Notes under the pieces: model-generated
The model's input: the letters and a program-made list of their open reading frames with translations, nothing else
Told to the model about the DNA's origin: nothing
The model's database searches: none
Virus record (IMG/VR): IMGVR_UViG_3300029258_003829
Location: 1-32,614 of that record
Length of the DNA stretch: 32,614 nucleotides
Reading direction: 5' to 3' (one strand)
Source: a virus
Position numbers and translations under genes: made by a program
Shown: positions 1 to 32,614 of the stretch, piece by piece
Layout of the letters: each line of letters opens with the position of its first letter
How positions within the stretch are numbered: the first letter of the stretch is position 1

Positions 1-147
1 TGTGGTGAGGGGCGATCAAAACTACATACAATGACCGGCCTGCCGCGAAGTCAGCGCCCGTCCTGCGCGCAACCGCCCGCCCCTCTTTGGCTTACGCCCC
101 ACATCAAACGCGCCCCGCTCCACTTTCGCCGCGAAAGGAGCCCACGC
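1..147. other. Left edge of the window, leader of the terminase gene
   Basis: No complete gene is visible here. The terminase reading frame stays open upstream to an ATG at 31, but the extra 39 residues are basic and proline-rich and look like untranslated leader. A small terminase subunit, which normally lies just upstream, must be outside the window or unrecognised. Confidence 0.4.
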
Positions 148-2262
148 GTGGCTGACCAGCAAGCACTCTTCGCTGGCGTAGACACCTCCCCCCGCGCGAA
201 GGGCGACGCCAAGGACGTCGAGCGCCGGCGCGCCCGCCGAGCCGCCGCCCGCGACGTCAAGGTCCTCCAGGTCGCCGATCCTGCCCGCCGCGACCGCTGC
301 AAGTTCAGCCTCCTCCGCTTCCTCGTCACCTATCTCGCCGCCCTCTTCCCCAAGCGCTTCTCCTGGAAGCATCTTCACGACATCCACCGCCTCCAGATGT
401 GCATCCTACACGGCCGCCGCTACGTCATCGCCGCGCCACGCGGATCCGGCAAATCCACCATCGTCATCGGCGCCTGCCTCTGGGCACTCCTCTACGGCCA
501 CCGCGCCTTCCTCGCCATCCTCTGCGCAAACCACATCAACAGCGTCGGCCGCCTCGACTCCATCCGCATGGCCATCGAGACAAACCCCCTCCTCCACGAA
601 GACTTCCCCGGCCCATGCGCCTGCGTCCGCGCACTTCAGGGCGCCTGGAACCGCGCCAACGCCCAGACCGTCGCCGGCGACCGAACCTACATCAAATGGG
701 GCGGCTCCGACATGCTCGTCTTCCCCACACTCAAAGGCGAGCCCTCATCCGGCGCCTGCATCGCCACCCGCTCGATGAAAACCGCCATCCGCGGCATCAA
801 CTACATGACCCCCGAAGGCATCATGCGCCGCCCCGACCTCGTCCTCTTCGACGATCCCATCGAGAAAGAGCAAGCCGAATCCCTCACCCTCGTCGAGAAG
901 TACGAAGACAAGATCAAGCGCGACGCACTCCAGCTCGGCGGCCCCGGCATCTCCATCGCCGCCGTCATGCTCATCACCGTCATCAAAGCCGACGACCTCG
1001 CCTCCCGCTTCCTCGACCACGAACGCTACCCCATGTGGTTCCGCTCCAAATGGAAACTCATGGACGCCATGCCCGACGACCTCGAACTCTGGGAAACCTA
1101 TCACGACCTCCGCATCCGCTCCCAGGAGAAGCACAAAGACACCCGCCTCTGCGACCGCTTCTACAAACGCAACCGCAACAACATGGACGCCGGCGCACGC
1201 CCCACCTGGCGCGAGCGCTTCAAACACGAAGAAGGCGAGATCTCCGCCACACAGCACGCCATGAACATCTACTTTGATGAAGGCCCCGAAGTCTTCCACG
1301 CCGAATACCAGAACGAACCCGAACCCGCCGACGCCGACGTCTCACTCGTCCTCGACGCCTATCGCGTCGAACGCTCCGGCTCCGGACTCGACCGCGGCAT
1401 CATCCCCAACGACGCCATCGCCCTCGTCGCCGGCGTCGACGTCAACAAATTCGGCTGCCACTGGGCCGTCCTCTCCGCCGCCCCCGGCCGCATCGTCAAC
1501 GTCGTCGACTACGGCGTCCAGGGCATCGACGCCCCCGTCGGCCGGATCGATCCCGATGACGACACCAAGCGCCAGGCCCTAGAGCTCGCCATCCTCGGAG
1601 GCCTCCGCCGCCTCCGCGAAAAGCTCACCGATCCAGACAACCCATTCCGGCGGCTCAGCGGAGAAACCATCGGCCTCACCCTCGCCCTCGCCGACTCGCG
1701 TTGGATGGGCAACGTCGTCGACCGCTTCTGCGCCGAGACCGGCAACCTCTTCTTCGGCGCGATGGGCTGCGGCACGCAACGCAACCAGCCCAAATTCAGG
1801 CCGCCCAAAGGCGCGCAGCTCTCGCGCGACGGCAATGTCTACGTCAAGTTCGACCCCATCACCGACGACCGAGGCAAACCCGTCGGCCAGTTGCGCCGCT
1901 TCATGGCCCACTCCGACAGCTACAAGCAGCAGCTCCACGCCGGCTTCTTCCTGGCGCCCGACGAGCCCGGATCCGTCCGCGTCTTCAGCCCCAAGCACCG
2001 CAAAGACCATCACTCCTACGCGCGCCACCTCACCGCCGAACTGCAGATCGAGAAGAGCCCCGGCGTCTTCGTGTGGGAATCCGTCCGGGGCCGCGCAGAC
2101 AACCACTATCTCGACGCCACCTACCTCGGCCTCTGCGCCATCAGCATCCTCGAACACCGCCTCCCCGCCCTCGCCATCACCGGAATCGTCCGCGAGGACG
2201 AAGAGGCCAAACCCAAACCCAAGCGCCGCGCCGCGGTGCAGATCGAACAGGTCGAGATATGA
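148..2262 (+). CDS. Phage terminase large subunit (ATPase and nuclease)
   Basis: This is the DNA-packaging motor that cuts concatemeric phage DNA and pumps it into the prohead through the portal. In the 704-residue protein a Walker A loop (PRGSGKST) lies at about residues 97-104. A Walker B segment (LVLFDDPIEKE) lies at about 231-241. The YQNEP motif, common in phage terminases, precedes a C-terminal RNase H-like nuclease domain with an acidic GVD strand near residue 431 and a final DNHYLDA motif around D651-D656. The GTG start is chosen because GAAAGGAG sits 7 bases upstream, the same ribosome-site type used by the following genes. The upstream in-frame ATG at 31 has no such site. The family assignment is firm. 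Whether packaging is cos or headful cannot be read from the sequence. Confidence 0.93.
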   Translation: MADQQALFAGVDTSPRAKGDAKDVERRRARRAAARDVKVLQVADPARRDRCKFSLLRFLVTYLAALFPKRFSWKHLHDIHRLQMCILHGRRYVIAAPRGSGKSTIVIGACLWALLYGHRAFLAILCANHINSVGRLDSIRMAIETNPLLHEDFPGPCACVRALQGAWNRANAQTVAGDRTYIKWGGSDMLVFPTLKGEPSSGACIATRSMKTAIRGINYMTPEGIMRRPDLVLFDDPIEKEQAESLTLVEKYEDKIKRDALQLGGPGISIAAVMLITVIKADDLASRFLDHERYPMWFRSKWKLMDAMPDDLELWETYHDLRIRSQEKHKDTRLCDRFYKRNRNNMDAGARPTWRERFKHEEGEISATQHAMNIYFDEGPEVFHAEYQNEPEPADADVSLVLDAYRVERSGSGLDRGIIPNDAIALVAGVDVNKFGCHWAVLSAAPGRIVNVVDYGVQGIDAPVGRIDPDDDTKRQALELAILGGLRRLREKLTDPDNPFRRLSGETIGLTLALADSRWMGNVVDRFCAETGNLFFGAMGCGTQRNQPKFRPPKGAQLSRDGNVYVKFDPITDDRGKPVGQLRRFMAHSDSYKQQLHAGFFLAPDEPGSVRVFSPKHRKDHHSYARHLTAELQIEKSPGVFVWESVRGRADNHYLDATYLGLCAISILEHRLPALAITGIVREDEEAKPKPKRRAAVQIEQVEI

Positions 2263-2273
2263 AAGGAGAAATC

Positions 2274-2915
2274 ATGCCCGCGAACTGCCCGAAATGCGGA
2301 GCGTATAGATCTCACAGGAGCGCCGACGCAACTATATTCACGTGCGGCTCTGTCACCTATGAAGGCTCACTTCCCTTCGAGTCCAGTGATTTGTGCCAGC
2401 GCATCACCGGCCTTAAGGCGTGCCTCGCGACGGCCGAGGCCAACCTTGCAGAAGTCAAGAAGAAGCTCACCGCCATGCACCGCCGCTGCCAACGCGCAGA
2501 AGCCGGGCTTCCGGCGTGGGAGCAGATCAAGGCCAAGTCCGACGGCACAGTCAAAGGCTTTAGCCGCGCCCTGCTCGTCGCCACCATCCAGAAGCTCGAG
2601 GCCGAGCGCGACCGATACAAGAAGACCATCCTGGACGCGATGGAAACGGGGCGCGGCGACGCCGCCATTCCATGTGAGTCTCGCGAGTGCGGCGGCTGCG
2701 ATGACGATCAATCGCCCTTGTGCGACGACTATCTCTCTGATTTCGTCGAACGCGCCCACGCCCACATCAAGGACAACGAAGCACTTGCGACCGAACGCGA
2801 CGCCCTCCTCAAGCTCACCGAATCACTCGACTCGCATCCCGACGACTACGACGGCCCATGCTGGTGCAAGACGTGCCAGTCCTACGCCGCCGAGAACCAC
2901 GACCCCAACGCATGA
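2274..2915 (+). CDS. Hypothetical protein with zinc-binding ends and a coiled coil
   Basis: I do not recognise the family. The 213-residue product starts with a CPKCG knuckle (Cys 5 and 8) and a further Cys near 25. Its middle (about residues 40-130) is rich in Ala, Glu, Lys and Arg with heptad-like spacing, so it is probably a coiled coil. It ends with clustered Cys pairs (CESRECGGC and CWCKTC). GAAAGGAG lies just before the ATG and overlaps the terminase stop, so the two genes are translationally close. A structural or nucleic-acid-binding role is possible, but nothing more specific is supported. An ATG at 2259 overlapping the ribosome site is a less likely start. Confidence 0.75.
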   Translation: MPANCPKCGAYRSHRSADATIFTCGSVTYEGSLPFESSDLCQRITGLKACLATAEANLAEVKKKLTAMHRRCQRAEAGLPAWEQIKAKSDGTVKGFSRALLVATIQKLEAERDRYKKTILDAMETGRGDAAIPCESRECGGCDDDQSPLCDDYLSDFVERAHAHIKDNEALATERDALLKLTESLDSHPDDYDGPCWCKTCQSYAAENHDPNA

Positions 2916-2928
2916 AAGGAGCCCGCTC

Positions 2929-3408
2929 ATGAAACGCATTAGAGCCATCTGCCGCTGGCTATGCTGGAAGTTCGGATGGGGATCCATGCCCGCCGACGGC
3001 CTTCCCGGATTCCATGCAACGCCCCCACCGCCAAAGCCGGACGCTCGCCCCGTCGACCACAAGGCCTGCTGCGTCTATCACGTCAGCGCCGGCAAAGACT
3101 ATCCCCTCGACGAACTCATACAGTCGAACGCCCGCTGCATGGGCACGCTCAACGCCGACCCGCTCAAAGTCGGCGACACCCTCTTCGCCCCGCGCCTCGC
3201 GCAGATGACATGCGCCACCGTCACGCCCGTCGGCCAGCCGGGCGGAACCATCTGGCAAGTGACCCTGCTCGCCGAAATCAGACTGCGCGGATGGGACTTC
3301 TTCGTAAACGACGACGGCGACATCAGACGCTTCGAGGCCTATCGGACCGAGTCCTGGCCGACCCCCGCCCCATGGACCCTGATCGACAAGGAGCCCGCCA
3401 CTGAATGA
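2929..3408 (+). CDS. Hypothetical protein, weakly LysM-like middle
   Basis: This 159-residue product has no confident family. Its N-terminus is short, basic and Trp-rich (MKRIRAICRWLCWKFGW). It could be membrane-associated, but it is not a clear signal peptide. Residues about 48-90 (YHVSAG, then a run ending LKVGDTLFAP) resemble the pattern of a LysM repeat, but the usual GDTL opening is absent and I would not rely on it. The C-terminal part is beta-rich with WDFF and a short charged loop (NDDGDIRRF). The start has AAAGGAG 7-8 bases upstream, and the upstream gene ends only 13 bases before, so both are one transcript. Confidence 0.7.
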   Translation: MKRIRAICRWLCWKFGWGSMPADGLPGFHATPPPPKPDARPVDHKACCVYHVSAGKDYPLDELIQSNARCMGTLNADPLKVGDTLFAPRLAQMTCATVTPVGQPGGTIWQVTLLAEIRLRGWDFFVNDDGDIRRFEAYRTESWPTPAPWTLIDKEPATE

Positions 3409-3470
3409 GAACCCGCCGCACCTTTCGGGAGCATTGAACCGTGAGTTTTAGAACAGGAAGGGGAAGCAAG

Positions 3471-3902
3471 ATGGACACTCCGACAGACGCCCCCCAGGGA
3501 CACAAGTGCGAGATCTGCGGGAAGAAGTTCAAAACCGACGGCTGGCTCGAGCGGCACATGAAGCTCCATAAGATCGAAGCCCGCGAGAACAGCGGCAGCC
3601 AGGCGACCCGCCCGCCCGTCTCCAGCGGCAAGCAACCGAAGAAGAAGACCCGCGTGCCTCGGAAACCGAAGCACACCCCGGCTCCGGCGCCAAAGCGCAA
3701 GTGGGAAGGCCTCGTCCCGATCGACCGCGTCAACGAACTCAAAGCGCAACTCGCCGACAGAAACAAAGAGATCCTCGAGCTGCAGCAAACACTCGCAGTT
3801 CAGAACCTGCGCGTCGGCAACCTCAAGAGCGCGCTGCAGGCCGCGCACACCGTCGTCAGTCTCGGCCTTAACGCCGACGTCGCCCGCCCCCAGGGGCAAT
3901 AA
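3471..3902 (+). CDS. C2H2 zinc-finger protein with basic linker and coiled coil
   Basis: The 143-residue product contains a complete classical C2H2 finger at residues 13-33: Cys13-x2-Cys16-x3-Phe20-x5-Leu26-x2-His29-x3-His33. This matches the full eukaryotic-type consensus including the two core hydrophobics, and it differs from the Ros/MucR bacterial variant. A strongly basic Pro/Lys linker follows (KQPKKKTR and PRKPK, about residues 54-68). A predicted coiled coil (about residues 80-125) ends the protein. Together this suggests a dimeric DNA- or RNA-binding protein. The ATG is preferred over the in-frame GTG at 3441 because a purine-rich AGGAAGGGGA precedes it. The target and role are unknown. 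Confidence 0.78.
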   Translation: MDTPTDAPQGHKCEICGKKFKTDGWLERHMKLHKIEARENSGSQATRPPVSSGKQPKKKTRVPRKPKHTPAPAPKRKWEGLVPIDRVNELKAQLADRNKEILELQQTLAVQNLRVGNLKSALQAAHTVVSLGLNADVARPQGQ

Positions 3903-3937
3903 CGAAACCCGAACTCTTACTCGAAAGGAGCAACGTA

Positions 3938-6163
3938 ATGCCGGCCAGCAAAGCGAAGACGAAGACGACGCCCCCCGCAAAAAACAGCCGCAAAAAATCC
4001 TCTGAGAACTCTGTGCCCTCTGTGGCTGACGTTCGGATCCGCGCCCTGCCCGTCGCGGACATCATCCCCACGCCGGACAACCCGCGCGTGATCGACGAGA
4101 AGGCCCCCGCCTTCCTTGAACTCGTCGAGAGCGTGCGGGGCCAGGGCGTCCTTGTCCCCGTGCTCGTGCGCGCCCATCCCGACAAGCGCAAGAAGAACAA
4201 ATGGGACCTGCGCTACGGCGAGCGGAGAGTACGCGCTGCCCTCGCAGCGGGCCTTACGACCGTCCCCGCCATCGTCCGCCAACTGACGGACGAAGCGGCC
4301 TTCGAACTGACCTTCGCCGAGAACTACGCGCGCGAGGACCTCACGCCCATCGAGGAGGGCCGCGCCGTCGAGACGCTGGCAGCCAAGTTCCACGGCGACG
4401 TCAAAGCCATCGCCGCGAAGCTCGGCCGCTCGGAGAAGTGGGTCCACCTGCGCATGCGCCTGCAAACCCTGAGCAAGTCCTGGCGTGATCTCGCGGCGCA
4501 GAACCCAACGATGACGGTCGGGCATCTCGTCGCGCTGACTCGGTTCACCGCCGAGATCCAGGAGATGATCTGGGATGAGGAGCAGTGGGAATTTAACGAA
4601 ATCCCCGTCCCGTCTCTGGCCGAGTGGGAGTCCAAGCTCAACAACGAATGGGTCCGCGCGCTTGCCGCCGCTCCCTTCGACCTGGCCGACGCCACGCTCG
4701 ACAAGAAAGCCGGCGCATGCACGAATTGCATCAAGCGCTCATCCGCCCAGGGCCAGCTCTGGCACCAGCCCGAAGAGACGGCCGACGAAATCGCCAAGTC
4801 CGATCGCTGCCTCGACAACGACTGCTGGCACCGCAAACTCCAAGCCCACGGCGCCGCGCGCCTTAAGACACTCCACGCCGAGCATCCCGACGCCGTCGTC
4901 GTCAGCGTGCATCAGTGCTATTCGGGCGCCCTGCGCGACACCCGCGAGGCAAGCAAGGCCTTTGCCAACGCCATGGCCTCCGACAGCTACACGGAGGTCA
5001 AGAAGCAGGGAGAAAACACCGTCGAGGCCATCGTCGTGGACGGCCCCGAGCCCGGCCGCCTCATCCACATCAAGAAGACCGACTCCGGCCGCGGCCGCGG
5101 CGTCTCGTCATCATCGTCATCCAGCCCGAAAACCGCGTCTACGCCCACGCCCCTGAAGGCCCGCCGGAAGGTCCTCAAGTCCAAACGCCTCGCCGAACTC
5201 CTCAAGCAGCTCCTCGAGAAGGTCGAGCCCGTCACCTTCGAGGATCTCGACATCGTCCATGTCGGCGACCATGCGGCAAAACTCGGCCGACTCGTCGCGT
5301 GCATCGGCACCATCCGCTCAGAGACTCATGCCGGCGATGACGCCTGGTCGGACTACGATGCCCTTCCCGACATCGGCCCGGACTCCGCGAAGAGACTCTG
5401 GCCACGCGTGCGCGAGGTCCTGCTCGCCCGCCTCCGCTCCGGCTCGCCCATCACGCAGACGCATCACTACTACGAAGAAGAGTCCAAGCGCGTCGCCGAA
5501 TTCTGCGGCATCGACTGGGACGAGCTCTGGGCCGCCGCCTGCGAAGTCTACAAAGAGCCCAAATCCTGGGCGAATCTCAACGCCGACGGCACCCCGAAGA
5601 CGAACGGCAAGGCGAAATCGAAACCGAAACAGCGAACTGAGACCCCCGGAATCTGCCGCGTGTGCGGCGGCCCGGCCTTTGGGACAGACACGCTGTGCAA
5701 GCTCTGTATCCCCTGCTGTGCGGACTGCAGCGCCAAAACGAAAGCCGATTGTAAAGGCTGCACCTCAGCCAACCGCCAGCAGCATAAGACCCATCTCGCA
5801 AAGAAGAAAGCCGATGTGGCACAGCCCGCCCTGAGCCGGCCGAATGGGCCGCCCCCGGCTGTGAACAAGAAGAAGAGCAAGAAGCTCCTCCCCGTCTTCT
5901 CAACCGAGCAGCTCGCCGCCGCTCGCAAACGCCCCCACATCGAGATCCCCGACGGCCCCTCGCTCCTCATCATCCAGGAAGCCGACGACATCTTCGCCTG
6001 CTGGTGGATCTCCCCCGCCGGCGAAACCGAGAAGCGTCTCCCCAAGAAGTCCTATCCCGACTGCGACGATATCGCCGACGCCATCGAAGACATCAAGAGC
6101 TACGCCAACGAGCACGGCCATGACATCATCAACCCCGCCCCCGAGGAGGCAGACGAATCATGA
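3938..6163 (+). CDS. Large ParB-domain protein with extra zinc clusters
   Basis: The N-terminal part is a ParB/Spo0J-type domain. It has the IxPxPDNPR entry, the GERR box (residues 94-97, the CTP-binding motif of ParB proteins) and ENYAREDLTPIEE (128-140), followed by a helix-turn-helix region around 150-175. Two Cys pairs follow (C261/C264 and C291/C296). A very Cys-rich cluster spans roughly 573-606. A conserved-looking C-terminal alpha/beta region (about 640-735) ends in an acidic tail. At 741 residues it is more than twice a normal ParB. No ParA gene or parS-like site is visible, so plasmid-style partition is not supported. Phage ParB-like proteins often act as regulators or nucleases. 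AAAGGAG precedes the ATG. Confidence 0.85.
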   Translation: MPASKAKTKTTPPAKNSRKKSSENSVPSVADVRIRALPVADIIPTPDNPRVIDEKAPAFLELVESVRGQGVLVPVLVRAHPDKRKKNKWDLRYGERRVRAALAAGLTTVPAIVRQLTDEAAFELTFAENYAREDLTPIEEGRAVETLAAKFHGDVKAIAAKLGRSEKWVHLRMRLQTLSKSWRDLAAQNPTMTVGHLVALTRFTAEIQEMIWDEEQWEFNEIPVPSLAEWESKLNNEWVRALAAAPFDLADATLDKKAGACTNCIKRSSAQGQLWHQPEETADEIAKSDRCLDNDCWHRKLQAHGAARLKTLHAEHPDAVVVSVHQCYSGALRDTREASKAFANAMASDSYTEVKKQGENTVEAIVVDGPEPGRLIHIKKTDSGRGRGVSSSSSSSPKTASTPTPLKARRKVLKSKRLAELLKQLLEKVEPVTFEDLDIVHVGDHAAKLGRLVACIGTIRSETHAGDDAWSDYDALPDIGPDSAKRLWPRVREVLLARLRSGSPITQTHHYYEEESKRVAEFCGIDWDELWAAACEVYKEPKSWANLNADGTPKTNGKAKSKPKQRTETPGICRVCGGPAFGTDTLCKLCIPCCADCSAKTKADCKGCTSANRQQHKTHLAKKKADVAQPALSRPNGPPPAVNKKKSKKLLPVFSTEQLAAARKRPHIEIPDGPSLLIIQEADDIFACWWISPAGETEKRLPKKSYPDCDDIADAIEDIKSYANEHGHDIINPAPEEADES
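4000..4026 (+). repeat. Three 9-bp tandem repeats inside the ParB gene
   Basis: Three units, CTCTGAGAA, CTCTGTGCC and CTCTGTGGC, run head to tail. Read on the other strand the last unit is GCCACAGAG, identical to the first unit of the repeat at 31993. The array keeps frame and encodes part of the disordered N-terminal tail of the ParB-like protein. Confidence 0.7.
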
Positions 6164-7047
6164 AAGCAGGAGAATCCGGCATCGATTACGTCGACTTCTC
6201 ATGGGGCCCCTGGCGCGGCTGCCGGAAGGTCGCCGCGGGCTGCCTCTACTGCTACGCAGAACGCGACATGAAGCGCTACGGCCGCGATCACTCGAAGCTC
6301 GAACGCGCGAGCGACGCCACCTTCTACGCGCCGATCGCCAAAGACCGCCAAGGTCACTACAAGTGGCCGTCCGGATCTCGCGTCTTCGTCTGCCCCTGGA
6401 GCGACTGGTTCTTAGAGGACGTGCCGATCGAATGGCACAATGAGGCCCAGGCCGTCATGCGCATGCGCCGTGACCTGACGTTCATCATCCCGACCAAGCG
6501 CCTCGCCCAGGCCGCACCCTGGCAGGGCCAGCCGAACATGATCCTCCTCACTTCCGTCTCCACGCAGGCCGACCTCGACCGCGAGGCCCCCAAGCTCCTC
6601 CAGATCAGCGCCGACTACTTCCCCGTCAAGGGCCTCAGCCTGGAGCCGCTCATCGATCCGATCAGTTTGAGATGGTGCTCATGGGGATGGAATTCGCAAA
6701 GCACAACCGGGACGAACGAACATGATGGGCTAAGATGGCTCGATTGGATCGTCATCGGCTGCGAATCGGGACCACAACGCCGTCCGTGCAAGCTCGCATG
6801 GATCCTCGACATCATCGAGCAGTGCAAGGCGGCGAAGATCCCCTGCTACGTCAAGCAGATCCCGCTGCCCAAGCTCTCGAAACGCGGCCGCTACAACGCC
6901 ATGGTCGAGGCGATCACGTCAAAGAGCGTCGCCGACTGGGACCTCGCCTGCAAAGACCACGACTGGACCGTCTCGCGCGATCCGTCCGAATGGCCCATCG
7001 CCCTGCGAGTCCGGCAGTTTCCCCAAGCCCGGAAAGGAGCATCATGA
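6160..7047 (+). CDS. Phage Gp37/Gp68-family protein (DUF5131), three-Cys motif
   Basis: The 295-residue protein opens with the family signature: GIDYVDFSWGPWRGC followed by Cys21-x6-Cys28-x2-Cys31 and YAER. Further on come the ESGPQRRPC and PCYVKQIP elements that are also typical of it. The family is widespread in phages and plasmids and is thought to be related to radical-SAM or SPL-like enzymes. The Cys spacing here is not the standard CxxxCxxC, and the reaction is unknown. A stretch of about 20 residues (WCSWGWNSQS to NEHDG) looks like a family-variable insertion. The ATG overlaps the ParB stop as ATGA, so the two are translationally coupled. A shared function with ParB is an inference only. 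Confidence 0.83.
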   Translation: MKAGESGIDYVDFSWGPWRGCRKVAAGCLYCYAERDMKRYGRDHSKLERASDATFYAPIAKDRQGHYKWPSGSRVFVCPWSDWFLEDVPIEWHNEAQAVMRMRRDLTFIIPTKRLAQAAPWQGQPNMILLTSVSTQADLDREAPKLLQISADYFPVKGLSLEPLIDPISLRWCSWGWNSQSTTGTNEHDGLRWLDWIVIGCESGPQRRPCKLAWILDIIEQCKAAKIPCYVKQIPLPKLSKRGRYNAMVEAITSKSVADWDLACKDHDWTVSRDPSEWPIALRVRQFPQARKGAS

Positions 7048-7283
7048 TCGATCGACTGATGTGGATCGTCGCGATCTTCAGCCTCACCGGCACGCTGCTC
7101 GTCACGCATCGCCGGCGCAAGGGATTCCTCTTCTGGATCGGCACGAACTCCGCATGGATCGTCTACGACGTCCACAAGAGCGCGCTCGCCCAGGCCGCGC
7201 TCATGAGCATCTATCTCTGCCTGGCAATCTACGGATATTTCAAGTGGAAGCGCATCGCGACCACAGAGGAAAGGAGCGACTGA
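7044..7283 (+). CDS. Small PnuC-like membrane protein
   Basis: The 79-residue product has two or three membrane segments (about residues 5-20, 28-45 and 50-66). The pattern GFLFWIGTNSAWIVYD followed by YLCLAIYGYFKWKR resembles the core of PnuC-type nicotinamide riboside/NMN transporters, but it is about a third of the usual length. Very short PnuC-like proteins are found in other phages and may work as oligomers, or may only share the fold. GGAAAGGAG lies 4-5 bases before the ATG, and the start overlaps the end of the Gp37/Gp68 gene. Transport of an NAD precursor is a hypothesis, not shown. Confidence 0.62.
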   Translation: MIDRLMWIVAIFSLTGTLLVTHRRRKGFLFWIGTNSAWIVYDVHKSALAQAALMSIYLCLAIYGYFKWKRIATTEERSD

Positions 7284-7284
7284 C

Positions 7285-7812
7285 ATGGCAAAGAAGAAGG
7301 ACTCGAAGAAGCAAGCGCAGACGGGAGACCTGCTGCCCCCCGACGCGAACGTCGCCGCGCAGAAGGCCGGGGAGAAATCGGCCAAGCCCGCGCCTGATGC
7401 GGCCACCACGCCGCCCCCCGACGCGCCGCCCGTGGACGAAACCAAGGGCAAGCGCGACTACACGCCCAACCCCGTCGTCACGGAGATCCCCGTCGCCTGC
7501 CCGCGCTGCAAGAGCACGAACAGCCGCATCACAAAGACGACGACCTTCCCGCATCGCCCGCTGGAGATCGCCGGCAAGACGTATCCCGGCCGCATCTGCC
7601 GCCGCCGCACCTGCCTCAAGTGCGGCCGCCGCTACGTCAGCAATGCGCCCTACGAGCCGGAGCCGAAACCCACGCCGCCCAAGCCCTGCGATCTCTGCGA
7701 CGGACGCGGTATGTTCCCGCGCGACCCGAAGACCGGCGCGAAGGCCCGCCTATGCCCGGCCTGCGACGGCAGCGGCCTTGAAGAAACTCTCGCTGAAGAC
7801 GCCAAGAAGTGA
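7285..7812 (+). CDS. Zinc-ribbon protein with DnaJ-like CxxCxGxG units
   Basis: The 175-residue protein has a disordered Lys/Ala/Pro-rich N-terminal third. Next comes a zinc ribbon built from CPRCKS (about residue 72) and CRRRTCLKCGRRY (about 108-120). A second pair of knuckles of DnaJ type follows (CDLCDGRGMF and CPACDGSGL). The ribbon resembles those of phage Ogr/Delta-type and NrdR-like DNA-binding proteins, but the match is only in Cys spacing. A regulatory or nucleic-acid-binding role is plausible. AAAGGAG lies upstream, and the gene follows the membrane protein without a gap. Confidence 0.72.
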   Translation: MAKKKDSKKQAQTGDLLPPDANVAAQKAGEKSAKPAPDAATTPPPDAPPVDETKGKRDYTPNPVVTEIPVACPRCKSTNSRITKTTTFPHRPLEIAGKTYPGRICRRRTCLKCGRRYVSNAPYEPEPKPTPPKPCDLCDGRGMFPRDPKTGAKARLCPACDGSGLEETLAEDAKK

Positions 7813-7853
7813 TATAATCTGCTCATGCAACTCAAGCGAAATGGAGAATCATT

Positions 7854-8027
7854 ATGCTGACCGAAGCCAAAGTCCGAAAGATCGCGCAACGCGAGGCCGC
7901 GCAAATGCTGGTCGACGTTGCGCACGCTTTGAACGCCATTGTTGCGGCGCACCCCGGACAGCCGATGTCCGCCGAGGACGTCGACCGCGCCCTCGGCGCC
8001 GTCGCCGTGCCGATCCTGAAACCGTAG
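7854..8027 (+). CDS. Small hypothetical protein, 57 residues
   Basis: This short helical product (MLTEAKVRKIAQREAAQMLV at the start) has no recognised family. GGAGAA precedes the ATG. The stop overlaps the AGGAG that probably serves the next gene. Codon use matches its neighbours, and the second half contains an EF-like but incomplete MSAEDVDRAL stretch, which is not a calcium site by itself. Confidence 0.6.
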   Translation: MLTEAKVRKIAQREAAQMLVDVAHALNAIVAAHPGQPMSAEDVDRALGAVAVPILKP

Positions 8028-8042
8028 GAGATGCTTGGTATA

Positions 8043-8384
8043 ATGCGCATCATGAAATCGCTGCGAGCCTGGACAATCGTCGTCTGCCTCATTGCCGGCT
8101 GCGCTGCGCCGTCCGTCCTCCATAGCTCTTCGCCGTCGAAGCAGAGCGACGGAGGATGGACCGTCGTCCGCGTCACGGACGGCGACACGTTCATCGTCCA
8201 GAATGATGCCGGCAAACGCGAGCGCGTTCGACTTCGCCGCGTCAACGCGCCCGAACTCGACGAGCCGGGCGGACCCGAAGCGCGCGACGCGCTCGAGGCC
8301 GCCCTGCTCGGAAAACGCATCAAGCTGACCATCTACGCGCGCGATAAATGGGGACGCATCATCGCCGAGATTCCTACAGAATAG
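8043..8384 (+). CDS. Predicted lipoprotein with truncated staphylococcal-nuclease (TNase) fold
   Basis: The 113-residue protein has an N-terminal signal with lipobox LIAGC (Cys20), so it is probably lipidated and anchored outside the inner membrane. It then shows the nuclease core: TDGDT (D46 and D48, matching the Asp19/Asp21 region), R63 (matching Arg35), E71 (matching Glu43), and the DKWGR arginine (matching Arg87). The Asp40 calcium ligand is replaced by Asn68 in VNAPE. The chain stops right after AEIPTE, so the last strand and helices of the usual fold are missing. Activity is uncertain. The start is the ATG 12 bases after AGGAG; ATGs at 8031 and 8052 are alternatives. The 3' end overlaps the first palindrome. 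Confidence 0.77.
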   Translation: MRIMKSLRAWTIVVCLIAGCAAPSVLHSSSPSKQSDGGWTVVRVTDGDTFIVQNDAGKRERVRLRRVNAPELDEPGGPEARDALEAALLGKRIKLTIYARDKWGRIIAEIPTE

Positions 8385-8417
8385 GAAAGTTTTGGGAAAC
8401 ATTCCTACGCTGTAGGA
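8371..8417. promoter_or_regulatory. Pair of related palindromes, candidate operators
   Basis: Two inverted repeats share a TTCCTA half-site. The first is TTCCTA-N5-TAGGAA (8371-8387). The second is TCCTAC-GCT-GTAGGA (8403-8417). Their centres are 31 bp apart, close to three helical turns, and they lie 30-75 bp upstream of a promoter. This layout suits cooperative binding by a dimeric regulator. The second could also act as a weak terminator hairpin, because TTCTTTTC follows it. Confidence 0.5.
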
Positions 8418-8446
8418 TTCTTTTCGCCCTCCCCCCGATTTTACCG

Positions 8447-8475
8447 TTGACATTGCCCGATTCTGATGTAAATAA
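8447..8475 (+). promoter_or_regulatory. Sigma-70-type promoter, candidate late promoter
   Basis: A perfect -35 TTGACA (8447-8452) is followed after 16 bp by TAAATA, or after 17 bp by AAATAA. Initiation is expected near 8480. It lies between the accessory block and the head genes and just downstream of the two palindromes. Confidence 0.6.
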
Positions 8476-8479
8476 GAGA

Positions 8480-8554
8480 TAGACGCGGCCACGAGCCGCA
8501 ACGAAATTCAGAGCGCCTGTGCAGAGGCTGCACCCTCTCGCAGGCGCTCTTTTT
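8480..8554 (+). ncRNA. Short leader RNA between promoter and terminator (6S-like in lambda terms)
   Basis: The predicted transcript from the 8447 promoter would be only about 75 bases long if the terminator works. It holds a perfect GCGGC-CACGA-GCCGC hairpin (8485-8499), then the terminator hairpin. A promoter followed at once by a terminator ahead of the head genes recalls the lambda late promoter, where a Q protein must let polymerase read through. No Q-like gene is recognised in this window. Confidence 0.45.
8510..8554 (+). terminator. Strong intrinsic terminator or attenuator
   Basis: AGAGCGCCTG (8510-8519) pairs perfectly with CAGGCGCTCT (8541-8550), and a T run (8550-8554) follows. The 21-base loop contains a small inner hairpin, TGCAG-AGG-CTGCA. 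It stands 16 bases before the start codon of the gpW-like gene, so unless read through it would block the whole head operon from this promoter. Confidence 0.8.
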
Positions 8555-8570
8555 CGTTTAAGGCAGAGCG

Positions 8571-9050
8571 ATGCAGTTTGAGCAACTGACGGAGATCTCG
8601 GGCATCACCCTCCTGCACGTTGCGGACGCGCACGACGCCGGCCAGGGCACGCTCACCGCCGAGACCGCTGACACGCTCACCTGGCTGGCCCCCGGCTCCG
8701 AGACCGCAGGCGACGAAGTCACGATCGCCAACGGCGAGACGAAGATCATCGCGGACGGCGATGACGCGACCCAGTTCATCGTCGTCTCGCGCACGTCCGC
8801 GAGCGACCTCGACGGCACGTGCGTCCTGCTGCTTCTCACAACCAAGTCCACGCAGGAGCGCCTCGAGGAAGTTGACGCCGCGATCTCGCAATGTCTGAAG
8901 GCACAGGCCTCCGGCCAGGGCGACAGCAACATCACGCGCGCATCGCTCGACAGCCTCCGCCGCTATCGCAAGGAACTCTACGCCGAACTGCTCCGCGAGC
9001 AGGAAAGCAGCGCGCGCGTCGCGCAGGCCGATATGAGCGGGAACTTCTGA
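8571..9050 (+). CDS. gpW-like head completion protein with extra N-terminal domain
   Basis: The C-terminal half (about residues 93-150) is a helical hairpin: STQERLEEVDAAISQ, then a short turn region, then LDSLRRYRKELYAEL. This pattern is typical of lambda gpW and related small proteins encoded just before the portal gene. They plug the portal after packaging. The N-terminal 90 residues are unusual for the family. They look like a beta-rich domain (GTLTAETADTLTWLAPGS and similar), so the 159-residue protein is longer than a normal gpW of about 70. Position, directly upstream of the portal with a TGATG overlap, supports the call. The start follows the terminator with only a weak AAGGCAGAG ribosome site. 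Confidence 0.6.
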   Translation: MQFEQLTEISGITLLHVADAHDAGQGTLTAETADTLTWLAPGSETAGDEVTIANGETKIIADGDDATQFIVVSRTSASDLDGTCVLLLLTTKSTQERLEEVDAAISQCLKAQASGQGDSNITRASLDSLRRYRKELYAELLREQESSARVAQADMSGNF

Positions 9051-10522
9051 TGCCACGAAAACGGAAAAACAGAAACCGCAATCTGGGGCATCCGAACGCG
9101 CCCCTCGCCGACTACGACGCGACGAACAACAAGAAGAAGCGCCAGGCGCCGCGCTCGTCGATCAAGTCCGAGGACGCGCTGCTCACGACGACGAAGCGCC
9201 GCAAGCTCACCGCCACGGCCCAGGATCAGATCCGCAACTTCGCGGTCGCCGCCTGGATGGTCCGCAAGCACACCTCCTACGTCTCCCGCTTCAACTTCCA
9301 CTCGTCCATGGAAGACGACGGCTTCGAGAAGGAACTCAAAGCCTTCATCTCATACCGATCCCAGGGCGCGCAGTTCGACCGCGCCGGCCGGCTGAATCGG
9401 CAACGGGCGTTGACGATGACCGAGCGCCACGCCGTGGTCGACGGCGACGTCTTCTGGCATCTCCTCCGGACCGGAGAGGTGCAGCTCATCGAGGGCGATC
9501 TCGTCTGGACGCCGAACGATCTGCCCGCGCAATACAGCGCCGACCGCTACAACTGGGTCCACGGCATCGACGTGGACGCGGCGACCAAGCCCCGCCGCTA
9601 CTGCCTCTGTACGCGCGACGGCAGCTCGCGACGATTCGGCATGATCGCCCAGGCGCAGAACATCCTCCACCGCGCGTATTTCCCGCGCGCGAACACCGTG
9701 CGCGGCGTGTCTCCCCTCTCCTCCGCCCTCAACACCCTGCAGGACCTCTACGAGGGATTCGACTACCAGCTCATCAAGGCCAAGCTCCACGCGCTCTTTG
9801 GCGTGGCGATCCTCAGCGACGGCATCCAGGGCGCCGCCGGATTCGACATCAGCGAGACCGTCACCGAAGGCGAGGAATCGTCCGCCGACGCGGACGACGT
9901 CACGCACGAGATCAAGCGGCACTACATGAAGCCCGGCGCGGCGAGCGTGCTCACGCTGCCGGCGGGCACGTCCATCGAGACCTTCGAATCGAAGACCCCC
10001 TCCGGCGAGTTCCGCGACTTCTCCGAGCTGATGATGCAGATCGGCATGCTCGCGATCGACCTGCCCTACATCTTCTTCAACGCCAAGGACGGGAGCTTCT
10101 CCATTCATCGGACCGCCCGCCTCGAATACGAGAAATCCTGCAAGGACAAGCGCGACGAGAATATCTCGCTGCTCGACCGCTGGACGCTGCGTCAACTCAT
10201 GATCGGCATCGAGGACGGAACGTTCTCGCTGCCCTCCCGCTGGACGCTCGATGACGTGCTCTGGGAATGGGTGCCCGAGTCGACCCCCTGGTTCGACGAG
10301 ATGGACGAGATCGACGCCGCGCTCGCCGGCATCGGCGGCGGCATCGTCGACCCCTACAAATGGCTCAAAGAGCGCACCGGGCAGGACGGCGACCAGGTCC
10401 TCGAGAACATCGCCAAATTCCAGAAGAAGGCCGAGGACCTCGGCCTGCAGCTCGTCTGGGCGCGCGCCCCCATCACCCTCACCGCGTCCACGCAACCCAC
10501 ACGAAAGGACCGCGACCAATGA
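9050..10522 (+). CDS. Portal protein, lambda gpB type
   Basis: The 490-residue protein forms the ring through which DNA enters the head. It begins with a basic tail, then shows lambda-family features: the FHSSMEDD region, ERHAVVDGDVFW, VRGVSPLSSALNTLQDLYEGFD and a hairpin near LPAGTSIETFES. Also present are DLPYIFFNAKDGSFSIHRTARLE-type crown contacts and the closing segment IVDPYKWLKERTG, matching the WVDPLKE-like end of lambda gpB. Its neighbours (gpW-like before, S49 protease after) give the expected order. The ATG shares bases with the gpW-like stop (TGATG), so start choice depends on coupling rather than on a strong ribosome site. Confidence 0.88.
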   Translation: MPRKRKNRNRNLGHPNAPLADYDATNNKKKRQAPRSSIKSEDALLTTTKRRKLTATAQDQIRNFAVAAWMVRKHTSYVSRFNFHSSMEDDGFEKELKAFISYRSQGAQFDRAGRLNRQRALTMTERHAVVDGDVFWHLLRTGEVQLIEGDLVWTPNDLPAQYSADRYNWVHGIDVDAATKPRRYCLCTRDGSSRRFGMIAQAQNILHRAYFPRANTVRGVSPLSSALNTLQDLYEGFDYQLIKAKLHALFGVAILSDGIQGAAGFDISETVTEGEESSADADDVTHEIKRHYMKPGAASVLTLPAGTSIETFESKTPSGEFRDFSELMMQIGMLAIDLPYIFFNAKDGSFSIHRTARLEYEKSCKDKRDENISLLDRWTLRQLMIGIEDGTFSLPSRWTLDDVLWEWVPESTPWFDEMDEIDAALAGIGGGIVDPYKWLKERTGQDGDQVLENIAKFQKKAEDLGLQLVWARAPITLTASTQPTRKDRDQ

Positions 10523-12135
10523 GCAAAGACCCGTCCCCGCGCCGCCTCAATATCTCGCGCGCCCTGGCCGGCCGTCTCACGCGGCCCTACGCCATGCGCC
10601 GCGCCGACATGCACAGCCTCTTCATCAGCGCGTTTCAGGAGACGCCGTCCGATCTCTATCTCAACGACGACGATCTGGGGACCGAGGATCCGCAGCCGCT
10701 GAACGTCGTCAACGGCGTCGCCGTCATCACGATCCAGGGCGTCATGATGAAGGGCGCGCCGCGCTACTACGTCGAAATGGGCTACGCGACCGACACGGAC
10801 AACGTGCGCGAGCAGGTCCTTATGGCGCTCGCGGACAACTCCGTCAATGCGATCCTCATGCCGATCTACAGCCCCGGCGGCGAGGTCTACGGACTTGATC
10901 AACTGGCCGACGCCGTATTCCAGGGCCGCGCGTCGAAACCGATCCACGCCTACATCGAGGACCTCGGCGCCTCGGCGGCCTATCTCGTCGCCAGCCAGGC
11001 GACGACGATCAGCGCGAACCGCACGGCCATGATCGGCTGCATCGGCACCTACGTCATGATCGAGGATATCAATCGGTGCCTGATGGACATGGGCATCGAC
11101 ACGCGCATCGTCTCCAGCGGGCTTCTCAAGGGCGGCGACGCAGGCGGCTCCATCATCACCGAGGCCATCCTGGCCGACGAGCAGCGCCTCATCAACGGCT
11201 TCTCCGCCGACTTCATCAAGGCCGTCGCGCGCGGACGCATGATCCCGGAAGAGACCGCGCAAGCCTGGGCGACCGGGCAGGTCTGGATCGGCGAGAGCGA
11301 GGCCCTGCCCATGGGACTGATCGATTCGTTAGGAACGCTCGACGCGGCGCTGGGCCGCGCCGTTTCTTCAGGCACTGGCCGGGGCGCGAACCCGGCCGAA
11401 TCAGAGGAAGGAGACCAGGCCATGAATATCTTTGGCCGGCGTAAGACGGGCTCCGCCGAATCGGCCGAGGACACCCAGGCCGTTGGTTCGGAGGAGCAGG
11501 ATCAGGAACAGGTCGGCGAGACCGGCGCATTGCAGGTCACGATCGAACCGCAGGAAGCCGTGGACGCGGGCGCGCAGTTCTCCGTCGACGACGGAGAGCC
11601 GCTCGACAGCGGAACCACGGTCGAAGGCCTGGCCCCCGGAGATCACGGGGTGAGCTACACCGAAGTCGAAGGCTTTGTCGCCCCCGGCGATGAAGTCGTC
11701 GCCGTGGTCGCGAACGAGACCACGCAGCACACGGCCGAATACGGCCCTGTCGAAGAGGACGAGGCCGAACCACCCGAAGGCGAACCCACGGAAGGCGAGC
11801 AGGCGCAGGCGGGCATGACCCCCGCGCAGGCCCTTCAACTCGCCCAGACGATCGGCGCGGAAAAGGCCCTCGAGGCCGCCGCCGCCGGCAAGACGGTCGA
11901 GGAAGCCCTCACCGAGCACATCAAGACGCTTGAAGCCAAGGATGGCGCTCGCGAGCAGGCCCTCAAGGACGCCAACGCCCTCGGGTCCGACGACGCCGTG
12001 CCGACTCAGGCCGCGGACGCGACCAATCGGAAGCCCAGGGGCTTCCAGAAGAACGCCCCGATCTCCGAGGACGACCGCATCGGCAAGGCCGCCGCCGCCA
12101 TCGAGGCCGGACGTCGGAAGAACGCGAAACAGTAG
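10519..12135 (+). CDS. S49-family prohead protease fused to scaffold (lambda C/Nu3 type)
   Basis: The 538-residue protein has an SppA/ClpP-like serine protease in its first 300 residues. SPGGEV precedes the nucleophile Ser152 in LGASAAYLVAS, and the general-base Lys204 lies in GLLKGGD. The 52-residue spacing equals that of the Ser/Lys dyad of Bacillus SppA. The second part is acidic and helical, as in scaffolding proteins, and ends in a basic tail (GRRKNAKQ). Between them (about residues 337-413) lies a beta domain resembling the PEGA-like GxxVxIEPxEAVDAGAQFSVDDG repeat. In lambda the same gene makes the protease and, from an inside start, the scaffold. That inside start is visible here too. 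The ATG overlaps the portal stop. Confidence 0.88.
   Translation: MSKDPSPRRLNISRALAGRLTRPYAMRRADMHSLFISAFQETPSDLYLNDDDLGTEDPQPLNVVNGVAVITIQGVMMKGAPRYYVEMGYATDTDNVREQVLMALADNSVNAILMPIYSPGGEVYGLDQLADAVFQGRASKPIHAYIEDLGASAAYLVASQATTISANRTAMIGCIGTYVMIEDINRCLMDMGIDTRIVSSGLLKGGDAGGSIITEAILADEQRLINGFSADFIKAVARGRMIPEETAQAWATGQVWIGESEALPMGLIDSLGTLDAALGRAVSSGTGRGANPAESEEGDQAMNIFGRRKTGSAESAEDTQAVGSEEQDQEQVGETGALQVTIEPQEAVDAGAQFSVDDGEPLDSGTTVEGLAPGDHGVSYTEVEGFVAPGDEVVAVVANETTQHTAEYGPVEEDEAEPPEGEPTEGEQAQAGMTPAQALQLAQTIGAEKALEAAAAGKTVEEALTEHIKTLEAKDGAREQALKDANALGSDDAVPTQAADATNRKPRGFQKNAPISEDDRIGKAAAAIEAGRRKNAKQ
11422..12135 (+). CDS. Nested scaffolding protein from internal start (Nu3-like)
   Basis: An in-frame ATG (MNIFGRR) inside the protease gene is preceded by AGAGGAAGGAGA, one of the better ribosome sites in the window, about 8 bases upstream. 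Translation would give a 237-residue protein without the protease domain. It would have a short linker, the beta domain (about residues 37-112 of this product), an Ala/Glu-rich helix-forming stretch (MTPAQALQLAQTIGAEKALE), then a basic C-terminus that could bind the capsid protein. This is exactly the lambda C/Nu3 design. The start is inferred from sequence; no expression is shown. Confidence 0.72.
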   Translation: MNIFGRRKTGSAESAEDTQAVGSEEQDQEQVGETGALQVTIEPQEAVDAGAQFSVDDGEPLDSGTTVEGLAPGDHGVSYTEVEGFVAPGDEVVAVVANETTQHTAEYGPVEEDEAEPPEGEPTEGEQAQAGMTPAQALQLAQTIGAEKALEAAAAGKTVEEALTEHIKTLEAKDGAREQALKDANALGSDDAVPTQAADATNRKPRGFQKNAPISEDDRIGKAAAAIEAGRRKNAKQ

Positions 12136-12196
12136 CACGCCGCGCAATCGCATGCGCCGCACAATGAACTTTGACACTACGTAAGGAGAACAAGCC

Positions 12197-13129
12197 ATGT
12201 CCCAGCCCACTCTGCTGGACCTCGCGAAGCACACGGCCGACGACGCGATGATCCCCCTCATCGAGCAGTCGGTCCAGTCCAACCCGGAACTGCGCGTCAT
12301 CCCCGCGATGCCGATTTCGGGCCAGTCCTTCAAATGCCTCATCCGCACCTCCGTCCCGACCGGCGGATTCCGCAACGCCAACGAGGGCGCCGCCGCGGTC
12401 AAGTCGACCTGGGCGAACAAGCTCATCGAGGCGTTCATCCTCGACCGGGCGATCGAAGTTGACAAGGCCGTCGCAGACGTACATCCGCGCGGCGCGGCCT
12501 ATTACATCGCCCTCGAGGGCGCCGGTCTGCTGGAAGGCCAGTTCCGCGCTGCCTGCTCCCAGTTCTACTACGGCACGGAGAGCGAAGTGGCCTCCTCCGC
12601 CGCAAGCAATGCGAGCAAGGGCTTCCCCGGCCTGATCGAGCTCTACGACTCGACGAACATGGTCGTGAACGCAGGAGGCTCCGGCTCCGACTGCTCATCC
12701 GTCTGGCTGCTCGCCACTGGCGACACGAAGGTCCAGTGGGTCGTCGGACAGGACGGCGAGATGACGCTCGGGGATCTGCAGGAGGACGTGCGGCTCACCG
12801 ACGACGACGGCCTGCCGTACAACGGCTATCGCCAGCCGATGCTCGTCTTCCTCGGCGCCCAGCTCGTCAATCCGAACAGCATGGTCCGGATCAAGAACAT
12901 CGAGCCGGACAACAAGCTCGACGACGATGACCTCTACGCCGCGCTCGAGCTGTTCCCGACCGGCATCGTCCCCAACGTCATCCTGATGACACGGCGGTCC
13001 AGAGGCTACCTCCGCCAGAGCCGCACGGCGACGAACGCCACCGGAGCGCCCGCTCCGATCCCGACGGAGTTCGAGGGCATCCCGATCGAAGCGACGGACG
13101 CCATCAGCGACGCGGAGACCAACGACTAA
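12197..13129 (+). CDS. Major capsid protein
   Basis: The 310-residue protein matches a group of HK97-fold coat proteins. Characteristic parts are TLLDLAKHTADD at the start, then VPTGGFRNANEGAAAVKST, IEVDKAVADVHPRGAAYYIA, KGFPGLIELYDSTNMVVNA and GDTKVQWVVGQDGEMTLG. Close to the end come LMTRRSRGYLRQSRTATNA and IPIEATDAI. Position right after protease/scaffold agrees. A clear AAGGAG lies 9 bases before the ATG, and the gene has its own 60-base gap upstream plus a strong hairpin downstream, in keeping with high expression. No N-terminal delta domain is seen, which fits a separate scaffold protein. Confidence 0.85.
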   Translation: MSQPTLLDLAKHTADDAMIPLIEQSVQSNPELRVIPAMPISGQSFKCLIRTSVPTGGFRNANEGAAAVKSTWANKLIEAFILDRAIEVDKAVADVHPRGAAYYIALEGAGLLEGQFRAACSQFYYGTESEVASSAASNASKGFPGLIELYDSTNMVVNAGGSGSDCSSVWLLATGDTKVQWVVGQDGEMTLGDLQEDVRLTDDDGLPYNGYRQPMLVFLGAQLVNPNSMVRIKNIEPDNKLDDDDLYAALELFPTGIVPNVILMTRRSRGYLRQSRTATNATGAPAPIPTEFEGIPIEATDAISDAETND

Positions 13130-13137
13130 CCGGATCA

Positions 13138-13161
13138 GGGGGACGGCGCGCGCCGTCCCCC
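13138..13161 (+). repeat. Perfect 24-bp palindrome after the capsid gene
   Basis: Twelve bases (GGGGGACGGCGC) are followed directly by their exact complement. As RNA it forms a very stable hairpin 8 bases after the capsid stop. There is no U run, so it is more likely an mRNA-stabilising or partial termination element that sets capsid expression against downstream genes than a full terminator. Confidence 0.7.
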
Positions 13162-13192
13162 GCCCGGCTGGACCTTTGCAGGAGATTGACTC

Positions 13193-13615
13193 ATGTCCAA
13201 CGAATCCACTTTCCGCAAGCAGGACGCGGAACTCAACGAGACGATCGCCCTCGCCGAGAGCGACGGCGCCGTCTACACGACCGGCATCGACCTCGGCGCG
13301 ACCGCCGATGACGACGCCCGCCTGGCCGGCATGGAGCTGGAGGTCCGCGCCCCCGTGCTCGACGCAACGGAACTGCCCGTCGGCGGCACAGTGACCTACG
13401 TCGTGCAGCACTCCACAGCCCTTGCGAGCGGCTATGCGAGCCTCTACGGCACGGTGCTGACACAGACGGCCGTCGCCAGCGTGGGAGGCGCGGCCGCCGC
13501 GACGAAGCGTGTCCGTCTACCCTCCGACTGCAATCGTTACGTCCGCCTTGCGGCCACAACCGCAAGCGCGGGCGACTGCTCGGACAGCGACGCCGAACTG
13601 CGCCTGCTCACCTAG
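13193..13615 (+). CDS. Capsid-stabilising or decoration protein, Bbp16-like
   Basis: The 140-residue product has a short charged N-terminus and then a beta-sandwich-like sequence (TTGIDLGATADDDARLAG, then VTYVVQHSTALASGYASLYG and ATKRVRLPSDCNRYVRLAAT). This strand pattern and the place directly after the major capsid gene resemble Bbp16-type proteins of Bordetella phage BPP-1 relatives, which sit on the outside of the capsid. In lambda the decoration gene D comes before E, so the order is reversed. GCAGGAG precedes the ATG. Similarity is by pattern only. Confidence 0.6.
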   Translation: MSNESTFRKQDAELNETIALAESDGAVYTTGIDLGATADDDARLAGMELEVRAPVLDATELPVGGTVTYVVQHSTALASGYASLYGTVLTQTAVASVGGAAAATKRVRLPSDCNRYVRLAATTASAGDCSDSDAELRLLT

Positions 13616-13630
13616 AGAATTCGGCCGGCA

Positions 13631-13686
13631 CGGTCCTCGGCGGTTGTCGAGAACTCGCGATTAGCGAGCGACGCCGTCGAGGACCG
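13631..13686 (+). repeat. Long imperfect stem-loop between decoration and methyltransferase genes
   Basis: CGGTCCTCG (13631-13639) pairs with CGAGGACCG (13678-13686). Inside this, CGG, GTCG and CTCGC of the left arm pair with matching bases of the right arm around a GATTA loop (13659-13663). About 21 base pairs form, interrupted only by a G-U pair and two small bulges. It is in the gap between genes and has no U run, so it may be a processing or stability element marking the end of the head operon. Confidence 0.6.
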
Positions 13687-13733
13687 CCACCTTGAGACTT
13701 TACAGCCTCCAATCTACAGCTTGAGAGAGAAGA

Positions 13734-15812
13734 ATGAACGTCGTTGTCGCCACAAAGAACTGCCGCGAGTGCCGCGAGCTGAGAAAGCTCCGTCGCGCTC
13801 AACCGGGCACGAAGGTCGTCGACTACGAGGACCTCGCCCGCCTCGTCTGCCCCGTGCCGCCCGGCCGCCGCGATCTCAGCCAAGCGCCACAGCCTGAAGA
13901 CACCTCACCCCACAACGTCATGGTGAAGATCCCGCCCGCGCCGGAGATCTCCCTCGAGATGTTCTTCGCGCTTTTCGGCCAGGGCCTGGCCGCGCCGATT
14001 CCCGAGTTCGGCAACGGCGTCCCGACGGATCGCCAGTGCCTCCTCAGCCTCTGCCGCACGTTTCGGCCTCGGCGCGTGATGGAGATCGGCGTGCGCTACG
14101 GAGCCACGGCGTATCTTCTCCTGCGCGAATGCCCCTGGATCGAGGAGTACTGGGGCGTCGATTGCGGCCCCGAATACAAAATGGGAATCCCCACTCAGCA
14201 CGGCGAGCACCCCGACTGCGTGGGCCACGACGGCATCGACGCCACGCAGGAACACGCCGTCTGGCGCGAGAAGGATACGGCCTGCGGCAAGTGGGTCGAC
14301 GATCCACGCTTTGTCCTGAAAGTTCTGCCGAACGGCTCGCACGACATCGATCCGGAGACCTGCGGCAAGTTCGATGTGATCTTCGTCGACGGAGATCATT
14401 CGCGCCCTGGCGTCTGGTTCGACAGCAAACTCGCCCGGCAGATCGTCCGCCGCCCGGGGGGCGTCATAGCCTGGCACGATTACAAGCGCGGGAATCCGGA
14501 CCCCGGCGCCGGAGCCGCGCACGATGTTGTTGATTTCCTGAATCGCCGCGAGCGCCGGAAGATTCATAAAATACAAGGGACATGCCTGGCGTTCAAAATC
14601 ACCGAGGAAACCGACAATCATCTGCCCTGCAGCACGTTCAAAGCGATCCATATTCCCGACTCGCCCGTCCAGTTCAATTCCTCCATTGCCGCCGCCGTTC
14701 GAGAGCCTCACGGCAAGCCGACCGGCTATCTCGTCGCCCTGCGCCGCGATTATAAGCTGCCGGGCTCCATGGGCCTCGCCTTCGTTGACGAGGACTTCGA
14801 GGCCGCGTCCGACACGCTGATGCAGTGGCCGAACGGCGAGGATCCGCGCCTCGTGCGCGTGCCGGGCACAAATCGCTACCTCCTGCTGCACAGCCGCCTC
14901 GAGGGCGACGTGCCGCGCATCCAGGTCGCCACGGAGATCGAGGCGAGCTATCCGGACAAAGTCAAAATCGTGCGCCGGACTCGCCTGCGCACCGTCATCG
15001 GCGGCAAGGGTCTCGACCCGTCCATCCTCAAAGCCGGGCACGGCGCCGCGCCTCAGCCCGACTACAAGCGCAACGAGATCACGCCGCTCGCGATCATCGA
15101 GAAAAACTGGGTCCCGTTCATCTACGGGCAGAAGCTGCTCATCTCCTACGGGCTGAACCCGCACATCGTCATGGAAATCGCCGACTGGGACAAGGGCGTC
15201 GTCCGCCCGCTCCATGCGACCTACACAGAGCGCCTGCCGATCGACATGCATCTGCACGGCTCCACGCCGCACGTCTACGTGCCGGCCCTCGACGCCTATC
15301 TCAGCCTATTTCACACGAGTTGGACGCGCCTGAAATACGATCCGCGCCTCTTCGACGCGGCAGCGGGCTGCTATTCGCTCGGCTTCCTCCTCATCGAGGC
15401 CAAACCGCCCTTCAGAATCACGCACGCAAGCCGCCGAGGCGTCACCTTCCACGATCTTTATCCCGAAATCCACTTCGACACGACGCGGCCCAACGTCACC
15501 GGCACGATCTTCCCCGCCGGCCTCGTCATTCGGGGCGACCAGGTCATCGTGAGCTACGGCGAGGGCGATCTGCGCACGCGCGTCGCCGTCTGCAAGCTCG
15601 AAGACGCTCTCAACACGCTCGAACCGATCTACCCCACGATGGAAGAGCCGGACGTCATGGCCTCTCTGCCGATCGACAGCCCCGGAGCCCCCATCGCGCA
15701 CGTGGATCGCCGCCTCTTCAAGCCCGGTCCAAGATCCCGGCGGGAGCGCCCGTCCGTCCCCTCTCCGGACGCCCGCCGGGACCACCGCCAGGAGTACGCG
15801 TATCGTGATTAG
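13734..15812 (+). CDS. Methyltransferase fused to a GH130-like five-bladed propeller
   Basis: The 692-residue protein has two parts. Residues about 100-260 form a class I SAM-dependent methyltransferase of the CmcI/Methyltransf_24 kind, with motif I VMEIGVRYGATA (115-126), DVIFVDGDHSRPG (214-226) and IAWHDY near 245. Residues about 330-660 look like a glycoside hydrolase/phosphorylase 130 propeller, with EDPR (369-372), EKNWVPF (456-462) and a blade near 590 (GTIFPAGLVIRGDQVIVSYG). GH130 enzymes break beta-mannosides by phosphorolysis, and some relatives only bind sugar. A short Cys motif (CRECREL) begins the chain and a basic tail ends it. It lies among virion genes, so sugar-modifying or sugar-binding work on the particle is inferred. 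GAGAGAGAAGA precedes the ATG. Confidence 0.75.
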   Translation: MNVVVATKNCRECRELRKLRRAQPGTKVVDYEDLARLVCPVPPGRRDLSQAPQPEDTSPHNVMVKIPPAPEISLEMFFALFGQGLAAPIPEFGNGVPTDRQCLLSLCRTFRPRRVMEIGVRYGATAYLLLRECPWIEEYWGVDCGPEYKMGIPTQHGEHPDCVGHDGIDATQEHAVWREKDTACGKWVDDPRFVLKVLPNGSHDIDPETCGKFDVIFVDGDHSRPGVWFDSKLARQIVRRPGGVIAWHDYKRGNPDPGAGAAHDVVDFLNRRERRKIHKIQGTCLAFKITEETDNHLPCSTFKAIHIPDSPVQFNSSIAAAVREPHGKPTGYLVALRRDYKLPGSMGLAFVDEDFEAASDTLMQWPNGEDPRLVRVPGTNRYLLLHSRLEGDVPRIQVATEIEASYPDKVKIVRRTRLRTVIGGKGLDPSILKAGHGAAPQPDYKRNEITPLAIIEKNWVPFIYGQKLLISYGLNPHIVMEIADWDKGVVRPLHATYTERLPIDMHLHGSTPHVYVPALDAYLSLFHTSWTRLKYDPRLFDAAAGCYSLGFLLIEAKPPFRITHASRRGVTFHDLYPEIHFDTTRPNVTGTIFPAGLVIRGDQVIVSYGEGDLRTRVAVCKLEDALNTLEPIYPTMEEPDVMASLPIDSPGAPIAHVDRRLFKPGPRSRRERPSVPSPDARRDHRQEYAYRD

Positions 15813-16836
15813 CGCAAGCAATCTGGTCTATCCCCCGACCGTGACAGCGGACGCGGATCGCTACCGCTACCTCTATGCGGCCCTGGAGCAACTCCGCCTC
15901 AAGCACAACGAGCGGGCGGGTGATTTGAGTTGCGAAGCCAATTACTTCCGGGGTGAATGGAAAAAGCCTCACGCCGCTATCATTCACGAGATTCTGCGTC
16001 TCAGGCCGTTGGTCAAGACGCCTGATTTTGTAGAGACACTTGAGGCAAAAAACGACCCAAAACTTATTACGCTGAAGAGTGAAGGAAAGGCTGCTTGCAA
16101 GTCTGCTGATTACAAAACCCTGACTGGCGTTGATCTCGATAAGGCCACAGGCACCCTTGAACTCAGCGACCCTCTCGAAGATTTCACGGGATATACAGAG
16201 GATGACACGCCCGGAAGGGCGACCGTAACCGCAAACAAAATAGAGATTCGGGACATTGACCGGGATGAGCAAGTGCTGGTTTACGCTGACAAGGGCGTCG
16301 CACATTTTGGGGAAACATGGCTTCACTATGTAAAAGAAACGCTCATCAATAACACGGGCGTGGGCTCGCAGATATGTATGTTTTGGGCGGTATCCAATGT
16401 TATCGAAGGGGTGCAGGATTGGGGGACAAACAACCGGGAGGCAATCGGGCTCTGGATTGAAAGCAACACGCGCTATTTCCGGCTGCAGGATTATAAGACG
16501 GGCAGTTCGGATAATAGCGCCGGTGTATATTTACCATCAGCAGGCACACCAGTATACCCCGCCATTGAACGCACAAGCGAAACCGCAGTTGAATCTCGAC
16601 TTTATAGTGATGCGGCGAGAACAGTTTTAGAGGATACGCTGGCAGTCTCAACCACAAGTGGCGATCGTCATCGCTACGTGTTCGGATATGTCAGCCACGA
16701 TCAAGCCGGACAAACTGGGCGTGAGACGGATATCGACATTGAAAACCTTGACCTGAATGAAGGCGGGGCAGCCGCAGTCGGTCCCTTCGCGGGGGCCTAT
16801 CCGCTTAAAGGGGCCTTTGATCCGCCTTGGAGATAA
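15805..16836 (+). CDS. Virion protein with lectin-like (ConA/LamG-type) domain
   Basis: The 343-residue protein has a helical N-terminal third (about residues 15-75). It then has a beta-rich domain (about 125-330) with the rhythm of concanavalin-like jelly rolls: FTGYTEDD, VTANKIEIRDIDRDEQVLVYAD, a WAVSN strand, a YFRLQDY strand and IERTSETAVESRLYSDAARTV, ending TDIDIENLDLNEG. Such domains bind sugars and are common in phage fibres. The GTG start has AGGAG 10 bases before and overlaps the upstream gene by 8 bases. The gene is clearly richer in A and T, with more relaxed codon use than all flanking genes, so it was probably acquired recently from another source. Confidence 0.62.
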   Translation: MISASNLVYPPTVTADADRYRYLYAALEQLRLKHNERAGDLSCEANYFRGEWKKPHAAIIHEILRLRPLVKTPDFVETLEAKNDPKLITLKSEGKAACKSADYKTLTGVDLDKATGTLELSDPLEDFTGYTEDDTPGRATVTANKIEIRDIDRDEQVLVYADKGVAHFGETWLHYVKETLINNTGVGSQICMFWAVSNVIEGVQDWGTNNREAIGLWIESNTRYFRLQDYKTGSSDNSAGVYLPSAGTPVYPAIERTSETAVESRLYSDAARTVLEDTLAVSTTSGDRHRYVFGYVSHDQAGQTGRETDIDIENLDLNEGGAAAVGPFAGAYPLKGAFDPPWR

Positions 16837-16839
16837 GAA

Positions 16840-18294
16840 ATGATCACTCAACTCGATACCGAAAACGCTGACCGCGACCTGACCTCTCTAGTTACGGTGC
16901 TGACCGACACGCCCGACGCGAGCAACCCGATGATTTGCCAGGGCCTTGTCCTGTTCGGCGACGGCGCGAAAGACCTCGACGGCACCGGTGGGACATTCGA
17001 GTTGGTCATCACCGTTGGCGGTCAGACCGTGCAGCCCTCACCGCAAGAGGTTGAGTTTGGCACAGAGGTTCGTAGTTCAGTGTGGACAACGCCCTTCCCC
17101 GTGCCCGCAAACATGGAAGTCATCATGCGCGTGAAGTCCCCGAACGCGGGCGACAACGACGTGGACGTCACGGCCTATCTTTACGACATCTCGGCGCATC
17201 CGAGCCTCGTGCAGAACCATCTCGATCATCTGCTGGCGGCCGACTATGACCCGTCCTCGAAGCCCGGCGTGGCGACGGCGCTGTTGAACGAGATCGTCGA
17301 AAACGACGGCGGCGTGTCGCGCTTTACGGAGAACGCTCTGGAGCAGGGGCCGGACACCACCACGGGTCTCGCGCTCCACGGTGACTATGACGCGGCGAAA
17401 ACGGCGGCCTCCAGTACGGATGTGACGACGGCGCATAGTACGACGGACGGGAAAATTGACGCAGTACAGGACGCTGTGACCACCATTGCCGAGGACGTGG
17501 AGAACATTGACGGTGATGCCATGCGCGGGACGGACGGCGTGAACACGACCGTCCCCGATGCCGCAGGGACAGCCGCCGCGCTCCACGCGATCACGGATGC
17601 GCTTGAACCGCATGGGACAGCCATGCGTGGGACGGACGGCGCAAATACCACTGTGCCGGATGCGGCGGGAACGGCGGCGGGACTACATACAACGACGGAC
17701 AGTAAGATCGACGGGCTGAACAACTTTGACCCGGCCAATGATGAAGTTGATATCGGCAAGGTCAAGGGCGTGGCTGTTAGCGGCGTGAATGACTTCAAGG
17801 CGACGGGCTTTTCCACGCATGCGGCTGCGGATGTCTGGAGCGTGGCGACGCGCAGCCTGACGACATTCGGGACGCTGGTTTCAGATATTGCAACGGCGGT
17901 TTGGGCTGCGGCTGCGCGCACGCTGACGGCCTTCGGGTTTACGCCGTCACTCCACAGCGACTATGACGCGGCGAAAACGGCGGCTTCTAGCACGGATGTG
18001 ACGACGGCGCATAGTACGACGGACGGGAAAATTGACGCAGTACAGGACGATGTGACCACCATTGCCGGGGACGTGGAGAATATCGACGGTGACGCCATGC
18101 GCGGGACTGACAGCGCGGCCACGGCGGCTGAGGTCGTGACGGCGCTATTTGCCAACGCATCCATGAAGGAAGTGCTCGCGTTCGCGCGCGGCAAGGTCGT
18201 GATCGACGGGAACGATGTCAAGTTCTATGACACCGATGACACCACACTCCTCTACACGATGACCCTCTCGGCGAGTGGGAGAACCATCTCGTGA
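16840..18294 (+). CDS. Repetitive fibre-like virion protein
   Basis: The 484-residue protein begins with a small beta domain (residues about 1-115). The repeats follow. A 53-residue segment (HGDYDAAKTAASSTDVTTAH and following) occurs twice, 192 residues apart. A 34-residue unit (MRGTDGVNTTVPDAAGTAAA and MRGTDGANTTVPDAAGTAAG) occurs in tandem. DVWSVATRSLTTFG and AVWAAAARTLTAFG form another pair. The end (VKFYDTDDTTLLYTMTLSASG) is the short beta closing unit often seen on such proteins. MRGTDGANT and VWxxxTRTLT repeats are typical of phage fibre or neck-whisker proteins. Its position between capsid and connector genes suggests a head or neck fibre. Confidence 0.65.
   Translation: MITQLDTENADRDLTSLVTVLTDTPDASNPMICQGLVLFGDGAKDLDGTGGTFELVITVGGQTVQPSPQEVEFGTEVRSSVWTTPFPVPANMEVIMRVKSPNAGDNDVDVTAYLYDISAHPSLVQNHLDHLLAADYDPSSKPGVATALLNEIVENDGGVSRFTENALEQGPDTTTGLALHGDYDAAKTAASSTDVTTAHSTTDGKIDAVQDAVTTIAEDVENIDGDAMRGTDGVNTTVPDAAGTAAALHAITDALEPHGTAMRGTDGANTTVPDAAGTAAGLHTTTDSKIDGLNNFDPANDEVDIGKVKGVAVSGVNDFKATGFSTHAAADVWSVATRSLTTFGTLVSDIATAVWAAAARTLTAFGFTPSLHSDYDAAKTAASSTDVTTAHSTTDGKIDAVQDDVTTIAGDVENIDGDAMRGTDSAATAAEVVTALFANASMKEVLAFARGKVVIDGNDVKFYDTDDTTLLYTMTLSASGRTIS
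17374..17534 (+). repeat. 161-bp direct repeat, copy 1
   Basis: This stretch of the fibre-like gene recurs at 17950-18110, exactly 576 bases downstream, without insertions or deletions. I count about eleven mismatches over 161 bases, mostly at third codon positions. This suggests a duplication held by selection on the protein, or repeated gene conversion. Confidence 0.85.
17950..18110 (+). repeat. 161-bp direct repeat, copy 2
   Basis: Second copy of the repeat at 17374-17534, in the same reading frame. Recombination between the copies would delete 192 codons and keep the frame, shortening the fibre. Confidence 0.85.
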
Positions 18295-18995
18295 GCCTGA
18301 CCAAAGGCGATTATATCAGCATCCTGACCGGCGGGTTGTGGGAGGACGTAACGGCCTCGCCCCCCACCACGCCCACGCTGTCCGTGACGAATGACGGCGA
18401 CGGGGATGCTGTGACCGCTACGGTGAGCGGCGACGACGGCGTCACGAATCAGCTTTACTACAAGAAGACAACGGCCTCGGCCTGGACGGAGGGCGAATCC
18501 AGGGCCGGCGATGGCGAGATAGCGCAGGCTGGCCTCGACGAGGACGCCGGCTACGACTTCATCGTCGTGAGCCAGTCGGGCGGCTATAACTCACTCCCCT
18601 CGAATAACGTCCGCCTGGTCGTGCGCTCGACGGACGAGACGCCCGCGGACGCGGCCACGTCCGGCGTGTTCGATGCCATGATGCGCGATATCGTCGCCAG
18701 CACGGACCTGGCCGAGTGGATCGTCTACACGAAGGCGAGCGGGGCGACGCGCCGGATCCGCGCGGCCGTGAATCGCCAGCCCGCCGCCCCCCTCGACGAA
18801 GCGCCCGAAGGCATGCGCCCGTTCATGCTCGTCACCGTCGAGGCCTCAGCCGTCTCCGGCATCTCGCTCGACGAGCTCGAGACCTCGACCGACACGCTCA
18901 CATTTCCGAAGCGCTACGGCGGCACGCCGGAGGCCTTTTCCGTCGACAAGATCGCCAGCCACGCTCGCGGCCGCCTGCAACTGGAGATCCGATGA
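18291..18995 (+). CDS. Head-tail connector protein (FII-like position) with fibronectin-type N-terminal domain
   Basis: The 234-residue protein combines two parts. The N-terminal 110 residues look like a fibronectin type III-like sandwich (TPTLSVTNDGDGDAVTATVS, then YYKKTTASAWTEG and YDFIVVSQSGGYNS). The rest starts at VFDAMMRDIVASTDLAEWIVY and continues with a beta-rich chain ending SHARGRLQLEIR. This shape (amphipathic helix, then strands with a long loop) is seen in small head-closure/head-tail joining proteins of siphophages. Its place before Z-, U- and V-like genes agrees with lambda FII. The GTG start overlaps the upstream stop and has GTGGGAG before it. Connector identity is inferred from order and secondary-structure pattern. 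Confidence 0.55.
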   Translation: MSLTKGDYISILTGGLWEDVTASPPTTPTLSVTNDGDGDAVTATVSGDDGVTNQLYYKKTTASAWTEGESRAGDGEIAQAGLDEDAGYDFIVVSQSGGYNSLPSNNVRLVVRSTDETPADAATSGVFDAMMRDIVASTDLAEWIVYTKASGATRRIRAAVNRQPAAPLDEAPEGMRPFMLVTVEASAVSGISLDELETSTDTLTFPKRYGGTPEAFSVDKIASHARGRLQLEIR

Positions 18996-19558
18996 AGCCC
19001 GAGATCCTCATCAACGAAACGCAGCTTGACGACATCCGCGCGCGGCTGGGCGCGGCGGAGAAAGAAGCTCCGAAGCTGCTGGCTCGCGCGATGAAGCGCG
19101 GCCTCATACGGATGTGGTCGCTGACGACGAAGGCCATCGCCAAGGAAGTCGGGATCAAACAGAAGACGGCGAAGACGCGCGTCTGGAAGGGCTGGAGCGG
19201 GAGCAATCTGCGCGGCCGCATCAGGGTCGGCCGCGTCGGCCTCAGCTATATCGATCTGAGCCCAAGACGAACGAACAAGGGCGTGAGCATCCGCTGGAAG
19301 GGCCGCCGAGAGACGGTCGAGGGCGGTTTCCTCGCGATTCCCCAAAGCAGCCGGCGCGTCCAGGTCTTCAAGCGCGCGATGAAGAAGCGCCTGCCCATCA
19401 TCGTCCAGCGCACGCCCGCCCTGGCTGACATCGCGCGCGCGGCAGGCATCCCGGAGGCCGTCATCCTGGACGGCCAGATGACGATCAGCAAGGAGATCGA
19501 CCGGCAGATTCAGCTCGTGCTTGAACGGGGCGGGCTGCCGACTGGAGGGACGACGTAA
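18992..19558 (+). CDS. Minor tail protein Z-like
   Basis: The 188-residue basic protein begins with a long amphipathic helix (LDDIRARLGAAEKEAPKLLA followed by RAMKRGLIRM). It then continues with the strand pattern SNLRGRIRVGRVGLSYIDLSP, a GGFLAIP segment and a FKRAMKKRLPIIVQR stretch. These are the features of the lambda gpZ/prophage minor tail Z family, which helps finish the tail end that meets the head. Gene order (connector before, U-like after) supports it. The ATG overlaps the upstream TGA, and CTGGAG lies 5 bases before the start codon. Confidence 0.68.
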   Translation: MKPEILINETQLDDIRARLGAAEKEAPKLLARAMKRGLIRMWSLTTKAIAKEVGIKQKTAKTRVWKGWSGSNLRGRIRVGRVGLSYIDLSPRRTNKGVSIRWKGRRETVEGGFLAIPQSSRRVQVFKRAMKKRLPIIVQRTPALADIARAAGIPEAVILDGQMTISKEIDRQIQLVLERGGLPTGGTT

Positions 19559-20007
19559 TGGCAACGTGCGTGCAAGAGACGATTATGGCCTGGCTCGCGA
19601 CAAAGCTCGACGAGCTCGTCACGAGCGGCGACCTGGCGGCAGTCACGCGGCCCACGCGCGGCGGCCTGGCCGTGCGTCCTCAGCATCTCCTGGGCGCGCT
19701 CTACCAGGACGATCCCGAGGAGATCGAGGCGAGCCAGGGCGCGAAGTACTGGAACATGCCCTGCGCCGTGGATCTCTACGTGCGCCCCGCCGACGGCTCG
19801 ACGGCCGCCGTCGACACGACGATCAACAATCTGCGCGCCACGGTCGAGAAGAAGCTGATGGCCGATTACACGTGCGGCGGCAACGCCCACTTGCTGACGA
19901 TCCGCGCGCCCCAGGGCTTCATCGAGGGCGAGGGCTTCGAGGGCGTGCGCGTCAACTTCGACGTGGAGTTCGGCACGCTGGAGACCGATCCATTTACGGC
20001 AGTTTGA
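19558..20007 (+). CDS. Tail terminator-like protein (gpU position)
   Basis: The 149-residue protein starts with an amphipathic helix (QETIMAWLATKLDELV), then strands and loops ending in a beta hairpin (GVRVNFDVEFGTLETDPF). Tail terminators of the lambda gpU type have this alpha/beta form and cap the tail tube before it joins the head. The gene begins with a TAATG overlap on the Z-like gene and lies two genes before the tube protein, as in lambda. Sequence similarity to gpU itself is not obvious, so the call rests on order and fold pattern. Confidence 0.6.
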   Translation: MATCVQETIMAWLATKLDELVTSGDLAAVTRPTRGGLAVRPQHLLGALYQDDPEEIEASQGAKYWNMPCAVDLYVRPADGSTAAVDTTINNLRATVEKKLMADYTCGGNAHLLTIRAPQGFIEGEGFEGVRVNFDVEFGTLETDPFTAV

Positions 20008-20017
20008 GGACCGACAA

Positions 20018-20284
20018 ATGAACATTGCGGACGTTGACAGGCTGGAAACCGACGGCGTGGAGACGACGGCCGGCGAGAACGTGCTGGTCGAGGGACCCCA
20101 CATCCTCATCCCCAACGACGACCGCCTGCCCCCCGTCGAAAGCCTGGTCGTCCGACTCGCCGACGGCCGCGCCCTGAAACTCATCAAACGCGTCGCGCGG
20201 AACGCCCGCGCGACCATCTTCCGTTACGAACCGATCGAAGAGGAGGTCCCCGACCATGGCAGTCACGCCAGTCCCGCTGATTAA
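20018..20284 (+). CDS. Small hypothetical tail-module protein
   Basis: This 88-residue acidic protein looks beta-rich (VLVEGPHILIPNDDRLPPVE, SLVVRLADGRALKLI). No family is recognised. It sits between the terminator-like and tube genes and its last 29 bases overlap the tube gene, so the ribosome site of the tube gene (GAGGAGG) lies within its coding sequence. GAGG precedes its own ATG. Confidence 0.6.
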   Translation: MNIADVDRLETDGVETTAGENVLVEGPHILIPNDDRLPPVESLVVRLADGRALKLIKRVARNARATIFRYEPIEEEVPDHGSHASPAD

Positions 20285-21188
20285 GCGGATCCGCACGCTC
20301 GCCGCAAAGGCCGAGACGACGCCCGGCACGGCGATCGCCGTGACCGCGGACGACGCGGCGTTCAACGTCTTCAACGCGATGATCCAGCAGGCGACGGAGC
20401 TGGAGCAACGCCAAAAGCAAGGCGGCTTCAGCCAGCTTCCGGCCGTCCCCGCAGCTCGCCAGGGCCGCTGCACGTTCAGCTCGCATTTCTACGGCGGCTC
20501 GGCCACGCCCGCCGGCATGGCAACGTTCCTTCCCGCCGTGGGCATGGGGCTCGACGGCACGTCGAGCTTCTATCAGCTCGTAACCCCGCCGCCGGAGACG
20601 GACGGAGCGACGCAGAAGACGCTCACGCTCGCGACATATCAAAACGGCCGCATCAAGAAGATTCACGGCGCCATGGGCAACATGAAATGCACGTTCCCCG
20701 CGGGCAAGCTCGCCCTGGCCGAGTTCGATTTCCTCGGCAAATGGAACGCGCCGACGGACGGGGCGATCCTGGCGCCCACCTATCCAAGCCTCACGCCGCT
20801 GCGCATGATCTCCGGCGCGCTCACGCTCGGGGCCTACGGCAGCCTCAAGGTCGCTAACGTCACGCTCGATCTCGGCAATGTCCTCTATCTGCGCGAGGAC
20901 GTGTCTGACGCGACAGGCTTCAGCTCGTGCGTGATCGCGGACCGCCTGCCCATCGTCACGATCGACCCGGAGTCAAATCTCGTGGCGACCAAGGACATCT
21001 ATGGCGAATGGCTCGCCTCGACCGAGGCCGATCTATCGCTCGTCCTCAACAACGGGACGGACGATTGCACGATCACGGCGAGCGACCTGCAGCTCATGAG
21101 TCCGCAGGAGGCCGAGCGCAACGGCCTCGAGGTGGACAACATCAATTGCCAGCTCAACGCCGACGACCTGAAGTTCCTGTTCTCGTAA
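20256..21188 (+). CDS. Major tail tube protein (gpV-like)
   Basis: The 310-residue protein begins with AKAETTPGTAIAVTADDAAF, the usual opening of tail tube proteins (a helix leading to xxxTPGT). It continues with long beta strands such as RCTFSSHFYGG, LTLATYQNGRIKKIHGAMGN and MKCTFPAGKLALAEFDFLGKW. Rings of this protein stack to form the tail tube. It has a strong GAGGAGG ribosome site, lies just before the G/GT chaperone genes as in lambda, and is longer than lambda gpV (246 residues). The length leaves room for a surface domain, but I could not define one. Confidence 0.75.
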   Translation: MAVTPVPLIKRIRTLAAKAETTPGTAIAVTADDAAFNVFNAMIQQATELEQRQKQGGFSQLPAVPAARQGRCTFSSHFYGGSATPAGMATFLPAVGMGLDGTSSFYQLVTPPPETDGATQKTLTLATYQNGRIKKIHGAMGNMKCTFPAGKLALAEFDFLGKWNAPTDGAILAPTYPSLTPLRMISGALTLGAYGSLKVANVTLDLGNVLYLREDVSDATGFSSCVIADRLPIVTIDPESNLVATKDIYGEWLASTEADLSLVLNNGTDDCTITASDLQLMSPQEAERNGLEVDNINCQLNADDLKFLFS

Positions 21189-21195
21189 GGATTCA

Positions 21196-21222
21196 CCACG
21201 AAGCACACGAAGAGCACGAAGA
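21196..21222 (+). repeat. Three 9-bp tandem repeats (xxCACGAAG type)
   Basis: ACCACGAAG, CACACGAAG and AGCACGAAG run head to tail in the short gap after the tube gene, just upstream of the tail chaperone gene. The unit differs from the CACAGAG repeats elsewhere in the window but has the same 9-bp period. Confidence 0.7.
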
Positions 21223-21252
21223 ACGGCAACGAATTGAGGAGGTAGAAGACAC

Positions 21253-21756
21253 ATGCCGCTCGCAATCGATCCGAACGAGACGTTTGACGTGGTGCTGAAA
21301 AACGACGCCGAGAAAGGAACACCCGTCTCATTCCGGTTCCGCTACATGACGGCGCGCGAGTTCCTCCGCACGGCGAAGATCGGCGACATGCCGGCCGAGG
21401 AGCGCGAAGCGCTCGGCACCGAGGCTGTCGTCAAACAGCTTTTCGGCGTCATCCGTTCCAATCTGATCCAGTTCGCCGGCCCAGGCCTCGAAATCGACGC
21501 AGAGATCGAGGACGTGATCACGATCACGGAGGCGTGGGAACTTTACTGGTCATCGCGTCGCCAGTCCCGGTTGTCGGTGACGGAAAAAAACGACTCAGGG
21601 TCGCCCTCGCCTTCCAGTGGGGACGACTCTGCAAAGGATGCCCCGGCCGGGACAAGTGCGTCGATCCCGTTGACGAGCGGCAGCCCGCCCTCATCGAATG
21701 CGCCGGCTGCGGAGGCGCCGGCTGCGACGAGTGCGACGCCGGAAACGTCCGGCTGA
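21253..21756 (+). CDS. Tail assembly chaperone, short form (gpG-like)
   Basis: The 167-residue product has a folded N-terminal part (about residues 1-112: FRFRYMTAREFLRTAKIGD, then VVKQLFGVIRSNLIQFAGPG and EIEDVITITEAWELYWSSRR). A Ser/Pro/Ala-rich low-complexity tail follows, after the frameshift site. It corresponds to lambda gpG, which keeps the tape measure protein in solution and recruits tube subunits. GAGGAGG lies about 9 bases before the ATG. The disordered tail reads like by-product sequence, which fits a gene whose second frame is the conserved one. Confidence 0.78.
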   Translation: MPLAIDPNETFDVVLKNDAEKGTPVSFRFRYMTAREFLRTAKIGDMPAEEREALGTEAVVKQLFGVIRSNLIQFAGPGLEIDAEIEDVITITEAWELYWSSRRQSRLSVTEKNDSGSPSPSSGDDSAKDAPAGTSASIPLTSGSPPSSNAPAAEAPAATSATPETSG

Positions 21757-21953
21757 CAAACTGCCCGCTGGAGTATGCGGGCAACGACGTATGGGAAGTA
21801 ATTGAAATGGCCGAACTGACAAAACGCGGATTGCCGCCCGTGCATGGCGGCGCGCTGGACCAGGCGAAGAAGTTCCTTGACGCCTGCACTTTCGTCTGGA
21901 CGGAAACCGCCCGCATCAAGGCCGAACTGAAGCTAGAGGCGTTCGATGGCTGA
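21253..21953 (+). CDS. Tail assembly chaperone, frameshifted form (gpGT-like)
   Basis: This is the join of bases 21253-21591 in the first frame with 21591-21953 in the -1 frame, giving about 233 residues. The added part (from RLRVALAFQWGRLC) carries a Cys-rich segment with CKGC, a Cys after PGRDK, CAGCGGAGCDEC and a further Cys in LTNC. This suggests a zinc-bound domain. It ends in a helix (LDQAKKFLDACTFVWTETAR). In lambda the T part binds the tube protein while G binds the tape measure. The T frame could also be made from an inside ATG at 21807, but the slippery site makes fusion more likely. The end overlaps the tape measure start. Confidence 0.72.
21585..21591 (+). promoter_or_regulatory. 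Programmed -1 frameshift slippery heptamer
   Basis: A AAA AAC lies in the correct register (zero-frame codons AAA at 21586 and AAC at 21589). It is inside a run of seven A residues, which is conspicuous in such GC-rich DNA. Slipping back by one places ribosomes in a frame open to 21953. This is the same device, at the same place, as lambda G/GT. The GC-rich bases just after it could fold to stimulate the shift. Confidence 0.82.
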
Positions 21954-23166
21954 CAGCACGACGCGAAAAAATCTCGACATCGTCATCCGCGCGCGGGATG
22001 AGACCAAGAAGGGCGTCGCGTCGGCCTCGCGCGGGATGCAGGAGCTGCAGGGGACGATGCACTCCATGATCGCCGTGGCGGCGCTCGCGAACATAGGCGC
22101 TCAGGCCGGGGCCGCAGCGTTCGAGATGTGGGGGGCTGCAAGCCGACGCGCCACAGCCGCCGCGAAGGCAGATCTCACGGCCATGATGGACGCAGAGATC
22201 GAGGACCTCAACGCGTCCACGCGTCTGCTTGCCGGGATCCCCATCCTCGGCCCGCAGATTCAGCGCGCGCTTGTCCAGGCCTTCGACATCAAGAGCGTCC
22301 AGGAGTGGGTCGCACAGATCAAGGAGGCCGACGCGTCGATCCAGAAGCTGGCCGAGAGCGAGGCCAAGCTCGCGGAGACGGTCGAGGTCCGCATGGCGAA
22401 GATGCTCGGCAAGTCCGAGTCCGAGGTGATGAAGATTCAGGCCAAGGGCGAGTTGGAGGCCATCCAAAAGCAGATCGACGAGGCCAACAAAAACGTCCAG
22501 GTCAAGGCGGCCCAATGGAAGGAAATGGAGTCCGAGTTCATCCGGAAATACAGCCGGGGCGGGACTGTGGGCAACGAGGAGGAGACTCGGCGGGAAGAGA
22601 AGCTGGTCCTGGAGGCGCGACGACAGTTTCGGGAGGCGGCGGCGCAGGCCGCGCAGTTGAGGACGGACTTCGCGGACATGACCCTGGTCCAGGAGGGCGA
22701 ACTGGCGAACCAGCTCTATAAAGAGCAGCGGGCGGCGCTCGACGCGAAGATCGAGCTGGAGAAAAACACGCAGAAAAAACTCTTCGAGGTCCGCCAGGAC
22801 GCCCTGCGCGCGGCAGGCAAGACCACGGAGGCCGAGGTCGAGCTGGTCAGGCATCGCTACGCCGCCGAGCGGGCCGAGATCAAGGAGACGATCAAGGACC
22901 GCATTGCCCAGGGCCACGCCTTGCTCATGGCCGACCTGGCGGAGAAGGCCGCGTTGCGCGAGGCGGTCGGCGCGGAATCCGCCTCGCCGATCTCACGCGA
23001 CCTGGGCGTGCAGCAGTCGTATCGTTTGCTGCGCAGCGCGCCCGGGCAGTCGGATCCCGCGTGGGCACAGAAGCAACTCGCGGAGAACAAGCGGACAAAC
23101 GATCTGCTCGAGAACCTCCTGAAGAAAGACCCGATCGCCGTGCAGAATGTGGAGCTGAGAAGCTGA
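21946..23166 (+). CDS. Tape measure protein, short
   Basis: The 406-residue protein follows the G/GT pair as expected. Its N-terminus (LDIVIRARDETKKGVASASR) is the common opening of siphophage tape measures. A hydrophobic helix follows (about residues 40-65), then an internal helical region and a long heptad-rich, highly charged coiled coil (about 120-310). By the rough lambda rule of about 0.15 nm per residue the tail would be near 60 nm, which is short for a siphovirus. Processing or extra length from other proteins cannot be ruled out. It starts inside the end of the GT frame and ends with a TGATG overlap. Confidence 0.75.
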   Translation: MADSTTRKNLDIVIRARDETKKGVASASRGMQELQGTMHSMIAVAALANIGAQAGAAAFEMWGAASRRATAAAKADLTAMMDAEIEDLNASTRLLAGIPILGPQIQRALVQAFDIKSVQEWVAQIKEADASIQKLAESEAKLAETVEVRMAKMLGKSESEVMKIQAKGELEAIQKQIDEANKNVQVKAAQWKEMESEFIRKYSRGGTVGNEEETRREEKLVLEARRQFREAAAQAAQLRTDFADMTLVQEGELANQLYKEQRAALDAKIELEKNTQKKLFEVRQDALRAAGKTTEAEVELVRHRYAAERAEIKETIKDRIAQGHALLMADLAEKAALREAVGAESASPISRDLGVQQSYRLLRSAPGQSDPAWAQKQLAENKRTNDLLENLLKKDPIAVQNVELRS

Positions 23167-24023
23167 TGGCGCTCGTCAACGTCCAGGAACGCTGGTCCGG
23201 CGTCAACGGCCAGATCGAGCAGATCAATATCGAGGGCGCACAGCGCGGCGTGGCCGGGCGAGCGTTCACCGCGCTTTTCGATGCGGCGCCGACGTGGGTC
23301 GATGCGATCGACGCAGACGGCATCCCCGATATCGGGGATCAGCATCCCGACGCAAGCTGGCTCGCCCTGCGCCGCAAGCGCGTCGTCCCGTTGGGGCCCC
23401 TGCTCTTTGACGTGATCTGCGAATACGACGGCCAGGACTCTCCCCTCGTCGCTCCCGTGCAATTTGCCTGGCAAGAGGCCTCCAGCACGGAGCTTGTCGA
23501 TCGAGATGCGGACGGGAACGCCCTGGTGAACGGAGCGGGCGAACCCTATCAGCTCCCGAAGCAGATCAGCGACCTGGTTGCAGTCATCACACGCAACGAG
23601 GCGGCCTATCCGTATTCCACGATGTATGCCTACTGGAACGCCGTCAATTCCGACACGGTCGCCAGCGTCTGGCCGGCCGGCACCGTCAAAATGTTGCCGA
23701 TCACGGCCGTGCGTCAGGACGACGGTACGACCTATTACTACGTCGTCACGTATCGCATGCAATTCAGGTCGCTCGATGCCGACAGCCTGGGCGGATGGAA
23801 TCCTCGCGTTCCGAACAAGGGCAGGCGCTATCGGGCTGCGCCGGGCGGCGACCTGCTGCGCGTCAAGGATCTCCTGGGCGTCGATGAGGCCCTGTTGAAC
23901 GCGGACGGCACGCTGCTCAATGGCGTGGGAGCCGAAATCTCGGGCGGCGATCCCACGGACTGGCTCACGCCCCAGATCGACAAGTCCATTGCTTTTTCGG
24001 CGCTAAGCATCTCATGGCCATAA
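23166..24023 (+). CDS. Hypothetical minor tail or baseplate protein
   Basis: This 285-residue protein is not a family I recognise. It follows the tape measure gene, where distal tail and hub proteins are encoded. It is rich in predicted strands (VVPLGPLLFDVICEYDG, then TTYYYVVTYRMQFRSLDA). It contains an acidic hairpin with repeated NADG/DADG turns (DRDADGNALVNGAGEP and LLNADGTLLNGVGAE), as in DUF-type tail proteins. Translation is coupled to the tape measure through TGATG, and its end overlaps the next start by 10 bases. The role in the tail tip is inferred from place only. Confidence 0.6.
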   Translation: MALVNVQERWSGVNGQIEQINIEGAQRGVAGRAFTALFDAAPTWVDAIDADGIPDIGDQHPDASWLALRRKRVVPLGPLLFDVICEYDGQDSPLVAPVQFAWQEASSTELVDRDADGNALVNGAGEPYQLPKQISDLVAVITRNEAAYPYSTMYAYWNAVNSDTVASVWPAGTVKMLPITAVRQDDGTTYYYVVTYRMQFRSLDADSLGGWNPRVPNKGRRYRAAPGGDLLRVKDLLGVDEALLNADGTLLNGVGAEISGGDPTDWLTPQIDKSIAFSALSISWP

Positions 24024-24664
24024 GCCCCAACATCCAGGTCCTCGACCCGCGCGCGCTCCGCGACATGGAGCTGCTGATGCAGTGGCGGCGGCGGACCGGG
24101 CAACGCCGCGCGATCGTCGAGTCATGGAACGCGCGCGACGATACGCCGGACGCCCAGAGCGTGCCGATCTACAACGACGTCGGCTCGGAGATCCCGCAGT
24201 TCGGAATCATCGAACTCGGGGCGCTGCTCTCGGACGGCGTGCTCCACAACGCCGACAAGCCGGCCTACAGCTCGATCTCGCGTTACGCGATCGCGTGCAC
24301 GCCGATCCCGATCGCCAGCCCCGGACGCGCCTGGATCGTCGGCATACATCCCGTGCTCATCATCCTCAAGGACGGCGAGTCGATCGCCATCCGCGATCAC
24401 GTCCGGCCGCACAAGAACAGTCACTATGGCCGCATTTTTGAACTCGGCCCGATGATCGTCGAGTCCGTGATCGGTGACGACTCGAATGACACGGGCGACG
24501 ATCTGCTCACGTCGGCCTGGGTCGCAATGACCGAGGAGCGTGGCGACCACAAGCTCGCCGACACCGGAGGCGTTGCCGACGGCGCCTATCAAGCATTCGC
24601 CTTGAGCGCGGCCTATGCGGTCGCCGCGGGCGAGGTCGGCCGGCCCGCGATAGATTTGGCATAA
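24014..24664 (+). CDS. Hypothetical tail-tip protein
   Basis: The 216-residue product has no recognised family. It begins with a helix (LDPRALRDMELLMQWRRR) and continues beta-rich (FGIIELGALLS, AWIVGIHPVLIILKDGES, IAIRDHVRPHKNSHYG). It overlaps the previous gene and lies just before the serine-rich lectin-type protein, so it may link the tail tip to that protein. This is inference from order. Confidence 0.55.
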   Translation: MAISPNIQVLDPRALRDMELLMQWRRRTGQRRAIVESWNARDDTPDAQSVPIYNDVGSEIPQFGIIELGALLSDGVLHNADKPAYSSISRYAIACTPIPIASPGRAWIVGIHPVLIILKDGESIAIRDHVRPHKNSHYGRIFELGPMIVESVIGDDSNDTGDDLLTSAWVAMTEERGDHKLADTGGVADGAYQAFALSAAYAVAAGEVGRPAIDLA

Positions 24665-24670
24665 AATGGA

Positions 24671-26197
24671 ATGGCTGTTTACGAAGATGAATTCGATTAT
24701 TCCCCGCCCGCGCACGTACTGGGCTCTCAGCCGGACGAGCCGTGGGCGAACACGTCCAACATCTACACGGGCGAAATCACCGGATTTCCGTGGTCGCATT
24801 CCGCCTATATGTATAACAACTGGACCAACGCGTATTCGTACAACACCTTTGCCGATCTGCCGGGGCGATTCACATACGAAGCCCACGTCAAAACGTTTGG
24901 GACGGCGTATCCGAGCGGAAGCGACTGGGTCGACGTCGGGCTCACGATTTATGAGGGCTATTATTACGTCCTGTGGACGCACAGCCACAAAGCGGCCACA
25001 GGCAAACTACAGTTCTACGCGAACGGCGTTCTCCTCGCCGAGACCGTCGTGCCGTCGCCGGGCCTCGGGGGCACCTACGCGGGCACGATCAAGGTCGAGG
25101 TCAACGGGCCGAATTTCAAGGTCTACTGGAACGACATCTTTTACTTTTCCATCGACGACTCGGGCGCATCGAGTGGCCGATTCGGCATTCGCGGCTATGA
25201 ACGCGACTGGCGAGGCGGCGCATGGGATTGGGTCCGAATCACCTATGGCGGTGGAGGTTATCCCGTGCACATCATAGAGGACTATGAGGGAGAGACCTAC
25301 GCGGCGAATGCGGCCGTGATCGGCGACTACGTCCAGATCGAGGACACGGAGGGCAACTACGTCATCGCGTCGGCGGCCCCCGCGTCGGCCTATGGCGACA
25401 AGATTCTGGCGATCGGCCTCGACTCGCTCTGGTCCACGCTGGCAAGCTCTCTGGCGTCATCGCGCGCATCGAGCCGGGCCTCCTCGCTGGCCAGTTCGCT
25501 TGCGTCCTCGCTGGCCAGTTCGCTTGCGTCGAGCCGCGCGAGCGCCTTCGCCTCGAGCGGGGCGTCGTCCGGCGCGGGCTCTTCCCTCTGGTCCACGCTC
25601 GCATCGTCACGCGCATCGAGCCTGGCCTCGTCGCTGGCGAGCTCCCTGGCCTCATCGCGCGCAAGTTCTTTGGCCTCATCCCGCGCGTCCAGTCTTGCCT
25701 CATCGCGCGCGTCCTCGCTTGCCAGCTCCCTCGCGTCCTCACGGGCCAGCTCGCGGGGAAGCAGTCTGGCGTCGAGTCTGGCCTCATCGCTCGCGTCAAG
25801 CCTCGCATCGTCACGCGCATCGTCGCTGGCCTCGAGCCTGGCATCGTCGCTGGCCTCCAGCCGCGCATCGTCGCGCGCGAGTTCGCTCGCGTCGAGCAAC
25901 GCCACGGGCTGGCAATCCGTCCCGCCCAGCTCCGGCGGTGGACCGTATCCCGGTGGATCCTATTGCTGCTACGGCTATCTCTGCCAGCTGAGCGCCGGGG
26001 ACCCGTATGCCGAGGTCTGCTCGGCGACGGGCCATATTGCCGATTGCTCCACGCAGCCGAATTGCCATTATGAGCAGTTGGCGGATCGCTGCTCCGCTGA
26101 TGGCGCCGGCAACGACTCATGCCCCAACGGCGGCGGTGGCCTCCGCTATTGCTATCTGTTGACTCATTCTGAGTGCTCAAACGATTCCGTGTTGTGA
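24671..26197 (+). CDS. Serine-rich repeat virion protein: lectin-like head, SSxA stalk, Cys-rich tip
   Basis: The 508-residue protein has three parts. Residues about 1-200 form a ConA/LamG-like beta sandwich of the kind found in sugar-binding adhesins ([28 protein letters not shown], then [20 protein letters not shown]). Residues 255-411 contain 38 copies of Ser-Ser-x-Ala, with x mostly Leu or Arg, in two blocks of 12 and 26. Each block begins with LWSTLA. A tip of about 95 residues has 10 Cys, which suggests disulphides. It lacks a clear Shine-Dalgarno sequence. It lies after the tail-tip genes and directly before the glycosyltransferase genes. It is most likely a receptor-binding fibre. O-glycosylation of the Ser stalk is a hypothesis. 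Confidence 0.72.
25433..25903 (+). repeat. 12-bp periodic coding repeat (38 SSxA units)
   Basis: The DNA repeats with a 12-base period over 471 bases, and the second block starts at the second LWSTLA near 25592. Ser codons vary freely between TCN and AGC and Leu/Ala third bases vary. The array therefore diverged under protein-level selection rather than arising by very recent slippage. It is in-frame coding sequence and not a CRISPR array. Confidence 0.88.
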
Positions 26198-26206
26198 GAT
26201 CAATTC

Positions 26207-26641
26207 ATGGGCAACCCTGTCGAAAAAAATCCGGCTGAGAGCTGCGTCGAGGCGACGATCATCCGAGACGAGCGTCACGATTCGGTCAAGTGCGCGATCA
26301 TCAACGGGCTCATGGGCCGCGACGCTGGCATGCACATCGACGGCTGCGCCTTCTGCCGTCATGCCGACGGCGACGATTCGTTCTGCGTCCGGATGGCAAA
26401 AAGCCTTTTGCGCACGTGCATCTCGAGCGGGCGATTTCCAAGTCTGGAGAATTCCAAAGACCTGGCGACGCTTTCGCAGAACTACGCCGCGCTCGCGACG
26501 CGCGAGGAATGCGAATCGTTGCTCGCCCTGGCCACGGCGAAAATCACGGCCACGCAGACGATCGGCGAGGCGGAGGGCTTGCAGCAGCTACGCGAGATCG
26601 ACGAGGGACTCGGCACGAACGCACTGGAGACGATGCTATGA
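26207..26641 (+). CDS. Small Cys-containing hypothetical protein
   Basis: The 144-residue protein has no recognised family. Its first half is Cys-rich (SVKCAIINGLMG, then CAFC, FCVRMA and LLRTC), arranged as a possible zinc site. Its second half is a helical, acidic stretch (DLATLSQNYAALATREECES and following). The gene lies between the serine-rich repeat protein and the glycosyltransferase and ends in an ATGAGC overlap with the latter. A helper or adaptor role in the same pathway is possible but unproven. The ribosome site is poor. Confidence 0.55.
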   Translation: MGNPVEKNPAESCVEATIIRDERHDSVKCAIINGLMGRDAGMHIDGCAFCRHADGDDSFCVRMAKSLLRTCISSGRFPSLENSKDLATLSQNYAALATREECESLLALATAKITATQTIGEAEGLQQLREIDEGLGTNALETML

Positions 26642-28842
26642 GCGACCCGCTTCTGGAAAAGTTCCGGCAACGCCGCGCCAACGACGGCCACCGCGAACCC
26701 TGCATCCATCGGGGGCCAACGATCCGCGTCGAGGAGACGTCCTGCTGCGGCCGCATCGAATTCTTCCATTGCCCCGCGCGCGGCCGCGAGACGAGGCACA
26801 CGGAGTGCGTCCAGTGCGTCTATCACGCCGCGGTCCCCCCTCCCGTGCGGACATCCGCCCCGATCCTGCTTTGCGTGCGATTTGCGGACTATCGCGAACG
26901 CAACTGGCACTTCTTCCGGGAGCCGATCCTGCGCGCCGGCTGGCGCATCGAGTTCGCCGACGTCGATGAGCGCGGGCCCCTGGCTGCAATCAAGGAGAAG
27001 GTCTTCGACATCGGCGTCCCCGACGCGATTGTGCAGTGGGATGAGCACGGCTGCGCGCGGTCAATCGCCTCGTGGCGCGAATGCGTTGCCTGGGCGTACG
27101 AGCGCGGCGTCGTCCCTCTCATGATGGACTTCGGTTACGTCAGCCACTATGAGCAGTTCATGTTCGACGTTTATGGACCAGACGGATCGAGCATGATCGA
27201 CGTCGCCTGGGCGACGATCTCCACAGCGCGCGTGGACTGGGATGATGTGCTCTTCGCCCCTCGCGATCGCCGTCGCCGCGTGCTCCGCGGCTATAAGGAC
27301 GCCACGCTGAAGCCTCGCCTCATTGAGGAGCCCTATGTCTGCCTCTGGCTTCAGCAATATGCCTCGCTCTCGCGATTCGGCGAGCGACACAACGACGAGC
27401 TGGTCGCCGCCGCCGCCACGCAGGCCAAACGACTGGGCCTGCACCTGGCCGTGAAGACTGCGCCGTCCACGCCCGAGCATGAGGCTCTGACGGACGTGCC
27501 CGAGGATGTGCTCGTTTTCCGTCACGAGGACTCTGATCGCGACATCAATCAGCGCCTGGCCGTCCACGCCGAGTACTGCCTCGTGATCTCCAGCTCGATC
27601 ACGAATGAGTTTGTCCTCAACGGCCTGCCCGTGGTCGCCCTCGGCCGCTCCTGGTTCAACGGCAAGGGGATCTTCTACGAGCCGGCCACGTGGGCCGATC
27701 TGCCGGCGAAGGCCCCGGCGATCGATCAGCTTATGCGCAACCGCTGGCTGCGATGGTGGCTCTCGCGTCAATTCGCCTCCAGGGACGCCGGGCCCGCCCT
27801 GAAGCGCATCGTCCGCCAGGCGCGCCGTCACAACCGCGCCTCAGCCGAGCGCCCCGGATCGAGCGTCACGTGTGTCTACGCCCCGGACGCGCAGACGGAG
27901 GCCGTGGCCACGCGCAGCCTGCAATGCACGCGCGAGGCCCTGCCCGACTGGAAGACGATCGTCGCCGTGGACGCGGCGTCGCCCGCCTTCCTGATCCGCG
28001 CGCTCAAGTCCGGCATCAATCTGATTGCCGACGGCGAGGGCGCGCCCCCGCGCATGGGGCGTCTGCTGGCCGCATCGCTCGCCCAGGCCGAGGGCCCCTA
28101 CGTCTTCACGATCGAGCACGACTGCTTCATCGACCGCGACCAGGCCGAGCGGGCGGTCCGCCTGATGGACACGCTCCCCGCGCGCGTCGCCGGCCTCTAT
28201 CTTCAGTCCGTCACGACCGAGGGTCAGCCAACTTACCCTTGGACGAACGACTGGCCGCACGCGCAGGCATGGGAGGGCCGCCCGCGCTTCAGGCGCCCCG
28301 CGTGGTCGACGCTGAGCTGCACGATCTGGCGCGCGTCGGCGCTAAAACACGTCCGATGGGATCGCGTCCCGGAGCTCGAGTACGTGGACGGCTACATCTG
28401 CAAGCAGCTTACGGCCATGGGCTATTGCACGCTGATGACGGACCGCGTCCACGCGATCCATCTGCCCCACACGGGCCGGAAGTCTCTGGCCGGCCAGGCG
28501 CGCGTGCTCGCGATCGGATGCGATCGTCATTGGGCGTCGTTGCGCGGGATCCGTTTCGGATGGAACGGGGAGCCCGGCCTCGACGTGCGCGGGGCAGTCC
28601 CGGGCGCCCTGCCCTTCGACGATGCGTCCTTTCGCGAGATTTGGATCGGGCGTCTGCTGTCCGACCTCGACGATCAGCAGCACGCCGTGTTCCTGGCCGA
28701 GGCCGCGCGCGTGCTCCGGCCGGGCGGCCGGCTGCACGTCAACGTCCATGACGAGCGCATGCGGATGCAGCTCGGCGAGAGTCCATTGAAAATCGTGCGC
28801 GAGGCCGAGGGCCGCATCAAGGCCCTTGCGCCGGGAGGATAG
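26638..28842 (+). CDS. Two-glycosyltransferase protein with methyltransferase-like tail
   Basis: The 734-residue protein has four segments. Residues about 20-62 hold Cys pairs (CCGR and ECVQC). Residues about 70-400 resemble a GT-B enzyme of the capsule KpsS/KpsC sort, with YVCLWLQQYA (near 230) and the nucleotide-sugar site VISSSITNEFVLNGLPVVAL (about 315-335). Residues about 410-630 resemble a GT-A family 2 enzyme, with VTCVYAPD at its start and EHD (493-495) as the likely metal-binding DxD-type motif. The last 90 residues (LPFDDASFREIWIG, then ARVLRPGGRLHVN) match the second half of a class I methyltransferase and lack motif I. It probably builds and attaches a sugar. The acceptor is unknown. 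The serine-rich protein two genes upstream is the nearest candidate. Confidence 0.68.
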   Translation: MSDPLLEKFRQRRANDGHREPCIHRGPTIRVEETSCCGRIEFFHCPARGRETRHTECVQCVYHAAVPPPVRTSAPILLCVRFADYRERNWHFFREPILRAGWRIEFADVDERGPLAAIKEKVFDIGVPDAIVQWDEHGCARSIASWRECVAWAYERGVVPLMMDFGYVSHYEQFMFDVYGPDGSSMIDVAWATISTARVDWDDVLFAPRDRRRRVLRGYKDATLKPRLIEEPYVCLWLQQYASLSRFGERHNDELVAAAATQAKRLGLHLAVKTAPSTPEHEALTDVPEDVLVFRHEDSDRDINQRLAVHAEYCLVISSSITNEFVLNGLPVVALGRSWFNGKGIFYEPATWADLPAKAPAIDQLMRNRWLRWWLSRQFASRDAGPALKRIVRQARRHNRASAERPGSSVTCVYAPDAQTEAVATRSLQCTREALPDWKTIVAVDAASPAFLIRALKSGINLIADGEGAPPRMGRLLAASLAQAEGPYVFTIEHDCFIDRDQAERAVRLMDTLPARVAGLYLQSVTTEGQPTYPWTNDWPHAQAWEGRPRFRRPAWSTLSCTIWRASALKHVRWDRVPELEYVDGYICKQLTAMGYCTLMTDRVHAIHLPHTGRKSLAGQARVLAIGCDRHWASLRGIRFGWNGEPGLDVRGAVPGALPFDDASFREIWIGRLLSDLDDQQHAVFLAEAARVLRPGGRLHVNVHDERMRMQLGESPLKIVREAEGRIKALAPGG

Positions 28843-28846
28843 CATC

Positions 28847-29350
28847 GTGCATGAAAGCTCGTGGACGCACATGAGAGAGATCATCGACCGGCGTTTCCGC
28901 CTCGTGCGAGAGCGCACGATCTGCGTTCTGGACGTCGGCTCGATGAGCGTCAACAGGAGCTATCCGCACACGTATCGCGAGCACATGCCCCCCGCGTGGA
29001 TCTACCGCGGCTGCGATATTGCGCCGGGCAAGAACGTCGACCTGGTCCAGGCGGACCCCTACATCCTGCCGGCCGTGGACGGGGAGTTCGACATGGTCAT
29101 CAGCGGCCAGTGCCTCGAGCACGTCCGCTATCCCTTCAAGCTGGTCGCCGAGATGGCGCGCGTCATGAAGAGCGGCGGCGCCATCATCCTGACGGCCCCA
29201 TGGAATCAACGCGAGCACCGTTATCCGAAGGACTACTGGCGGATTTTCCCAGACGCCATGCACGCCATGATGGAAGACGCCGGCCTGCACTGCATCGAGG
29301 CCTATACGCGCGAGAACGATTGCTGGGCACTCGGCGTGAAACCGAATTGA
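28847..29350 (+). CDS. SAM-dependent methyltransferase, class I
   Basis: The 167-residue protein has motif I VLDVGSMSVN (about residues 27-36), the acidic GCDIAPGKNVD loop, the FDMVISGQCLEHV motif (near 83-95), then MKSGGAIILTAPW and EHRYPKDYWRIFPD. This is a Methyltransf_11-like enzyme of the kind often found in sugar-modification loci. The small size leaves only the core fold. GGGAGG lies 7-8 bases before the GTG start, and the gene follows the glycosyltransferase by 4 bases. Methyl capping of the sugar added by the neighbour is inferred. Confidence 0.82.
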   Translation: MHESSWTHMREIIDRRFRLVRERTICVLDVGSMSVNRSYPHTYREHMPPAWIYRGCDIAPGKNVDLVQADPYILPAVDGEFDMVISGQCLEHVRYPFKLVAEMARVMKSGGAIILTAPWNQREHRYPKDYWRIFPDAMHAMMEDAGLHCIEAYTRENDCWALGVKPN

Positions 29351-29369
29351 AACGAAAGGGAGGTATGAG

Positions 29370-29684
29370 ATGGGGCCGAGCAGAGATGAGGAGATGGGCT
29401 TCATTCGCGCATCGTTGCAATCGATCAACAGCGAAATGGAGCGGACGAGGGGGACGCTGTCCAGACTCTTCGTCCGGATGGACGAGAGCGATCGCAGTCA
29501 TGCTGACGCCTGGCGCGAGACGGACAACAACCTGGCAAAAACAGTCAGATCGATCACGCAAGGCTGCGCAAAGCACGCCGAGCGGATTCAAGGCAACTCG
29601 GCGCGGATCACCGTCTTTCTGTGGCTACTCGGGATCCTCGTCTCGCTCGATCTGTTCCTGATCGGCTGGGTCATCGCGCACTGA
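29370..29684 (+). CDS. Holin-like protein, coiled coil with one C-terminal membrane segment
   Basis: The 104-residue protein has a long charged helix (about residues 5-80) and one membrane segment (ITVFLWLLGILVSLDLFLIG, about 79-98) followed by a short end. This layout is that of XhlA-type phage holin/holin-associated proteins. It lies immediately before the spanin-like lipoprotein, so a lysis role is likely. AAAGGGAGG precedes the ATG. A tail-anchored protein of other function is also possible. Confidence 0.55.
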   Translation: MGPSRDEEMGFIRASLQSINSEMERTRGTLSRLFVRMDESDRSHADAWRETDNNLAKTVRSITQGCAKHAERIQGNSARITVFLWLLGILVSLDLFLIGWVIAH

Positions 29685-29692
29685 TTTCATTT

Positions 29693-29717
29693 CCTCACAG
29701 TGAGGGATTTCTTTTTT
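29693..29717 (+). terminator. Small palindrome followed by T run
   Basis: CCTCACAGTGAGG (29693-29705) is a 13-base palindrome, and a run of six T residues follows a few bases later, in the gap after the holin-like gene. It may be a weak terminator or attenuator, and the T run also abuts the ribosome site of the next gene. Confidence 0.4.
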
Positions 29718-29733
29718 GGAAAGGAGGGACGTG

Positions 29734-30237
29734 ATGGACTTATGGCATGCCGTGACGAACTGGGTTGATCGGAATCGTGGTGTGGCGTTCGGCCTCTTGC
29801 TGAGCGTACTGGCCTGTCTCTGCCTCGTGGGTTGCCCGATCACGACGACGAGCTTAAGAGATCCGGGGCAGAAAGTGACGGTCGCCGAGCTCGAGGCTGA
29901 AGACATCGCTCTGACGGCCGGCCTCGAGAAGCGGAAGGTCGGTATCGAGGCGGACCTGGCTTCCTACAACGTGGACGTCCACGCCCATAACGCAAAGGTC
30001 GAGGCAGCGAACGCAGACATTGAACGCAAGGCCGAATGGCGCGCGAAGATCGTCGAGACCATCGGAGGGATCGGAACCGCCGCGGCCACGGGCACATTGA
30101 CGCCTGAGGCGGGCGTCGCCGCCGTGATTCAGTTGACGACGCTGTTCTCTGCCCTGGGACTGGCGTACGACAACAGGCGGAAGGACAAGGTCATTACGGC
30201 GAAATCGGCCGCGGCCGAGTCGCCATCGACAGGATAA
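29734..30237 (+). CDS. Spanin-like lipoprotein
   Basis: The 167-residue protein has a positively flanked N-terminal hydrophobic segment ending in lipobox LVGC (Cys34). A heptad-rich outer region follows (TVAELEAEDIALTAGLEKRK, then VDVHAHNAKVEAANADIERK). A hydrophobic segment lies near the C-terminus (VAAVIQLTTLFSALGLAYDN) with basic residues after it. A lipid anchor at one end and a membrane-like segment at the other is the plan of a unimolecular spanin that joins the two membranes at lysis. The ATG is chosen because AAAGGAGGG lies 6-7 bases before it; a TTG at 29716 is less likely. The C-terminal segment may be too weak to span a membrane. Confidence 0.52.
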   Translation: MDLWHAVTNWVDRNRGVAFGLLLSVLACLCLVGCPITTTSLRDPGQKVTVAELEAEDIALTAGLEKRKVGIEADLASYNVDVHAHNAKVEAANADIERKAEWRAKIVETIGGIGTAAATGTLTPEAGVAAVIQLTTLFSALGLAYDNRRKDKVITAKSAAAESPSTG

Positions 30238-30238
30238 G

Positions 30239-30511
30239 ATGAAGTCGATCGACGACCTGGTCTCAGACGTGAATGACGCCGTGGAGAGATTTTCGCGCTC
30301 CACGGCGTCTTCGCCCGAAGTCGACTTCTATATCTGGATGCGCCAGGCCCGCTTCGATGCGGCCGTCGCGCACTGGCGCGCCGCCCCGACGTATAACCTC
30401 AAGGCCCACTACGCCGATCTCGCACGCAAACGCGCGCGCACCGTGATCAACCGCATCAAAGCAGCCCAGCTGCTGCGGCGGGTCTGCGCGGAGGCGCGCG
30501 CCAAGAAATAA
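30239..30511 (+). CDS. Small hypothetical helical protein
   Basis: This 90-residue basic protein has no recognised family. It reads as mostly helical (DLVSDVNDAVERFSRST, VINRIKAAQLLRRVCAEAR). It begins right after the spanin-like stop, with AGGA upstream, and is the last + strand gene before a convergent terminator. Confidence 0.55.
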   Translation: MKSIDDLVSDVNDAVERFSRSTASSPEVDFYIWMRQARFDAAVAHWRAAPTYNLKAHYADLARKRARTVINRIKAAQLLRRVCAEARAKK

Positions 30512-30526
30512 ATTCAGGCGCAAAGC

Positions 30527-30557
30527 AAGCGGGCGGCCTGTCCAGGGTCGCCCGCTT
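30527..30557. terminator. Convergent terminator hairpin
   Basis: AAGCGGGCG (30527-30535) pairs with CGCCCGCTT (30549-30557) around a 13-base loop that contains a further small CCTG/CAGG pairing. CGTTTCC follows on the + strand and GCTTTG on the - strand. It lies between two genes that point at each other, so it probably ends both. Confidence 0.62.
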
Positions 30558-30592
30558 CGTTTCCAAGCTGGTCGTCTTACCGTTGCCCGCAG

Positions 30593-30865
30593 TCACTTTG
30601 CCCACATCCAGGCGAGGACGTTCAACGCGATCGCGAGCACGATCACGAAGATGAGCGCGTAGCCGAGAAAGCGATAGAGCTTGAGGACCTCGACAAGCAG
30701 CGCCTCCGTGGCGCCGCCCGTTTCGATCTTCGCCCGCTTGCCTCCGGCCTCCCGCCGCCCCTCTGCATCCTGCATGCGTGTCTGCATCGCCCTGGCCGCC
30801 CGCCGCCTGGCGAGATCGGCCCCGACGGAGCCCAAGGACTCGCCCGCCTGCATGCGATCTCCCAT
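30593..30865 (-). CDS. Small membrane protein, only reverse-strand gene
   Basis: The 90-residue product has a basic, Arg-rich N-terminal half and a single membrane segment near the end (FLGYALIFVIVLAIALNVLA). No family is recognised. The start is the ATG after GAGGAGGG (spacing 8); an upstream ATG at 30883 lies within that ribosome site. A promoter with its -10 at 30911-30916 fits this gene. As the only gene transcribed leftward, it may be a lysogeny, exclusion or antiholin-like function, which is speculation. Confidence 0.6.
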   Translation of the reverse strand: MGDRMQAGESLGSVGADLARRRAARAMQTRMQDAEGRREAGGKRAKIETGGATEALLVEVLKLYRFLGYALIFVIVLAIALNVLAWMWAK

Positions 30866-30886
30866 AATCAAGTCCCTCCTCATAAG

Positions 30887-30897
30887 CCCGTTCTGTC
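30887..30897 (-). repeat. GACAGAACGGG element, copy in the leftward transcript
   Basis: An 11-base element that reads GACAGAACGGG on the - strand and lies near the beginning of the predicted leftward RNA. The same word starts the rightward RNA (31005-31015) and recurs inverted at 31089-31099. It may be a shared operator or RNA-binding site. Confidence 0.6.
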
Positions 30898-30910
30898 TGC
30901 CTCAATCATG

Positions 30911-30939
30911 AGACTACATCATTTTCTGCCGTGCGTCAA
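30911..30939 (-). promoter_or_regulatory. Promoter of the reverse-strand gene
   Basis: On the - strand, TTGACG (30939-30934) is followed after 17 bases by TAGTCT (30916-30911). The start would be near 30904, about 40 bases before the coding start. It diverges from the stronger promoter at 30970. Confidence 0.5.
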
Positions 30940-30969
30940 GATCAATTTCGGCTCGCGCGGATTTTTTTC

Positions 30970-30998
30970 TTGACAAGCGCGCGAGACCCTGCTATATA
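30970..30998 (+). promoter_or_regulatory. Strong sigma-70-type promoter of the regulatory region
   Basis: TTGACA (30970-30975), a 17-base spacer and TATATA (30993-30998) make the best promoter in the window. Initiation is predicted at about 31005, exactly where the GACAGAACGGG element begins. A T run lies just upstream. Confidence 0.78.
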
Positions 30999-31004
30999 GT
31001 CATT

Positions 31005-31160
31005 GACAGAACGGGAGGAGTCAGATGTCTTTGATCCAAAATTCGCAGCATAGGCTCGTGCCGGCAGGATCCCCACCTCGTGGGCTTCCCCGTTCTGTCA
31101 CCGGCATGCGCCGCGCCGCCGTTCGGGCCGTGAGGTCCGGCGGCGGCCCCTCTTCCCTTT
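31005..31160 (+). ncRNA. Structured leader RNA that can hide a ribosome site
   Basis: The predicted 5' end, GACAGAACGGG (31005-31015), is exactly complementary to CCCGTTCTGTC (31089-31099). With one bulged A the pairing extends through GGAG to CTTC, so the Shine-Dalgarno sequence of the ATG at 31025 would be locked in a stem of about 15 pairs. Inside the closed region lies a CCCAC-CTC-GTGGG hairpin. Downstream, GCCGCCG (31115-31121) pairs with CGGCGGC (31138-31144), and a T-rich stretch follows. This could be a sensor, an attenuator or a free small RNA. Prediction is by eye only. Confidence 0.5.
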
Positions 31161-31378
31161 TACCACAAGATACATTATCGGACGTTGGGGGCAAATACCA
31201 CAAGATACAGTGGTATTTCCGATGTAACATAACAAGTGATTTCCGGCGCTGTGTGGCGCCGGCCGCCGCCCCGATCGTGCGCGCCATCCCCCGGCCGCGT
31301 CGATCGGGGCGTTCTATTTCGGGCTGGCTGGAGTGGCAGATCAAACGGCGGGCACTGACAAATGAGGAGGCATCATGA
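31025..31378 (+). CDS. Doubtful leader protein
   Basis: This open frame has a strong GGAGGAG 4-5 bases before its ATG and ends overlapping the start of the zinc-ribbon/XRE gene, so translation is possible. The 117-residue product is basic, without recognisable motif, and its DNA is full of perfect hairpins, which fits RNA function better than protein function. It may be a short translated leader that controls the next gene. Confidence 0.35.
   Translation: MSLIQNSQHRLVPAGSPPRGLPRSVTGMRRAAVRAVRSGGGPSSLLPQDTLSDVGGKYHKIQWYFRCNITSDFRRCVAPAAAPIVRAIPRPRRSGRSISGWLEWQIKRRALTNEEAS
31161..31223 (+). promoter_or_regulatory. Direct repeat and hairpin, candidate operator
   Basis: TACCACAAGATACA occurs at 31161-31174 and again at 31196-31209. 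The second copy forms part of a perfect hairpin, AAATACCAC (31193-31201) with GTGGTATTT (31210-31218), and ATCGG/CCGAT adds further pairing outside it. The stretch is AT-rich against its surroundings. A repressor-binding site, perhaps for the XRE protein encoded just downstream, would fit. Confidence 0.5.
31243..31310 (+). repeat. Two perfect GC hairpins upstream of the XRE gene
   Basis: CCGGCGC (31243-31249) pairs with GCGCCGG (31256-31262) over a 6-base loop. GCCCCGATCG (31268-31277) pairs with CGATCGGGGC (31301-31310). Each is perfect. GTTCTATTTC follows the second, so weak termination is possible. Confidence 0.55.
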
Positions 31379-31836
31379 CGCAGGGTCATACGCAGGCGAT
31401 GGGTGCGGCGGTGCGGCCGGGGTCGATGCGGACGCCGCTCGAGGAGGATAAGGCCTTCGGGACGGATCATCGGCAACGTCCGCACAAGACGTGCCGGGCG
31501 TGCGGGACGCCGCTGCATTGCGAGGCGAGCAGACGCGCGGGCTTCTGCCGCGTGTGCCGGCCGCATGCCCGGAAGAAGCTGCCAAAGCAAGGCAGCCGGC
31601 GGAAGAGGCGAAAACGGACAGGCGCCCCGGGCGCTCCGATGAGCCCGGATGAGGTCAAGTCGCTGCGTGTGGCGGCCGGCCTGCGGCAGATTGATCTGGC
31701 CGAGCGGATGGGGGTGAGTCAGTCGGCGGTGGCTTTCTGGGAGACGGGCCGCCGCACGATCGACGCTGAGGACGCGCAGCGGCTGCGCGAGATCTGCGAG
31801 GAGGCGAATCATGTCAATGTCAACAAAGCAAGCTGA
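31375..31836 (+). CDS. Zinc-ribbon and XRE-type helix-turn-helix regulator
   Basis: The 153-residue protein has a zinc-binding N-terminal part (CRACGTPLHC, then FCRVCRPHARKK) with a very basic linker. It ends in a Cro/CI-type HTH domain (about residues 88-145: VKSLRVAAGLRQIDLAERMG, VSQSAVAFWETGRRTIDAED). It is probably a transcription regulator of the divergent promoter region just upstream. GAGGAGG precedes the ATG. The AT-rich repeats at 31161-31223 are its nearest candidate operators. The zinc-ribbon plus XRE combination is not one I recognise as standard. Confidence 0.8.
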   Translation: MTQGHTQAMGAAVRPGSMRTPLEEDKAFGTDHRQRPHKTCRACGTPLHCEASRRAGFCRVCRPHARKKLPKQGSRRKRRKRTGAPGAPMSPDEVKSLRVAAGLRQIDLAERMGVSQSAVAFWETGRRTIDAEDAQRLREICEEANHVNVNKAS

Positions 31837-31984
31837 GGTCCTGGAACGTTGTGAGGATTGCGGGGCGATGGAGACGATCGGGTCGCTGCACTACAACGCG
31901 CGCCTCTGCCTGATGTGCTATTGCAGACGTTGGGCGGCGGAGGGCAAGCCGCGCGTGCGGCCGCATTACGCCAACAGAATCTAA
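31811..31984 (+). CDS. Small zinc-ribbon protein
   Basis: This 57-residue product carries CEDCG (Cys 14 and 17) and CLMCYCRRW further on, a compact four-Cys site. It starts inside the end of the XRE gene, with GAGGAGG 8-9 bases upstream. Role unknown; such phage proteins often bind host polymerase or nucleic acid, but nothing here proves it. Confidence 0.62.
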   Translation: MSMSTKQAEVLERCEDCGAMETIGSLHYNARLCLMCYCRRWAAEGKPRVRPHYANRI

Positions 31985-31992
31985 ATGGCTAT

Positions 31993-32019
31993 GCCACAGA
32001 GGTCACAGAGGCCACTGAG
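31993..32019 (+). repeat. Three 9-bp tandem repeats (GCCACAGAG type)
   Basis: GCCACAGAG, GTCACAGAG and GCCACTGAG run head to tail in the leader of the next small gene. The first unit is the exact complement of the last unit of the array at 4018-4026 in the ParB gene. Confidence 0.75.
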
Positions 32020-32044
32020 GCAGCAAGAACGAAAAGGAGAGGTC

Positions 32045-32200
32045 ATGGACAGGACGAATGACGAATTGTCGGACAGCCCGCTGGTGGCCCCGTCGTACAA
32101 TCACACGTCTGAGGACCGGGCGGCGATGGGGATCGCGGGCGCGATCTGCATGCTGGGCGCGCTGGCGCTCTTGATCCTCGCTGCGTGCGGCGTGATCTGA
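32045..32200 (+). CDS. Tiny membrane protein, 51 residues
   Basis: An acidic N-terminal half is followed by one membrane segment at the very end (MGIAGAICMLGALALLILAA). AAAGGAG lies just before the ATG, so the in-frame ATG at 31985 and the repeats behind it are not translated. No family recognised. Confidence 0.62.
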   Translation: MDRTNDELSDSPLVAPSYNHTSEDRAAMGIAGAICMLGALALLILAACGVI

Positions 32201-32209
32201 ACGAGCGGC

Positions 32210-32237
32210 GAGTCGTGAGTGGTGAGTAGTGAGTTTT
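32210..32237 (+). repeat. Four 7-bp tandem repeats (GAGTxxT type)
   Basis: GAGTCGT, GAGTGGT, GAGTAGT and GAGTTTT run head to tail between two small genes. The period differs from the 9-bp arrays. Confidence 0.72.
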
Positions 32238-32262
32238 GGAATTCAAGGAGGGAGGGGTACAT

Positions 32263-32520
32263 ATGCGAAATAGCACAATCATAATCATAGGTGAAGATCA
32301 TGAGGGCAGGTGCCTGACGTGTGGCGCTCAGACGTTTTTGACCGTGGCTCGTTGTTGGGCGGTCGACACAGAAGGCGAGGCCGAACGACGTGGGCTCGAG
32401 GAGGACGAGATTCCGCAGGCGCTTGAAATAGACGATGAGGTGTCGGCCCACATTTGTGAGAAGTGCAATCAGATTACGGCGTTGTTTTTTCACGCCGCAA
32501 GACGGAAGGAACCATCATGA
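32263..32520 (+). CDS. Small zinc-ribbon protein
   Basis: The 85-residue product has two Cys pairs (CLTCG near residue 17 and CEKC near residue 66) separated by an acidic helical region, the outline of a zinc ribbon with an insert. AAGGAGGGAGGGG precedes the ATG at a spacing that fits; the TTG at 32236 is not needed. Its end overlaps the next start (ATGA). Confidence 0.62.
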   Translation: MRNSTIIIIGEDHEGRCLTCGAQTFLTVARCWAVDTEGEAERRGLEEDEIPQALEIDDEVSAHICEKCNQITALFFHAARRKEPS

Positions 32521-32614
32521 AGGTGATTGGGATTATGGGGAAGGCGGGCTCGGGGAAGAATACGGTGGCGGGGATTTTAGCCGCGACGCTGGTCGACCAG
32601 GGCTTTTCGGCGAT
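32517..32614 (+). CDS. P-loop nucleotide kinase, partial
   Basis: The window ends after 32 codons. The visible start MKVIGIMGKAGSGKNTVAGI contains a Walker A loop (GKAGSGKNT) at the N-terminus, as in phage deoxynucleoside monophosphate kinases and adenylate kinase-like enzymes. The Asn in the loop is common in phage dNMP kinases. The gene is translationally coupled to the zinc-ribbon gene. The exact substrate cannot be told from this part. Confidence 0.65.
   Translation, partial: MKVIGIMGKAGSGKNTVAGILAATLVDQGFSA

Follow-up and report, generated by a model that had tools for sequence, protein, structure and literature searches.

Do the large ParB-like gene and the DUF5131 gene that lie side by side in a bacterial virus encode a dedicated nucleic-acid-modifying pair, or do they share a phage neighborhood on looser terms? 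The window, that is, the whole stretch of DNA analyzed, covers 32,614 nt (positions 1 to 32,614 of IMG/VR record IMGVR_UViG_3300029258_003829), and all genes described here lie on its plus strand. A sequence-only reading had proposed a 741-residue ParB-domain protein coupled by an ATGA overlap to a three-Cys Gp37/Gp68-family protein, and these descriptive points hold: ORF and profile matches place a ParB-like protein of the orphan phage type (741 aa) at 3938..6163, profile matches and a fold model place the DUF5131 protein (phage Gp37/Gp68 family, 295 aa) at 6160..7047, and the two genes share 4 nt (ATGA). This overlap is not specific evidence of a pair, because the DUF5131 gene meets the next gene in the identical way; that gene (7044..7286) encodes a 79-aa membrane protein corresponding to the C-terminal part of the NMN transporter family. 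Overlaps of 4 nt occur at 5 of the 20 gene junctions listed in the window. Directly upstream of the ParB gene lies a small protein with one C2H2 zinc finger (3471..3902, assuming a start codon at 3471; the mechanical ORF is 3441-3902). The terminase large subunit (31..2262) and the portal protein (9050..10522; longer mechanical ORF 8891-10522) border a 6.8-kb interval, compared with a spacing of ~0.5-2.8 kb in 13 related phages with both genes on one locus, none of which carries ParB or DUF5131 between them. The reading we favor, with a probability of roughly 0.5 as a whole, is that the locus is accessory cargo of this phage lineage, placed between terminase and portal, and that ParB and DUF5131 are accessory nucleic-acid genes belonging to a common phage toolkit and sharing a context, any complex between them being non-obligate.

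Profile searches of the ParB-like protein locate ParB_N at residues 34-129 (6.5e-18) and HTH_ParB at 133-209; PF02195 (65 bits) and PF17762 (31 bits) both exceed their cut-offs, giving a ParB_N fold with an HTH, and TIGR00180 scores 109.4 against a cut-off of 58.45. Beyond these domains lie a first Cys cluster (C261, C264, C291, C296), a helical domain at about 405-545, an “EPKSW” region at 540-551, and a second Cys cluster at 573-608 followed by a C-terminal tail. The “two extra Cys clusters” noted earlier thus need to be separated: 140 of 143 related phage ParBs (85 of 86 in an earlier set) carry the first, which makes it a family trait, and the second is a real but less common addition, with at least five Cys in the last 220 residues in up to 30/143; this is a maximum, since in the shorter ParBs those residues can reach the first cluster. 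Likewise, “oversized” applies only in a relative sense, since the protein exceeds the median of 585 aa and yet 15/143 relatives, window included, have at least 741 aa (lengths are those of ORFs, hence some starts are over-long). The nucleotide-pocket motifs are kept in the window protein as GERR (box II, 94-97) and ENYAR (box III, 128-132); GxRR is found in 142/143 and ENxxR in 140/143 related phage ParBs, and an earlier alignment comprised 52 of 86 listed ParBs plus the window. The top structural matches of the modeled protein, whose confidence is low beyond about residue 560, are ParBs bound to CDP or CTPgammaS. Because the pocket motifs are kept and the best-matching structures are CDP- or CTP-analogue-bound ParBs, a nucleotide-gated clamp is plausible from sequence and model. 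The specificity for CTP, however, is not readable from sequence, according to the parts of the published work on orphan phage ParBs drawn on here (PMC12704722).

ParB_N with an HTH, together with a partial match to the PRTRC-system ParB (TIGR03734; 108.8 bits against a cut-off of 278.6), might suggest the plasmid-style partition system of an episomal phage, with its ParA supplied by the host or missing. The sequence-only reading had seen no ParA or parS, and our searches bear this out: the ParA family PF13614 and canonical parS, with up to 3 mismatches allowed, are absent from the 32.6-kb record, which may itself be a fragment. The ParA-binding motif, by a pattern taken from the available portion of PMC12704722, is absent from the window ParB and from 143/143 related phage ParBs. 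We therefore reject partition as the function of this locus and regard it as very improbable.

The DUF5131 protein passes its family cut-off comfortably (PF07505, 1.4e-42, 146.3 vs. 28.9 bits) and also matches phrog_2045. Its three Cys (C21, C28, C31) form a CX6CX2C motif that is invariant across 86 aligned DUF5131 proteins, the alignment consisting of 85 of 89 listed locus proteins plus the window (L059, a copy of L057; L134 and L135, from the same records as L023 and L091; and the truncated L018 were left out, and six further proteins with an irregular Cys pattern or too short a sequence had been excluded beforehand). An invariant Cys triad this close to the N-terminus would suit a [4Fe-4S] cluster. 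The model (mean pLDDT 87.9) is a radical-SAM-type barrel, with the partial TIM barrel of that superfamily. Foldseek places spore photoproduct lyase at ranks 1-4 and 6-7 (E 0.003-0.012), and VIA-align gives Z-scores of 12.5 for this lyase (205-206 residues, 3.4 A), 10.9 for RlmN, and about 10 for viperin; all 32 listed structure entries with Z of at least 8 are proteins known as radical SAM enzymes. The SAM site is not proved by this, since the Foldseek E-values are modest and none is below 0.001. At the sequence level, a search of the PDB set with an E limit of 1 gives no match for the protein. As modeled, the fold fits an iron-sulfur enzyme acting on nucleic acid. We found no known reaction for the family, although the window protein alone has matches in 146 phage records (out of 50,697) and 342 plasmid records (out of 72,556).

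Whether the two families belong together was addressed by a survey of viral ParB loci, in which DUF5131 lies within a ~6-kb flank of 27/142, against 3/80 control loci centered on Bet and 1/80 centered on terminase. The outcome that would have told against the pairing, namely that the families rarely occur together elsewhere, is thus not what viral contigs show from the ParB side. Grouped at 50% identity, DUF5131 accompanies 22 of 109 ParB clusters, window counted. Synechococcus phage MinM1 is an example of a phage with both families. The seed alignments of both ParB scans held ParBs from DUF5131-bearing phages, which may inflate these counts, and this is partly answered by the 18/104 obtained without seed-holding clusters. 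One-sided Fisher tests, which treat loci or clusters as independent, give p = 7e-4 for ParB loci against the Bet set and p = 0.01 for seedless clusters against 3/66 non-redundant Bet loci. Such enrichment can arise without shared function, through early-region clustering of accessory genes, a tendency that the Bet control, itself seeded from DUF5131 phages, covers only roughly. Co-orientation is strict, with all 28 ParB-DUF5131 pairs at the 27 loci on the same strand, compared with 1103/1540 neighbor genes. The converse view tempers the survey: such a ParB occurs at 5/80 DUF5131 loci, and at 2/80 among the nearest DUF5131 relatives. Across 300 bacterial genomes of one order, 35 contain DUF5131 and 18 match the ParB Cys-domain model; the two lie within 12 kb of each other in the seed genome only.

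The arrangement seen in the window is itself exceptional. Elsewhere, ParB comes first in 19 pairs and DUF5131 in 9, with gaps of up to 4.2 kb; intervening genes are usual, and clean adjacency is confined to the window. Among the closest other ParB relatives, sought in 44 viral records and one genome (142 ParB loci entering the survey), genes lie between the two or DUF5131 is distant. Several candidates for a second clean case were discarded: in the VarioGold and Aval phages, the gene after a large ParB overlaps it or lies close by, but its product has no Pfam match; L146 was not counted because the opposite end of its contig repeats that gene start and then has ~1.1 kb with further ORFs ahead of DUF5131; and in L469, L493, and L504 the two genes are, by the chosen starts, 125-211 nt apart with ORFs in this space (short ORFs across the gap in L493 and L504, a short GTG-start frame in L469, by eye). 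No ParB-DUF5131 fusion was seen among the surveyed loci, and ParB-linked members are scattered over the DUF5131 tree without grouping. In a Pfam scan of 117 of the 126 same-strand immediate DUF5131 neighbors, no family stood out as a partner; the most frequent ones (terminase ATPase, integrase, helicase C-terminal, and ASCH) were seen in 3/117 each. As a separate observation, genes for ASCH, a modified-base reader, recur beside both ParB and DUF5131; at DUF5131 loci they are found in 8/80, against 1/80 and 0/80 in the controls.

Much of this could be expected if the two genes were pure cargo neighbors, with unrelated jobs, meeting where accessory genes accumulate in the same phage regions. The variable order and spacing, the scatter of ParB-linked proteins over the DUF5131 tree, the few DUF5131 loci with a ParB, and the near absence of co-localization from bacterial genomes all suit this account, which we consider possible though on balance unlikely, as it must contend with enrichment over two controls, strict co-orientation, and recurrence in 22 ParB clusters. 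The opposite extreme is a dedicated two-protein machine, in which the radical-SAM enzyme modifies DNA to which it is brought by the ParB clamp. The overlap in the window, the conserved pocket residues together with the radical-SAM-type fold, and the precedent of the ParB-like proteins DpdB and DndB in base- or backbone-modification systems, as portrayed in the sections of PMC12839542 and PMC10853773 used here, speak for such a machine; we nevertheless judge it quite unlikely, given clean adjacency in the window only, the lack of fusions among surveyed loci, and the intervening genes or far-off DUF5131 in the closest other ParB relatives. What stands of the proposed DNA- or RNA-modifying pair is the pocket residues, the radical-SAM-type model, and the ParB-side enrichment. 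A shared pathway or cargo region is supported and a fixed two-subunit enzyme is not, because adjacency is nearly confined to the window, order varies, the converse rate is low, and the 300 genomes are nearly empty of the combination.

A phage-borne defense or counter-defense role, in which the pair protects lysogen or phage, appears similarly improbable. The DUF5131 protein matches the PADLOC candidates PDC-M41B (1.1e-31) and PDC-M30B (1.1e-30), and the cargo found between terminase and portal varies within this phage group, but the PADLOC candidates are predictions and profile searches recognized no effector-like domain in either protein. The three-Cys-motif partner TcmP (TIGR04474, tcm_partner), the named partner family of DUF5131, is found in 0/40 viral DUF5131 records, a set outside which the window record falls.

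Returning to the favored reading of two accessory genes in one toolkit, the orphan, non-partition ParB-CTPase-fold protein would most likely bind an NTP, by default CTP but perhaps ATP or GTP, use its HTH and zinc domains to find a target site in phage or host DNA, and close on that DNA as a clamp. DUF5131 would most likely be an enzyme of radical-SAM type whose C21, C28, and C31 hold a [4Fe-4S] cluster and which acts on a base or nucleotide by radical chemistry. Both proteins would serve the same phage nucleic-acid business, joined in other phages by ASCH-type modified-base readers, as separate proteins gained and lost independently. A bolder version, which we hold to be doubtful, is a phage-specific, ParB-guided radical-SAM system in which an NTP-gated clamp with a zinc module slides on phage DNA and passes bases to an enzyme resembling spore photoproduct lyase that makes or removes a base modification, ASCH then reading or processing the product, with ParB, DUF5131, and ASCH as interchangeable parts of a widespread phage toolkit. 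The confidently modeled radical-SAM-type fold nearest a DNA-repair lyase, together with the recurrent context with orphan ParBs and modified-base readers, makes DUF5131, widespread in phages and plasmids, a testable candidate nucleic-acid enzyme, and through this context the orphan phage ParBs gain a candidate pathway.

Among known systems, the orphan phage ParB-CTPase-fold proteins (Kaljevic et al. 2025, PMC12704722), in the portion of that paper available to us, share with the window ParB a ParB_N outside a parAB operon, a phage origin, the lack of a ParA-binding motif, and extra C-terminal domains. These orphan ParBs are described there as binding different NTPs; the fusions named for them are to DUF3850, DUF4417, and methyltransferases, DUF5131 not being among them, and neither DUF5131 nor radical SAM occurs in the main text. 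The PRTRC-system ParB resembles the window protein in ParB_N, HTH, and the first Cys cluster region (window match 47-323) and differs in that the score stays far under its cut-off; plasmid PRTRC ParBs are among the tblastn matches. Spore photoproduct lyase (PDB 4fhc and kin), a radical SAM enzyme that acts on nucleic acid, is the best fold match of the DUF5131 model, but identity is 10-12% and DUF5131 carries CX6CX2C, whereas the lyase motif is CX3CX2C. Radical SAM mobile pair protein A (TIGR04471) is the sole NCBIfam match of the DUF5131 protein (3.4e-8), which is not a member because it reaches 33.3 bits against a cut-off of 355. Finally, while DpdA is a TGT homologue, DndC a PP-loop enzyme, and DUF5131 of radical-SAM type in our model, the DpdB-DpdA and DndB-DndC systems, as far as the consulted parts of their descriptions go (PMC12839542, PMC10853773), are alike in that a ParB-superfamily protein is encoded with a DNA-changing enzyme.

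Our neighborhood survey, covering 142 ParB loci (80 of long ParBs and 62 of those nearest to the window ParB, the latter being what was left of 80 returned after 18 already in the first set were removed), finds DUF5131, the Gp37/Gp68 family, enriched near ParBs. It is present in 12/80 and 15/62 of these loci (27/142 in all), versus 1/80 terminase and 3/80 Bet recombinase control loci. When the 143 ParBs, window included, are collapsed into 109 clusters at 50% identity, 22 clusters have a DUF5131 neighbor, as do 18 of 104 when clusters holding seed sequences are left out. All 28 ParB–DUF5131 pairs in the 27 loci are co-oriented, compared with 1103/1540 neighboring genes by crude gene calls. Among bacterial contigs, DUF5131 occurs in 4/35 ParB loci, from three genomes. 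From the DUF5131 side, a long Cys-cluster ParB lies in 5 of the 80 loci fetched versus 0/80 in each control, and a ParB in 2/80 of the DUF5131 loci most like that of the window; a ParB_N match anywhere in the whole record is found in 14/80, a count that excludes the added L002 and phage MinM1, both of which have such a match. Of 300 genomes of one bacterial order, 35 contain DUF5131 and 18 match the ParB Cys-domain model; the two lie less than 12 kb from each other in the seed genome alone, and a second genome carries them on one contig, ~17 kb apart. The pairing proposed from sequence alone is thus real, recurrent and modestly enriched, but on present evidence it is not obligate.

In the window, both open reading frames, their domains and the 4-base overlap noted in the sequence-only reading were confirmed: a 741-aa ParB-like protein with ParB_N and HTH_ParB domains (3938-6163) is followed by a 295-aa DUF5131 protein (6160-7047). 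The overlap on its own says little, because 5/20 listed window junctions share it, including the ATGA between the DUF5131 gene and the C-terminal part of an NMN transporter (7044-7286; 79 aa; PF04973, 4e-11). Among the loci compared, only the window has a clean ParB/DUF5131 overlap; gaps may be as short as a few bases or as long as 4.2 kb, and the order varies, with ParB first in 19 pairs and DUF5131 first in 9. L146 is ambiguous: the two contig ends (L510) disagree, showing the same ParB-side junction with and without ~1.1 kb before DUF5131, a difference that reflects either strain variation or an assembly fault. L453 has one 798-aa ParB gene flanked by two DUF5131 genes, with an ASCH gene downstream. 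A small protein with a single C2H2 finger (3441-3902) adjoins the window ParB gene; in 4/80 ParB loci (L106, L111, L112, L176) such a protein is the immediate neighbor of ParB or lies two genes away, but the second ParB set has no such case (0/62), nor do the DUF5131, terminase and Bet sets (0/80 each).

The nucleotide-pocket motifs of ParB are conserved. The window protein has GERR at 94-97 and ENYAR at 128-132, and when it is counted with the ParBs of the 142 loci, GxRR is found in 142/143, ENxxR in 140/143, the first Cys cluster in 140/143 and a ParA-binding motif in 0/143. ParA and a canonical parS are likewise absent from the window record (perhaps a fragment), as had been noticed from the sequence. 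The ParB model (mean pLDDT 75.1) is good over most of ~33-380, 405-430 and again ~480-550, and poor beyond 560; its best structural matches are ParB with CTPγS or CDP, over ~200 residues. The window ParB has its C-terminal helical region, including an EPKSW motif, in common with L097 (34% identity), L176 (34%) and L337 (a bacterial contig, 33%). Of these near relatives, L176 has DUF5131 ~1.2 kb downstream and L097 elsewhere in its 87-kb record, and a search of the L337 genome found no DUF5131. The kept motifs, family-wide Cys cluster, structural matches and shared C-terminal features therefore place the window ParB among the Cys-cluster-bearing orphan ParBs of phages, which form a broad class. 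A 2025 survey covers such orphan proteins with the ParB-CTPase fold in phages, and states that nucleotide specificity is not reliably predictable from sequence (PMC12704722).

For DUF5131, modeling gives good support to a radical-SAM-type barrel. A CX6CX2C motif (C21, C28, C31) is invariant in 86 aligned proteins, as are D82, K113, R114, E162-P163, G200, E202, R208 and W214. The model (mean pLDDT 87.9) returns spore photoproduct lyase at the top of a Foldseek search with modest E-values (0.003-0.012; nothing below 0.001), and VIA-align ranks 4fhc, a spore photoproduct lyase, first (Z 12.5, 205 residues, 3.4 Å), followed by RlmN (10.9) and by viperins and further members of the radical SAM superfamily. 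Several radical-SAM-named proteins among predicted viral structures match with weak scores, and two PADLOC candidate-defense models match the protein. A SAM radical reaction is likely for DUF5131.

The window, which spans its virus record from end to end (32,614 bases), holds the pair within a 6.8-kb interval of small genes between the terminase (31-2262) and the portal (9050-10522), to the right of which lie a head protease and a GP7-type major capsid protein. This interval is lineage-specific cargo, because in 13 related phages with both genes on the fetched locus the spacing is ~0.5-2.8 kb and none has ParB or DUF5131 there. In L195, a terminase-related phage, the same site holds a different nucleic-acid gene, an ASCH-domain protein by Pfam (10461-11687) whose C-terminal part reads, by eye, like a PP-loop domain. 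ASCH-like genes, a possible third partner, were counted with a purpose-built profile from four seeds (two Pfam-confirmed as ASCH) and occur in 8/80 DUF5131, 5/80 ParB and 8/62 further ParB loci, and in 1/80 and 0/80 controls; in L007, L047, L068 and L087 they directly adjoin or overlap the gene for DUF5131, and in L358 that for ParB. Elsewhere in the window, a short staphylococcal-nuclease-like protein (8031-8384; PF00565, 22.1 bits) precedes a head–tail adaptor gene; proteins with a methyltransferase domain (13734-15812 and 26290-28842), which also match glycoside phosphorylases or glycosyltransferases weakly, lie amid phage structural genes; and a predicted protein at 24671-26197, with no Pfam match, has a long Ser-Leu/Arg-Ala-Ser repeat run near its middle.

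Beyond the domains, motifs, DUF5131 model fold and statistical neighborhood, which the analysis shows, a mechanism can be proposed in which ParB would bind NTP and clamp DNA, DUF5131 would hold an iron–sulfur cluster and make a radical, and both may serve phage nucleic-acid metabolism. Among the papers listed by an open-access library, whose coverage leaves out most subscription journals, we recognized none on a ParB–DUF5131 link. The concept of a ParB-superfamily protein beside a DNA-modifying enzyme has precedent, since DpdB and DndB are known, as two earlier papers describe (PMC12839542, PMC10853773); the new element here would be a radical-SAM-type partner.
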